Shown: piece by piece, positions 1 to 64,000 of the stretch
Numbering within the stretch: position 1 is the first letter of the stretch
Layout: each line of letters starts with the position of its first letter
Position numbers and translations under genes: made by a program
The notes under the pieces: model-generated
Told to the model about the DNA's origin: nothing
The model's input: the letters and a program-made list of their open reading frames with translations, nothing else
Database searches by the model: none
Assembly (NCBI GenBank): GCA_026770025.1
Contig: JAMXDE010000013.1
Location: 310,001-374,000 of the forward strand
Length of the DNA stretch: 64,000 bases
Direction: 5' to 3'
From: Craspedostauros australis
Lineage: Eukaryota; Bacillariophyta; Bacillariophyceae; Mastogloiales; Achnanthaceae

Positions 1-1209
1 CGAGTTGAACACCTGCGATCCTGCCAGGATGGTCTTGGCCGCGACCAGGCTGAAGTACTCCTCCCGCTCGATCACGTGGGCAGTGTTGAGCGCATCACCG
101 TTCGCGTGGTTGAAATTGCAGTACACGGGGATCATCCAGTCATCCTCGGCCCTTGCGACGACCATCATCCAGGCGTGCAGGAACAGGTCCATATCGTAGT
201 CCTTCACAGGCAGTTTCTTCTTCGCTTTTGCCGCTTCAGCATCACCCTCGTCGTCACCATCGATATCACCATCGGACGCTTCGTCTTCGCCCTCGTACTC
301 ATATTCGTACTCATATTCCTCACCATCGGAGTCCGATTGATCCCCGCGAGCTCTGGACTTGTCCGCCTTGGTGTGTGTCATTTCGAGGTCATCCAGATCC
401 GGCAATCCCAGCAGATCCTTGCAATCCTTCCAGTAATCATCGTACAGGTAATAATTGAGATCCCCCTCCGTCGGTGGCAACCACTCCGGCAGGATGGAAC
501 GCAGGAAGGTCTTGCCCTGCTCGGTCCACATGTTGGGCAGGTACCCGCGCGGTTGCGCCTTGAGGTAGGCACCGTACGGCGTCTCCTCCTGCATGGCGTG
601 GTACACCTTGAGGACCGGCAGGCAGGCACGGATGTACCATTCGTGCTCTTCCTCCTGGATCGATTCCAGGTATATCTCCTCGACCTCTTCCCGAAGGGTT
701 TCGGGTGGCGTGATCATGAGATCCCACGGAATCTTGACGAGGGTCTCATCCTCCTCAATATCCTCCAATGCGTACACCCCACGAATGGGTTGATCCGGCA
801 GACGGCGGATTTGGATCTTGGGTGAAATGAAGGCATCCTCATGCTGCAGCACCCAGTTGACCATGTTCATGGTTAGCAGATCGCTCGCGTCTTCGACGAA
901 GGAAGGGGTATTGGCTTTGGTGTCGGCATTGGCTTCCGTTTTGCTGCCCACGTCGCTGTTCTTGGTGTTGTTCGATTTGGATGGCGTCGTTGTCCCTGCT
1001 TTGTCCGGACTCGCCGTCATCTCTCGTTGTTGTTGTTGCTGCTGCTGCTGTTGTGCCGATGTCTCCAACGATGCTTCTACGAGGGAAGCACCAACTGGCA
1101 ATGACAAGAGCATCAGCGCCGCAAGGGCGATGCAATGCTTGACACCATTCGGGATGACCGATCCGATCGATCTTCGGGCCTTGTCTTCTGTCGCCGACTT
1201 TGTCATCAT
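1..1209 (-). CDS. SET-domain protein methyltransferase, first of a tandem pair (3' end outside window)
   Basis: An open frame runs from ATG at 1209 to the left window edge (403 codons, no stop), so the C-terminus is missing. A probable signal peptide or anchor comes first (hydrophobic stretch IALAALMLLSLPVG, about residues 29-42), then a poly-Gln run. The body aligns along its length with the neighbouring gene at 2022-3641: both share an FIS..K start, a GETLV/DETLV..IPW block, a TPYG..LK segment, a SILP.WLPP segment and the NH of the SET core (NFNHANGDALNT here). This pattern fits the SETD6/Rubisco-LSMT branch, which methylates lysines in non-histone proteins. An acidic insert with repeated Glu-Tyr sits between the two halves of the SET domain. 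The substrate cannot be told from sequence. A signal-like N-terminus is unusual for a SET enzyme and suggests secretory or plastid routing. Confidence 0.8.
   Translation of the reverse strand, partial: MMTKSATEDKARRSIGSVIPNGVKHCIALAALMLLSLPVGASLVEASLETSAQQQQQQQQQREMTASPDKAGTTTPSKSNNTKNSDVGSKTEANADTKANTPSFVEDASDLLTMNMVNWVLQHEDAFISPKIQIRRLPDQPIRGVYALEDIEEDETLVKIPWDLMITPPETLREEVEEIYLESIQEEEHEWYIRACLPVLKVYHAMQEETPYGAYLKAQPRGYLPNMWTEQGKTFLRSILPEWLPPTEGDLNYYLYDDYWKDCKDLLGLPDLDDLEMTHTKADKSRARGDQSDSDGEEYEYEYEYEGEDEASDGDIDGDDEGDAEAAKAKKKLPVKDYDMDLFLHAWMMVVARAEDDWMIPVYCNFNHANGDALNTAHVIEREEYFSLVAAKTILAGSQVFNS
1030..1062. repeat. CAG/CAA-type microsatellite coding for poly-Gln
   Basis: A run of TTG and CTG triplets on the plus strand encodes about ten glutamines on the minus strand, just after the signal-like segment of the first SET protein. 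Confidence 0.8.
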
Positions 1210-2021
1210 GGTGATCTCCACAGGCAGAAAGGCAGATAGACAGGCAGGCAGATGGATGAATCGATGGCTGCTTTGCCTTCTACTTGTGCTCGTAATTGCA
1301 GTTGTAACTGCAGTTGTAGTTGTCGTCGCCGTCGCCGTCGCACGGTGCAATCTACGTGTATAGTATTATATGCATTGGTGCACGATTCTGAAGGCACGGC
1401 GAGATTGAATTCTTTTGTGGATGATGCCCTGGCTTCTGCGCACGTGATGCCTTCTCTCTTGACGCCTCTACTTCTCGTATAATAGAGTATGAATGCCACC
1501 GATGTTTGTCGCTTTGCCTTTCTGGACATCAAGAGGTCGGTTCCACAGCGACAAGCACAACCGCAATCTCGCCGAGATAGATGAGGGCGGGAAGAGCATC
1601 GCATGGACGCCTGACGCGAACTGGCGAAACACAGAATGGAGCCGTTGGGGGAGCTCAATGCGTGTTGGTAGGTTAGAAACCGTTAAACCAAGTGCGCGCT
1701 GTATTTCAAATTTCCCGCGAAAATGGTATGTGGAGGGAGGTGTGGCGATGTGGAGTGGAGTGTAGCTGTACATCGTAGTACGACTAATCTTCTCTGCAGA
1801 GAGTCCTACTATGTGCGAGTGTGGCGGTATATTCCATCAGTCTATTATTCTATTATATAATATTATATTAATATAAAATCATATTCACTATTACGCAATA
1901 CCATAGAACACTATCATCAACACTTTCCAAATGCAGCATGCCCTTGCGACGTTCAAAGATCACAAGGATCTTCACACGAATGTTGGGTCTATTTGTACGA
2001 AGCCCGATTGCCACGAGTGCG
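1210..2021. other. Intergenic between the two SET genes
   Basis: No convincing gene. It holds the 5' flank of the left SET gene and the 3' flank of the right one. CAG/CGT-rich simple sequence lies at 1297-1340, and an AT-rich tract with the word TATAATATTATA is at 1856-1867. Short open frames here lack recognisable domains. Confidence 0.6.
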
Positions 2022-3641
2022 CTATGATTCGCCTGCATCAGCGTCGTCATCTTCACCGTCGTTGGCTTGTTCATCCTGACTCGGATCCCTTTCTATGCCC
2101 GCGTACTCCTTGCCCGGTTCGTTCCAACGGTTTCCCATCTTCCAAACCTCATCGGACAGCTCCATGTGCGCTGCAGCCTTCAGTGCCGTTTTGAAGGCCA
2201 GCACATAGGCATTGTGCATGTCCCACGCCATGTTCCACTGCGCCTTCGAAACCCCGTCGGGACATCCCAGTTCCTCCTCATCGTACTTGAGGGACATGGC
2301 CTGAAGCTCTTCAAGATTTCTCTGCATGTAATCCACTCCTCTTTGCGACAGCGGGGAGAGAAATTCGACCTCGAAACCGCGGTGGCGTGGCTTCCTGCGG
2401 ATCTCCATCTTGATGCGAGGCTTGAAGATGATGAACCGCTGCGGATAATCTTCGACGAAGCCGTAGTCTTGGAATATCTCAGGCGTTCCGAAGGCATGCG
2501 TGCGCTCTTCGCAGTCGTTGCAGACATTGTAGTTGTTGCTGATGACTTCGCCGGCGCGGATGTCGCGGCTGGCCACCAGCGTGTGGACGTCGTCGTCGTA
2601 CTCGAGGGTCTTGGTGTTGTAAGCATCGCCGCTCCCGTGGTTGAATAGATCGTAGACGGGTACGAGCTCTTCCGCGTCACCGCGCGCCGTCAGCATCTGC
2701 CACGCGTGGACGTAGAGCTCCACCCGCTCGTCCATCTCGGAGCGAGCGTTGACGTCGGCGTTGTAGTTCCCGTCGTCATCCATGACAGCCGCGGCAATGT
2801 CGCTCGTCGGGGAGAGGATGATTTCATCGATGTCCGGCAGGCCGTAGAAGTCCTGGCATTCGTCCCAGAAGGTGTTGTCGAGATCGACGTTGATGTCCTC
2901 CATGGGCGGCAGCGATTTGGGGAGGATGGAATAGAGCATCTTCTTGGCGGTGTCGCTCCACAGAGACGGGATGTAGTTGCGCTCTTGCGACTTGAGGAAG
3001 ACGCCGTACGGTGTGGGATCCTCCTTGACCATCTCGGCATAGATCTTGTCGACTGAGACGCAATTCCTGTAGTAGGACAGCAAGTTGTGATCGAACTCAT
3101 GGATCCCGTCCTCCATCAAGATTTCCAGCGTCTCCCTCGGGATGTCGTGAAGGTCCACCTCGTTTTGCATGGCAAAGCCCGCCTTCCACGGGATGCTAAC
3201 CAACGTCTCGCCCTCCGCGATGTCCTGCGTGGCGACCGCCCCGCGTAGGGAGGATCCTGGCGACACTGGCGCCACCTTGAACTTGTCGGAGATGAAGGCG
3301 TTCGGAAAGGTCTTCACCCAGCTGATCAAATCGGACAGCAGAAGATCGTCCTCGTGCTGACGGCCATACTGGATTCGCGAGTACGCGTCGAAACCGGATG
3401 AGGCCGACGAGTTGGGGTGGCTGGCCCAGAATCCCTCGTCAATCAGCCTCGAGACGGACCATTGCTGCGGCTGATAATGCGACTGCTGCGGCTGAGACTG
3501 TGATTGCTGCTCCGCGCTCTGCCCTGAAATCGTGCTGGTGGCACCTGCGGGAGCGTCCGCGCGCGATAGTTCGCCAGAGACCACGAGCGGTGCAAAGACC
3601 GCCAGGAGAGCACCCACAGATCCTGCTTTCGTTGCTCTCAT
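2022..3641 (-). CDS. SET-domain protein methyltransferase, second of a tandem pair
   Basis: A 539-residue protein. The frame is open further upstream (to 3770), but the first ATG is at 3641 and starts a signal-like segment (GALLAVFAPLVVSG, about residues 9-22), matching the arrangement in the neighbour at 1-1209. SET features: GETLVSIPW near residue 170, a long insert, then the catalytic region with VYDLFNHGSGDAYN and AGEVISNNYNVCNDC, followed by FGTPEIFQDYGFVEDYP. The remainder resembles the Rubisco-LSMT substrate-binding helical domain, and the tail is acidic. The family transfers methyl groups from S-adenosylmethionine to protein lysines. Head-to-tail order and shared blocks point to an old tandem duplication; the two have diverged strongly, so neither looks like a recent copy. 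The substrate is unknown. Confidence 0.85.
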   Translation of the reverse strand: MRATKAGSVGALLAVFAPLVVSGELSRADAPAGATSTISGQSAEQQSQSQPQQSHYQPQQWSVSRLIDEGFWASHPNSSASSGFDAYSRIQYGRQHEDDLLLSDLISWVKTFPNAFISDKFKVAPVSPGSSLRGAVATQDIAEGETLVSIPWKAGFAMQNEVDLHDIPRETLEILMEDGIHEFDHNLLSYYRNCVSVDKIYAEMVKEDPTPYGVFLKSQERNYIPSLWSDTAKKMLYSILPKSLPPMEDINVDLDNTFWDECQDFYGLPDIDEIILSPTSDIAAAVMDDDGNYNADVNARSEMDERVELYVHAWQMLTARGDAEELVPVYDLFNHGSGDAYNTKTLEYDDDVHTLVASRDIRAGEVISNNYNVCNDCEERTHAFGTPEIFQDYGFVEDYPQRFIIFKPRIKMEIRRKPRHRGFEVEFLSPLSQRGVDYMQRNLEELQAMSLKYDEEELGCPDGVSKAQWNMAWDMHNAYVLAFKTALKAAAHMELSDEVWKMGNRWNEPGKEYAGIERDPSQDEQANDGEDDDADAGES

Positions 3642-6333
3642 CCTTCGATTCCAGAGAGCCAGACGCTGTGGCTCTTGCTGATTGAGTGGTGACGATTGAT
3701 AGTTGGCAATCGACGATCTCGGATGCTGGTTCCTGCGGCTCTGCGCTTGATGGGCAGAAGTGCCAACCACTGATCGATGGAGAATGTTGGTCGAGTGCTC
3801 CTGTGCATATACTAGAATACTAGAATATGTAATATAATATTATACTATGGTACGACCGAGAGTACAAGTGGAGTGTTGTGAACGTTGGCGGTGACGTTAA
3901 CGTAAATGAAGAGGAAAGAAGTGAGTATTGGTGCCCAGAAGACCGACACGCCAAAGCGAGAAAGTGTGAAGATGTGATGTTTGTGGCGAAGTGAAGACCA
4001 CCCACCACCCACCAACGCCAACCTCAACAACAACGCGAGCAAAGGCAGGAGCAACAGTCCGCACCAACAAAAAGGCACGCGCACAAGCGCTGTTTCGGTC
4101 ATCTCTGTTCCCCTTTCCCGTTTCCCTTTGTTCCTGACAAATTCTTCGTACACGACGAATACCAACAGCACATTCGACCAATCGTGCAAAAACGCAGAGA
4201 CCTTCGAGAACTCCTCGATTTCACCAGCCATTCCAAACAATTCCGACACGCAACACAGTCATGTCTACGACATCGATTAATATCAACAAATGAAGACAAG
4301 ACATCTATGCGATGTCGCACCGTCCACGAAAAGACAGCCAAAGCGAAGCAATTGCCATCATCCAACGGAACAACATGCCTTCCCGTTGCGCCCGCCACAA
4401 AAAGAGCCAGATCCAGCAACAGCACAAGGTCTCTGATTTTCGACATTCCGAAAACTTGGTTTGGACACTCAAAATCGGAATAGTCGTGAAGGACGCCTTG
4501 TCCGACACCGTCCGAAGATATCGACTTACACGATCAACACCAATCGTGTACCATACTAAGAACATGAATGTAGAGAATTTACTCAAGACGATCTTGAACG
4601 GTTGTGACCTTCCTCTCATCGTTCCCTTTGCGTTCGAGCGGTTGAGAAGTATTCAAACGGCATGCCCTATGCAGGAACAACGCGGTATGCGTGTACAGGT
4701 GAACGCTGAGGTGGCGGATGTGCTGCATCAGCGCATATAATAATATTGAGAGCAAATGTGGAAATACTTAGTATTATTGTCGACTACCGTACCATCCCTA
4801 TTACTCGAATATCATGATGTATTAGAATGGTGCAATAATCAATCTGCTCGTGGTGACGTTTGGTGGGTTATTGAGAATCGACGAACGCCCAGTATCGTCG
4901 AAGGATTTGCAACATCGTCCCAACACGAGCAGGTGCAACGCGTCCGTGTCTATCTTCAGATTGCAACACCGCGCAATCCAAGCCGTGGACAAACGAAGCA
5001 AAGAAGCGAACTGAGAGCAAGATGGTGCATTTGACAACCCCGAGAAGGCAGATGAAGCAATCAATCGATCAGCCCCTCTCCTCTGGATCGTAGCCTCGAT
5101 GAGAAGAGGACTTGGTGATGTTGCTGCTTGCTCGGCAACAGAAGGAAGAGGCGCCTTGTGTCCAGGCTGGTGTGTGTACAAGCTGCTGCAACAAAAGCAG
5201 ACGTTTGGTGTCACCAGGTGTCGATTCCTGTTAAGTGCGCAACCTTGACGTGGCGGAGAACTGTTTAAGCCGTTGTGCGCATACGTAAGTCGATGAAATG
5301 CTGACTCATCGAAAACCGCCATCCACAAAATTGTTCCGTTTGCCTTCTCTTTCGACGCTATTGGCTTCATCACGATGACGCGGCGGTCCTTCGCAGTCCT
5401 CACTTGTGGTCGGCCTTTTCTCGTGTCCATTGAATTTCATCGCTTGCTCTGCTTTGTGTGGTGCTTTGTGTGGTGCTTTGTGTGGTGCTTTGTGTGGTGC
5501 TTTGTGTGGTGCTAGTGTGGTGCTAGTGTGGTGGATCAGAGGAGTGTGTACTCGACGAGGACTCCGAGGTATTCAAAAGAGTCTGGTACGAGTATTTGCA
5601 CCCACCAGCGTCTTTTTGGACAGTCGAATGGTTTGGAGACGTAGGAACGAGCAGGGGTATGTGAGGAACTGGAACGTTGCCATGACAGGGACCAAGCAAG
5701 ACAGATAGCAATGTCAGGCATGCAACAAAGACCTTCCGTCCCTGGATGATGATCGTTGCAAGTTGCAAGTGATGATCGTTGAAAGTGATGCAAGTTGAAA
5801 GTGATGCAAGTCCTGGCAAGTGAGTACATGCAGGACAGCCTGCTCGGAAGAATCAAGTGCCAATCGACCCGGAGTTCAAGTTCAACTCCACTGCCGGAAT
5901 CCGATGCTGACAAAGACGCACTCCAATCCAACTGCAACTCCATCCGATCCTTCGCACATTGTCGCTTTTGATGGTGAGCGGGTGATGCCGTACGTTTATT
6001 CGTGAGCGAGTTCAATGGTCGATTCGAGGGACCTCCGTTGTTTGTCATCGCTGCAGACCAAACCAGCCCAAAGATCACAACCAGCAGAAAAATCGACTGT
6101 GTCGGCGCGCACAATCCATCGATCCACCAGTGAAGCATTGCTGTCTCACATCGTCTCACTTGTGCTTGCTGCTGCTTTCAGCTGACATTGCAGACCACCG
6201 CGGTTCGTTGATCAACACCTTCATCGTTCCTCATCAACATCACATCGTTGCACCAATCCATCGACTCGTCAACTCATCAGCTCATCGATCAGTCCTGGCA
6301 ACATCGTCCAGACCTCGCCGAAGACCTCCGACA
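3642..6333. other. Intergenic region, no supported gene
   Basis: This 2.7-kb stretch holds the upstream flank of the SET gene and the upstream flank of the PAS gene. A 13-bp AT word (TATAATATTATAC) lies at 3833-3845, about 190 bp upstream of the SET start. Open frames at 4312-4740 (+) and 4822-5430 (-, ATG start, 202 codons) show no domain or low-complexity pattern like the real genes. Short direct repeats of GATGATCGTTG and AAGTGATGCAAGT types lie at 5744-5815. Confidence 0.55.
5450..5533. repeat. 12-bp minisatellite
   Basis: Five nearly perfect tandem copies of GTGCTTTGTGTG, then two degenerate copies (GTGCTAGTGTG). No gene can be assigned to it. Confidence 0.85.
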
Positions 6334-8163
6334 ATGAAGCGTCGTGCAAGAAACAGTGGCATTGGCAGTGACATTGACAGAGACCATGAGGCTGGCGCAG
6401 GCGGCCAAGATCAAGATGGCAATGCTCGTGAGGACAACGCCCGTGAGGATCATGGACGGAACCAGCCGCAGCAAGGCAATGGTCCGCAACCACCTGACAA
6501 TGACATTGGGCCATCTGCTGTTGGAGACGAATGGATGTCGCAGTTGATGTTGTTGATGTCATATGATCGCGACCCTCTCGCATCGGCACCCGCGTCTGAG
6601 CCGACTTCCGAGACCAACTATCCCATCTCGTTTCATCATGGGCAATTCATACCACCCATGCATCGGCTGCTATCTGCTTCGATGTCGGCATCCAACGTCG
6701 GTGTGGGTGCCAGAGCTGGTGCTGGTTTCACCAGTGATGTCAATCGTACCAGCGGCGTCAACGGCATCGATAATCGTGAATTGCTGTTCCCAAGTTTCAA
6801 CAGAACGCAATCATGCGAAGGAGCACCATCTCGGCGATGCGACCCTTCTGCACCCACAAGAGACCCGCAGAAGGCTTCCAGGCATTTGGAGCCCAATCGG
6901 AGCCCAAAATCATCAATCAACGATCAAAGGGCGCATCATCATGCTTCCTCCACCAATTCCTTTCGTCGTGAAGTTGCAGGTACTGGTGTTGGTACCGATA
7001 TCAGTGTCACGGCAACCAAGTTCGCCGAAGCAAAACCATGGATGTCATCATCTTCAGCAACTCCACAGCACCAACAGCACAGTCTTCAAGCCGAATCACG
7101 CCCCACTCATCACGATGCCGCTCATCACTCCAGCTTCGTGCCATCCCAACTCCAGCATGTTGCTTCCATCGAGGCTTCCCATGTCACCCACACGGCCAAT
7201 CCAGGTGGTGCGATCGCCTCAACAAGTGCATCGGCCACCGCCGAATCACAACCGCATTCCGCAACCAACACCACGATCAACGGCAGCAGCAACAGTCGTA
7301 GTACCAGTGGACAGGGTATATCTGGCTCATCCTGGTTCAGCGAATGTCGCACCGATAGACCAACGTGAGTGCTTGCCCTTCCTGCGGTTGTGTCTGTGAC
7401 TATATCTGCTGCAGCTGTTGGTATCGCTGCTGCGCTGATGGTGATGTTATCCATGGTGTTTCGAGCAGGGGTGTATGGTGTGGTCGTCGAGGATCATCGT
7501 TGTGGGTGTCGCCTGTGATCACCTTCGTAAATAAGCGCCACAAGGATGCACAACAGGACTTCTGTCGTCCCATCCTATCTCTCATCATCGCTTGCATTCG
7601 ATTGTACATCAACACATCATGCCATCCCTTCGTGGTATCCCTTCATCATATCACCATGCAACACCGTACAACGATGATCCAGCAGCTTGATCACGTTGAC
7701 CACCTTCCCTTTCCGGATTTCCTTTGCCAACGCCGCCGCGCGGAGGCTGGTGGGCGATGATGTCGTCGGCAAATGCTTCTTCGATATATTCGTCAAGGAG
7801 GGCGCCGACCATGAACGCAGTGGCGTTCTCAATAGCAACATGCTACTGTACCCCACTCTGGAGGGCAAGTTCCAAGGCAGCGATATCGTCAAGATCAAGA
7901 ATCCCATCACCTTCGCATCCCTCAGCACCATGATGGGCAACACCAAGGCTGGCGTCCACACCGGCTCAAGCGGCGGTTCGGAGTTTGACGACATGACGTT
8001 CTGCAAGATCCGTGTGATGCCCGTCCAAGGTGAGATATCTCTCCCGATGCCATCCCAAAAGGTGAAACGGATGCGAGGCAATCGATATTTCGCAGTGTTT
8101 CTGGATGTGTTAGACGTACCAGAAGACAAGCTGCAGACGATCTTGTATCGCCGGCTACCATGA
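6334..8163 (+). CDS. PAS-domain protein with a low-complexity N-terminus (2 exons)
   Basis: Exons 6334-7364 and 7686-8163 give 502 residues. The donor is GTGAGT at 7365 and the acceptor CAG ends at 7685; both sides are phase 2, which restores one frame. ATG 6334 is the first in-frame ATG; the frame upstream is open only from non-ATG codons. Residues 1-343 are Ser, His, Asn and Gln-rich and probably disordered. The second exon begins inside a PAS fold: PFRISFANAAARRLVGDDVVGKCFFDIF is the typical helix-turn with the asparagine-alanine-A pair, and it ends with NRYFAVFLDVLDVPED. PAS domains bind small ligands or partners in sensing. The photoreceptor LOV cysteine motif (GRNCRFLQ) is absent, so light sensing by flavin is not supported. 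No kinase or bZIP domain is attached. The role is unknown. Confidence 0.75.
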
Positions 8164-9186
8164 AGCATCTCGGCGTATTCGTGTGGTGCGGTGTCGTGCC
8201 GTGTGGGAGACATGGAGAGTGCCCCATGCGTGTTTGCATCAATGTATCCATCCACAGGGTCTGGTTCGCGAATGGAACTGTTGGAAAGTGGAAACGGGAG
8301 TTGGGTGTTGGAAACTGGATGTTTGGGTGCTGGAAGGTGTGGTCGGGGACCGCGAGGGACGAGGAACTGGGCGCGATGGAGTATGATGTGGTGTGAGAGG
8401 AGGGCAAGCACAATCCGGGAGCGACTGCATGGTATTAAACTCTATCCGAGTCGTAGCAGCGTAGCGAGTTCTCGTACTTACCTTGTGTTCGTTGGTTTGT
8501 CAATCCCTTTCAAACATCGTGGTTGCCATTGGCCTCTAATGTTTCGACAAGAGTTGAGTGGGCAAAAGTCGCTTGACTGTCGTGAGTGTCGTTGTCTCAC
8601 TGTAGTCATCATCATCATCAATATCCATTATTGCATTCGACGCAGAGGCGCATGGCGTTGGGTTGTCGTCGTCGTTGCTGTTTTCGTTTTCATTGCCTGA
8701 GTTGCGGTACTCTCGAAGTTTCGTCGTGGCATTGGTGCTGGGCGCCGTTGTACTGGCAGATGTAGAGTTGATGTTAACGGTGATGAAGAATGCGGAGGAT
8801 GGAAGGCGCACTCCCACATATCAACGATTGCTTGGCGCCCGTTGCTGGAGAGCGCTGTTGACTCGACCAGTAGAGTAGAGGACTGTATCACTCACCTCCT
8901 GGATGTATGGCATGCATCCCACCGATACATTGATTCGCCATCGGCAACCCTCCGATTCCCCGTCTCTTGAAGTACTGTCCTGCGTCCCCTTGGGTGTCCG
9001 AGATGGGGATGGCCGTCACGATGGACATGGTGTGATGGACATGGTGTGATGGACATAGCGATGGATATCATCATCGGCCGTCCTCGTCTTTGATTTGTGC
9101 GCGTCAGCTGTTGTGTCCATCTGGTTGCTGTAGATGCAGAAGCGACACACCGACACACAATGTACAATCAACTGCGTTTTGGCGTG

Positions 9187-9204
9187 CTCTCTCTCTCTCT
9201 CTCT
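9187..9204. repeat. (CT)n microsatellite
   Basis: Nine CT units in non-coding sequence. Confidence 0.9.
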
Positions 9205-9790
9205 TTCTGCACAATGAGGACATGTGCGCCGCTGACGAAGCCACAAACCACAACGGCGGAAGAAATGGTTCGATCGCGCCATCTGGCGGATTCTGTTGCA
9301 TTTGGTTATGGCCACCCGCCGTTGGGAATGAAGGTTGACACATCAGCGGTACGGAACGTCATTTGTCGACGTTGTTCGTGTTGGCCAGCGAAGGGCAGTG
9401 GAATGTTTTGCTGACCGTTTCAACATGTCTCATGAATGCGGTCAGTGTGTGTGCTGCGTCAGTTGCTCAATTATGTGATTTGTGTTGATGTGGCAACGAA
9501 AATGTGAGATGAATTTGTGGCGCGTTGTGACTGGCTGGACTCCCCAATGTCAATGCTTGATTCCGTCGAAGATTTCTTCACTCGTGTTCTTTTCCCCTAT
9601 TTCCTTCTTTTTGTTCTTTCTTCGCTGGCGCACATTGTGACGAGAGCAGAACGGCTTGAAGCTGGCACCATTCTCTTCGGTTCGTGGTCGCATGGTACCA
9701 TTACGAACCATGACGTGACGTGACTGTCGCCAGCATGAAGAGACCAAACGCACCATACATACCAGCTGGTAGCCGCTAGCTACTATTGTA

Positions 9791-9820
9791 GTACGAGTAC
9801 GAGTACGAGTACGAGTACGA
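9791..9820. repeat. (GTACGA)5 microsatellite
   Basis: Five perfect copies of the 6-mer. The same word occurs singly in many other gaps of this window. Confidence 0.9.
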
Positions 9821-10757
9821 AATGTATGACACAGCTGCATACTAGTAGATAGTTATAGTATAGCATAGCATAGTATGGTATTGTATGGCATTGTATGGTA
9901 GGAGCAAGCAGGTGCTGGGAGGTAGGCGCCATACCATTCGGCAGTATGGTACGTGTCGAAGTACGATCATGAACACAAGAGGGCAATGATGGCGCGGCGA
10001 TAGCGGAGGCGTATAGTGCATTGTCGAAATCAATGACAGACGAGAAAGAGGCGGAGCAAACCGCCCTTGCTCATCTCCTCTACATGTACGCTATGTATGA
10101 GTACTACTATGCATCCATGTTCGCACCAGTAGATATGTAAGAATGACAAAGTTGTCTTGTGATCTGCGAGGAGAGAGTGCTCTTGGATGCATGTAATACA
10201 CAATTGTATGCTTCCTTTCCCTTGGCCTGCCTTTGAATTTAGGGAGGGAACTTTGCAGTCGGCCTACCCCAGAGTACGCGGTTTTGATGACGAGAGGAGA
10301 ACACGAACAAGCTGGCGAAGGACAGGACGACGTCATGTTCCGTGTTCTTATCGAACGAGTCAAACACGATTAATCTGTCCTCCCACGACTCCACTGATGG
10401 AGAAACAAGACTCGGGAAGAAAAATGACACGGCCAAACCGCGAGAACAAACCTCAACACCAGCGACAGCGGCAACAGCAACGGCTTGTCGCTGGCATAAT
10501 GCTCTATCTGATGCTGGCACACAGAGGCAACCACAGGTCCACTGAGGAAGTCCATCTTATCTCCTCAAAGATCTTGCGTTCGTAGCAAGCTGTCCACATC
10601 TTCCAAAGTCCCCTTCCACCAATCTCACGAATCTCACGAATCCCAACAACCTGAGGAGCACTGACGAGTCCACAGAAGTCACGCCACCACGCACCGCACA
10701 AGATCGACTCCATATATCTACAAGTACACCTATAGTACAAGCACTCGTACAGACACG

Positions 10758-11444
10758 ATGGGAGGAATTCTGTCCAGCAGCAACAGCTCCAAGCAGAAAC
10801 AGAAGGATGCCAACCGCGCCAAGGCTGCTGCCTCGGTCTCCCAGATCGATCGTGCGATGTTGGACCTCAAGAACTCCCGCGATCGCCTCTCGCGGTACAA
10901 AGCACGGCTGGAGAAGGATGAGGAGAAGCTGATCTCGCGTGCCAAGGCGGCCAAGGCGGCCGGCAAAACGAAATCGGCATTGCAGCTGCTCAAGGTCAAG
11001 AAGATGAAGCGCAACGAGGTCGATTCTGTGGAGAATCAGCTCCTCACCGTCCTGCAGATGGTTCAGACCATCGATTCCAAGCAGAACGAGGCCGCCGTTT
11101 TGGAGGCGATGCGCACTGGAAAGGACGCGTTGCAAAAGATGCACGAGCAGACCACGGTGGATGATGTGCTGGAGTTGATGGATCAAATTCAGGAGCAGGC
11201 GGATGTCGAGAAGGAGGTCTCGACCTTGCTGGGGCAGGGCCATGAGAGCGCCTTCAGCTTGGAAGATGAAGCCGCCATCGAAGCGGAGCTGCTGGCCCTT
11301 GACGGCGGGGACGCGGCTGTCGCAATGCCCGAGGTTCCGACAGACGAACCACAGTCTTTGCCGGTCGCTCCGGACACCAAATTGCCAGATGCGACAACAA
11401 TCACCTCGCAGGAAGAGACTGGCAGAGTGGCACTTGCCTCGTGA
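10758..11444 (+). CDS. VPS20: ESCRT-III subunit VPS20/CHMP6
   Basis: A 228-residue intronless Snf7-family protein. The N-terminus MGGILSSS fits the N-myristoylation signal expected of CHMP6. The basic helical hairpin follows: VSQIDRAMLDLKNSRDRLSRY matches the CHMP6 pattern of D.AIL.LK..RDKL..Y, then KSALQLLKVKKMKRNEVDSVENQL and MVQTIDSKQNEAAVLEAM. The acidic C-terminal part has VDDVLELMDQIQEQADVEKEVSTLL and a MPEVPTDEP segment that resembles the human LPEVPSEPLP. In other eukaryotes this subunit links ESCRT-II (VPS25) to Snf7 polymer assembly on endosomes for multivesicular body sorting. The length matches the family. The gene is convergent with the large Sec7 gene, 278 bp between the stop codons. 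Confidence 0.93.
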   Translation: MGGILSSSNSSKQKQKDANRAKAAASVSQIDRAMLDLKNSRDRLSRYKARLEKDEEKLISRAKAAKAAGKTKSALQLLKVKKMKRNEVDSVENQLLTVLQMVQTIDSKQNEAAVLEAMRTGKDALQKMHEQTTVDDVLELMDQIQEQADVEKEVSTLLGQGHESAFSLEDEAAIEAELLALDGGDAAVAMPEVPTDEPQSLPVAPDTKLPDATTITSQEETGRVALAS

Positions 11445-11722
11445 GGGATCTCAGAGTGTGCATCGTACTAATACTAGTAGCCTCTTCGTACTTGCAGAGC
11501 GCAGAAATCATTCGGTTTATTCTCTGGAGTGAAACATGCAGCAGCAAAGAGCACCTGCTTCATTCCACCGTGATCAACAGTTCTCACTTGTCACACGAAT
11601 ATGACGACGATGATGATAAAGCAACTGCTCTGGACACACAGAGAGAGAAAGAGTATTACTCTGCTATTGCAAGTATGGCTTATGGACAAGTATGCATGTG
11701 CACAAAATCAACTCAACTCTCT

Positions 11723-14700
11723 CTAGTGCAATTTGGCTGCCGCCAATCGAGCAGCTTCCGTCGCCACTTTGTTTTCGATCTCGCGGGAGATGGCATCGCG
11801 GATGGATTGCACCCACGAACCGCGCTCTTCGCGCGAGCTGCATAACACAAGAAGCTTCTTGCGGGGGTGGTACACCTGGAAGGCGCGTTTGGCTTCCTTC
11901 TTCTTTGATGGTGGGAACCAGTCGACGACCTTCATCTGCATGAGCGGGAGTTCCTCATGGATCGTGTACTTCGTCTTGCTGCTGCTGCCACTGCTACTTC
12001 CTGGCTTGGCGTAGATCAGCACGTCCGAAAACAGGAAGAATTGGTACGATGTTTCTCGCCCGGACCGATTCGCACGCTTCATCAGAGCGCCTTCTCGGAT
12101 CAGCCTCCTTCCCGGGTCGTTCAGCAAACGTTCGGCATTCTCCAGCCTGGCAACGGCAGATACCAGCAACTCACGGCTCCCCACCGTGTCCACCGCCACG
12201 GGTTCGAACGAACCCAGCATCTTTCGCAAGCATTCCAGCGCGTGCAACTTACCCATATCGTCACCGCGGTTGCAGGCACGTTCTATGTTCTTGTACCAGC
12301 GTTCCTTCTCGAATCTACTATCTCCCGTCGACGCGTCCTTGGCCTTGCTTTGTCGTCGATTGTGGAAGGTTCGGAGTCGCGCCAGCTGACCGAAGAAAGC
12401 CTTGCGTTGCATCCGCATGTCGAGGCAGGTCGTGATGCACAGCATCAGGCGCAGCAACTTCGTACAGGACTCCAGCACCGCCATGTCCAAATGTGCTTTC
12501 TCCAACAAGGAATTGATCACGCCGTAGGTCAGGTGCCACGTTTTCAAGACGCAGCCCCTGCTGATGCTCTCCGTCGCATTGATTTTGCCGACCTCCGCTG
12601 TCGCGCAATACTCTTCCATCGTTGTCAATGGTGACAGTTGTGTTGCGAAACCCCGCAACAGGGCATCGATGGTTTTCACGTTCTTCATCATGACGGAAGC
12701 ACACGGAGAAGGTGACTGAAGGTCATCGTCCGCGGCTGCCAGATTTTGGCTGCTGTCGCTGTTGGTGTGCTCGTGCGGAAGGCGGTCAGCTCCATCATCA
12801 CTGATGGTCCCCGCATCGATCATCTGGATGGGTTCATTCTCAATCGACGTGTATATATCCTGCAGATACTGGATGGGCATCTCCTCGTTCTGTTCGGCCT
12901 TGCGCAAGTTGTTGCAAAATTCATCCATAGTCATCTTCTTGCGTGCTCGGCGACTCGATGACTTCTTGGATGACGAGCTGGATTTCTTGGCGGTGACGGT
13001 GTGCAGATCTGTGTTCAACATGATGGTCGCGAAGGATACCAGCAGGACGGTATCACGATCTTGGAAGGGACAGTAGTTCATATCACCGAGGTTGTCCTCC
13101 CAGAAGCACTGCGCGAACGCCAGGAGGATGCGATCGATCTGCTGTGCTTCGCCTGGCAATCGAAACCCGCCATTGGTCAAGAGGTAACGCAGTGCCTGCT
13201 CGACACTCATGGCAGCAAACGAATTCGCTCGGATGAAGTTGAACCGGATGAGGTTGAATCGTTCCGTTTCCGATGCGTCGACACCACCCTCACCCAGGAA
13301 TTTACCCAGATCGCTGGCGTTGAATTCGCCTCTGTTCACACGCAGGAAAGAGGCGATGTCTCTCGGAGATGATGTTAGGATATTGCAGGCAATCAGGTAG
13401 TCAATGCAGCTGTCGATGCCTTTCGTTCCACCCAGGTCGAATGCGATCCTAAGATTTTCGGAGTAGTCCCGTCGTCGGACAGAGCTGTCCATCGGACTGA
13501 CGTCCCATCCCCTGCCGTCTCGTCCTTCGTCTTTCTTTGCTGCGTTGGCGGAGTGATCATCACCGTCGTTCTCGTCATCGCCTGTGGAGGCATTGTCAAT
13601 CGTGTCGCGAAAGTGCTGGCGTTCTTCTGTGATGGCATGATCCCAGTATTGAAGGATGGATTTTCCGTTCAGCCTGCCACCACCGTCCATCGTGGGAGTT
13701 GATGAACCATCGAAGTCGTCAGGGAGAACACGGGAGATATTCGCATCGTCCATACATCCATCCCCTTCCGCCCAGTCCTTCATCAAGGCTTCGAATGCAG
13801 GGCCACAATACGTGATGGCCGCATCCAGAACGACGCTCATGATGTGCTCGAGGAGCGTCAGTCCTGACTCCCTGAGACGTTTCGACTTCTCCAGCAGTTG
13901 CACATCACCTTCGATGGCTTCGGCCTTGTCGTCCTGGACCGACGTCATGGCCTGACTTTGACGGATTTGGTTACCGATGAACTCACCGCAGTACTCGATG
14001 ACGTTGCAAACATTCGAGCACAGCTTCTGGAAGATGTTCCACTGGATGCTGGAACTCAGATCCTGCGGACGGGTGGTCTTGGGAACGAAGTTGTCAAAAT
14101 TGATGCAAAGCGCGGACAGGTCGTCTTGCGAATTCAGAAGCCATCGTTCCATCTCCGCCATGGCGTCGATCTGTTGCTCCATCACATACCGTCGTTTGCC
14201 GATCGATTGGTTCGGGCTGTTGCGAAAAGTGAAACCGATTTGCAATGGTTTGTTGAGGAAATGATCAAACATGAGACCAATTTCCAATTTCATGTTTGAT
14301 CGGAAGGTCTCTTCGTCCCAAAGCACACCGCATATCTGCAGGATACGTCTGTTGACTCGGGAGTCGCTCATCGCCTCCCTCGTGTTGGATACGAGACAAG
14401 GCACCACCAATCGGCGGATGCAATATACGAATGTGTCGCACGCCTTCCTCATGCCCTCCGTTGACGACGGAAGTTCGGCAATCACCTTGCGCCAGCATGT
14501 CAAGAAGTGGTGAATCAGCTCCAATCCGAGGAGCTTGCTGGCGATGTCACGGGATGTGGATTCGGATGACTTCACCTTCCGAATCCTGGATGATGAGATC
14601 TTGACCAGATTCGCGAGCATAGCAAAGCACAGGGAAAACAACCCCATGGTGCTGCTGCGCTGAGTGATTTCATGTGTGTCGATGTTGGTGCCGTTGGCAT

Positions 14701-17626
14701 CATGATCGATGCTGCGCTCCATTCCGGAGGGCTTCATCTCTCCATCACCAAACAAGCCTTCGCCGCACATGTGCATCATGTCGAACCAGAACAGTTCGCT
14801 CCCACCCGATCGGTGGATCTGATGGATCGCCAATTGGGTATAGTTTGCCAAATCCACCCTGTTGGTCGCATCGTCCACAACACCGCGCAGGAGATCATCC
14901 ACAAACGAGTTGAAGGCTTCAGGTTCGCAAGTGGGCGTGGTCTCTTCTTGCTTGCTTGATGCTGCATCACACCTAGACTTCTGCTCCAGCTTCATGGTGT
15001 GGACCAATCTTGCGATTGTCATGGTCACGACCTCTTTGAGACAAAGGACGGCCATCTGAGGTGCTCCGCCAGGAAGGTATCTGAGAGTCGGCGATCTGGG
15101 ATCGGTGAGCATGTACTCGTCAACACCATCACGTCCCCCCCAAACCGGGTTGGTGCCGCTGGTTGGAGTCGTCGCGCCGAAGTAGAAAACGAACAAGTTG
15201 AACCGTAGGATGTAACCTGTCGTGCGTGGGCTGAGGATCGACAGTGACATGCTCGTTGCATCTTCCACGAAATCGACGCACGTTTGAAGCTGCATTTCCT
15301 GCGCGCCGGTGGTGGCGACATCACACACCACCTGAATGGCCAGATCCAGCATGTTCATTTCGGTATCAACTCCGCCACCCGCTTTCAGCCGACCACTGGA
15401 TGTTGTGGCGAGGCACTCGTCGAAGAAACCATTCTTGAGCAACTCATGCAATCCTTCCACCGCAAGGAGTGCCGAACCCCCGTGACGCGTGTACGCAGAT
15501 GTCAGGATCGGTGCCAGCAGTGCCACCTTGGACTGGAAGATACCAAGACTGCGTGGATCTGTGCTGCATGGTTGCACAGTGGGGATGAAGCTCATGACAT
15601 CCAAGCAGCGGCGAAAGTGGTGCTCGCTCTTGGCCACAAACGTCATTCTGGGGTCCGAACCCAATGAGATAGTGGTCCCCGTCAGCGAGGTGTCCACGGA
15701 GTTGAGGTCATCGTTGATTGCAAACGAGATCAAACCCGTGGATGCGACGGAAGGAGAAAGGGTGATCAACGAGGGTGCCAGAGATTGTCCGTCGTCGGTC
15801 AACATCAACGATGCGCTGTCGTGGCCCGTGTTTGACGAGTGATCGGTGTCGGTCGCGCCACCATGTGTTCCAGCGGGGGTGCCGAGTCCATGGATCATCA
15901 ACAGCGACGATGTGAGCGCCTTGGATGGGTCGTCGGTGGCGGACTTGGGGCTTTCGTTCGATGATGACGAATATGTGAGCGGTGCCTGTCCTCCATACGG
16001 CAAGCTTGCGATGGATTCGTACGTCTTGCGACGAGAGGCCACGATGAGGGCGATGCGGTTGCTCATGGAGCTGGGGCTGAGGAGGGCATGCGTTGATCGA
16101 TCCAGAATGTGGAACCGCCCAACGTCGCTTTGCACTGTCGTTGCTCCCGTGCAGTAGTAGGAAGTGAGCCGTCGCGCGTTGCCGCTGGATCCGACGGAGA
16201 GCACCAACGGAAGCGGTCGGAGCGATTCCAGATTTGCCAGACGCTGGCGGTACGCGATGAAGGTGGTGAAGCCTGTTGGGTGGACATTGGCGACGTGGTT
16301 GCGCGGCGATCGTTCCAGCGCTGTGAAGCCTTGGGGAATGAAATCCTGTCGTGCCGGGCAAAGCGGAACGATGGCCGTGATCGGGTTGCCTTCCCGAGAT
16401 CTGCGAAAGCAAAGATGAACGGGTTCGTTGCCTCCTAGGTTCAGGTTTCCAGCTTCGCCCGGGGAGGCTTCGGTTGGGATGCTGAAGTGTCGTTTCGCGA
16501 TGGTAAAGCCCGGCGGAACGAATTCATTTCGATGCGGGAAGACAATTGCGAGGGCGGTGACGCATGGGCGTTGGGCAGCACGGTCCCAGCTCTTTTCCTT
16601 CTTGACGAAGAGCGAGACGGGGGACTTTGCTGACTTACCGAAATGAACGTCGTGACCGCCACTGGTTTGGGAGATGCGGAAGTAGCCCTTGGGAGGTGGA
16701 TCATTGCCGTACGTGAGTACGATGTCTGTGATGGCTCCAGACGCAACATCAGCAGTTGCCTCCTCAATAGTTCGCACTCTGGCTGACGTCTGCTGTGGGT
16801 GCCTTCGATTCAATCGCATGCGAGCTCCCGATCCCTGCGCATTCGACAGCACCTTCTCATCTTTGGTGACAGGCGCAAGCGCTGTCGACGACAAGTACCT
16901 CGCGTACTCCGATCCGAACATCTCCAGCCTTGTGTGATTCTCCTTCGCATGGCGATGCTTCGGAGAATTTCCTTGCGATTTCCTCATCCACCTCTTCTGC
17001 TTGTCTCCTTGCTGACCAGCCTTGTTCTTCGATTTTCCGTGAGGCGTCGTGGACCGACCCTCGACCCGAGCAAAGGCGTCGACGTGCTTGGGAGATTCGT
17101 CCACTGGAACTCCCAACGTCTCCAACGTGCGAGTGCAAAGCGCCGCAAGCGAGACGCTCCCGAGCTGCTGCTCTCCGGGATTTCCGCTGCGCATCATGTT
17201 GTGTGCCATCCAGAGATCCGACGGATCGTTGCTGGAGATGGAGACCATTTCGTCTAGCGGTGACGGCCGGATGTTGCGTGTGCTTCCCATCATCTGGTTC
17301 ATCTCCGAGTGTCGATCGCCGAAAGGAGCGCATTTCGTTGCCTTCGATCGCTGCCCTGTAGTGTTCTTCGTAGATCCTTTGGCGGATGGACTTGGCTGGG
17401 CTTCATTCCCAGGAGGTGAGTCCTTCAATGAGATCTGATTGAGAAGGTCCTGCACGAGCTTGCATGCAGCATCCATGCCCTTGTCTTCCACTCGGGCTGA
17501 TCGTTGCTCTGCTTCTGCTGCTGCGGGCGGATCCAGGTCCGTACTCAAGGTGCTGGTTTCTGGCATTGGCTCCATCGCAAGCGTCATTGGAGGATGATGC
17601 TGATTGTGACCTTGAGCATGCGACAT
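11723..17626 (-). CDS. Large ARF-GEF with Sec7 and PH domains and an N-terminal MABP-like region
   Basis: A single exon of 1967 residues from ATG 17626; the open frame extends to 17845 without an ATG. A Sec7 domain lies at about residues 1390-1550, with FRLPGEAQQIDRILLAF carrying the catalytic glutamate and FATIMLNTDLHTV the second conserved loop. This domain catalyses GDP release from ARF GTPases. A PH domain lies near residues 1835-1945 (REGALMKRANRSGRETSYQFFLFSDVLIYAK at its start and the invariant Trp in GSWVQSIRDAIS), as in cytohesins and BRAG proteins. Residues about 298-490 contain repeated beta-prism-like units (GAITDIVLTYGNDPPPKGY, ALAIVFPHRNEFVPPGF, AIVPLCPARQDFIPQGF) that resemble an MABP domain; this part is inference. 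The middle section is alpha-helical and unassigned. Acts at a Golgi, endosome or plasma membrane, which one is not shown. Confidence 0.88.
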   Translation of the reverse strand: MSHAQGHNQHHPPMTLAMEPMPETSTLSTDLDPPAAAEAEQRSARVEDKGMDAACKLVQDLLNQISLKDSPPGNEAQPSPSAKGSTKNTTGQRSKATKCAPFGDRHSEMNQMMGSTRNIRPSPLDEMVSISSNDPSDLWMAHNMMRSGNPGEQQLGSVSLAALCTRTLETLGVPVDESPKHVDAFARVEGRSTTPHGKSKNKAGQQGDKQKRWMRKSQGNSPKHRHAKENHTRLEMFGSEYARYLSSTALAPVTKDEKVLSNAQGSGARMRLNRRHPQQTSARVRTIEEATADVASGAITDIVLTYGNDPPPKGYFRISQTSGGHDVHFGKSAKSPVSLFVKKEKSWDRAAQRPCVTALAIVFPHRNEFVPPGFTIAKRHFSIPTEASPGEAGNLNLGGNEPVHLCFRRSREGNPITAIVPLCPARQDFIPQGFTALERSPRNHVANVHPTGFTTFIAYRQRLANLESLRPLPLVLSVGSSGNARRLTSYYCTGATTVQSDVGRFHILDRSTHALLSPSSMSNRIALIVASRRKTYESIASLPYGGQAPLTYSSSSNESPKSATDDPSKALTSSLLMIHGLGTPAGTHGGATDTDHSSNTGHDSASLMLTDDGQSLAPSLITLSPSVASTGLISFAINDDLNSVDTSLTGTTISLGSDPRMTFVAKSEHHFRRCLDVMSFIPTVQPCSTDPRSLGIFQSKVALLAPILTSAYTRHGGSALLAVEGLHELLKNGFFDECLATTSSGRLKAGGGVDTEMNMLDLAIQVVCDVATTGAQEMQLQTCVDFVEDATSMSLSILSPRTTGYILRFNLFVFYFGATTPTSGTNPVWGGRDGVDEYMLTDPRSPTLRYLPGGAPQMAVLCLKEVVTMTIARLVHTMKLEQKSRCDAASSKQEETTPTCEPEAFNSFVDDLLRGVVDDATNRVDLANYTQLAIHQIHRSGGSELFWFDMMHMCGEGLFGDGEMKPSGMERSIDHDANGTNIDTHEITQRSSTMGLFSLCFAMLANLVKISSSRIRKVKSSESTSRDIASKLLGLELIHHFLTCWRKVIAELPSSTEGMRKACDTFVYCIRRLVVPCLVSNTREAMSDSRVNRRILQICGVLWDEETFRSNMKLEIGLMFDHFLNKPLQIGFTFRNSPNQSIGKRRYVMEQQIDAMAEMERWLLNSQDDLSALCINFDNFVPKTTRPQDLSSSIQWNIFQKLCSNVCNVIEYCGEFIGNQIRQSQAMTSVQDDKAEAIEGDVQLLEKSKRLRESGLTLLEHIMSVVLDAAITYCGPAFEALMKDWAEGDGCMDDANISRVLPDDFDGSSTPTMDGGGRLNGKSILQYWDHAITEERQHFRDTIDNASTGDDENDGDDHSANAAKKDEGRDGRGWDVSPMDSSVRRRDYSENLRIAFDLGGTKGIDSCIDYLIACNILTSSPRDIASFLRVNRGEFNASDLGKFLGEGGVDASETERFNLIRFNFIRANSFAAMSVEQALRYLLTNGGFRLPGEAQQIDRILLAFAQCFWEDNLGDMNYCPFQDRDTVLLVSFATIMLNTDLHTVTAKKSSSSSKKSSSRRARKKMTMDEFCNNLRKAEQNEEMPIQYLQDIYTSIENEPIQMIDAGTISDDGADRLPHEHTNSDSSQNLAAADDDLQSPSPCASVMMKNVKTIDALLRGFATQLSPLTTMEEYCATAEVGKINATESISRGCVLKTWHLTYGVINSLLEKAHLDMAVLESCTKLLRLMLCITTCLDMRMQRKAFFGQLARLRTFHNRRQSKAKDASTGDSRFEKERWYKNIERACNRGDDMGKLHALECLRKMLGSFEPVAVDTVGSRELLVSAVARLENAERLLNDPGRRLIREGALMKRANRSGRETSYQFFLFSDVLIYAKPGSSSGSSSKTKYTIHEELPLMQMKVVDWFPPSKKKEAKRAFQVYHPRKKLLVLCSSREERGSWVQSIRDAISREIENKVATEAARLAAAKLH

Positions 17627-18633
17627 GATGTCTGAATCGATGTCTGAATGGCTGGGTAAGTGGGAAAGTGGACCTCTCCGTCCGTCGTTGTATTGGTCAA
17701 GCAGGTATGTTGGTACTTGTGCAGATACTTGAAAATATAATCGGAGTGAAAGGGATATCAACGGTGATAGATCCAAAGCACTGATAGGTGGGCTTGGCAG
17801 TTGATCCTGTGGATGATGTCTCGCCCCACAGAAAAAAAGCGCCACAAGAAGAATGCAAACCGCGTTAGTCGCTATGATGTTGACGATTATGCATCCTCAT
17901 GGAATGGTACAGATGTCCTGCTCTGCGCCTCCGATCAGCGCCTCACAATTTGGCTACAGTTTTGTGCAGTGATGTTGTCACGTGTGTGTGTTTGCCGTGC
18001 TTGCAACTCCTTCGCACTTTGGCAAGAAATCGTTGTCGTCCATGTATGCTTTACTTCATAAATGTATAATTTTGAATCATCATCTTTGCTAGACCGTTAA
18101 GTCGCCGCAGTTTGAAGTTGGGTAAACGAAATGTCTCAGAGAATTTGCGTCACTTTTTGCCCTCACGACTGTACCACCAATTCCGCCGAAACAACCGCCC
18201 ATGGTGGTGGTGTGTCCAGGTTTCTCAACCACATGGAGAGGCTTGGGCGACAAGAGAGCACTCCGAGCCACGCGGACAGGCAGCCCAAATACTCCAGCAC
18301 GAGCGAGAGCAAGTACTCCATGATATAATGCTATACTTATGATGGTATTCAAACCGTGGAGGAGGAGTGGAGGAATTGCATCCCCAACTACTCCAGGGAC
18401 ATCACAGTTCTCTCCTCTCTTCTGTTCCACTCTGCTCATATCTCCTTCAGAATTCATTTGCGTGGTGTGGCACAGTGTATGTTGTATGTGCCTATGCTTC
18501 CCTCCTCAGCTAAAGTATGTGTAGGCAGTAGCTCGTACGCATACTGTTGCAAGTGCGGTACGACTACAGGCACAAGCGCAACCATCCGCACCGTTCTGGC
18601 TTACGAGTATGGAAAAGAGAAAGTTCGTTGAGG
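17627..18633. other. Intergenic, promoter side of the ARF-GEF
   Basis: About 1 kb upstream of the ARF-GEF start and downstream of the PEX1 stop. No supported gene, repeat array or RNA gene was seen. Confidence 0.55.
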
Positions 18634-21600
18634 TCATCGCAAAGTCGTTCTTAATTCACTTTGTGCTTGCTTGTTCGTCGCTTCTTCGCGGACACTGTAG
18701 CCACCGCTGCGCATGATGGCTTCTGCTGCCGCCTTCGAGAGGAACGGACGATTCAGCTGGGAATAGGCGTTTGCATCCTCTCGTGTGAGGCTCGGTCGTG
18801 TCATGCCCACAGCGGCGATGAGCTGCTTTCTTGAGATCTCAACCCGCTCAATTGACGACGCATTCCCCGCTGATTCGAGCATCGTGTTTAGGGCGTTGAC
18901 ATGCGCGAGACGAAAGGCGTTCCTCACATCAGCAGCGGAGAGGTGGAAGAAGTGCGGAACCGATGACGACAGCTCGCTGCAAACAGAAGAATCTTCGAGA
19001 CCGTTCTTGAGGTCGGTGGCGAGCTGCCAACTTTGCGAGATCGCCACGTACAATTCGCACCATTCCGAGAGACTCGCGGGTAACCCCACGTACAGATGCT
19101 TCTCCAACCGGCCTGGTCGCAAAAGGGCGGGGTCGATCTTATCCGGTCGGGACGATGTTGCGATGATGTACACCTGCTGCTTGCCAGAGGCCGTTGCTGC
19201 ATCTTCGACGCCATCCAGGAAGGTGAGAAGCTGGTTCACGACACGATCAGTCACCCCTGTATGGTCCGATCCTCTGTGGGGAGCGATGGAGTCGAACTCA
19301 TCGAAGAAAAGGATCGACGGGGCGACGGATGCTGCGCGCTCGAAGAGCTCCCGAATCCTAGCTTCGGAGGCTCCGATGTACTTGTCCAGTACTTCTGGGC
19401 CACGTGAAATGATTAACGGCAAGCTGCAGTGCTTGGCCAATGCCGGCACCAAGTAGGATTTACCGCAGCCGGGGGGTCCGTACAGAAGGATCCCTCGCGG
19501 CAGGCGGACCGGAACCTGTTCGTAGATGAGACGATACTTGATGGGGTTCATCACCGTCTCGATCAGCGACTTCCTCACATCGTGCAATCCGCCGATGTCT
19601 TTCCACGTATGCGATGTGGTGAATTCATCTGCATCCAGCGCGAGATGTGACAATGGCATGTATTGCTTGAGGACGGATGTCAACGTCGTGATCAGGGCAG
19701 GCTTTTTCTGAGCTCTCATTTCATATTCCACTCTCGTGGCAACGTTGCGGAGGTCCATGCAACGATAGCCGTCCATCATCATTGCAAGATCAGTTGCGTC
19801 CACACCGTTCCATTCGGCAGGGCTCACGAAATGACTTGACATATGACGAAGTAGCTGCAGGCGTTGTGCGTGCGTTAGACTGGGCAGGGGCCAAGCTGAG
19901 AACATCGGACCAAGGGAGGATTGAATGGTACCGTTCACACCATCGCTCTTTGAACAGGTGATGAGCAGAGATACGTGCGATGTTCCATTGGACGGAGATG
20001 TTTCGCTTTCTCCAGGCCCGCGCGGAGAACGACGATTGGCGCTTCGGACGAGGTCGACCAGATGATCTGCGATGAGATTGGACTGCGCGATCTCTTGTGG
20101 GTTGACCTGCTGCGTCCGCCCGATGGAATCAGCAGCAGCATTCTCACCGGATGCGTGATGTGGTGCGAGACAATCCAAATCGTCAAGACAGATGATGCAC
20201 GGACCACTGGTTTTTGCCTGTTCCACGATCTGTCGAAACTCCTCCAGGATGTCGGCCATGGTGACATTGATGGAACCATGCAGCCTTTTGCAGTCGAGAT
20301 AGATGGTGGAGCGCTGATGTTTTGACCTGGCGAGAGCCGCAATGAGTAGCGCGTAGGTTGTTTTTCCGCTGCCATTGGGACCGTGAATGATGGTGACATC
20401 GTCTCGTTGCCGGATGACGGAATATCCCCAATCAAAGGCTTCCTGCGTGAGAATGAAATCTGGTTGGAGATCCTCGAAGCTATTCATCGTCCCCGTTGCG
20501 GTGATTTCAGCAGCCGTGGATCTTGCGCTGGGCAGAACGGTACTTGCGATGCACTGTTCTGCCAGGTCTTTGATTTCGCGCGTGGTTGCCATGATGAGGT
20601 CAGGGTTGGAGGTGTCGGCGTCTTTGTCGTTTGTACAACGGAAGTAGTGGCAGGCTCCGGATACGTGGATCGGGATGATGCATTGCAGTGGGATCATTTC
20701 TTCGTGAGTATCAGGAGGGGCATCGCTGCTCTCCGTGTCAGTGTCCACGGCAGCTGCGGGGGTTTGGAGGGTCCTTGGTGCCGCTGTTGGGACAGCCGGT
20801 TGAAAGTAGGACTTGCGATTTGTGCCGTTGATGTCGGCATGGGAAGTACTCGCAGCAGTGGTGCCAGCTGAAGGCGGCACTCTTTCTAGCGTGACCTCAT
20901 CGATAGTGCGAAGCAGGATCGAGCTTGCCGAAACGATCTTTATCTGGATCGTGTCGTAAAACTGCCGCAGGCCGAGATCGGTGCGCAACATCTGGCATAA
21001 AACTGAGAGGAGGGAAGGAAGGCGCGAGTTAAAGTTGAGCAAGAGTTGAGAGAACGTAGAGAAAGAACAATGGGAGTATGACGGAGTATCGCAGAGAGGT
21101 GAGAAGCATATTGGACGTTAGGTTTGAGACAGTCATTCTTGGCTGGCCGTGGTTGGCTGTCGCAGGTTCATTCTCATAATCAATTGGAGGTTTTGCTCGT
21201 CATGCCTGTTCCTGTGAAAAACAGTCAGATTTAGCATGGTTTCTTAAATCCTTGAATGAACGCTCGACCAGTCTGCTTGGATTGCACGCCATGTTAAACA
21301 TTGTATGCGTTTGCTGCTGCTGTTTGTCAATGCTTACCTGCATGGCCACGGGGGACTTTCGAAGAGTACTGCACACGAACAAGCCTGACTTGCTGCTGCT
21401 CGGACTTTGGGTCCTTACCCGAATCGTTTTGCTGGGTAGCAGATTGCCTTGATTTAGAAATGTGCGCCCAGGTGATGGGAAGAGGAGGAGCGCAATCGTT
21501 GTCGTCCTTGTTGTCCTTGATATTGTCGCAGTGATGATCGACCTCGGCATGGACGGATTGGGGAAGCACGACTGTGTACGGCGGTGGGCGCAGCTGCTCA

Positions 21601-22879
21601 AGGCTTGAGTCAAAATCAGAAAAATCGATATCTTCCCCTCGTGCAGGCAAGATACGGAGGTTGGTCATATCAGCAGATGCGATGCCACCATGAAGATCGT
21701 CGTCGTCGTCATAATCATCTTGCTTAGGTGCAACGATGACCTCCGTGTCTTGCACTAGCAACGCACAGAGCGGGTCGACGTGGTTGGACGGCCATGCATC
21801 ATCGGCATCTCGTGGTGTTATGGACACGCCGGTGGTGATGAACTGCGCTGTGGAATACTTGGAGGTGGATATTTGCAGCAGCTGACCTCTTGAAATCAGG
21901 CTGATTTGGCTGAGGAGAGCGCCACCCTCCAAAGCACTTGCGTTCGTCTGCACCAGGTGCCAATCCTTGGCCGTGCGCGGTTCCAGAGTCACCCTCACGG
22001 CATGTGAGAGATTCCGCAGCACACGGATGGACGCAGTTGTTGCCACGGGAGGTCGGAGCGCAGGAAGTAGGCTTCGCGGCATCTCCATGACATCGGTGAC
22101 TGTGTGTGGAAGGGGCAGGTGCGAAGGTGGGTGAGTTGGCGCCACGTGTCTATACGAGTCCCATGCTCGAACATATAATATTACATATCCGAATGCTCGA
22201 AATGCATGTGGCATCGTGTGAACACTGAATGTCCGTACGTCCAGGACATGGTCTGGGATTGCATTGGGCTGAAGATTGTGGATCTCGCAAGAAGGAGAGG
22301 ACCTCAGAAGGAAGGCAGCAGTGTATGTTTTCTCAACATTATGTGTTCTGCGGTAGTGACATTTATCACTGATTCTATCATTGGCCAAGTCCACCATCTC
22401 TGCTGGCAGTAGCTCGGATACGTGCAATTGAATGAATGGATGCAAGCTGCGCTCTGCATATAATACAAATAGCGCGGCAAACAGCAGATCGGCTTCAAAA
22501 ACGTACCCGTTTGGCCCATCCGGTCCGTCCGAGCTGATTGCTGGCATGCGGCTGGTGCATGATCCGAGAGCAACCCCCCATTGAACGAGACATGCAAGAT
22601 CTCGGTCTCGCCACCGTCGACGCGGAGCATCACCGCGATGGGAAGGAACTCTATGCAGTCCACATCCGGGATGCAGGGCGGAAGCTCCCAGTGGCTTGCG
22701 GCACCATGATTCCTGCCGGCAGACGGGCTTGCAGGGCCACTACTGTCGGCTTGCGCTTCTTGCAAGGTGCTCTGAAGCAACTTCGCGATGGTGCTTGGCG
22801 CCAACCGAACGAAGAGGTTGCTGCAGTCATCTCGGATCCTCACTCTGACTTGGATTGTGGGCCCTGACTGCAATGCCAT
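18634..22879 (-). CDS. PEX1: PEX1 peroxisomal AAA ATPase (3 exons)
   Basis: Exons in gene order are 22507-22879, 21338-22099 and 18634-21002, giving 1167 residues. Donors are GTACGT (22506) and GTAAGC (21337); acceptors end at 22100 and 21003; both introns are phase 1 and join one frame. The start has the PEX1 N-terminal double-psi barrel pattern (IRDDCSNLFVRLAPSTIAKLL), and exon 2 carries the block LEPRTAKDWHLVQTNASALE that matches PEX1 rather than NSF or CDC48. Walker A of D1 is GPNGSGKTT near residue 585, with LDDLD as Walker B; D2 has GPPGCGKS near 884, FFDEFD near 942 and GSDHTGVTDRVVNQLLTFLDG, the PEX1-type second region of homology. With PEX6 it pulls the PTS1 receptor PEX5 from the peroxisome membrane. 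All catalytic motifs look intact. Confidence 0.93.
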
Positions 22880-23428
22880 CGCTGGAGAGGCGATTCACGT
22901 GTTGCTCGCGGGCATCGATCTGGCAGATGGATGGATGGATGGATGGATACGTGTACTCGTTGCCGCGCTCTTGCTAATTGATGGCTGGTGCGACGATTTG
23001 GCGGATGGATCTTTTGTGTTGGGATGGTGTCATCTTGAATTTGTGTTGGAGGTTTGCGCAGTTATTTTTAGTGGCCACAACAGCAACGCCGACAGCGGCA
23101 AGACTGCGAACATCTCTTCTCTCGTCACGCCGCATCCGCCACATACTATCTGTTTCGGTCTAGAGAGATGGGGCATCGACGTATTTGGATGGTACAAATG
23201 CTACTACTACTGTATCATCCCGCACTTCGCGCTGTTCCATCAATCACTTGTATTATTCCATACCTACCAGAGCACGTACTCGCACGTTGAACATCGGCTA
23301 GTCGCATCAATGTGTATCGCAGAGCAGCGCCACGGGAGCACCACTCCATATCAACACTGCAATGTCGGAACACTGCAATCATCATTGCCATGGCAGAATG
23401 CTTGACTCGAAGAGAACTTTAGGAAAGA
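22880..23428. other. Intergenic between PEX1 and the nucleotidyltransferase gene
   Basis: Contains a GGAT tandem (22926-22947). No supported gene; it is the 5' flank of PEX1 and the 3' flank of the next gene. Confidence 0.55.
22926..22947. repeat. (GGAT)n microsatellite
   Basis: About five and a half units of GGAT, 50 bp upstream of the PEX1 start. Confidence 0.85.
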
Positions 23429-26400
23429 TCATGCCTCCTCGCGTTCGGTTGCGATCGGCTCACATATCCACTCAATGAGGTCCGATCCAGACATGGTGGT
23501 TAGGTCCTTCTTGTCCTTCCATGAGGTCTTCTTCGTCTGGCCCGACGCGATGTCCGCGATCTTCGAGTACGCCACGGCGAACTCTCTCCGGATGCGATGG
23601 TAGTACCCACCCCGCAGGACGTGTGCAACGTCATAGAACGTCTCGAACGGATCCTCGATCGTTAGTGCGGCGCTGTAGTTGCGCCACCCATCCAGCTCTG
23701 CTTTCACTTCGCGTTCCACGACGCCGCGTGCAGCCGTCGAATGCAGGCTGATCACATGCCTCTTGTAGTCAAATTCGAAAGCGTAGTAACGGAAGAAAGA
23801 TGCCAAGAGAATGGCAAGCGACAGGTCCTGGCCTGGGAACAGCCGCTGCAGATTCTCAATCTCTGCACGCCCGTTCGGGCGGTAGAAGTACGTGTTCACG
23901 ATGATACGCTCCTCGAAGGGATGCTGCAGCATGCTGCGGTGCATCTGCCCCAATTCTCGGTACTCGGTTGCTGGCCGCTCTTCCGGCCATGCGTTATCTA
24001 CCCACTGCAGATTGGGCAGGATGGGAGTGTTCTTCTTCCTGTTTTGGTTCGGCTTGCCATCAGGTCCACCGATGCTGGCATATAGACCGTTGCCAGCGCG
24101 TTTGTGAAACGTCAAAAAGTGCAGCAGCATCAGGATGTAGCCGTAGCTGCTCAGAGTGTGCCGTGCTGGGTTGTTGATGTCTCTGGCCTTGGCCCATTTC
24201 TTCACGATAGAGGCCAGAACGCGCACGACTGGATTGATCTCCGCGTATGTGCGCAGCAGGGAGGTGTTCAAGACAGCAAGCGGGTTGTGGACTGAAAGGT
24301 CACATTCCATTGTTTCCACCTCGCCATCTTCGTCCTTCTTGCCGGATGGTCGTGGGCAATCGAATTTGATCACCGGAATACGCGCAGTCAAGCGTGCTGT
24401 ATCCACATTCTGCATTCCATTCTCCTCCATGATCTTTGCGAGGCTTGCCATGGCGTTCGCACCCGTTGGGTCTTCCTCGGTGCCCAATGATACGTTCGGA
24501 GGCAGCTGCAGGCACATGTCCAGATCAGACTTGGGCGTGCTGTGATTTTGATGGTCAGAGATGGTGTGCGAACCATACATAACCATGACAGCAGATGTTT
24601 TTATTTGTGCAATTGCAGAGATATTGTTGTGGACCAGCGTTGGAGTCGGAGTGCGAGCACGAGCACGAATGTAGCATGAAGAATCGGTAGTTGGGTGAGC
24701 ATTGTACTCTATCATTGTTGGTCTCGCAATCCGCGGATGTTCTGCCGTAATGCACATCGTGCGTCGCAGTACACGCCAACGCAATCAGACCGAAACAGTC
24801 AAGACAACATTCTTGTCGTATTCACCACATACGCGCATGGTGTGACGAATCATGCCGTGCCCAAGCAAATCGCAAGTGCGCTTTCAAACAGTCACTGAAC
24901 TTACCCGAATCCGTTTGCAGCAGATCCAAAGACCACGACTCTGCAGTTGGAAGGGAAACCATTGCAAGTTTGCACGAACTTCTCCAGCCGCAGTCGGATT
25001 GCCTCGCGTTCACGGTTCACGCTCTCCGCGTCGGCATGCGTTTCTTGAAACATCTGACCCATCGCGGCGGATAGATGATTGAACGTGTTGACAGCGCGTG
25101 GATTCATTTGGCCTCGCTCGTTGACAGTCTTGCTGGTGTACAGAACGTTCTCCAAACGATGCGTGTTGGGCACGAAGCCCAGCGTGCGGATTTGCATCCG
25201 CGATCTGGCTTCAACGCACATTCGAATGCGTTCAGGTGTGATGTTGTTTCCGAACTCTTGCAGCGGTTCGTACCACATCTTGCCTCGGTTGTCTGTCAGC
25301 GTGGCAAATTCCTCGCACAGTGGACACCATAGCTGGTACTCAAGGCTCATCTTGCTGACGAGGTCAGGTCGGAGCATAATGGAGATGGAGGCGTTCGTGA
25401 CGACCGCCTTGAGGATGGACGCGAACGCCAGCTGGGAATCTCTCCATTTTCGCTCACAGGATGCTCGTCCGCTCATGAGGGCCTTCATTTTGTCGCGGTA
25501 GGTTTGCATCAATGGACTTGGCTCCTTGCGCTCATCAGGATCTTTGTGAGCATCGCTTGTGCACGCTTTGTTGGTCGCTGCATGTTCTTTTTCTTCCTCC
25601 ACCTCGTCCTCCACCTCCTTCGCGATCTTCGCCTTGAGCTCTTCGACGGTCTCTTCCAGCTTTTCGAGTTTGATCGACGTCTTGAGATGCTCTGATGCGC
25701 ACGTGTCAACTACCTTCCTGGATTCGCAGACGCATCCCCAGATGGCCCGTCCGGCGCCTTCGAGGTGGTACGGCACTCTGTTGCGCCCCCCTCCACGTTG
25801 AATGTTGTTGCTGAGCCTGAACTGATCCAGTACGATCGAAAGCGAGTTTAGGGAAGACAGGCTGGTTGGGTTCAGCTTTTTGGACTTGAAGTTTGACAAG
25901 ATGAAGCGGAGGGAGGATTCAAAGTCATCTTCTGTAATGCGAACGTTGAGGTTCGGACCAGTGGCGAGGGTGTAGATTGGTTCGTCCTGCCAGTACAGAC
26001 GGAAGACGACATGGCCAGGGGTTCGCGGAGAATGGAAAGGCACTGTTCCCACGACCTTGTCATCGTGTACCTGAAACGGGAAGTCCTTGCGTGAGTCACC
26101 GCTCGAAGACAGTACCTCCTTGGTCACGATGGACGCCTGCGTGCCGTTCTCGGTGCAACCCCGCCGATACAATCCTACCGACAGATGTTGAAGAGCATCG
26201 CGGAGAGTGTTGACGTTCCGATTGCCCTTCGACCGTTCTCGGAGGTAGGAGAGCGGGAGCATCCATTTCGCTGTGAGTTCTTGTCGTGGTCGCAGATCCA
26301 CAACCGTGTTCGCTGTGGAAGCCGGGACACCATTTGCCAAAATTCGGCCCGGTTGTTGTTCCAAGTGGGTCCAAAGCCTTTTCGGTTGGTACTCTTTCCT

Positions 26401-28834
26401 CGTTGTGGTTGGAACCTTGACGGTATCGCCAGTTCCAGGAGTTGCAGACCTTGGTTTGACATCTGGTGTCATGGGTGCAGGTTCTGCTTGCCTCCCGGGC
26501 GTCCCCGCGGTGTTAGGATGAGGATGTGCAGGCGTGGGTAGATTTGTATGATGCCCGTCACCTCCTGTTGCTGTTCTTGCTGTTGCTGGAGTTGGCATGG
26601 CCACCATGGGTGATGCTTTCGGTGGTGTCGATCCCGCTGCGATCGAGGTGCCTGGTGCAGCGGAAGATATTGGGATTTGGACAGACGAAGGTACGAAGTT
26701 CATGTTAGAACCAGGCGGCGCTGGAGACTGCCCCAGCATCGAGGAGAGCGCAGAGGTCATAGTCGGATGCGGCTTCCCCCAAGCCCCACCTGACGAAAAG
26801 GAACCGAGAGAGTCGAAGCTGTTTGTGCGCGATCTCGTGGAACCGCGCGCGGTGCCTGGGATTGGTGAATGGTGACTGTTGCTGCTGTTGTTGCCGATGG
26901 GCAACCCATGAACGGGAGGGGTACTTGGAATGAGCTGAGAGAATATGTCATCGTTACCTGCCGCCATGGGCGTACCAATGGGACGATGATGATGCTGCTG
27001 CTGTTGTTGCTGATGCCCCATCATTGATCTTGGTGGCGTAACTGGTAACTGGGATTGATGCACAGGCACATTGATGTGCAAAAGCGGAGATGGCGTTGGT
27101 CCATGATGATGGAAATGCTGCTGTTGTTGATGTTGCTGCTGTTGGAACAAGGGATGTCCGGGTGGCGGTGATGGTGTCGGCATGTTCGATAGGTGTTGTT
27201 GATTTGATAGCAATGTCTGTGGCAATACATTATTTGGAATGTGATTGGGATGCTGTTGTTGCGGCTGCTGCTGAAGATGATGCCGGTTCATCTGATTGGA
27301 TATCATGGCACTCCTCATCGGACTCGCACTCATCGGGCCAGTATTTGCAGATCTGGTCATTGCGATGAGCGGGTCAGTTGACTCGGACAGCAGGGCCGCC
27401 ATGTTATGTTCGATCAGATTCATTTGTGACGTGGATGGTGCAGCCGCAGGTAGAGATGCAGCAGTGGCAGAATCATTTGATGGGGATGGTGCATTGACAG
27501 AGAATTGATGCTGGCCCGGGACGTTGGGCAAGATCGGAAGCTGTTGGATGTTGCTGGGGGTTGTGTGAAAGCCTGGCGCATTGGATTGGAATGGATTGCT
27601 GGAAAGACCTGGAAGCTGAATGTGTCTGCTGGCGGCCTTGCCGTTGTGCTGCTCGCTGCTCCTGTTGATACTGATGGCGTCATTGCTGTGGTTGTTCATA
27701 CCCTGAGGCGCAAGAGTGTGCATGGGAGATGAGGATGGCAGTGTCAAATGTTGCAGAAGTGGTGACGGATTGGCCGTCGCTGTGGCTGAAGCTGCAGCCG
27801 CAATCGGCATCCGAGTCTGGCTTGGTTGGTTTGCGCTGCGTTGGCTGTGTATTGTTGCTCGTCCCTTGGCAGTAGCCCCGATCGGTGCTTGCGATTGCGT
27901 CGGCGAGGATGCAGCCGCTGCCGCTGCCGATGGCGTCGAAGGCACCCGCGCTTTCTGCTGCTGTTGTGGTTGTTGTTGTGTTGCGAGGAAGGTCCTCGCG
28001 GACTGCAAGAAGGCTTTCTGATTGTTATTGGACTGGTACGTTGCGTGGATTTGCAATGCTTGGTTATTGTCACTTTTGAGATGGGGCATGAATGCAATCA
28101 AGACCTCCTGAGACGCGTCCGTGAGAAGGCGATCGTGTATGTATGCATGCATGCATGCATGTTGGATACGTGTGTGTGAGTGTGTGTGTGTGAGCAGGGA
28201 ATGGATTGATGATTCGAACCGTATGAACAATATAATGCTGTTGATTGTGGATGCCAGTGGTTCACGCAATGTGATACAATGTGATGCAATTTGATAGTGG
28301 TATGTTCAATACTCAGCGGCACAATGTGATGCTTTGCATGGTCCACAGCGAAAGATTGAGACACATCCCAATGCCCACTGTCATTCGGTAACGTACCTCG
28401 TCGCGCATTGCTGGCATGTTATGAGCCGGCGATGACTGCTTTGTGGCTGATGTTGCAGCTTGTATCATGCCGGAAGAAGACTTGTTGTTGCTGCTGCTGT
28501 TGTTCCCACTGTTGTTGTGCTTGTGGCTGCTAGGGATGGACTTTGTTGATGCGCCGGCATTGGAGGTAGTGTGGTCGGTACCATTCGAGCTGCCCCGATG
28601 GCAACTGCTGTTGTTGCTGTTGGCGATGACTTCATTCGATTTGTGAGCGGCATGGCCAGCTGGCGCTCGATCCTTGCCTTTGCCACCGCCAGCATTGTTT
28701 CCATTGCGATTGCGATTGCCCCCTCTGCGCCCTCCTCTGCCACGGCCACCTCCACGACCTCGATTGTTACCACCTCTGCCGCCCTTGCGATTGCCATTGC
28801 TGCCACTGCCTCCTGAGCCGCTGTTGGAAGACAT
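23429..28834 (-). CDS. Non-canonical poly(A)/poly(U) polymerase (Cid1/GLD-2/TUT type) with RGG and Q-rich N-terminus (3 exons)
   Basis: Exons in gene order are 28397-28834, 24905-28107 and 23429-24539; 1583 residues. The first intron is phase 0 (GTACGT), the second phase 2 (GTAAGT); both frames join exactly. Exon 1 starts with Gly, Arg and Asn-rich RGG repeats. The long exon 2 is Gln, His, Pro and Ser-rich for about 550 residues and then becomes folded. The nucleotidyltransferase core is split by intron 2: VVVFGSAANGFG (residues 1203-1214) is in exon 2, SDLD (1218-1221) is in exon 3, and the third Asp is D1274 in VIKFD. A PAP-associated domain follows (SYGYILMLLHFLTF, SFFRYYAFEFDYKRH). These enzymes add A or U tails to RNA. 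The nucleotide used cannot be told. The split catalytic motif is unremarkable if spliced as drawn. Confidence 0.85.
28144..28192. repeat. (GCAT)n and (GT)n microsatellites in intron 1
   Basis: Tandem GCAT at about 28144-28160 and GT-rich sequence at 28170-28192, both inside intron 1 of the nucleotidyltransferase gene. Confidence 0.85.
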
Positions 28835-29050
28835 GACGGCAATGATGTGCTTCCAGTTGTCTGACGGGCTCTTCTAATGCCCTGCTTACTTAGTGCCTTG
28901 TTGCTGATTTGTTGCTGATTTGTGGCTGGCTCGTTGTTCTATTGTTTGTGATGACCCACCCTCTCTGGGAAAAGGCCAAACGGCGATCCCTGACCTGAAT
29001 CTACTTGTTTGGCTGGTCGACTTTGTTCCCACAACTGATTCAGTCATGTA

Positions 29051-29087
29051 CTCTCACACACACACACACTCTCACTCTCACTCTCTC
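29051..29087. repeat. CA/CTCA microsatellite
   Basis: ACACAC run followed by CTCA tandem units, non-coding. Confidence 0.85.
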
Positions 29088-29486
29088 GTCAGTGGGCTTG
29101 TCCCACAATGAGTCTGGTATGTACTATTGTGCAATAGTATGGTACAATACCTGCATGAAGTGGAGTGCCAATGCCGTCCAATGTTGTGCTGTAGCACGAG
29201 CTACCAGTCCGATACGAGCTGCAACCTACGAGCTGTAACCTACGAACTGTAACCAACGGCTTGCTACCAACCAAATCGCGAACCGGCCGTCGATGACTCC
29301 AGGATTCCCGCCGATGCCAATGTGGATCTCTCCGCTCTGGCGTGATTCTCGGTGCCCCTCCTCTTGGCCGTTGTTCTCTGCTCTTCTGCCTCCTAAGATC
29401 TGCTGCTCGTAGCTCGTTGGTTGCGGATTGTCACAATCTCTGTCTTCTAAAGATGAATTGCTTTTGTGCAACGATGTCTCTCCGTA

Positions 29487-29506
29487 TCTCTCTCTCTCTC
29501 TCTCTA
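29487..29506. repeat. (CT)n microsatellite
   Basis: About ten CT units, non-coding. Confidence 0.85.
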
Positions 29507-30374
29507 TCCTTGTCGAAGCTGTTGCCTTGCTTTTCAGTTTTCCAATGAGTTTGCACCACAACAGAGTGAACCAATTCGTCGGCGGCAAACACCCGCACAA
29601 ACAACAACTTCACAACACAGAGGCACAATGACGGAGTCATTTCTTTCCTCGGTTTTTGATGTCCCAGGACGACAAACAAAACGCCAACAACGACCAAAAC
29701 ACGCGCAGAGCGCCTCGACGCGTTCTTGTTGGTCGACATGTTTTTGGTTTGCTGGCCAATCGTCAATTCAACGCCTTCTCGCTTTTTTAGCTTTGGGAAA
29801 AGCACTGTGAGCGAAATAGATAGCTGCAGATGAAGTCCGCTTAATCAACAAGAAGGACAGAATGACCACTTGGACCATGAGGAGTTTCACGATCAAATCG
29901 CATTCTAGACGATCAAACCAAGACGCGCAGCGAAATCTGTGGCGGCATGTGCAGAGTGCACCACACGCGTACATGCACGAGCTGCCAGTAAACACAAGAT
30001 TATACAAAGTATAATATTACATGTTAGAATCCTCTAGAGTCGTGAATAATATGGCTCATGTGTTATGATATTGTATGATACGTGTTACAAAATATAATAT
30101 AATACAATCATGATGTGTGCTGAAAAGGGATGGAAAATTCGGTTTGGGGGAGTCGTTGCCGATGATTGTGTGGAAATGTATAGGGATGAAATACAGAGGA
30201 ATACATATATGTCGTAATAGAGCATGAGCAGAGTAACGCAACAGAGTACTCTGCTCGACTCAAATCTGGAGTACCACAAGTACTCGTGCACTTCCTCCAG
30301 GTGCATGTTGTGAGGAAAATTGGTGTCATGCTCACGCCGATCTGAAATGCGCAAAATTGGACGCTGGAGTGGGT

Positions 30375-31174
30375 TCAAGCGGATCGCGCTGTCACGGATG
30401 ACGACGCCTTGTGTCCGGAGCTGCCGCTTTTGCCTGGAAGGATCTTCCGCAGCGTCTTACCAGCTGCATTCATGGCGAGGTTCACCCTGTCCCATTTCAC
30501 ATTCTTGATGGATGCTTCCCGTTCCTTCTTGATCTTTTCGCATTGCAAGGCCGATTGGTCGATCTCGTTCTGCGAGTATCCCAGTGCGAGCAGCCTGTGC
30601 GGATGTTTAAATGCAGAGTGGCCAGTTCAGAGAGATCGAGCGGGGATGGTGGAGGTGAGGTGCGCGAGTAGTGTAGCGAAGTGCAGTGGCGGAGACAGCG
30701 GTACGGGAATGGTGAGTGAGGATTGGCGCAGCGATTATCAGATGATCGTGCTCCAGGCTATTCTGGCATGTTGCGCAATGCATTGCCCTCCGTTCCGTTC
30801 TGTTCCTTTCCGATCCATTCTGTTGTCTGCAACACAAGCACACATCATCGTGAGATGCTCACAGTGCCAAGATGAGTACGAGTAATCTGCCAAAGATTCT
30901 GCACTTACAGCTTGGTCCTCTGTGTCGGAGAAAGGCTGAGGTCTGTGCGTTCACCCTTCTCGAAGACTTCGAAATAGTCAATCTCGAACTTCGCCCTTGT
31001 ATGGGATTCCCAACCGATCGTCACCGGAGCACCGCTCTTGACTGCGGGATTGTCGCCCAGCTGGTATGGGAATTCGATGATCTCCACCTTGTCGAAACAC
31101 ACCTGCTTTCCTGCAGAGTTGGTGGATCTCAGGCTCTTTGGTGACTCTGGTGGCGACTCTTGTGGTGGCCTCAT
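30375..31174 (-). CDS. Small ILGDNP-motif protein of the diatom-associated type (2 exons)
   Basis: Exons 30909-31174 and 30375-30594 give 161 residues from ATG 31174; the frame is open upstream to 31423 but only from a TTG codon. Donor GTAAGT at 30908, acceptor CACAG ending 30595, phase 2 on both sides. Exon 1 has VCFDKVEIIEFPYQLGDNPAVKSGAPVTIGWE, which follows the pattern V.F..VE...YP..LGDNP...SGPP..I.W recurrent in small diatom proteins of unknown function. Exon 2 encodes a basic helical tail (GYSQNEIDQSALQCEKIKKERE, NVKWDRVNLAMN). I recall the motif from stramenopile annotations; no function is established for it. Confidence in the gene is good because splicing joins two coding-like segments; the function is unknown. 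Confidence 0.75.
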
Positions 31175-33719
31175 CGTGGCAGTGTCAGCGATCGTTGTCG
31201 AAGATGATGAAAGTCGCAGGGCTTGCTTGACCTCCGTTGCTCTACCAATGTATGGATGCTCCACTCTTCCTCGTGCAAGATTGTATGGAATGCGCCGTGT
31301 ACCAAGGAAAGAGATGGTCTGCTGTCGATGTTCAAACTCCTCGTACGAGTATGATGGTGCCCTGTGCGTACTCTTCGAGCTGTGGTATTTGCAGAGACCC
31401 TTTGGTGTGCTTCTGTTCAGCAAACGAAACAGTCGTCCTCAAGATTTGTGTTTGTGGACTCTGGATGGACGCCTGCACCCAAAGCAGAGGAGCTGAATTC
31501 AAGAAGACAGGTCACAACTTTCTCGTCTGTTTCCGTGTGCTGTGGTCACTCTCGCTAGTTGTGTGGTACGATACAGGCCGCGTTTCTTTGTCTCTCCTCT
31601 TTTGTGTCTGGAGTGCTGTGGCTATCCGGAGAAGGTGTGCGGAAGCACACGAGTGCTGGAGCACAACGACATCCAACAGACCGTTCGCGTCGCCTTACAT
31701 TGGACGCGCAGAGGCTGCGACTTTGCGGTTGAAGCTGGGAACAACCAGGACAAAGCGAAGAATTCGCCCCGCGCAAACAAAGAACACGCACAACGCAATC
31801 CACCGTGCGCGGAGAGGGTACAGCAAACCGCAACACAGACGAGAGCATCACGACACGGCACCAATTCACGGTATTGAAAGAATTGAGGCGCGGAAAAGGT
31901 TGTGGAAAGATGTATCCGAGCGTGGAACGGTAACGCAAATACCAACTTCCAGACAACCACAGGGAAGGCGCCAACTTCGCGAATGCCTCCAGTACAACAA
32001 CAAATAAGCGCCGCCGCGAAACTGCCCAACACAATTGGAGAACTCGGTCACGCGAAACGTCCCAATTGTTGTCTCAACGTGCATAATTGTTGACTTCCAC
32101 GTCATCATCGTCGCCGACGGATCGCGCTTCACGGCGACCCGCGATAAAGATAGTCACAAAAAGAGGCGTTCTGCACCAAGAATGGAGGCGCGTGACCACA
32201 AAACGGCGCATCTCAAGACACGCGACCGTCTCAAACTTGGAAGCGCACACGCAGGGTTGATTGAACGGACATCTCCAACAACGGAGCTTCGCTTCAATGG
32301 TGTCGTCGCACGTTCGGTGCGAAGGTCGTATTAGGATTGAGCATCGAGCAGTCATCGATTGGGATGGAGTGTTTGCACAGTACGTAGGACATCAAGATGG
32401 AGAGGATGGAGAGAAAGCGGAAAGTGTGGTTTCACGGCTCATAGACTCCATCGTCGTCGTACCATACGGCTACTAAAACCAGTTCGGTTCTGGGCACAAG
32501 CGATTGGATTGTCGACACTCCTCTTGCTCCTGCTTATCCTGCCATACGGCCTGGTGAGAGACGAAACAACCAAGGTTCGGCGAGAGAGACAGAAGTTTGC
32601 AGAAGTCTTCCCACAGCCGGTCTGATGCACAAGTAGTCCATGAGAAACAGGGTCTTCAGTGATAATGTTGGCGACGATGACGATGATGATGATAATGATG
32701 GACTGTTTGTGTGCGACTCGATGTTCGGGATTTCAAGCACGACCAGAGAGCACCGTTGTCGGCATCACCACAACAACCCACCATCCAACTATGACCGCCG
32801 CCAGCCGTCTTCCGACATTGCATCAGCGCCAAGACTTCGGCAGGTCAGGCACGAAATTGATTGCAAGGATGGCGTTGCCAAGAGAGAGCGCATCATACTC
32901 GTACGTGTATTCTGGTACAACACCTACCAAACAAGAGGCGACAACTCTGATCCACCACGATTCATGTATCATGTACAATGATACATAGCACGAGTAGTTC
33001 TCAAAGGCTTTCCTCTCTTGATCAGCATGATCGAAGGTCAACGCGAGCCGACGAGTGCAAATCAGCAACAATTTTCATCCTTGCTCCTAGTCGTATATGC
33101 TGTAGCTCGCGTAACAGGTCGCAGCAAACGCCATTGTTAGTTCCCATTCAGCGCATGGCATTGCCTCGCCAAGCGTGTTAGGGCAGAGTGCCATACTCCA
33201 CCCACAATATGTATGGCTGCATCATTTCCATCAGGCTGGTTTGGCGTTTCCGCGTACAGCAGCGTACGTATTAGCACAAGTAGGTCGGAGCAACCGTTTC
33301 TGCTCTCTGGAAATCTCTTCATTCGAGGAATACAGGCTCCATGAGAGATTGTTTCCGGATGTCTGTGTCTTCAACCATCTCCAACGTTCACACTTTCGAA
33401 TGCTCTGCTCTAATCCGGGGGACGAGGAATTGTCAACGTACTGATGGGTAACTTCCTTGGCGCATGGACACGTGCCTACACAAAGGCGGGCTACCTTCTA
33501 TCGCATAGTATATTGTTGTTCCCGCAGGATTCGATAGTGTCAGATTGAATCACGTTCTTGTTCTCCGCGTTCATGTGAAAGTAGTCTCTGCGCATGTCAC
33601 ATGAGACATAATCGGCGTGAAGCAAATCTCAACAACCACAATTTCTCCAGAAAAACAAAAACGAAAACAACACAAGATCAGAAAGCAGATAACGAAAACC
33701 CGTGATGTTGTTGGTTATG
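31175..33719. other. Intergenic left of the DNA transposon
   Basis: This 2.5-kb region holds the upstream flank of the ILGDNP-motif gene. I see no gene. Simple sequence is limited to a GAT/GATGAC run near 32676-32701. Plus-strand frames such as 31237-32007 read as random-like composition. Confidence 0.55.
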
Positions 33720-33723
33720 GTAA

Positions 33724-33890
33724 GAGCCCCCCGAGTGAGTCGACCACTCGTTTGAAACGGACCTCCAGAAATTTTCTCTCCTACATACTAACCAAGCACA
33801 TATTCGTAATCCTTGTAGGTCTAATACAAATAATTAACCATTACATTTTTGAATCAGATCCTACTTTAAGTTTTATGGACCGATGGATAT
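33724..33890 (+). repeat. Left terminal inverted repeat
   Basis: Read inward it matches the right arm: 37 identical bases, then interspersed identities, with identical blocks at 33792-33814 and around 33868-33880. Confidence 0.85.
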
Positions 33891-34403
33891 GCGCAATTTT
33901 CGATCTCTTTCGTGTTTCGGCCTCTTGCCTACGACTACATCGATCCAATTTAACCCTTTGCTGTTCTTTGTTTCAGCGACTGTGTTCCGATTTTGAATTG
34001 TTTAGTCTCTTTTTCAGGTGTTCGGATGAGACCATCCAACAGTCCATCCACGATAGCAATAGTTGTAGAATATTGGGGGAAGCGGCGCATGCGTGTTTAC
34101 GTTAATTACACAATGTGCTTGTCCAATCCGTCATCGACGTCACGAAATTGGATACTTCGTCATGAAACACCAATGATATCACGATGCGCAACATCATCAG
34201 GTCTGCTTCGTCGTGGCGAAGTGGTTGAGTGGGGTTGGTACTCCTCGAGTGTTTTGTGTCGTGGTCTTTTTGGACAGTCGGTACAATTGGAGGTAAATCT
34301 CCACATCCCCCAACATGTGAGGCCAGTTGAGAGTGGCAAACTCGACACACCAAGATGAAAATGGAGCCACACCAAAAAAATACCACAATGGCCGTCGAAC
34401 GGC

Positions 34404-35240
34404 ATGCTTGGCGCCGCACCAACCAGCCGGCCAATTCAAGATCCAAGCACATCGCCGTCACCGCCACGCAACGTTTGGTGGGTAGACGAGCGGAGGCGGG
34501 AAGAGAGGTTGATTTGGGGCCGTCGTAGGCCCCAGAAACACGATCACAATTTGGCCCCAAATCGGCTGGTTGGTTTTGGCCTGTGTGTGGCACACACAGG
34601 CCATATCAGCGCCTTCGGATACTCAAGATGCCTCAGGAAGGCCAAGACGAAGGCACCCACGAAGTTTGAGGCTCGCGGAGCACCGGGAAGGTGTCCGCGC
34701 GGAGAGAAAGGTGGTTTTGAGGAGTTTTGGTTGGGGCTCGCCTGGCACCATTCGCGTGGCTTTGGCTGTGAGGGGCGATGGGAAGACGCCCCTCAATCAC
34801 CAAGCCACCCATACAAGATGCGTGCGGCATCAATTGGAGATGCACGTCGTGAAGTGTGCGCCACGGAGACGGTGTACAAGAGGCTGCAGCTGACCATATC
34901 TGCAGAATGGTCGTTGTTGGTGGGAGCAAGAAATGCACCACCACATCATCTTGTGGAGGTGCATCACGTCCGCCATGCACTCCCAGCCCAGTCTGGATGC
35001 ATCCACGTGTCGCCATGGAGTGTGGTAATGCACGAGGAGCGCTTGGAGGGGGTGAAAGGATCGTATGGACGAGATACGGATCCATATCTGAACTGTATCC
35101 ACATCGAAACTGATTTTTCGAAAACGATCTGTTTCGGTGTGTGGCTGCATTGCTGCATGCAGAGCCAATGTCTGAGGCCAACCTTCATGGAGTGGATAGC
35201 TGGGGGGTATGCAGAGCGAATGGTATGCACAGTTTGCTGA
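34404..35240 (+). CDS. Doubtful open frame inside the transposon
   Basis: ATG at 34404 opens 278 codons to TGA at 35240. The translation is rich in Arg, His, Trp and Cys with no recognisable domain; partly overlapping minus-strand frames are similarly long. It could be an unrelated passenger gene, a decayed nested insertion or chance. The gap between it and the left arm contains nothing else supported. Confidence 0.2.
   Translation: MLGAAPTSRPIQDPSTSPSPPRNVWWVDERRREERLIWGRRRPQKHDHNLAPNRLVGFGLCVAHTGHISAFGYSRCLRKAKTKAPTKFEARGAPGRCPRGEKGGFEEFWLGLAWHHSRGFGCEGRWEDAPQSPSHPYKMRAASIGDARREVCATETVYKRLQLTISAEWSLLVGARNAPPHHLVEVHHVRHALPAQSGCIHVSPWSVVMHEERLEGVKGSYGRDTDPYLNCIHIETDFSKTICFGVWLHCCMQSQCLRPTFMEWIAGGYAERMVCTVC
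34511..34602. repeat. Two adjacent perfect inverted repeats
   Basis: GATTTGGGGCC at 34511-34521 pairs with GGCCCCAAATC at 34553-34563. GGCCTGTGTGTG at 34578-34589 pairs with CACACACAGGCC at 34591-34602 with one base between. Both would form hairpins in single-stranded DNA or RNA. Confidence 0.8.
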
Positions 35241-35574
35241 AATACAAGGATGATCATGATGATCATGTGTGCTCATTGGAGGGCAACATTGTGGCATCAA
35301 CAATTTTTTCTCGGATCCACCACACAACACACAGCAAACCAACATGACTTCCACAATATTTTCTATACTCATTTAACTGCAATATTCTGATTAACAGATA
35401 GCCAGGCGTCTGAATGCAATGTTCATTTTTAATTTTAAGTGATGTGTTGTTGAGATATAGCATGATAAGCAGATATTGGATGTGCTTTTTGGACGGCCTC
35501 TAGACTCGTTTTAGTAGCCTGACCGGGCACCCACAAATCTCCACAACTAGTGTTATCGCGGCGACGCACAACCA
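35241..35574. other. Transposon interior, AT-rich, no gene
   Basis: Between the doubtful plus-strand frame and the transposase stop. Nothing recognisable. Confidence 0.5.
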
Positions 35575-38500
35575 TCACAAAATTTCCGTCCCATCATCCA
35601 ACACAGCCTCACTTTCTGCATTCACCTTTGCTGTGTGAGCATCACACCACCTCTGATTCTCCAATTCCTCTTCCTCTCTCTGCAACTCTTCTTCTCTTCG
35701 TTCCTCCTCTGTTGCAGCTGGCGCATTGTGGATCGCCACGATTTCAGATGCTGCTACTTTGCTTGTTGGGTTGGTGTTGGTTTCCGCCTTGATGAGAGCG
35801 GCCTGCTTCTTGTCCTTGCGTTGTTTGGCGTTGTACGCTGCAGACAGCGACGCTTTGACGCACATGGGATTTGCGTGCAGTTGTACGTACCAGTCAGTTT
35901 TGGTGCTGTTGTCGTTCATCAATTGTTCGTGTGCTTCGTGTTCGGATGGTCTGTTTTTCGGGTCCTTCGCAGACGCTTCACTGATGTCCTTCAATTTGTC
36001 CGCGATGTAGTCTGGTAGTTTCGCGTTGATCCGTACGGTTTTGCTCGCCCAGCCTGGCACTGCGAGTGGTGGGTGTTCAGTTTCGGCGGTCTTGTCCTTC
36101 AACTCCGCGGTGTTGTCGGACGGCAGACATCGTTGTGCGACTTGGAGGACTTTGCCGAACACAATTGCCTTGCTCTCTGCCGCTGTGCGCCCGAGTTTTC
36201 GCGTCTTGTCCGTCTTCCTGAACGATTCGGACGTTATCGGCAGCTTGTCGGACTTGTGTGTGTGAACAGCGACAACGCCCAGCTGTTTGATGATCCAGCC
36301 GTCCCATTCAGCACTCTTGACCACGACATCTTCCGTGATACCAGACGCTGCCACCAACCGCGCCTGGTCATCGTCATACTTCACCTCGTGAGTTTGACGT
36401 ACCTGTTGTCCGTTCGCGCGGAATCGTCGTTTTGGTGCGCCAGGAAGCGTGGTGATGTTGCCTTGGAGGGACGACGCGTTGACCAGTACCGTGGTGGTAC
36501 CCGCGATGTTACCAGCTTTCAGTGCAAGGAAGAGTTGGAACGGGGTCTTGATGTCCTTGCCACTTTGCACGTATTTTCGCAGTACACGGGTGATGTACGC
36601 AAAGTGGGTGTCCAGCATGCTCTTACCAGTTTGGGCCTCTGTGTAGATCCATGCGATGATTCTGGCCGCCTTTCGTGTCGCAAGGTTCTTGTTGAGTACC
36701 GATGTGATGAGCGCGATGTGCTCATGACTGGCGAAGCAACACGCGTTATTGCTCTGTTGGATGATTTCAGTCACGGATGGGAGAATGTCTTTGACCGTTT
36801 TTTGCAGGATGTCAAGTAGTCCACCAACTTGAAGTGTGTCTTGCGTCGGTCTTCCGCCGACCACAATGTCGATGAACTGATAAGTAAAAATGTCGTTGCG
36901 ACACGTGATGACCATCGCCCCAAGCAGTGACATTCCCTTCTTCCCCCAATATTCTTGTTGGGCTTCGCTTTGGCCTGTCGGTAGAATTTTTTGCTTATGG
37001 TCGAGTACCACATAGGCTCTTTCAGGCTTATCATTGAGCTCGGATTGATAAAAAGCGATTTGTCGGAATTGCACTTTGGCACGCACTTTGTGAGCCATGT
37101 AATTAACGATTTCGTCGGAGAATCCCGGTGCCGCCGCAAGCATTGATTGCAATTCGTCTGTGTGTTCTGCGAGTTCGTTGTCCTTAAGCATTGTGACAAA
37201 AGGAACAAAACGATCATCCACAAATCGCATTGCTGCGCCACAACGGTTGCATACTTTACGTGGTTGTTCGCTTGCGGTGGTCACAGGAATGTCATTTGTG
37301 ATGATTGGGATGTCGTTTGTGATGGTGGTGGTCTTCTTCCGCTTGTGCTTGTTGGTGCGTGGTTTGCGTTGATTGGTTGATGTGGATGTTGCCTTCTTCT
37401 TCTCCTTTTTGGTGGTGAGAGCGAACGCGGCCGAATGCATTGGATCGTCACACTGAAGCTGCATGTGGGAGGCGGTGAACTCCCATTTGAGGAACACAAC
37501 AAGCAGTTCGAGTGCATGCAAGAGAGAATCGGCTGTGCGCACATGTGGCGCGATGACGTCATCTGGCTCGTCGTTGTCGCTGTCGCTCTTGTCATTGGCA
37601 TCGTTTTGTTCCTCCTCGTCTGCTTCATACTTAGCCTTCAGGAGGTCTACTAGGCGCGAAATTGCCTGTTTGAGTTTCTCCGTCGCCATCCAGAAGTAGC
37701 TCTCGAAGGAAGAAAGGCCCGTCTTGATCTTGCTTTTGCGTGTGAGTAGGTGGGTCATGGTGGTGAACGCAGGCATTCCCACTGGGCTGTTGGTCGTTGA
37801 TGTGTACATGCCGAATAGTTGTTCGATAGTCGTGCTTCCTCGATCGAACACGGGGACATTTTCGAATTTGACGCCTCCGTACTGTACCGTGTGACTCAGG
37901 CCTGCCTTGTACGTAGCGGTGGTCACAAGGAACGATGCCACAGCAGACAGATCGCAAGCGCGCACGCGATACTGGAGAACCTTTGGAGGGATGCTTTCGC
38001 CATGACTCAACATGTCATAGTAGCGACGCAAGGTGCTTGCCTGGCTTTGTGTGACGATGTCGCGTTTTGGGAGCATGCGCGCCTTCTGTTCCTCCGATAG
38101 TCCATGTGCATGCCTTTCCAGGATAGTAGTGCACAGTGCGTATGGCGCAGACACGGCCAAAGCAGCTCTCACCGTGCGGGATGATTCGGATTCTCCAAGC
38201 AAACCCAGGGTGTAGAGGTTAGATGCCAACATCACAGGAGGAAGCTCCACGTTGCTGCGTATGTATGTAAGTACCTGTTCCATCTGACGAGTTGGCATGT
38301 CCTCCTCTGGGAGCAGGACAGTCCAAAGTGCAGACGATAGGACACTCCACATCTGTTTCACATAGCTCCAGATGGTCCGATCGTGTGTGCCTGCAAGAAC
38401 GAATCCTTTCTTGGGCATGTGGTGCAACAGTTCTGGATCTAGGTTAGATCCAAGCACTGCAATCACATCGACGATGGCATCACGCCTCCAGTTTCCCGCC

Positions 38501-39087
38501 TCTTCTGGATCGTGCCCGAACTGGCCTCCTCTCCTGTTCCTGCTGGCACGTGTTCGTTGCTCCTTGCCGTTGTCCTCGTACGCGCTGTCGCTATCGCTAG
38601 AGGCATCTGCGTAGCCCCCAGCAACAACAGCATTGCAGCGACGAGGGAGCCTCGCTGGTGGGGTCGGCGCGACAGGTGGTGCAACGTCAGCTGCAGCATG
38701 GGGCGGCGCGTTCACGATAACGCTCACCACTGCTCCATCGCCGACACCTCGTCCCTCCGAACGCACCTCGACGTGGGAGTCGTCGTAGACGCATCCGTTG
38801 TTGTCAAGGATGTGAACGTACACGTGCAGCTCGCGAGCGTGCGCATGCATACCGTTCGGGACGAGGTTGCCATCCGCTGCATGCATCGGCTTCACATCCA
38901 TCACTCGCGTGATGGTGCTCTGCTTCCTCAACGTAGCGGACGGCTTGTCGGGCAACAGTTGCTCTGCAGTCGGCAACAGGAATCCCTTCGAATCGAAGGG
39001 AGCAGACACAGGGTGAGCACGTGGTTTCTTACTGGGGGAGGGGTTGGCATCGTTGGAGAGGGCCTTGGGGGTGGTAGAGAGAGGCAT
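35575..39087 (-). CDS. Transposase-like protein of the TIR element (1170 residues)
   Basis: ATG at 39087, uninterrupted. The N-terminal 200 residues are Pro and Ala-rich. A Cys/His-rich patch sits near residue 540-615 (HMQLQCDDPMHSAAF, then CNRCGAAM), a possible DNA-binding zinc structure with a basic linker between. The candidate catalytic core comes next: YVVLDHKQKILPTGQSEAQQ near 695, IIQQSNNACCF near 780 and WIYTEAQTGKSMLDTHFAYI near 815. This order D, N, E looks like the RNase H-fold DDE core, and resembles transposase-like proteins in other eukaryotes with E.Q..FFGKRG and SEPQ.GK motifs (recalled, not searched). In relatives I expect D in place of the middle Asn. An acidic tail rich in Glu closes it. 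Function as a transposase is inferred from the terminal repeats. Confidence 0.7.
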   Translation of the reverse strand: MPLSTTPKALSNDANPSPSKKPRAHPVSAPFDSKGFLLPTAEQLLPDKPSATLRKQSTITRVMDVKPMHAADGNLVPNGMHAHARELHVYVHILDNNGCVYDDSHVEVRSEGRGVGDGAVVSVIVNAPPHAAADVAPPVAPTPPARLPRRCNAVVAGGYADASSDSDSAYEDNGKEQRTRASRNRRGGQFGHDPEEAGNWRRDAIVDVIAVLGSNLDPELLHHMPKKGFVLAGTHDRTIWSYVKQMWSVLSSALWTVLLPEEDMPTRQMEQVLTYIRSNVELPPVMLASNLYTLGLLGESESSRTVRAALAVSAPYALCTTILERHAHGLSEEQKARMLPKRDIVTQSQASTLRRYYDMLSHGESIPPKVLQYRVRACDLSAVASFLVTTATYKAGLSHTVQYGGVKFENVPVFDRGSTTIEQLFGMYTSTTNSPVGMPAFTTMTHLLTRKSKIKTGLSSFESYFWMATEKLKQAISRLVDLLKAKYEADEEEQNDANDKSDSDNDEPDDVIAPHVRTADSLLHALELLVVFLKWEFTASHMQLQCDDPMHSAAFALTTKKEKKKATSTSTNQRKPRTNKHKRKKTTTITNDIPIITNDIPVTTASEQPRKVCNRCGAAMRFVDDRFVPFVTMLKDNELAEHTDELQSMLAAAPGFSDEIVNYMAHKVRAKVQFRQIAFYQSELNDKPERAYVVLDHKQKILPTGQSEAQQEYWGKKGMSLLGAMVITCRNDIFTYQFIDIVVGGRPTQDTLQVGGLLDILQKTVKDILPSVTEIIQQSNNACCFASHEHIALITSVLNKNLATRKAARIIAWIYTEAQTGKSMLDTHFAYITRVLRKYVQSGKDIKTPFQLFLALKAGNIAGTTTVLVNASSLQGNITTLPGAPKRRFRANGQQVRQTHEVKYDDDQARLVAASGITEDVVVKSAEWDGWIIKQLGVVAVHTHKSDKLPITSESFRKTDKTRKLGRTAAESKAIVFGKVLQVAQRCLPSDNTAELKDKTAETEHPPLAVPGWASKTVRINAKLPDYIADKLKDISEASAKDPKNRPSEHEAHEQLMNDNSTKTDWYVQLHANPMCVKASLSAAYNAKQRKDKKQAALIKAETNTNPTSKVAASEIVAIHNAPAATEEERREEELQREEEELENQRWCDAHTAKVNAESEAVLDDGTEIL

Positions 39088-39201
39088 GATGTAGCTGTTG
39101 GTGTAGAGTAGTGTTGTTTGCTAGTTCGATGTGATGGTGTGCACTGGTCTGAGCCGAAGTGAGGACAGGAGAGCATGGGATGATGAGTGGACCATTCGTT
39201 G

Positions 39202-39228
39202 ACAACAGCAACAACAACAACAACAACA

Positions 39229-39267
<39 letters not shown>

Positions 39268-39278
39268 GCTACTACTAG
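39202..39278. repeat. (AAC)n and (TAC)n microsatellite upstream of the transposase
   Basis: AAC units at 39202-39230 followed by TAC units at 39231-39278, about 115 bp upstream of the transposase ATG. Confidence 0.9.
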
Positions 39279-39608
39279 TCTGACGAGAACGGGCATGGAG
39301 CGAAAGGGCGAGTGTGCAGGGCATTGGCGAGGACAGTTGTGAATGGAGCCAAAGTGTGGCGCGATTTTGCGAAATGATGGAGATGATGTGTTTTGTGTGA
39401 TGTGTTTTGTGTCATGTGTTTTGTGACGAGCAGAATGCGGAATCAGGTGCCACATGCTAACGTGTAATTAACGCGTACCAAACCACCGGCACCTTCGGAA
39501 GCAAGTCCGTGACTGATCACCTCACGATAAATAAATGAGAACATCATCGAACCTTCTGCCAATAACAACGGGTTTTGTGCTGTTGGACCCACGCGACTAG
39601 AATGAACA

Positions 39609-39774
39609 TATAGATCGATCCATAAAACTTAAAACAGGATATACATCAAAAATCGATCGGTTAATTATTTGTAAGAAGATTATAAGGATTACGAATATGT
39701 GCTTGGTTTGGATATCGAAGATGAAAAGTTAGAATGCCCGTTTCAAACGAGTGGTCGACTCACTCGGGGGGCTC
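39609..39774 (-). repeat. Right terminal inverted repeat
   Basis: Reverse complement of the left arm with the same outermost 37 bases and a shared block around 39684-39706. Confidence 0.85.
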
Positions 39775-39957
39775 GTAAGTTGTATGGCGTGATGACAGGC
39801 TTGGTGTAAAAAGAAACCGTTGTTGAATCGTTCCCTGCGGTGTGGTCCGTGGCGCGCCTTTGCTGAGCCTCCTGATTGTGCCTTGTGCTTCGCTCAGTGT
39901 CCTCTCTCTTGTAAGTGGTGAGCATTGGTGCCCACAAAGCTCCTAGTCCTGCCTAAT

Positions 39958-40635
39958 TCAGGCATCGTAAGCAGAGTCGAAGAACTCCTTTTCGAACTGG
40001 ACAGCTTCCATGAACTTTTTGGCTGCAGCCTTCTTTGCGTCCGCACCCTCTGTCACACCTTCCTTGTCCAACATGTAACGCATGTGGTTGACGACGCTTT
40101 CGAAATAGTCCCCTGAGTGCAAGTCCACCCACTCGAAGCACTCGAAGCGTTCTCGCACGGTGCCACCCAACACGCGAACGCCCCAGCTCATGTAGGTCCA
40201 CTCGCACACGGTGATGACAGCGAGGATCTCGATCAACGTCCCGTTGTGAGCGGTCTCTTTCAGCAAATTGATGAAGGCGATGGTGCACTCAGAGCTGGGG
40301 GTGTTATCGCGCTCTTCGTCGGACACTCCAAGTTCGTCAAAGCAACGTTGGAAGTAGGTGGCCTCCTTGGACGTGAGGAGTGCTGCGTACTGGCACAGCG
40401 GGATGCGATCGTCGAGGGACCGGGCCTTGGCAATGACGCTGCAAAGAAGTTGGACGCCCGCATCGAGGAAGCGAAAGTCCTGAATCAGGTAGCGCTTCAG
40501 CACGTCATTGTCGATGGTTCCGGCAGCGATTTCGTTGGTGAACTTGTGATTGACAACTTTCTCCCATTCTTCGCCGGCTGCAACTCGCATCTCCTCGGTG
40601 AATCGGTCCGCGTCTTTCGCTGTTTCGTTCGACAT
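39958..40635 (-). CDS. TenA/THI-4 family protein (aminopyrimidine aminohydrolase or thiaminase-II type)
   Basis: A 225-residue protein from ATG 40635; codons further upstream lack an ATG. TenA features are visible: EWEKVVNHKFTNEIAAGTIDNDVLKRYLIQDFRFLD has the F..Y..QD..FL pattern of the first helices, and ITVCEWTYMSWG matches the active-site region with a Cys and Tyr, though the usual PC context differs. A Glu near the end (QFEKEFFDSAYDA) sits where the family's acid residue lies. The family salvages the pyrimidine of degraded thiamin or hydrolyses thiamin. The 178-bp gap to the transposon's right end means the element inserted just downstream of this gene's stop. Which TenA subclass is uncertain. 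Confidence 0.85.
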   Translation of the reverse strand: MSNETAKDADRFTEEMRVAAGEEWEKVVNHKFTNEIAAGTIDNDVLKRYLIQDFRFLDAGVQLLCSVIAKARSLDDRIPLCQYAALLTSKEATYFQRCFDELGVSDEERDNTPSSECTIAFINLLKETAHNGTLIEILAVITVCEWTYMSWGVRVLGGTVRERFECFEWVDLHSGDYFESVVNHMRYMLDKEGVTEGADAKKAAAKKFMEAVQFEKEFFDSAYDA

Positions 40636-41142
40636 AGTTGTAGGTACGGTATGGTATGGTATGGTATGGTGAGATTGTGGCAATCCTGAGATATGATCCT
40701 TGTTCGTCGCTTTCTTTGGCTGTTGTTACTGAACAGATGGAGGTGGCGCTCGTTGGATGGTTGCGGTTGCTTTCGTGTTTCGAGCGACTGTTTCTTGAGA
40801 CCCCAACGTGTGAAATTGTGGAGAGGATTTGTTTTGTGACGATCGAAAATCTTTGTTCAAGGCTGACTCGTGGCACGTCTGTCTGACGTTCGCCACATGA
40901 ATCTTCGTCATCAAGCTCCCACGTCGCTGTAGAACGTGCTACGCGTACATAATACTATTATGAATAGAGCAGAGTGGGCCAGGGCAGAGTCCCTGTACCT
41001 TCACCCACATAGATACGTATCAGTAGCTGTAGTATTCTATGGTATAATATTATACTGTACACATCAAGACCCACCAATGAAATGTTTCTCGCTCATGCGT
41101 GGGTGTGGAAGGGGGCGTCTACTGTGGAGTTACTCTGTTTGT
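40636..41142. promoter_or_regulatory. Upstream region of the TenA gene, with an AT-rich word
   Basis: No gene. TATAATATTATAC at 41043-41055 repeats exactly the 13-mer found at 3833-3845 upstream of a SET gene. A role as a promoter element is a guess. Confidence 0.3.
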
Positions 41143-43092
41143 TCAACTACCACCATCAACATCATCAACATCATCACCATCACCATCACCTCCCTCATCT
41201 CTGTGCAGTGTCTTGACATCTTCCATTGCTGCTAACGCTTCCGTCACAAACGCAGGGACGAATAGGCTCTGTTCATGATCCGCAAACACGATGCGCTGCG
41301 CTATGCGGAGATTTGCAATCTTCTCTTCAATATCAGTACGCGGCAAGTCACGGAGGGCCTGCAAAGTGCCTTGCGGATCCTGAACGAAGTCCTTCTCCCC
41401 AATGAAGACCGCGAATGCCTCCATGTTTGGCAGACTCGTCTTGAGTGTGGGTGAGAACGTTGGGTACCAGTCGCTGATGATGACGGGGATGCAGCCCACC
41501 CGCATGCTGCGGATGAGAGAATGGGAATGGGGTGTATCACCACGGATGACCAAGCAGAACTGAGACGATGAGAACCTTTCCTTCCAGATCCGTCGGTTGG
41601 GCAATCCGTATCCCATGCAATTATCTTGCGCGTTGGCATCGCGGCCGTTGTTCCCTCTGCTGTTGTGCATATTGCGTATGTTGTCCATGTTGCCTTTGCC
41701 ATCGTGCGCACGTGGATACCGCTGTTGAGTAAGGTTGGTGTGCGTCAACGGAGCATGTCGATAGATGGTGGAGTTGTACAAGGATCCAGTCGTTCGTGTC
41801 TGGTAGAATATGTGATGCTTCGCCGTATCGAATCGTTGCATGCTTGCTGGGATCAGATCAAGCCCACAGCTTGACTGGCATCCCAACCCGAGTGAGAAAG
41901 ACGATCGCGTCACCGGTGTCATGGGTCCAGCCATGGTCTCGTAGTCGTTGCCTGCCAGCACGCCGTTCCCATGTGCCTCCCACATGGCACGCACATCAAA
42001 AGACATCGCAACGGTGATGTTCTGCAGGTCGTTGTACCATCGCGCCAATGCACGAACCTTGCCCACATCTCCGTGATGGAAAGTGACCAACGCTGTTGAT
42101 AGCAAGACGTGGTTGTGCCTGTGCTTGTACTGGCTGTAGATGGGATGCGCCAGAAGCTCGCGGAAGGTGAGCTCGAACAGATCGGCGGTAGGCAATCCAC
42201 CAAAGCTGGCGGCGGGGCTGTGACCGTCGCCACGTTCATCCTGATGCTTGTCGTACCATTCCTGCACCTGCTTGGACAGCTTCATCTTGCCTGGCTGCCA
42301 CGTGAGGATTTGGCCCGGAAGGAAAGAGATGATGAAGACCTGAGCTTGTTCCGGATCGTACGTTCGCAATGGGTGGCGTTCCAACGCAACGAGCATGTCC
42401 TCGTCGGAGCGGTTGTCATCACCGTATCGTTGGACAAACATGGGGGCGCCGATGCGATGGCCCTGATAGTGAGGGCTGCCTTTGCGCAGGACTGAAAAGT
42501 CGGATCGATTGTAGACAAAGTACCGAGCTGAGAAAGATTCCAGGGAACGGGCGATCTGTACTTGCTGTTCCGTACCGTGCTGTGCTCTGCCAACCGTTGC
42601 TTGTGTTGCTCCCCTTTCCATTGATTCGAATGGATGCGATGCATTGGCCGCCTCAGGTTTCTGCGTCATCAGATCGGAGGACTGACTGACTGCATCCGTG
42701 ACGACCAACACATCACCGGCCGATGGCAACAATGGGTGCTTCTGGTTCGGATCAGCTCCTGCCTTGCTCAGCGCTGTGGCCAGCATGCACATGAGGATCA
42801 GCCAGCAGATGATCACAATCGGAAAGACGAGACCGAGTGTTCTCAGTCCGATGCGACAACAGCGCCTTCCTTTTGGTTGCTTGGGAGAAACACCTGCATC
42901 ATTGTATCTGCGCATCTGGCTTTGTGCATTCCTGTTCGCTGCGGTGACAATTGCGCTGTTTGCTTTGCCCACATCAACTCTCCTTGCGTTGATGGAGGAC
43001 GTTACAGGCTCATAGAAGAAACTCAATGTGGTGTTCTCCGCATGTTTGGCATCGGTGCTCGTACTCGTCCTGTGTTCGGAGCCGTCAGCCAT
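41143..43092 (-). CDS. Exostosin-family glycosyltransferase (GT47-like), type II membrane protein
   Basis: A 649-residue protein from ATG 43092; the frame is open further upstream to 43212 without an ATG. A single membrane segment at about residues 82-107 (GLVFPIVIICWLILMCML) after a basic cytosolic tail gives a type II Golgi-like topology. Conserved exostosin features: FFVYNRS-like FVYNRSDF near the start of the lumenal part, and SSSQFCLVIRGDTPHSHSLIRSMRVGCIPVIISDWYPTF, the sugar-nucleotide binding region. In the family this domain transfers sugars during polysaccharide or cell wall glycan synthesis; the acceptor here is unknown. The C-terminus is an Asp/Gly repeat made by a GAT/CACCAT microsatellite (41150-41195). 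No intron is needed. Confidence 0.88.
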   Translation of the reverse strand: MADGSEHRTSTSTDAKHAENTTLSFFYEPVTSSINARRVDVGKANSAIVTAANRNAQSQMRRYNDAGVSPKQPKGRRCCRIGLRTLGLVFPIVIICWLILMCMLATALSKAGADPNQKHPLLPSAGDVLVVTDAVSQSSDLMTQKPEAANASHPFESMERGATQATVGRAQHGTEQQVQIARSLESFSARYFVYNRSDFSVLRKGSPHYQGHRIGAPMFVQRYGDDNRSDEDMLVALERHPLRTYDPEQAQVFIISFLPGQILTWQPGKMKLSKQVQEWYDKHQDERGDGHSPAASFGGLPTADLFELTFRELLAHPIYSQYKHRHNHVLLSTALVTFHHGDVGKVRALARWYNDLQNITVAMSFDVRAMWEAHGNGVLAGNDYETMAGPMTPVTRSSFSLGLGCQSSCGLDLIPASMQRFDTAKHHIFYQTRTTGSLYNSTIYRHAPLTHTNLTQQRYPRAHDGKGNMDNIRNMHNSRGNNGRDANAQDNCMGYGLPNRRIWKERFSSSQFCLVIRGDTPHSHSLIRSMRVGCIPVIISDWYPTFSPTLKTSLPNMEAFAVFIGEKDFVQDPQGTLQALRDLPRTDIEEKIANLRIAQRIVFADHEQSLFVPAFVTEALAAMEDVKTLHRDEGGDGDGDDVDDVDGGS

Positions 43093-44845
43093 CGGTGTGC
43101 GTATGTGTATGCGTGTGTGTGCATGTGTGTTGTGATGACCTTGGATGATCGACTGCGGATTTCGTGGCTTGATGTCTTGAGTGGCATCATCGTCTCCAGG
43201 TGCTTCTTTCAACCATGAGCAACATGTGTGGAAGAAGTCAGCTTCGGCAGATTCGGAAAACCAAAAAGATGACCCTCACTTGTTGAATCGTGTTTCTGGA
43301 TTGTTGAAGCTGAATCACGAAGTTCGTGTCATGTCACAACACATGATCAATGTGGTCGATAATCGACTACATCGAGCCACCAACGAACGGAAGAAAAAGT
43401 CGCCAACAGAAACAACAGGAACAACAGAAAACAGAAAGCGTGGAAGGACAAACTGCCACCCGCGCCGCCACCCACAATTGCCACCACCACCAACAACAAC
43501 CGCAAAGACAGATTCGAAAGACACTCCACGATTGACCGCGCAGAGAAACACTACAGAGACTCCAAAAATCCGCAAAGCCATCGAATCTATCCAGCCACCA
43601 AGCAGCCCATACATTCATCCATCTGGCTGCTGCCTCGATCTCTGCACAGGTGTCACCGAATGCGTCGTTTCCAGCATCATCCGTTGTTTGTGTCTTTCTT
43701 TTCATCGGAACGATCGGTTTTGTTGGCGATTCAGTGCAGAGCAGAGTAGAACAGAGCGGCAACACTTGGCGCGAGTTTTACACATTTCGGTGGTGAGTAA
43801 CGAGCCCACAATTGTCTGTTGGGATTCCATCTCGGACATGCATGTGAGTGAGTGAGTGAGTGGCTGCATGGATGGATGGATGGATGCATGGGCGTCCGGA
43901 CATGCGTATGTTTACACCGTGTGCCTTTCCTCGTGCTGGCGTTGCTGTCTGCGTCTCTTGTCGTTCGTGGCTTGTCTGTCCACGCCTTCCTTTGGTAGAC
44001 CTTGGTGGTTGTGCACTGGATGGAAGGTCGGAGCTTGTTCGGTCTTCATGGGCTACCACGCCGCACTCCTACATGATGCGCAGCAACCTCCACCTGCGAT
44101 TCCCTCAGTTGTTGTGACTCCCAGTGTTTCTGCTTGCGCGAAGTCTTTTATGTTGGCATCGTCCGCAGTCTGGCGGCCCTGATGTGCTTGGATGCGGAGG
44201 CCAGAGGAAGAAGAACCAGGAGCTGCAATGATGACTGGTTGGAATGACGCAAGGACCTCTCATCACAGGCTCGTGCCCGGCTTTGTGTTCACAATCACGT
44301 TTGCGACGGGCGATCGCCGATCATCATCGGCGTTGATTCGTATGTATTATACCATTATATAACATATGGCGCATTCACCTCGTTGTGCGCATCCTCATGC
44401 TCAAGTCGATCTCGATAGCACAGCTCCATTCCTCCCAGCTTCATCTAGCGTCTATCTTGCCTTGCATCATTCATGGTGGTGGCATCGGGCATACTCCCCA
44501 CAAGGCATGCTATTCGTAACTGTGCTCGCACTTCAGCGAGTACTCGTACTGTATGCATGCTCATGTTATCAAGCATTTTGACACTGCCAATGCTGATACT
44601 CGTACGCACGCTACTCCAGAGAGAGAGACAGAGGACGCTGACCAATCTTTCCTGTGCCTGCATACCATACGTACCGCACATACTCGTACACATGCTTGTA
44701 TGTATGCAAACTCGCACGCATGTGAACACTCATGCCATCGGTTCGACGACAACTCACCAACGATTCCGCTCGCAACACCCAATACGTATGTAACACTCGG
44801 CCCTATTGTACTCTCAGCAACAACGATCAACACTATCCAGCAATC
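43093..44845. other. Intergenic between the divergent exostosin and helicase genes
   Basis: About 1.75 kb shared upstream region of two divergent genes. It contains (GAGT)n at 43844-43862, (GGAT)n at 43868-43885, an AT-rich tract at 44345-44365 and three ACTCGTAC words at 44542-44689. No supported gene. Confidence 0.55.
43844..43885. repeat. (GAGT)n and (GGAT)n microsatellites
   Basis: Two short tetranucleotide tandems separated by GGCTGCAT. Confidence 0.85.
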
Positions 44846-47800
44846 ATGCCATCGTCCAATCCATCCCAAAAGGAGTTGGGCATCTTTGAGAAGCAACGCC
44901 GGTTGGCTGCGATGATGAAGAAGCCCTCTTCTATTGGTACGCCAACCAACTCCGCTGCCAAGAGCAATCCATCGAATCCATCGGCGGTCCAAAAGGTCAA
45001 AGCTGGTGGCTTGACTCTGACCAAACGGATATCAACACCAGCATCAGCACCAGCACCAGCAACCGCCTCCTCTTCTTCCACCTCGCAGGTGCTTAGTACA
45101 AACCAGAAACCGGCCTTGAAGCGACCTCGACAGAAGCTAAGTCCGGGCAGACCTGCGGCGAAGATCATCATGATCGACCCGGTGCAACCACAGGGAACCA
45201 AGAATGAACCACCAACGAAGCGCCCATCCCTGAAGCGACCGAACCGGGCCAAACAACCAGGCCAATCGTTAGCGTCATCTTCGGCTCCACCATCGGCCCA
45301 TGGCATTCTAGCCGCAGCGCGAGCCAACGCAACGGCATCAGGTAGTACGGGCCGAGTCCCAAAGATATCGAGTAGCGGTGGCGGTACGGGAGTGGCCACG
45401 GCCGCGACTGAAGCCAGCAAAAAGGGGAGCATGACCCGCCTTGCATCGCTCGTCAGCACCATCGGCAGCGGCACAAGACTGTCCGGCATGATGAGCGAGG
45501 ATGGCATATCATCCGCTTCCTTCGCTACGAGCACCTTGCCGGATGACTTTTGGAAGAGCATCCGAGAATGGAACTTCGTGACTGACCTCGCTGATCAGCA
45601 GAAGGAGCAACAGCATCCGAACGGTCAGCAACAGAAAGGAACGAAGAACGACAACAGAAAAGGCACCTTGGACGGTTCTACTAATGCTCCTGGCGCAGAC
45701 GACGATGTTTCGCAGCAACTGGCCAGAAGCAAGAAGAAACCACTGCCTGATACCTTCATCAACCACCGCCATTACATCGCGGCTTGGGCTCCGCTTTGCA
45801 TGGCCGAGGCAAGGGCGCAGCTTCTGTCTGATATCCTGGGTGACATAGTCCCGTGACTCTTCCACTGTTGATGACGTACGTAGGACCAGTACAAAAACTT
45901 TTACGTAGAACACGTAGAAACACTACCAGCACAAAGTTGTTGACAATGGTGCGCACAGACGCCCAAAACGATGTTGGCAAAGCCAACCAGACCCCTCGAA
46001 AGCCACCGACAATGGGACGAGGACGATCAGGAAGAGGAGGCCGTCAGGCCCGTGGCAAAGGCGCTCATGGGGGAGGCCGAGGAGGGAAGAGGCAGGCCAG
46101 AGACTCACCGACCAAAAAGTCCCCAAAAAAGGGTGCGATCCAAAACGAGAACCGTTGGATTTGGAGCCACCAGCACGAAAGAAGCTGGGGAGACATCCTC
46201 AGAGAGAGAAACTTGATGACCCGCGGAACAGAGCCGTTCACGGCAACCACCGGAGAAGATGGAGCGCTTGACGAGTCGATCGCCTTCGTGAGAGAGATGA
46301 GCGACGAGCTAGCAGACGGAGCAACCTTGGAACAATGGAAGGTCCTCTTTGAGGACGCGTACGACAACAAATTACCAGCGGAATCCAACCTGCAGGTGAT
46401 CCAAGTCATGGTGCGGCTAGTGGCCACTTCGAACATCTTCTCGTCCTCAATGTGGAAATTGGGACAAATCAAAGCCACACACGAGACATCGGCGTGGATC
46501 GCCGCCCGAGTGGTGTTCATGCAAGTGAAAGGAATCCGGTTCGACGACGACGAGGACAAGGATGAAGCACAAGCTACCTCCCCGAACCCGTCTTCGAAGA
46601 AGAAGTCGCGCAAGCCACGCAGGAAGGTCATGGCGTACCCACGGAAGGCCCCACAGGCCAGAGAATTGCAGAGCGTCAACGACGTCTTGAGCGACTTTCA
46701 CAAAACGTTCTTCGACGTGCGTCTACCGATGTCCAGGGAAGGCAGCGAAACCCCATTGGTACAAGTCATCGCGAGCCTCAACGCCCTCAGAGCATTCATC
46801 TTCCGCGCGGACTCTAAAGCGCAAATTCTGGCGTGGCGCAAGAGCAAAGAGTTGCGTCCTTGGACCGTGGCGGATGTGGCATGGACCAACAGGGAGACGC
46901 TGAAACAGTTCGTGGAAAGTCTATACGCCCGGACTGGTTTCATGACTTACACCCGCATCTGGGTGGCCCACAAACAAGACCTGGACGTGTTCGAGGACGA
47001 CGGCACCCTGGCAGCAGCTGCGATTTCCTTCCGCAAGTCCGACATCCAAGAACACAATGTCGTCGCGGCAGGATGGCTGTTTGGAAGCCATAGCTCCATG
47101 AACACCGACGACCTTGCTGAAGTGATCAACGTCAACGAGCTGGTGAAAAACCAATTCGTGGTTCAGCTTCGGGTGAGGGAAATCCAGCTGGTCAGGAGGC
47201 GCGGCCGCAGACCAGACACAGACGACTTCCGGAACCGACCCAGGGCGACCCACATCATGTGCGGGGAATCCAAGTCAAGGGTGTGTCGTGTGGCGATGAA
47301 GGAGATGTTCAATCACAGAGCGGACACCGTCCGTCTCTTGGGAAAGCAGATGCGTTTCATGCCAGATGCCCTTGACCAGAGATTCCACCACCCCCCGTCG
47401 GAACTCGCAAACCTGAGCTCGATGGTGGCGCACCAAGTGGCGTTCGAGAAGAAGATGATGACTCAAGGCGTCTACTCCATCATGCAGCTGGATGTCGAAG
47501 TGCCTATCTGGAACCTCACACTCCGCGAGGTGGTCATGAACCTGCGCTCCTTTGAAGACCCTGACTACACACTGTTTGTGTCAGTGGACACAGACAAAGC
47601 GGACCGCAACAGGACCTTCTTTGTGTTCCACCCCAAACGACAAGTGGAGGCCAGAGAGCTGATCTCGAAGCTCCCATTCTTCTGCAGCAAGAAGCTCGAC
47701 CACAAGTGCCAAGGCTGGTTCACACCAGAAGCCTGGGCGCAAAACGAGTTTTACGACGTGGACTGGGAAACCGGGCTTGTGAGAAGCAAAGAGGAACTCG

Positions 47801-48677
47801 AAATGGGACAGCTGGTGCAGGCAGGAGCACACTTCCTGGATCTGGATGAAGAAGAGATGATCGGCCTCACTGCGGCTGATGTCGGGTGGGAAGGCTACGT
47901 CGATGAGAACGGAAAAATGAAGCCCGTTCCGCTTCTGAAATTTGAAGTGGAAATGACGTCGAACCCCAGAATCCAAAACGGAGACAACGGTACGGTGGCA
48001 ACCTTCGCGACGGCCACAGTAGCGCAGCAATCGGCACACGTAGGCACGGCAATCGCCAACACAGCGAGAAACAAGTCGGCCAATCCGCGGCAATTCGCAG
48101 CAGACCCATCGGCGAAAACAGACTTCGACGTGGATAATCCGGGCATCAGCATCCCTGAAGGCGAAGAGAGTGTGTCAGACGACGGAGAACTATCTATGGC
48201 AGCGGGAACGGATGGCAAAGAAAGCAGTGCGACCTCGAGTGAGGACGACGAGAGCGATGATGAGGAGCAGAGTGTGGAGGACATGGAAACAGAAGATCCA
48301 ATGGACACCGAACAAACCAAGCAGGCAGGCGCAGACGCCGCACGAGTCGAGTAAAAAAAAAAAAAAAACAACAACAACAAGAAGGAGCCCCGACGGAAAA
48401 TCGAGCAACAGCAATAACAAGACACCGATCGAAACAACGGCAACACAACAACGAGACGAAGGCAAGGCAACTCACAGCTGCACAGATAGAAGGCCAAGGA
48501 GACGAACAAATACAATACGGCATCATCGAAGCATAACGTACCGCGACAGCGAACATCGACAACAGTTGTAACAACACAGGCATCAACACCAGGCCCACGC
48601 GACAGCAACAGCAACAGCAACACCGACAGCATCAACAACAACAACGATAACATAACAATAACAACGATAGCACCAAT

Positions 48678-48739
<62 letters not shown>

Positions 48740-51700
48740 CCACAATATCAACAACTACGACAACAACCACCACCAACGACCACCGACATCGCCGCCCACG
48801 TAGGCAACAACGACAACATCAACGAAAACAACAACGGCGGAGTCAACGATAACGACACCAACAAGGTCAGAGTCGAACCGGAAGGATTGTGACCACAGAG
48901 CCAACAATCACCACAACACCATCAGTGCCAAGGTTTCGGTGCCCCGGTTCCACTGAGTACCGGAGACAACACCATGACAGACCAGGAGGCGCTAGATGCA
49001 GCAAGTAGGCTAAACGATGCTTGCGGGGATCCGATGACGGAAAAGGCTAAGGCGACGATCCGCATCGTATACCAAAATGTAGCCCAGTTACCCATTCACA
49101 CGTACCAGCAGAAGAACGAGGAGATCTTCGGGTTCATTAAATCAAGCGACTTGGACATGCTATGCATGGCGGAAACCAACATACGTTGGGACTACGCACG
49201 ACCGCACGACCAGTGGGCAGAGCGATCCAGACGACAGCTACCCCGATCTAAACACTCCTTTGCTTACAACACGCACGAAGACAAAAGAGACCCGCGACTG
49301 TATGGAGGAGCAGGGGTGGTCGTAACGGCGCAAATGGCCGCACGTACGTTTCAAACTGGAACCGATGAGAGTGGTATGGGTCGGTGGTGTTGGACCCTCA
49401 CGGAAGGGAAAGGCACCAAGAGATTGCGAGTCATCGCAGCCTACAGGCCATGCCGGTCTACTGAGGGAGCCACCACGGTCTGGGCACAACAGACGCGAGC
49501 ACTGCACGCTACCGGAAGAGAAGAGGACCCGCACGAAGCCTGGATCACAGACATAACAGCCGAGATACACAAGTGGAAAGCGGATGGCGACACCATTGTA
49601 CTAGGAGTGGACCTGAATGACGATGTCATGGATAGCCCGACCGCCAAACGCCTCGAGGCCGCAGGGTTGCAAAACACGGTACAGAAACGAATAGGACGAG
49701 ACCTATCTCGCCGAGCAACACAACAACGCAACCGCAGCGGTATTCCTATCGACGCGATATTCGCCTCTGAAGGAGTCGTCCTGGAGAAAGCCGGCTACTT
49801 GGAGTTTGGTGCAGCAATCCCGTCCGATCACAGAGCGGTGTGGATCGATATCAGCTTCGACCAGGTATTGGGAACAGGTATCAAACCGGTTCGCAAGGCT
49901 ACGCCACGCCGTCTTGTGCTGAGTGACCCCCGAGTTATGCAACGGTACAATGACGCGCTTCTAGAAGAATACGGAAGACACAACATCTTCGACCGCACGC
50001 AGAAGATGTGGCTCACAGCCAAGACCCAAGGGTGGAGACTGACTCACGACCAACGCCGCCAATACGACAAGCTTCTTACTCAAACATACGAGATCCGCCG
50101 GCACGCGGAGAAGGGGTGTCGCAAGCTGAAGATGGGAGGGGCCGCCTGGTCTCCAGAACTGCAACACGCAAGGAACGTGATCAAACACTGGTCCCTGGAG
50201 GTCAAACACCTGGCAGGGGTAAAGGTCAGCTCGTCGCTCCGGTGCCGCACACGGAAGCTGGTGGGACTGGAGGTAGGGGAGACTCTGCTCCAGGCACAAC
50301 AACGCCGATCGGAGGCATACACCACATACTACAAGCAAAAGAAGGACCACGAAAAGGCCCGTCAAGAGTTTCTGGTACAGATAGCCAGGCAACGACACGA
50401 CGCCCATGAACAAGAATACGAAGCCGCACTGCAATCCCTGATGAATCGAGAGAAACAACGGGAACAAGCGGGACGCCTTCGAGCCGTGTTTGGGCAAGAC
50501 AAGTCGATGACGACGAAGGTCTTATTCACGGATGACGAAGGCCGATTGCAGGAATGCACGGAACAACACGACATCGTCACAGCGTGCATAAGGGAAAACA
50601 AACGACGATTTTCCCAAGCAGACCAGACCCCTTGCATGTCGGGCCAGACGAAAAGGATCATGGACCGGATTTGGAATCCAGCACTGGAGACACAACTCAT
50701 CAACGCGCAGGGATCCACCCCAGAAGTGCCGGATCCTATGACTCATGCCCTGCTGCAGTCCTTACAACCCATTGCACAAGACAAGGAGGAACTTACGACA
50801 GAGGAGCACATCAAAGCGTGGAAACGACAGACGGAACTGACGAACTCAGAACCGAGCACGCCGCACTTCGGACACTACAAAGCAGCGATGTCCGTCAAGA
50901 GCCTAGCAGACGCCGACATGATGTTGAGGGACATTCCGTACCAAACAGGCCATTCGCCGAGACCATGGCAAAGGATCACCGACGTCGAGATACTGAAGAA
51001 GGCGCAAGTCTTCAACATCGAAAAGATGAGGACTATACAATTGATGGACGCGCAGTTTAATCTGAACAACAAAAGACTTGGACGACAAATGATGCAAACT
51101 GCGGAGAAAGCAGGATGGCTCTCGGGATTCCAATTTGGTAGCCGCAAATGCAGGTCGGCAATCAGCGCAGCACTGAACAAGCGTATCAGCATTGACCTGG
51201 GTTTCCAGCGGAAAGTGGCGGTCTCATTCTGCTCCAACGACGCAAAATCCTGTTACGACAGGATAGTCCCAAACTTCGCGGCGACGGTGATGATGGCGGC
51301 CGGAGCGAACAGATCGGCGACGAGAAGCATGTTCAAGACGCTCCGAGACGCACAGCACCACATTAGCACCGCATACGGAGTGTCTGATAGATCATATGGT
51401 CGCGGGGCGGATTGCCAGATGCACGGCATTGGCCAAGGGAACGGGGCAGGACCGGCTATTTGGGCGGTCATCAGTTCCGTCATGTTTAACGCTATGGGTC
51501 TTCTTGGTCATGCCTCGCCGCTACAGACCCCTGACGAGCAGACGATCTCAATTCTGGGATCAGCCTTTGTGGACGACACGGACCTAGTGAGGCTGGAAAC
51601 AGGTGGCACAGTGACGGCGGACACGGAAGCCTTTAAGGCGATGGTACAAGACTGGAGCAAGCTGCTGCATGTTACCGGCGGTGCTCTCGTGCCGAGCAAG

Positions 51701-54700
51701 TCTGCTTGGTGGGCGATGCAACCGGAATTCGTTTCAGGACAATGGACGTGGCAAGACGCCAACCCGTTGACCACCATCAATATCAACGACGGGCACGACT
51801 CAGCGGCGGAAATACCGTACAAACCAATGGACCAGCCACTCTTCACGTTGGGAGTGTTCATTGACTTCGACGGGAATCAAGAAGCGCAGGCTGACAGACT
51901 CCGCAAGAAAGCAGAAGAATTCGGGGGACGCATGCGGACGGCGAAAATTTCTCCAGCCGACGCAAGGTCTGCCCTCACGCTGCGGTTCATGAAGACGATT
52001 GAATACGCGCTTCCAATGGTTCAGCTTACTCGGCCACAATGGCGGCGGATCATGGCCCCGGCGTTGCTGGCAGCACTCCCGAAAATGGGGGTATCCAGGA
52101 ACTTCCCGAGAGACTTGGTGTATGGTACGACGTCACTGGGCGGGCTGGGGATCATCAACCCAGCCAATATGCAGTTGATTTCGCAGGTCCAGCTGGCCTT
52201 CGACGAAGTCCATCGTGGCACCCAAACTGGGGAAATGATCAAATGCTCTATTCTGGCCTTGAAAGAGGAGCTGGGAGTGGAGCGATCTCTGTTCCGGTAC
52301 TCACACAAGGACATCGGACACTGCGCCACGAGTTGCTGGGTCACCGGACTCTGGCAACAGCTTCACGACACCAGCATAGACATCCTCGAAACCACGAAGT
52401 CGGCGACTCGCCAGCGGCGAGGCGACAAGTGCTTGATGGACATCTGGCTCAGCCAGGGTGTGAAAGGAGCTCAGCTATACCATCTGAATATGGTGCGTCA
52501 GAAGCTGGGTGTGATACGAATGTCAGATATCACGTCGGCTAACGGAACGAGAATACTGGCGGAGGCGCATGACGGAATCGCCGCTTCGACCCTGCCCAAG
52601 CAATGGGCAAGCCAACCTGACCGCCTCCCGAGCGGCTGGTGGAAGGAATGGCAGCGGTGGTGCAAATTCATGTGCTTCCGAGGCTTGACGCTCCACCAAC
52701 CTCTGGGTAGGTGGCACAGCGATGATAGGACCTGGCGGTGGTGGAAGCTACCGTATACAGACGTGATCTTTGACATGGCCACTCGTCCAATCCAGCGCTA
52801 CAGGCAGCGTCTCACCAGCCGGACCCGTCGACAGCGATTCACTAGGGCTGGACACGTCGAGGTGCTCCCAGCGGGGGCCAAGCGCGTGTCTGTCACGATG
52901 ATCGAGACGGGAATCGAGTGGGATGGCCATGTGGGCCTGGCTGAGCCGAGCGACGAGCCCTCGGAAGGCTACAACCCGGTTGAGCAGCTGCAGGGAGAGC
53001 TACAGCCTCACGACGCAGTAAGGGCAGCCAGACGTGGAAAGCTGCTGGTGGTGAGTGACGGTTCGTTCAAGGATTTCCGAGGAACCTCGTCATCGATACT
53101 GTTTGATGCCGAGTCTAACGCCAGCATGAGCTGCAACACCTTTGTCCCAGGACCCCGAGAGGTACAAAGCGCCTACAGAAGCGAACTGGCAGGTGTATGG
53201 GCGTCTCTGGCGGTCATATCCAGGATGCCAGGGCTGGACGAGGACTGCGTGATCACGCTGGCCTTAGACGGTAAACAGGCCATGCTACGAGCGCAAGAGG
53301 ACGAGCTCCGCCCACATCAGCGAGACTGGGACGTGCTTACCGAGATCCGGAAGCTTCGGCAACAGATTCGGGCCACTCTAAAATGGGAATGGGTCAAAGG
53401 TCACCAGGACGATACTGGGAAGACGCTGACCACCCTGGAGCGGCTCAATGTGATTGTCGACGACAATGCTAAGCGGTTCTGGGCTGAGACAGCACAACGC
53501 CGAATGGTGAAAAGATGGAACACGAGCACCGATCGATGGCGTCTACGTCTCCGAGACACGGATGCTTCGCATGTGGACAAGCACGCATTGAACGAGATAC
53601 TTCAGGCGGCGGAAGCCGCCACCTATTGGTCGTCGAAGTTTCAGTGGGAGGACGAACAGGCCGCAGCGGTGGACTGGCACACGTACAGGTCAACGAGGTC
53701 GGCCAATAAGAGCAAGGCGATGGTTACCTTCATGTCCAAGTGGTCCTCTGGTTTCATCGGTGTCAACAAGAAACTACACCAGATGGGACAGCGACCCACG
53801 GCGAAGTGCCAATTCTGTCACCACGAGGAAACGACGGAACACGTGCTGCAGTGCCCAGAACATCAGGAAGCTTGGCAGGACTCCACGGCCGAACTGATCG
53901 CCACCATGGTGAGAATTGGTACGTCTCCGCGACTGGTCCAGAACATGCGAGTGGGGCTAGTGCGGTGGAGACGGAAGCTGAGAACGGATGGACCTCAGAG
54001 CGCGGTAGGTTGGTATCCTCTGCTAGCAGGCTTTCTACACAAGGATTGGGTGCGAACACAGAGGCAGTGGATGAAAACGCACGAGTGCCTTTTCCCTGAC
54101 GCTAGGGCGTGGGCAGGTGAAGTCACCCGATGGATTTGGAAAGTACCTTGGACGATATGGACGGCGAGAAATGCGAAAGTGCACGACGGGGATCAGCATC
54201 CAACTACGCAGGAATTGCGCAGGCAGGTGCGCCGGATAACCCAGAGTGCCAGCCAAGACATGACGGCGTCAGAACTGCAGCTCTTACGAGACGGACGCAA
54301 CATCGAGTACGGCACCGAAACCCAAATGCGACAATGGGTGCATTCGATGACGGCAGTACAGGCCGCAGTCAAAGCCCGACGGCGGTCGCGTTCCATGCAA
54401 GCGGAACGACAGGCCATGGCAACGTGGCTAGGCCTAGATTGAGTAGAATCTCGACAGCTCGCTCGAAGCTCGGTCCTACGGGGCCGGCGACGGCGAGGGT
54501 AAAGCCTTATGGCACATCTATGATGTAATCACTGAGTTATTATTATTATGATATCCTGGGTGACATCGGCCAGTACTTTGAGCGCAACAAAGGTGGGAGA
54601 GGAGGCAGCGCGTCGCCGTTGGTTCTCGTCAAGGTGGAAACGACGTCGAGATCGGGCACCCACCGACGTGGGAGGAATCTCAATGTCCACGAGGACCTGT

Positions 54701-57700
54701 TGTCAACCGTCGACTCGTGCAATGTCCAGCTCAGCGTCAAGCATAATGGGGACGGCAATGGATTGCAATTCTTTGCGCACGACGTCTGCTGCCTCATCCC
54801 AACGATGTACAGCACCATAGTGGAGAAATTACTACGCGGGGGCACATCGAGGGATCTGGCTCGCATCCTCCATGAGAAAGGCATTGACGACGATGGCGAC
54901 GGTGGCTTCCCATTCCACAAGATGGCTATGGTCGGCCACACGGAATTGACTCGGAAGTCATTGAACGGATTGATCCTGAAGGTGTCGAAACGTCGCTGGG
55001 CGCGGATCGGAGAGCCAGAAATGTACCTGCTGAAGATTGGTGGCAACATCACATCGTTGAGAGAGTTCACGGCATTATGCAACATCGAACGGTTGCCTCT
55101 GCTCAAATACCTGCTCGGTCAGCACTTGAAGGGCGATGGGGAGGGCACGCGCGATGGCATGCTGGACCCGAACAAGCGGCCAGGCAGAGATGGCAGGATA
55201 TCTTCCGACGAAAAGAGCAGACTGCTGAAGAAGATGGGCGGAGTCCAAGCCTTGGGCAAAGGATTCACGTCGTATGCGGAGAAGAAGTTCAATCCTTCGC
55301 AGCTCACTGCCATCTCTGCCTCTGCCAAGGGCTACGGAGACGGTGGATTCACATTGATCAAGGTACGTGCACATGCAGATACGCGTAGAACACAAAGCAG
55401 AATCTGCGATGTGGTACGAGCAAGCATGGATGAATGAATGAATGCATCTTGCACGGTGGCGACGGGGCTGGACGATAGAAGTGATCATTGGATCTACTCT
55501 TACGTACTGCGACGCTGGAGAGAGGTGTTGCCTGCCGCATGCCCTGTGCGTGTGCTTTGATGCTTTCTTGGCGAGTGCATACTTTGGAGAAGGCACAGTG
55601 AGTGGGCGTGTATGGGTATGGGGGCGAAACGCTCACCAGTTGTTTCATCCGTCTTTGTATCTGACTTTGCAATGATGCTTCATACGGAAGTCGATGCCAT
55701 CTATTCCACATCTCTCCAACTCACTACGACCAACCTCGCTGAATCATGATGGCCATGTTGGGCATGCTAAACAGGGACCGCCCGGCACTGGAAGTAAGTT
55801 TGCTGCATGCCTATCCGTGCTATTTGTATGAAGTGTATGTTTGGCCACAGGTGAACTCTGCGAAAGAATGATCATTACGAGGACCATCATCGATGATGAT
55901 ACCTGATGCAGTGTGTACTCTGGTATGGCCAGGCTTATACCATACATTCGTGCTTGAACATTGTACACTGTACATTCGTATTCGCACTTGTACTTGTACT
56001 TGTACTGACATCGACACTCACACCGACACTATTCGCACCGAATTACATACTCCACTATTGCGCATCGATGCATCGATACATCATGGCACTTCGCGTCACT
56101 CCACGTCACTTCGCATCACCAAATCTTGCAGAAACGACGACGCTTGTGGCTGTCCTGAACTCCTTGCATATTCGTCAGTACAACAAGTACTACGAGGAAG
56201 TAAAGCGCATTGCAGCCATGCAGACTGGAAACCGCCAAGCAGCGTTGGCGGTGGCCCGCAAGGCAAAACCCAGGCTACTGGTATGCGCTCCATCCAATGC
56301 TGCTGTTGATAACATCATCCTCAAGATCATGGAGGATGGATTCGTGGACGGAAGCGGGAAACGGTACAACCCAAGCATGATTCGGGTGGGAGTTGGGAAA
56401 TCACCAGCCGTCAAGGATGTTGCCCTGGAAACCAAGGTGGACTCCATCCTTTCCGAACACATGGACGCGGGCCGGTTGGACTCCACGATCGCTGGCCTCC
56501 GCATGGAGCTGCAGCGTATATCTGGCGACATTGCCAAATACAGACGCCGGATCCATGCGATCTCGCAGGCGTCACCATGGCCACTTGCCAAGGACTGGGA
56601 AATCAGGATCGACGAGAAGACCTTCGATGAGACTGGCATGGTGTACTTCGTCAATCACAAGACGCAGATGACGACGTACGAATGCCCGCCGCCGCCGGAA
56701 CCTGGCGAGAGGCAATTCCCAGCAAGGGCCATGCCCGAGTACAAGTCGTACGTTGCCCGTATCGTCAAGTCCGTTGAGGGATACTTCAGCATTAAATCCA
56801 ACCTGGAGCGCACTACAATCGTGAAGGGCACTTTGGACAGCGGCGCAAATCGCATTGCTGTCCGGCAGTCGCTAGAAAGCCATGTTCTCAACTCCGTTCA
56901 CATGGTGATGACGACGCTCGGCACTGCGGGAAATCGGGTGCTTGAGGGCGTTGACAAGTTTGAGGTGGTGGTTGTGGACGAGGCGGCACAGAGCGTGGAG
57001 CCGGCAACGCTATCTGCATTGCAGTTGGGATCCCGGCATGCGGTACTCGTGGGAGATCCGCAGCAGCTGCCTGCCACAATCTTCAACGTCTCCGGACGAG
57101 GCTCGAAGTTTGACAGGAGTTTATTCCAGAGGATGGAAGAGGCTGGGCAGGACGTGTTCATGCTGAATGAGCAGTACCGAATGCATCCGCAGATATCTCA
57201 CTTTCCCCGTCACATCTTCTACGGTGGCACGCTGAAGGACGGCCCCAACGTCACCAAATCGACTTATGGGAATCCGTTGGTCAAGTCTGTATGCTCCCGC
57301 GTCCCAGCATTCAATGTGAGTTGCTGATGGTTACTGATGGTTACTGATGGTTACGATGTTTACTGATCACGGCTCATTCGATCAATGATGAGCTGTTGCC
57401 GTTCCGTCCGATCTTGCCTGTGCCCAGTGTCGTGGCGACTCCGTCGATTATGCCGGCGATGCTCAAAGTTACGAATAGGACTCAGGAATGACCCAAATCC
57501 GACCAGAATCGAGAAGGTCTGAATGGAAGCAACCCACAGTATGCTGCAACCCAGTGCAATGCGATGCTCTACGTATGATGTATCATATCACTCACATGCT
57601 GAGATGCTGTACTATACTCTGCCACTTCTTTTGCAGCCGTTCACCGTCCTTGATCTGGATTCCCGTGAGGAACGAGGCGGGACAAGTTTGGCAAATTCAA

Positions 57701-59673
57701 CCGAGGCTCATCTAGCGGTCCATCTGTACACGTCTTTACGCGACATCACCAATGGCCTGTCTGCCAAGTCGCGCGTGGCCGTCATTACACCATACAGTCA
57801 GCAAGCGGGCTTGTTGAGGCGTGTCTTTCGCGATGCGTTGGGGAACCAGTGCGATCGATTGGTGGAGGTTAACACTGTCGATGCATTCCAAGGCAGAGAG
57901 GCCAACATTGTGATCTTCTCCGCCGTCCGAGCAGCAGGCAGCCATGGCATTGGCTTCCTCAGCGATGTGCGGCGCATGAACGTGGCTCTAACCCGTGCGA
58001 AGCACTTTCTCTTCGTCATTGCGAGGTGCCAATCGATCGTTGTCAATCCATACTGGAGAGATCTGGTGGGGCATGCCAGAGAAACCAACGCAGTTGTCCG
58101 TGTTCCGATGAAGAACGGATCAAAGTTCAGCAAGGTCGATTTTGGTGCCATCACGCAATGGCAGGGAGAGAATCCGAAGCGAGTGGATCCTTTGGAACGC
58201 ATCCAGTCGGTTCAACCATCTCGGGAGCGTGCAGTAGATCCACGGCGCCGAAAGGCAACCCAAGCGGCATCATCAGGTGTTGCGAGTGGAGGAAGTGTCA
58301 GCATCGAAATCCCACCGCAGCAACAACAACAGTTGCCACCCAGTCGAACGTCGTCACAATCAGTCTCATCCTCTTCAGTTTTACAGCAACCACAGCCACG
58401 GCCACAGCCCCAACTACAGCCCCACGTACAGCAGCACACACAGGTGAAAATGCAACCACAGCTCCAGCCGCAAACGCAAATCCAACACCAACACCAAACG
58501 CAGCCAATGTTGGATACAAGGTCGCAACTGCCATTAATGTCGTTGCCACCGTCTATGCCACAAGCCACGGAACATATGAATCTGCAAGTTCAACCACAGC
58601 AACAACTGCAACCACAATCGCAACCGCAACCGACACAAAACGAAATTCATCTCCAGGCACAAATGCAGCAGCAACAGCAGCAGCAACCGTTCCAATCGCA
58701 AGTACAATCGTCAACGCACCAGCAACCAATGGTGCAGCAGCAGCAGCCGTTTCAGCCACATCCTCAGGCGCAGGCGCAGGTGCAGGTTCTGATGGGACAG
58801 CAGCAGCTTCAGACACAAATGCAACAACCACAGATTCAACAACAATTCCAAGAGCAACCGCACTCGCAGATGCATCAACTTCAGGCACAGCAGCAGCCAC
58901 AACAACACCAACAGCAGCAGCATTTTCAACCGCAAATGCAACCACAGGCGCAAGTGCAGATACAACAACCACAGATGCAGTTGCAACAACAATTCCAACC
59001 ACAAATGCAGATGCAGCTGCAAATGCAGCAACCTCAGATGCAACAAGTGCAACCGCCGCAAGGGCAGATGCAACAACAAAGCATTCGCTCACAAGCGGCA
59101 GTGCCGATGAATGCAATGCCAATCGCTGGCGCAGTTGCAGTATTGCCCCCGCCACCCTCTGCAGCGACACACAGACAGCAGCAACTTCCGCCTCCTCCTC
59201 CGCCACCACCACCCTCCGCCGCCCAATATCCACAGCACCATATGCCATCACAACTCGGGCAACACACGTATCCAGGAGCAGCACATGGCACGCAGCACCC
59301 ACCGGCAATGTACCCAAACCAAGACTACAATCAGAACCCGAGTGAAGACCAATATCAGCATCAAACTCCGCACCACGTCCGCCGTGAACATGGTGTGTCA
59401 CCACCCCCGCCACCTCCTCCTCCGCCACCACAGATGCAGCAGCAGCAACATCAGGCGAATGCATATTCACAGCCCCATCATGGTTTTCAGCCTCCTCCCC
59501 CACCTCCACCGCCACCGCCCCATCCGAGTACTTACAATCCCCACTCTGCCAATGCACAAAAGACAAGACCCAAATCGAAATGGAAAGGGAAACAGAAGCA
59601 CAAAACCAAGAACAAACAGAAGCAACGACAGAGTCAGAAGCAGAAACAACACATCCCTGGTCCATTTGGTTGA
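44846..59673 (+). CDS. SEN1: Sen1/senataxin-type SF1B RNA/DNA helicase, first exon interrupted by a LINE
   Basis: Host exons are 44846-45846, then 54567-55362 after the insertion, 55775-55793, 56132-57315 and 57637-59673; junction phases all agree, giving 1678 residues if the retrotransposon is absent. In the allele shown, the reading frame ends two codons after the insertion point. The N-terminal 300 residues are low complexity, then a Sen1-like region (NHRHYIAAWAPLCMAEARAQLL). Motif I GPPGTGKT is residues 600-607, DEAA (motif II) near 889, GDPQQLP (III) near 914, NEQYRMHPQ (IV), DAFQGRE (V) near 1082 and RRMNVALTRAK (VI) near 1111. A WW-like unit at about 755-795 lies between motifs I and II. 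The C-terminal 470 residues are Gln, Met and Pro-rich. Sen1 unwinds RNA:DNA hybrids in transcription termination. The symbol is by family resemblance. Confidence 0.85.
45829..45846 (+). repeat. Target site duplication, left copy
   Basis: The 18-bp sequence TGATATCCTGGGTGACAT ends at the 5' boundary of the retrotransposon and is repeated at 54549-54566. Confidence 0.9.
45871..48354 (+). CDS. LINE ORF1 protein (RNA-binding-like)
   Basis: Two ATGs compete: 45871 (827 residues) and 45946 (802 residues). The start is rich in Gly and Arg (GRGRSGRGGRQARGKGAHGG), an RGG-like nucleic acid binding segment, then Lys-rich (PTKKSPKK). The middle is globular without a domain I can name; the tail is strongly acidic (EDDESDDEEQSVEDMETEDP). 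No zinc knuckle of the gag type was seen. In LINEs, ORF1 binds the element RNA to form the RNP. The frame stays open for 2.5 kb. ORF1 ends in TAA followed by a run of 16 A. Confidence 0.8.
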   Translation: MTYVGPVQKLLRRTRRNTTSTKLLTMVRTDAQNDVGKANQTPRKPPTMGRGRSGRGGRQARGKGAHGGGRGGKRQARDSPTKKSPKKGAIQNENRWIWSHQHERSWGDILRERNLMTRGTEPFTATTGEDGALDESIAFVREMSDELADGATLEQWKVLFEDAYDNKLPAESNLQVIQVMVRLVATSNIFSSSMWKLGQIKATHETSAWIAARVVFMQVKGIRFDDDEDKDEAQATSPNPSSKKKSRKPRRKVMAYPRKAPQARELQSVNDVLSDFHKTFFDVRLPMSREGSETPLVQVIASLNALRAFIFRADSKAQILAWRKSKELRPWTVADVAWTNRETLKQFVESLYARTGFMTYTRIWVAHKQDLDVFEDDGTLAAAAISFRKSDIQEHNVVAAGWLFGSHSSMNTDDLAEVINVNELVKNQFVVQLRVREIQLVRRRGRRPDTDDFRNRPRATHIMCGESKSRVCRVAMKEMFNHRADTVRLLGKQMRFMPDALDQRFHHPPSELANLSSMVAHQVAFEKKMMTQGVYSIMQLDVEVPIWNLTLREVVMNLRSFEDPDYTLFVSVDTDKADRNRTFFVFHPKRQVEARELISKLPFFCSKKLDHKCQGWFTPEAWAQNEFYDVDWETGLVRSKEELEMGQLVQAGAHFLDLDEEEMIGLTAADVGWEGYVDENGKMKPVPLLKFEVEMTSNPRIQNGDNGTVATFATATVAQQSAHVGTAIANTARNKSANPRQFAADPSAKTDFDVDNPGISIPEGEESVSDDGELSMAAGTDGKESSATSSEDDESDDEEQSVEDMETEDPMDTEQTKQAGADAARVE
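48353..48973 (+). repeat. A16 run and (CAA)n inter-ORF spacer of the LINE
   Basis: The ORF1 stop overlaps a 16-A run (48353-48368). The following 600 bp is mostly CAA, CAG and ACA-type simple sequence, with 21 AAC units at 48678-48740. It has no coding pattern. An AC-rich, poorly structured spacer of this length may serve ORF2 translation, but this is a guess. Confidence 0.75.
48974..54442 (+). CDS. LINE ORF2: endonuclease, reverse transcriptase, RNase H, zinc knuckle
   Basis: 1822 residues from ATG 48974. The APE-like endonuclease occupies about residues 1-290 (IRIVYQNVAQ, CMAETNIRW, and SDHRAVWIDIS at 281). Reverse transcriptase: FGSRKCRSAISA near 719, FCSNDAKSCYDRI near 753, GIGQGNGAGPAIW near 818 and the catalytic FVDDTDL near 864. 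The RNase H core near 1356-1490 has SDGSF, RSELAG, LALDGKQ and VKGHQDD in order. A C2HC zinc motif (CQFCHHEETTEHVLQC) lies near 1611. Protein order EN-RT-RNH-zinc matches RNase H-bearing LINE clades. It nicks target DNA and reverse-transcribes the element RNA there. No frame break. Confidence 0.9.
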   Translation: MTDQEALDAASRLNDACGDPMTEKAKATIRIVYQNVAQLPIHTYQQKNEEIFGFIKSSDLDMLCMAETNIRWDYARPHDQWAERSRRQLPRSKHSFAYNTHEDKRDPRLYGGAGVVVTAQMAARTFQTGTDESGMGRWCWTLTEGKGTKRLRVIAAYRPCRSTEGATTVWAQQTRALHATGREEDPHEAWITDITAEIHKWKADGDTIVLGVDLNDDVMDSPTAKRLEAAGLQNTVQKRIGRDLSRRATQQRNRSGIPIDAIFASEGVVLEKAGYLEFGAAIPSDHRAVWIDISFDQVLGTGIKPVRKATPRRLVLSDPRVMQRYNDALLEEYGRHNIFDRTQKMWLTAKTQGWRLTHDQRRQYDKLLTQTYEIRRHAEKGCRKLKMGGAAWSPELQHARNVIKHWSLEVKHLAGVKVSSSLRCRTRKLVGLEVGETLLQAQQRRSEAYTTYYKQKKDHEKARQEFLVQIARQRHDAHEQEYEAALQSLMNREKQREQAGRLRAVFGQDKSMTTKVLFTDDEGRLQECTEQHDIVTACIRENKRRFSQADQTPCMSGQTKRIMDRIWNPALETQLINAQGSTPEVPDPMTHALLQSLQPIAQDKEELTTEEHIKAWKRQTELTNSEPSTPHFGHYKAAMSVKSLADADMMLRDIPYQTGHSPRPWQRITDVEILKKAQVFNIEKMRTIQLMDAQFNLNNKRLGRQMMQTAEKAGWLSGFQFGSRKCRSAISAALNKRISIDLGFQRKVAVSFCSNDAKSCYDRIVPNFAATVMMAAGANRSATRSMFKTLRDAQHHISTAYGVSDRSYGRGADCQMHGIGQGNGAGPAIWAVISSVMFNAMGLLGHASPLQTPDEQTISILGSAFVDDTDLVRLETGGTVTADTEAFKAMVQDWSKLLHVTGGALVPSKSAWWAMQPEFVSGQWTWQDANPLTTININDGHDSAAEIPYKPMDQPLFTLGVFIDFDGNQEAQADRLRKKAEEFGGRMRTAKISPADARSALTLRFMKTIEYALPMVQLTRPQWRRIMAPALLAALPKMGVSRNFPRDLVYGTTSLGGLGIINPANMQLISQVQLAFDEVHRGTQTGEMIKCSILALKEELGVERSLFRYSHKDIGHCATSCWVTGLWQQLHDTSIDILETTKSATRQRRGDKCLMDIWLSQGVKGAQLYHLNMVRQKLGVIRMSDITSANGTRILAEAHDGIAASTLPKQWASQPDRLPSGWWKEWQRWCKFMCFRGLTLHQPLGRWHSDDRTWRWWKLPYTDVIFDMATRPIQRYRQRLTSRTRRQRFTRAGHVEVLPAGAKRVSVTMIETGIEWDGHVGLAEPSDEPSEGYNPVEQLQGELQPHDAVRAARRGKLLVVSDGSFKDFRGTSSSILFDAESNASMSCNTFVPGPREVQSAYRSELAGVWASLAVISRMPGLDEDCVITLALDGKQAMLRAQEDELRPHQRDWDVLTEIRKLRQQIRATLKWEWVKGHQDDTGKTLTTLERLNVIVDDNAKRFWAETAQRRMVKRWNTSTDRWRLRLRDTDASHVDKHALNEILQAAEAATYWSSKFQWEDEQAAAVDWHTYRSTRSANKSKAMVTFMSKWSSGFIGVNKKLHQMGQRPTAKCQFCHHEETTEHVLQCPEHQEAWQDSTAELIATMVRIGTSPRLVQNMRVGLVRWRRKLRTDGPQSAVGWYPLLAGFLHKDWVRTQRQWMKTHECLFPDARAWAGEVTRWIWKVPWTIWTARNAKVHDGDQHPTTQELRRQVRRITQSASQDMTASELQLLRDGRNIEYGTETQMRQWVHSMTAVQAAVKARRRSRSMQAERQAMATWLGLD
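54443..54548 (+). other. LINE 3' untranslated region and (TTA)4 tail
   Basis: About 106 nt after the ORF2 stop, including a GC-rich hairpin-capable segment near 54470-54500 (GGTCCTACGGGGCC), ending in four TTA units at 54537-54548. Confidence 0.7.
54549..54566 (+). repeat. Target site duplication, right copy
   Basis: Identical to 45829-45846. Past it the host frame resumes with GQYFERN. Confidence 0.9.
55363..55774 (+). other. Helicase intron 1 (phase 0)
   Basis: Donor GTACGT at 55363, acceptor ACAG ending 55774. No other gene inside. Confidence 0.85.
55775..55793 (+). other. 19-nt microexon encoding the Walker A loop of the helicase
   Basis: Nineteen nucleotides (GGA CCG CCC GGC ACT GGA A) between ACAG at 55771-55774 and GTAAGT at 55794. 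They encode GPPGTG and the first base of the catalytic Lys. Exon 54567-55362 ends FTLIK at phase 0 and exon 56132 starts with AA then ACG, so the three pieces read FTLIK-GPPGTG-KTTTLV. Confidence 0.85.
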
Positions 59674-60185
59674 TTGGAGCGGACCATTCTCCCTACCATA
59701 TTTACTTGTACCTACGTACATATAGTATGTGCGAGCTATTATCTTTGCAACACCCGTGTTATGTTCGCAACGAGGAGTGAAGGAGGAAACTAGCGACAGA
59801 GGCTTGTCACAAACTTGCTGGCATAGTTGTAGGTACCATGCATCACATTGTGGCCCCGGTCAGCAAGTGCAGGAGGGTGCCGAGGTTTCGGAGAGAGGCG
59901 CAACAACGCAACTCGAGCCCAAACCTGACACTTCGGAACCATCGCAATCGTGGATGCGATCAGTCACGAATAGTTGATGTCTCAACATGCCACAACCACC
60001 AACCAAATCGAAAACGACTCGAACATTTCTCAAACGAGTGGGGCAGAGCGTTGATCGTAACTGAATGCTCCAGGGCTGCCTTGTTGTCTGGCATACATTT
60101 GCTCTGCTCGCACATACTAGTAGTACCGCACCAAGTAGGTCGTATGGTACGCTGCAGATAATCCGTTCATATTATAAATCGGAGT
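59674..60185. other. Intergenic between the helicase and the RRM gene
   Basis: 3' flank of the helicase and 5' flank of the RRM gene, about 0.5 kb. No gene or repeat seen. Confidence 0.55.
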
Positions 60186-62099
60186 ATGAGACGAGGCAAC
60201 AGAATGGTGTGTTCAAGGCTGGTGTTTCTTGCGGCTCTGGCCACATCGGTGCATCATGCGGCGTGCTTCACGCGTGCAGCGCCAGGCTTCACGCACAGTG
60301 CTGCATTCGCGAGCATCTCGAGGTCTACCCGTGGGTCATCTGGGGTTGCTTGGATGGCCAGATCGAGACCTCCTCCCGAATTCGTGGTCATCTCCGACGA
60401 CGATGATGTCGATGTCGATGTCAGCCAGGATGGAGATGGTTCTTCTCCAACGGAATCGACAGATGATGACTGGTCAACACCACCGCCAGATTTCATCGTT
60501 GTTAATGATGACGACGATGCCAATGATGGCCAGGAAGAGAAGACTGACAACCGCTCTGGCAACAAGAGTCGATTGGATGGAGCAGACACAACCAATTCCA
60601 TGAATGCTCCGCATAAGGCATGGAACGCACCGGCACCAAGGTCGACGTCGAATGTGGATCAAAAGAAGCCACCCATGAGGGCAAGGCCAATGCGTCCATC
60701 TCGCAAGCGACGTCAGGCGGGAAATATGGCCGGCACGTCGTGGATGCAGAAGAATAGCAAGTTCGCTGTTCCCGGCAGTCCACAATCGCAACAACAGGAG
60801 CAGCAGCAGCAGAACGTCGGCAAGAACACAGCAACAAGGACGACAGCATCTGATGACCAGAAGCGCAGCGATACCAATGGCAATGAGAACGGCGATGACA
60901 ACAGCGGTGCCAACGACAATCGCCCTCGACGAGCAAGTGATTCATTCGCGGCTGGCAACATCGACACGTTCCGCACAACCAGAGTGTTCGTTCAGGGCAT
61001 TCCAGACGACGCATCGTGGCAGGATCTGAAAGATCACTTCCGCGATAGCATCGAGAATAGCCAGGTGGTCTTTGCATCCGTCAGCGTCGATCCGCAGACC
61101 GGTCAGTCCAAGGGCCATGGCATCGTACAATTCGAAACGCCGGACATGGCCCAAACTGCCATTCGGTTGATGAGGCAGTATCCGTTGAAGGGATCCAAGC
61201 TGTACGTGCGCGAGGATGTCCAGGAGGCCAGCTCGGGACCTTCCTCATACGGCAAGCGTTTTGAATTTGACAACGTCGACAGCGAAGATGACGACAGATA
61301 CGGATCCTTCCGACGCAACCGCCCACCGCAGAAGTGGAAGTGCGCCGACGAGGAGAACGCCTCGTACCTTTCTCAAGACGAAGCGACCGCCATCGAATCT
61401 CACATCAAGGCGCGCGATGACGCACGGCGCCGCAAGAAGTTCGAGATTTCGGATAAGATCCGCGAGGATCTCAAGGAGGAGTTCGGCGTGTTTCTCGACG
61501 ATCGCTTGAAGCTGTGGTGGACGTCCACCGATGGCGGTCGTTCCGTGCCGCAGAGCATACACGACGTCAAAGGCGAAGGTCGGTGGGGAACGCGCAACGC
61601 AGAATGGCGTCAAATACCAACAACACCTGAGAATGATGCCTGCGTAGATCCCGACCTGGTGGAAGGACTGCTGAAGCAGCGAGACATAGCCCGGCGAGAG
61701 AAGGACTTTTCGACTGCTGACCGTTTGTTGGAGCAAGCCCGCACGGCACCGGATGGAGACCTCGCGCTTCGTATTCATGACGAGAGCAGGACGTGGCGTA
61801 TCTGGACAGACGCCCCACCACCGCGCTCAGCTCGATCTCGCGGGGATGGTGATGAGTATTCACGTACCGGTCGCGATGGTGATGAGTATTCGCGTACCGG
61901 TCGCGATGGTGGTGGGGATGGTGGGGGCAGAAGTGACCCACAATCGTCGATGGAGACTGCCGCGCAACAGTGCATCAACATTGTCAAGACTCACGAACCG
62001 GACAAGGTCGGAGAGATGCAGATGGTCTTGTCCAAGTTTCCAGGTCGGGAGTATCAGATCTTGAAGCGAGTGAAGAAGCAGTACTTGCAGCAGGAGTGA
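60186..62099 (+). CDS. RRM protein with CysRS-like helical modules and a plastid-type presequence
   Basis: A 637-residue intronless protein from ATG 60186 (a second ATG, 60204, starts the same signal peptide). The N-terminus is MVCSRLVFLAALATSVHHAACFTRAAP: a signal peptide followed by an Ala-Cys-Phe cleavage context, close to the ASAFAP type used for plastid import in complex algae. An acidic, Gln-rich stretch follows to residue 250. One RRM lies at about 263-345 (TRVFVQGIPDDASWQDL and GHGIVQFETPDMA as RNP motifs). Two helical hairpins follow at about 400-445 and 497-550 (DKIREDLKEEFGVFLDDRLKLWW; RDIARREKDFSTADRLLEQ), resembling cysteinyl-tRNA synthetase C-terminal modules. A 30-bp tandem (RDGDEYSRTG) lies near the end. 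Role: plastid RNA binding is inferred; no catalytic residue of CysRS is present. Confidence 0.8.
   Translation: MRRGNRMVCSRLVFLAALATSVHHAACFTRAAPGFTHSAAFASISRSTRGSSGVAWMARSRPPPEFVVISDDDDVDVDVSQDGDGSSPTESTDDDWSTPPPDFIVVNDDDDANDGQEEKTDNRSGNKSRLDGADTTNSMNAPHKAWNAPAPRSTSNVDQKKPPMRARPMRPSRKRRQAGNMAGTSWMQKNSKFAVPGSPQSQQQEQQQQNVGKNTATRTTASDDQKRSDTNGNENGDDNSGANDNRPRRASDSFAAGNIDTFRTTRVFVQGIPDDASWQDLKDHFRDSIENSQVVFASVSVDPQTGQSKGHGIVQFETPDMAQTAIRLMRQYPLKGSKLYVREDVQEASSGPSSYGKRFEFDNVDSEDDDRYGSFRRNRPPQKWKCADEENASYLSQDEATAIESHIKARDDARRRKKFEISDKIREDLKEEFGVFLDDRLKLWWTSTDGGRSVPQSIHDVKGEGRWGTRNAEWRQIPTTPENDACVDPDLVEGLLKQRDIARREKDFSTADRLLEQARTAPDGDLALRIHDESRTWRIWTDAPPPRSARSRGDGDEYSRTGRDGDEYSRTGRDGGGDGGGRSDPQSSMETAAQQCINIVKTHEPDKVGEMQMVLSKFPGREYQILKRVKKQYLQQE
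61842..61910 (+). repeat. 30-bp coding tandem repeat
   Basis: About two and a third copies of a unit encoding RDGDEYSRTG in the RRM protein. Confidence 0.8.
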
Positions 62100-62312
62100 G
62101 CGACACGGCGTTGTTTTGTCGCCATATGGTACTCCACCACGAACATGATTCATTCCGCAGCAGATAGAGTATTATCGTGAAGAACTATAGAGGACAGTAG
62201 GTCTCGCAACACGCTTGTTCAGCTTGCATTACTTGATACAGGATGGTAGAGCACAGCGACTCCGCCAACCATGCCGTTGCTGCCGCTGCGGTTTCCACCG
62301 CTCCATCACAGC
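62100..62312. other. Convergent intergenic gap
   Basis: 213 bp between the RRM and phosphatase stop codons. Nothing recognised. Confidence 0.5.
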
Positions 62313-64000
62313 TTATGATAATGTGCCGAACATAACAGTATGGTCGCCACCTTCATGGTTGCTGTCGTCATTTCCATCCACGAATACGTTCTGCGCGTCG
62401 TTGTCGGCATCGACAGAATCGTCATCGTCGTCCCGGTATGGCAAGTCCTCAACGACAATATCGTCAGAGAACGATGGGGGCGGCGTAGGTACACTGTGAT
62501 TTGACGCAAACTCCACAACGTCCCCGTTCAGACAGTCCTCCTCTGTGACGCCAAGTGTCCGCCAGGCGACTGGCCGTTGGAATCCCAACAGGAATCCATA
62601 CGTTAAGAAGGACCCCGCCATGGCACTCAGCACGGTCGTCATCAACACGAAGAAGCCAAAATGCTTAGCAATCATGGATGGTATCTGGTCGTTGCTATCG
62701 CCATCGCTGTTGCCGTTGCCATCTTCAGATCGTTGCGCTGATGCATCCTGATGCCCCTCGCAGGGTCGATGTCGTTTGGCGAATGGTCGGATGCGATCCA
62801 TCAACACTGCAATGTCACAAAGATCGGTATCGGGAGGGCATCCATCCATCAGGTGCGTGCGCACTTCTCCATTGTACAACAAACGGAATGCTCTGTCGGA
62901 CGATGAAGGATAAAGAGTGGCGTCCTTGTTCCCATTCAGGTTGATTGCATGGATCTCGATGATGAACATGCTGGCGTACGGTGCCCACTCCCCGTCAAAG
63001 ACCCTGGGTCCCAACGCGGCCATGATGGGCATGACCGTCGTGTCGTGAGCGGAGAAGAGGGCGAGCTTGGATGGTGGCCGTTTGGGGCAGCACACTTGTT
63101 TCGGAGGTTGCTGCGCGGTGAATGCCTCCAAATTTGGCAAGACTTCTGCCCACATGGGTCCCATGGACACCTTTGCGTATTCGCTGTCGTTGGCCGTGTA
63201 CACCATGGTGGAAAGCTTGCTGTCGAGTTTGAGCAGGCGTTGGAAGAGATCAGTTCCGTACTCTTGGTGGTGCGGGTTGGCTTGCGGGTCATCGCCGCTG
63301 TTGGAATCGGCGGATGGTGATGGCGGTCGATAGTCATTGAGCGACTCCGGCAGTGGCCGATCGGTGCACATGGTCGTCATGAGACAGTCGATGGTATCCA
63401 TGTCCGCGTTGGGCAGTCCCAGAACTTCGCGCTGGAACCTCCGCAGCGTCTGAACTTCCTGCGATGTGTTGTAGGATTGGAAGGTGTCAGTTTGTTCGAA
63501 TTCTTCTCTGAGATCGTTCAAGGCCGGGCACACGCGTCCGTTGGGACCCAGGATGTCACCGTACCGATCGGCGACGTGCAGCGGAATGATGGGTGTGTAA
63601 CCACCTGAGCGTTGCACGAAGGATTGGATTTCCTGACCGATCAAGCCGCGAATGAAAACCTGTCCGGACATGAGCGTTCGCTGATCATCATCGACACGGA
63701 AGTAGAGGTTGGAAACGTCCCAAGGGTCGTCCTTGTTGACCGCATCGTCTTCCCCAACGTCGATGAGGTTCAACCGTTGGTCTGTGTTGGTGTCATCATC
63801 ATCTTTCGCATCCGCGCCTGACCCTGTTGCTGACGATGGCGAGTTCGTGCTGTCGTAGATGTAGGCGCGACGCAGATGCTCTCCATTGGCGATCTCCTGA
63901 TGGTAGCCTCGCAGCAGGAGCTGACCCATCTGGCAGGTGCCGTTGAACTCGTTGCGGAGATTGTCCGCTGGATCCATGAGGGCGTCGTAGCGCTTTTCGT
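62313..64000 (-). CDS. Histidine acid phosphatase with C-terminal membrane anchor (5' end outside window)
   Basis: Open from the right window edge to the stop at 62313; at least 561 residues visible, N-terminus (including the expected RHG catalytic motif) not in the window. Visible parts: YDALMDPADNLRNEFNGTCQMGQLLLRGYHQEIANGEHLR is the GQL...G..LR region, TLMSGQVFIRGL and the catalytic ALFSAHDTTVMPIMAAL carrying the second His. A membrane segment lies 130 residues from the end (GFFVLMTTVLSAMAGSFLTYGFLLGF) followed by an acidic cytosolic tail, as in lysosomal or surface acid phosphatases. The family removes phosphate from monoesters. The stop is 213 bp from the convergent RRM gene. Confidence 0.88.
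   Translation of the reverse strand, partial: EKRYDALMDPADNLRNEFNGTCQMGQLLLRGYHQEIANGEHLRRAYIYDSTNSPSSATGSGADAKDDDDTNTDQRLNLIDVGEDDAVNKDDPWDVSNLYFRVDDDQRTLMSGQVFIRGLIGQEIQSFVQRSGGYTPIIPLHVADRYGDILGPNGRVCPALNDLREEFEQTDTFQSYNTSQEVQTLRRFQREVLGLPNADMDTIDCLMTTMCTDRPLPESLNDYRPPSPSADSNSGDDPQANPHHQEYGTDLFQRLLKLDSKLSTMVYTANDSEYAKVSMGPMWAEVLPNLEAFTAQQPPKQVCCPKRPPSKLALFSAHDTTVMPIMAALGPRVFDGEWAPYASMFIIEIHAINLNGNKDATLYPSSSDRAFRLLYNGEVRTHLMDGCPPDTDLCDIAVLMDRIRPFAKRHRPCEGHQDASAQRSEDGNGNSDGDSNDQIPSMIAKHFGFFVLMTTVLSAMAGSFLTYGFLLGFQRPVAWRTLGVTEEDCLNGDVVEFASNHSVPTPPPSFSDDIVVEDLPYRDDDDDSVDADNDAQNVFVDGNDDSNHEGGDHTVMFGTLS

What the first reader, a model, noticed from the sequence alone, without database searches (positions are those of the whole stretch)
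45829..54566. A complete-looking LINE splits the coding exon of a Sen1-type helicase
The host frame reads through DILGDI on one side and resumes as DIGQYFERN on the other, separated by exactly one 18-bp duplication and an 8.7-kb element with two long open frames. In this copy the helicase frame ends two codons after the junction. With every helicase motif intact downstream, the insertion is recent. Either this is one allele of a diploid, another helicase copy exists, or the gene is dead here.
Basis: partly seen in the sequence, partly recalled or inferred. Interest (0 to 1): 0.85.

Follow-up and report, generated by a model that had tools for sequence, protein, structure and literature searches.

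The report
Intact LINE retrotransposon interrupting helicase gene
A recently inserted, apparently still intact copy-and-paste retrotransposon sits in the middle of a coding exon of a Sen1-type helicase gene, an ordinary kind of insertion mutation, although the element's reverse transcriptase is unusually divergent.

Summary
An 8,702-bp element (45847-54548) lies between two identical 18-bp copies of TGATATCCTGGGTGACAT. Joined, the flanks give one intron-containing gene of 1,716 codons whose helicase core is Sen1-type; with the insert, its frame ends two codons past the junction. The element looks like an APE-type non-LTR retrotransposon: ORF1 with an RGG-like N-terminus; ORF2 with endonuclease (Pfam E 4e-10), RT motifs A-B-C in order (0 of 200,000 shuffles), a weakly supported RNase H, then a CCHC motif; and a (TTA)n tail. 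Pfam's RVT_1 misses the RT, so the clade is unresolved; domain order points to the I group. Identical duplications and undamaged frames argue for a young insertion (below about 0.9% divergence). Target-primed insertion explains it; splicing out is unlikely. Whether it is one allele, or a second helicase exists, could not be tested: no genome is held and no relatives were found in the collections searched. Ordinary in kind; the divergent RT is the more interesting part.

The parts
44732..45846 (+). Left coding part of the helicase exon 1 (first in-frame ATG 44732, second 44846), ending with the TSD
45829..45846 (+). Left target-site duplication, TGATATCCTGGGTGACAT
45847..54548 (+). Non-LTR retrotransposon, 8,702 bp
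45871..48354 (+). Element ORF1 (827 aa from ATG 45871, 802 aa from ATG 45946); RG-rich basic N-terminus, acidic C-terminus; no Pfam match
48355..48973 (+). Inter-ORF spacer, 619 nt, 45% A and 7.6% T, A-run then CAA repeats, no ATG
48974..54442 (+). Element ORF2, 1,822 aa from first ATG (frame open from 48893)
49115..49831 (+). APE-type endonuclease domain (residues 75-313 of the open frame)
   Evidence: PF03372 E 4.1e-10; E 1.1e-11
51239..51577 (+). Reverse transcriptase catalytic core, motifs A (DAKSCYDRI), B (GIGQGNGAGP), C (FVDD)
   Evidence: no RVT_1 match
53051..53461 (+). RNase H-like domain, D-E-D-H-D residues in order
   Evidence: pattern also met by 181 of 50,000 shuffles; Pfam PF00075 E 0.016, below cut-off
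53807..53854 (+). CCHC motif CQFCHHEETTEHVLQC downstream of RNase H
   Evidence: zf-RVT E 0.0071, below cut-off
54443..54548 (+). 3' UTR with predicted hairpins, ending in (TTA)n
   Evidence: z -2.53; 6 of 200 shuffles fold as well
54549..54566 (+). Right target-site duplication
54567..55362 (+). Remainder of helicase exon 1
55775..55793 (+). 19-nt micro-exon carrying most of Walker A
56132..57315 (+). Helicase exon 3 (AAA_11; weak WW-like match)
57637..59673 (+). Helicase exon 4 (AAA_12, Q/P-rich tail, stop)

Best explanation
A non-LTR retrotransposon of the APE-endonuclease type, with ORF1 and an EN-RT-RNase H-CCHC ORF2, inserted by target-primed reverse transcription into coding exon 1 of a Sen1-type helicase gene. 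Its endonuclease nicked the bottom strand at the left edge of the 18-bp target, RT copied the element RNA from its (UUA)n end, and staggered second-strand cleavage produced the 18-bp duplication. The event is recent: the duplications are identical and neither the element frames nor the host frame has decayed. The carrying allele now encodes only a 336-374 aa N-terminal fragment without the helicase core. The cell most likely has an intact allele on the other haplotype. Shown: duplication, insert, frames, endonuclease domain, RT and RNase H motifs, host gene model. Inferred: route of insertion, activity, heterozygosity.
For: Exact 18-bp duplication and TTA tail at the 3' junction. Continuous 1,716-aa spliced host frame on joining the flanks; truncated frame with the insert. 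Sen1-type core with the seven motif strings looked for. EN by Pfam. RT motif triad, 0 of 200,000 shuffles. No stop in 2,649 element codons and 1,678 host codons: upper bounds about 0.9% divergence (element alone) and 0.55% (with host), assuming no selection. Precedent for one-haplotype TE insertions in a diatom.
Against: Pfam and PDB sequence searches do not find the RT. A profile of prokaryotic RTs gives no significant match: hmmsearch E 0.1 for the RT piece, while the ORF1 control scores alike at 0.11; hhalign aligns only motif A, P 0.29. RNase H is weak: Pfam E 0.016 and its pattern occurs in 181 of 50,000 shuffles. Structure predictions without relatives failed (mean pLDDT 33.6 and 43.5). 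Homology of the host protein across the junction was not shown: SEN1 matches start well to the right of it. Heterozygosity is untested. The 5' leader is only 24-99 nt, so 5' truncation is not excluded.
Confidence: 0.93

Rival explanations
1. The insertion is homozygous and tolerated because another Sen1-type helicase gene exists or the gene is dispensable.
For: Nothing in the window excludes it; the assembled haplotype carries the insertion.
Against: The host coding parts show no decay, which fits a very young event or one masked by an intact allele; no genome is held in which to look for a second copy.
Confidence: 0.25
2. The 3' part is still expressed as an N-terminally shortened helicase from a start inside or after the element, so the gene is split rather than dead.
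For: The right-hand frame is open from 54529, its first in-frame ATG is 54805 and the seven helicase motif strings lie downstream.
Against: Eight other ATGs lie between the ORF2 stop and 54805: six out of frame, and two in the same frame but before the stop that opens it. No transcription data. The lost part includes sequence before the core that looks Sen1-like from recall, which one search did not confirm.
Confidence: 0.08
3. The element is removed from the mRNA by splicing, so the host protein is made.
For: The flanks are in phase once the element and one copy of the duplication are removed.
Against: Exact removal would need splice sites at the duplication. A narrow scan of 45600-46000 and 54300-54700 found no donor, and its last acceptor-like string ends about 90 nt before the right-hand duplication. 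The host introns in this gene are 321-412 nt.
Confidence: 0.03
4. Misassembly or chimera of two loci.
For: A single assembly, no reads.
Against: Exact 18-bp duplication, repeat tail exactly at the junction and a continuous gene across it.
Confidence: 0.02

Closest known systems
I-group non-LTR retrotransposons (clades I, Ingi, Nimb, Loa, R1, Tad1, Loner, Outcast)
   Same: RNase H is reported from this group (PMC4640811, passages); CCHC downstream of RNase H, as reported for RNase H-bearing non-LTR elements other than plant/oomycete L1 (PMC5348765, section 5); EN-RT-RNase H order (recalled for the group)
   Different: RT core not found by Pfam RVT_1; motif C is FVDD and motif B QGNGAGP; RT phylogeny could not be made
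Plant Ta11 and oomycete L1 with archaeal-type RNase H
   Same: EN, RT and RNase H in ORF2
   Different: CCHC is downstream, not upstream, of RNase H, and the active-site position reads H (VKGHQDD), not R
Oomycete Utopia
   Same: Non-LTR element with RNase H
   Different: APE-type EN instead of restriction-like EN; RNase H after RT, not before it; target is not a U2 gene
Sen1-type SF1 helicase (host gene)
   Same: Best solved matches are an unnamed 5'-3' RNA helicase-like protein and SEN1, ahead of NAM7/UPF1
   Different: N-terminal region unconfirmed by homology; weak WW-like match between motifs; long Q/P-rich tail

Membership tests
Non-LTR retrotransposon (LINE) | Target-site duplication flanking the insert | tested here: met
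   18/18 bp
Non-LTR retrotransposon (LINE) | No LTRs or terminal inverted repeats | tested here: met
   No repeat of 60 nt or more at the element ends (shorter ones not searched for); the element matches only itself in the window by blastn
Non-LTR retrotransposon (LINE) | Endonuclease (APE or RLE) | tested here: met
   PF03372 E 4.1e-10, 40.2 bits against a cut-off of 24.5
Non-LTR retrotransposon (LINE) | Reverse transcriptase | tested here: inconclusive
   Ordered motif triad, 0 of 200,000 shuffles, but no RVT_1 match, no PDB match, and no significant match to a prokaryotic RT profile, where ORF1 scored alike
Non-LTR retrotransposon (LINE) | 3' poly(A) or short-repeat tail at the junction | tested here: met
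   TTA repeats directly before the right duplication
I-group non-LTR retrotransposon | EN-RT-RNase H order in ORF2 | tested here: inconclusive
   Order found at residues 75-313, 783-895, 1387-1523, but RT rests on motifs and RNase H is weak (Pfam E 0.016; 181 of 50,000 shuffles)
I-group non-LTR retrotransposon | RT phylogenetic placement | not testable with these tools
   No relatives found in the collections searched:
RNase H-bearing L1 (plant/oomycete) | CCHC upstream of an archaeal-type RNase H with R at the H position | tested here: not met
   CCHC at residue 1639, after RNase H; VKGHQDD carries H
Sen1-type SF1 helicase | SF1 motifs and closer match to Sen1 than to UPF1/IGHMBP2 | tested here: met
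Sen1-type SF1 helicase | Sen1-like region across the insertion site | tested here: inconclusive
   No SEN1 alignment across the junction

The most novel reading that the evidence does not exclude
The element represents an undescribed clade of APE-type, RNase H-bearing non-LTR retrotransposons. Its RT core (D.K.CYD / QGNGAGP / FVDD) has diverged beyond the general RT profile. It couples its two ORFs through an ATG-free, T-poor CAA spacer. This copy is still active, caught while breaking a helicase of the type that resolves RNA:DNA hybrids (recalled for Sen1). Whether such a clade has been described was not settled by my literature searches.
Probability: 0.3. Interest if true: 0.5.

Novelty: new member of a known kind. 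Interest (0 to 1): 0.35.

Why it matters
It is a clean example of an apparently intact LINE caught soon after insertion in a coding exon, with exact edges that give the ends of this copy. The RT is invisible to the general Pfam profile, so domain-based annotation would label ORF2 only as an endonuclease; such elements may be under-counted. Breaking a Sen1-type gene is notable because Sen1 acts on RNA:DNA hybrids (recalled), but no link between target gene and retrotransposition is shown.

Tried and rejected
Pfam at E up to 10 with whole ORF2 and with three RT fragments: no RVT_1. NCBIfam: one irrelevant match at E 0.21. PDB phmmer of ORF2 at E up to 1: no match. Relatives of ORF2: two protein-based scans of viral contigs (2 and 3 stretches matched a pattern, none confirmed). 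Motif-B and motif-C patterns in viral contigs and genome contigs gave 30 stretches in all (0, 25, 3, 2); tblastn of ORF2 against all 30 gave best E 0.15, no relative, and the two motif-C matches are unrelated proteins. A profile of prokaryotic RTs (13 loci chosen of the 23 listed; 12 gave a protein): hmmsearch E 0.24 for ORF2, 0.1 for the RT piece, 0.11 for the ORF1 control; hhalign aligned motif A only, P 0.29. The RT fragment against 20 genomes: best E 0.036, treated as chance without further check. AlphaFold2 on the RT stretch and the RNase H stretch, single sequence: unusable (mean pLDDT 33.6 and 43.5), so no fold search was run. PDB search of the host region at the junction gave mostly designed ankyrin proteins through one short stretch (best 4.8e-8 for the whole sequence, no single stretch convincing), rejected as chance. 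The spacer 48355-48892 was folded to see whether it is unusually open: it is not (z -1.87; 3 of 100 shuffles fold as well). Misassembly and splicing were rejected as above. Literature listings gave no description of this element; only the passages and sections named in the report were read. The host organism was not identified; a diatom or other stramenopile alga is a guess from recall.

Full report
Observation. The two junctions were read directly. The longest exact match between them is 18 bp, TGATATCCTGGGTGACAT, at 45829-45846 and 54549-54566. The first T could belong to the (TTA)n tail, so the duplication is 17 or 18 bp. The insert is 45847-54548, 8,702 bp. blastn of the element and tblastn of its two proteins found no second copy in the window.

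Host gene. Joining the flanks and using GT-AG introns with good donors (GTACGT, GTAAGT, GTGAGT) gives exons 44732-45846 + 54567-55362, 55775-55793, 56132-57315 and 57637-59673, 1,716 aa with a single terminal stop. The second in-frame ATG is at 44846. A 19-nt micro-exon holds most of Walker A. Introns are 412, 338 and 321 nt. Pfam finds AAA_11 (E 2.1e-49) and AAA_12. The best solved relatives of the core are 8ftm, named only a 5'-3' RNA helicase-like protein (4.5e-77), and SEN1 5mzn (3.2e-72); NAM7 follows at 1.3e-48 and UPF1 at 3.9e-45. The seven SF1 motif strings that I looked for are present (motif names recalled). The insertion falls at residue 372, well before Walker A at 638. No SEN1 structure aligned across the junction, so the frame there rests on continuous phase, not on homology. 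With the insert, the frame ends ...DILGDIVP-stop, leaving a fragment of 336 or 374 aa depending on the start (counted from the coordinates).

Element. ORF1 (from ATG 45871 or 45946 to 48354) has no Pfam match. Its first 100 residues from ATG 45946 hold 23 K/R, 8 D/E and 10 RG or GR pairs; residues 701-800 hold 28 D/E and 7 K/R. ORF2 (48974-54442) has an endonuclease domain at 4.1e-10. Pfam reports no RT in the whole protein or in three fragments. The motifs are nevertheless there, in order and with usual spacing (spacing judged from recall): D-x4-Y-D-x-I at 783, G-x2-QG-x3-GP at 845, FVDD at 892. The pattern occurred in 0 of 200,000 shuffles of ORF2. I wrote it from recalled RT motifs after seeing the sequence, so that figure is not a blind test. 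A profile of 12 prokaryotic RTs gave no significant match, and the ORF1 control scored alike. A D-E-D-H-D series typical of RNase H follows at 1387-1523; its pattern is met by 181 of 50,000 shuffles and Pfam gives 0.016, so this assignment is probable rather than sure. A CCHC motif follows at 1639, with zf-RVT at 0.0071. The 106-nt 3' UTR folds better than most shuffles (z -2.53; 6 of 200 as good) and ends in TTA repeats.

Mechanism. APE-type EN, RT, a 3' simple-repeat tail and a duplication of this length are what target-primed reverse transcription leaves (established knowledge of LINEs, recalled). From the geometry, the first nick lies on the bottom strand at the left edge of the target. 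That is inference, since only one copy is known.

Age. With no selection, zero nonsense changes over ORF1 and ORF2 gives an upper 95% bound of about 0.9% substitutions per site, or about 0.55% if the host coding sequence is counted as unconstrained too. Frameshifts were not modelled. The identical duplications agree but are too short to add much.

State of the gene. No genome is held, so allele, second copy or dead gene cannot be separated. In Phaeodactylum tricornutum many TE insertions were found in one haplotype with the other intact (PMC2806351, passages and section 11). This makes the one-allele reading the default if the host is a diploid alga, which is itself only a guess.

Affiliation. 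[quoted passage not shown] In plant and oomycete L1 the CCHC lies upstream of RNase H, and in other RNase H-bearing non-LTR elements downstream (PMC5348765, section 5). The order here and the H at the active-site position therefore fit the I group better than L1. RT phylogeny was not possible because no relative was found.

Verdict. The finding is real and correctly described, but ordinary in kind: a young LINE insertion mutation. The parts worth following are the divergent RT and the ATG-free spacer.

Noticed in passing
48355-48973: The 619-nt spacer between the element's two ORFs contains no ATG (3.7 expected by a first-order model, P(0) 0.02), begins with a run of A and is CAA-rich and T-poor; it may help ribosomes reach ORF2. 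Against a simple open leader: 48355-48892 is not less folded than shuffles (z -1.87).
   Followed up: partly
33724-39774: A 6.05-kb DNA-transposon-like element: inverted ends (49 of 60 matching), flanked on both sides by GTAA, with a 1,181-aa minus-strand frame lacking any Pfam match at E 0.01.
   Followed up: partly
55775-55793: A 19-nt micro-exon encodes most of the Walker A motif of the helicase.
   Followed up: no
56617-56688: A weak WW-domain match (E 3e-4, below Pfam's cut-off) lies inside the helicase between motifs Ia and II.
   Followed up: no
18634-22739: Adjacent minus-strand frames with AAA and PEX-1N domains look like a PEX1 gene; a Sec7/PH protein lies at 11726-17896.
   Followed up: no
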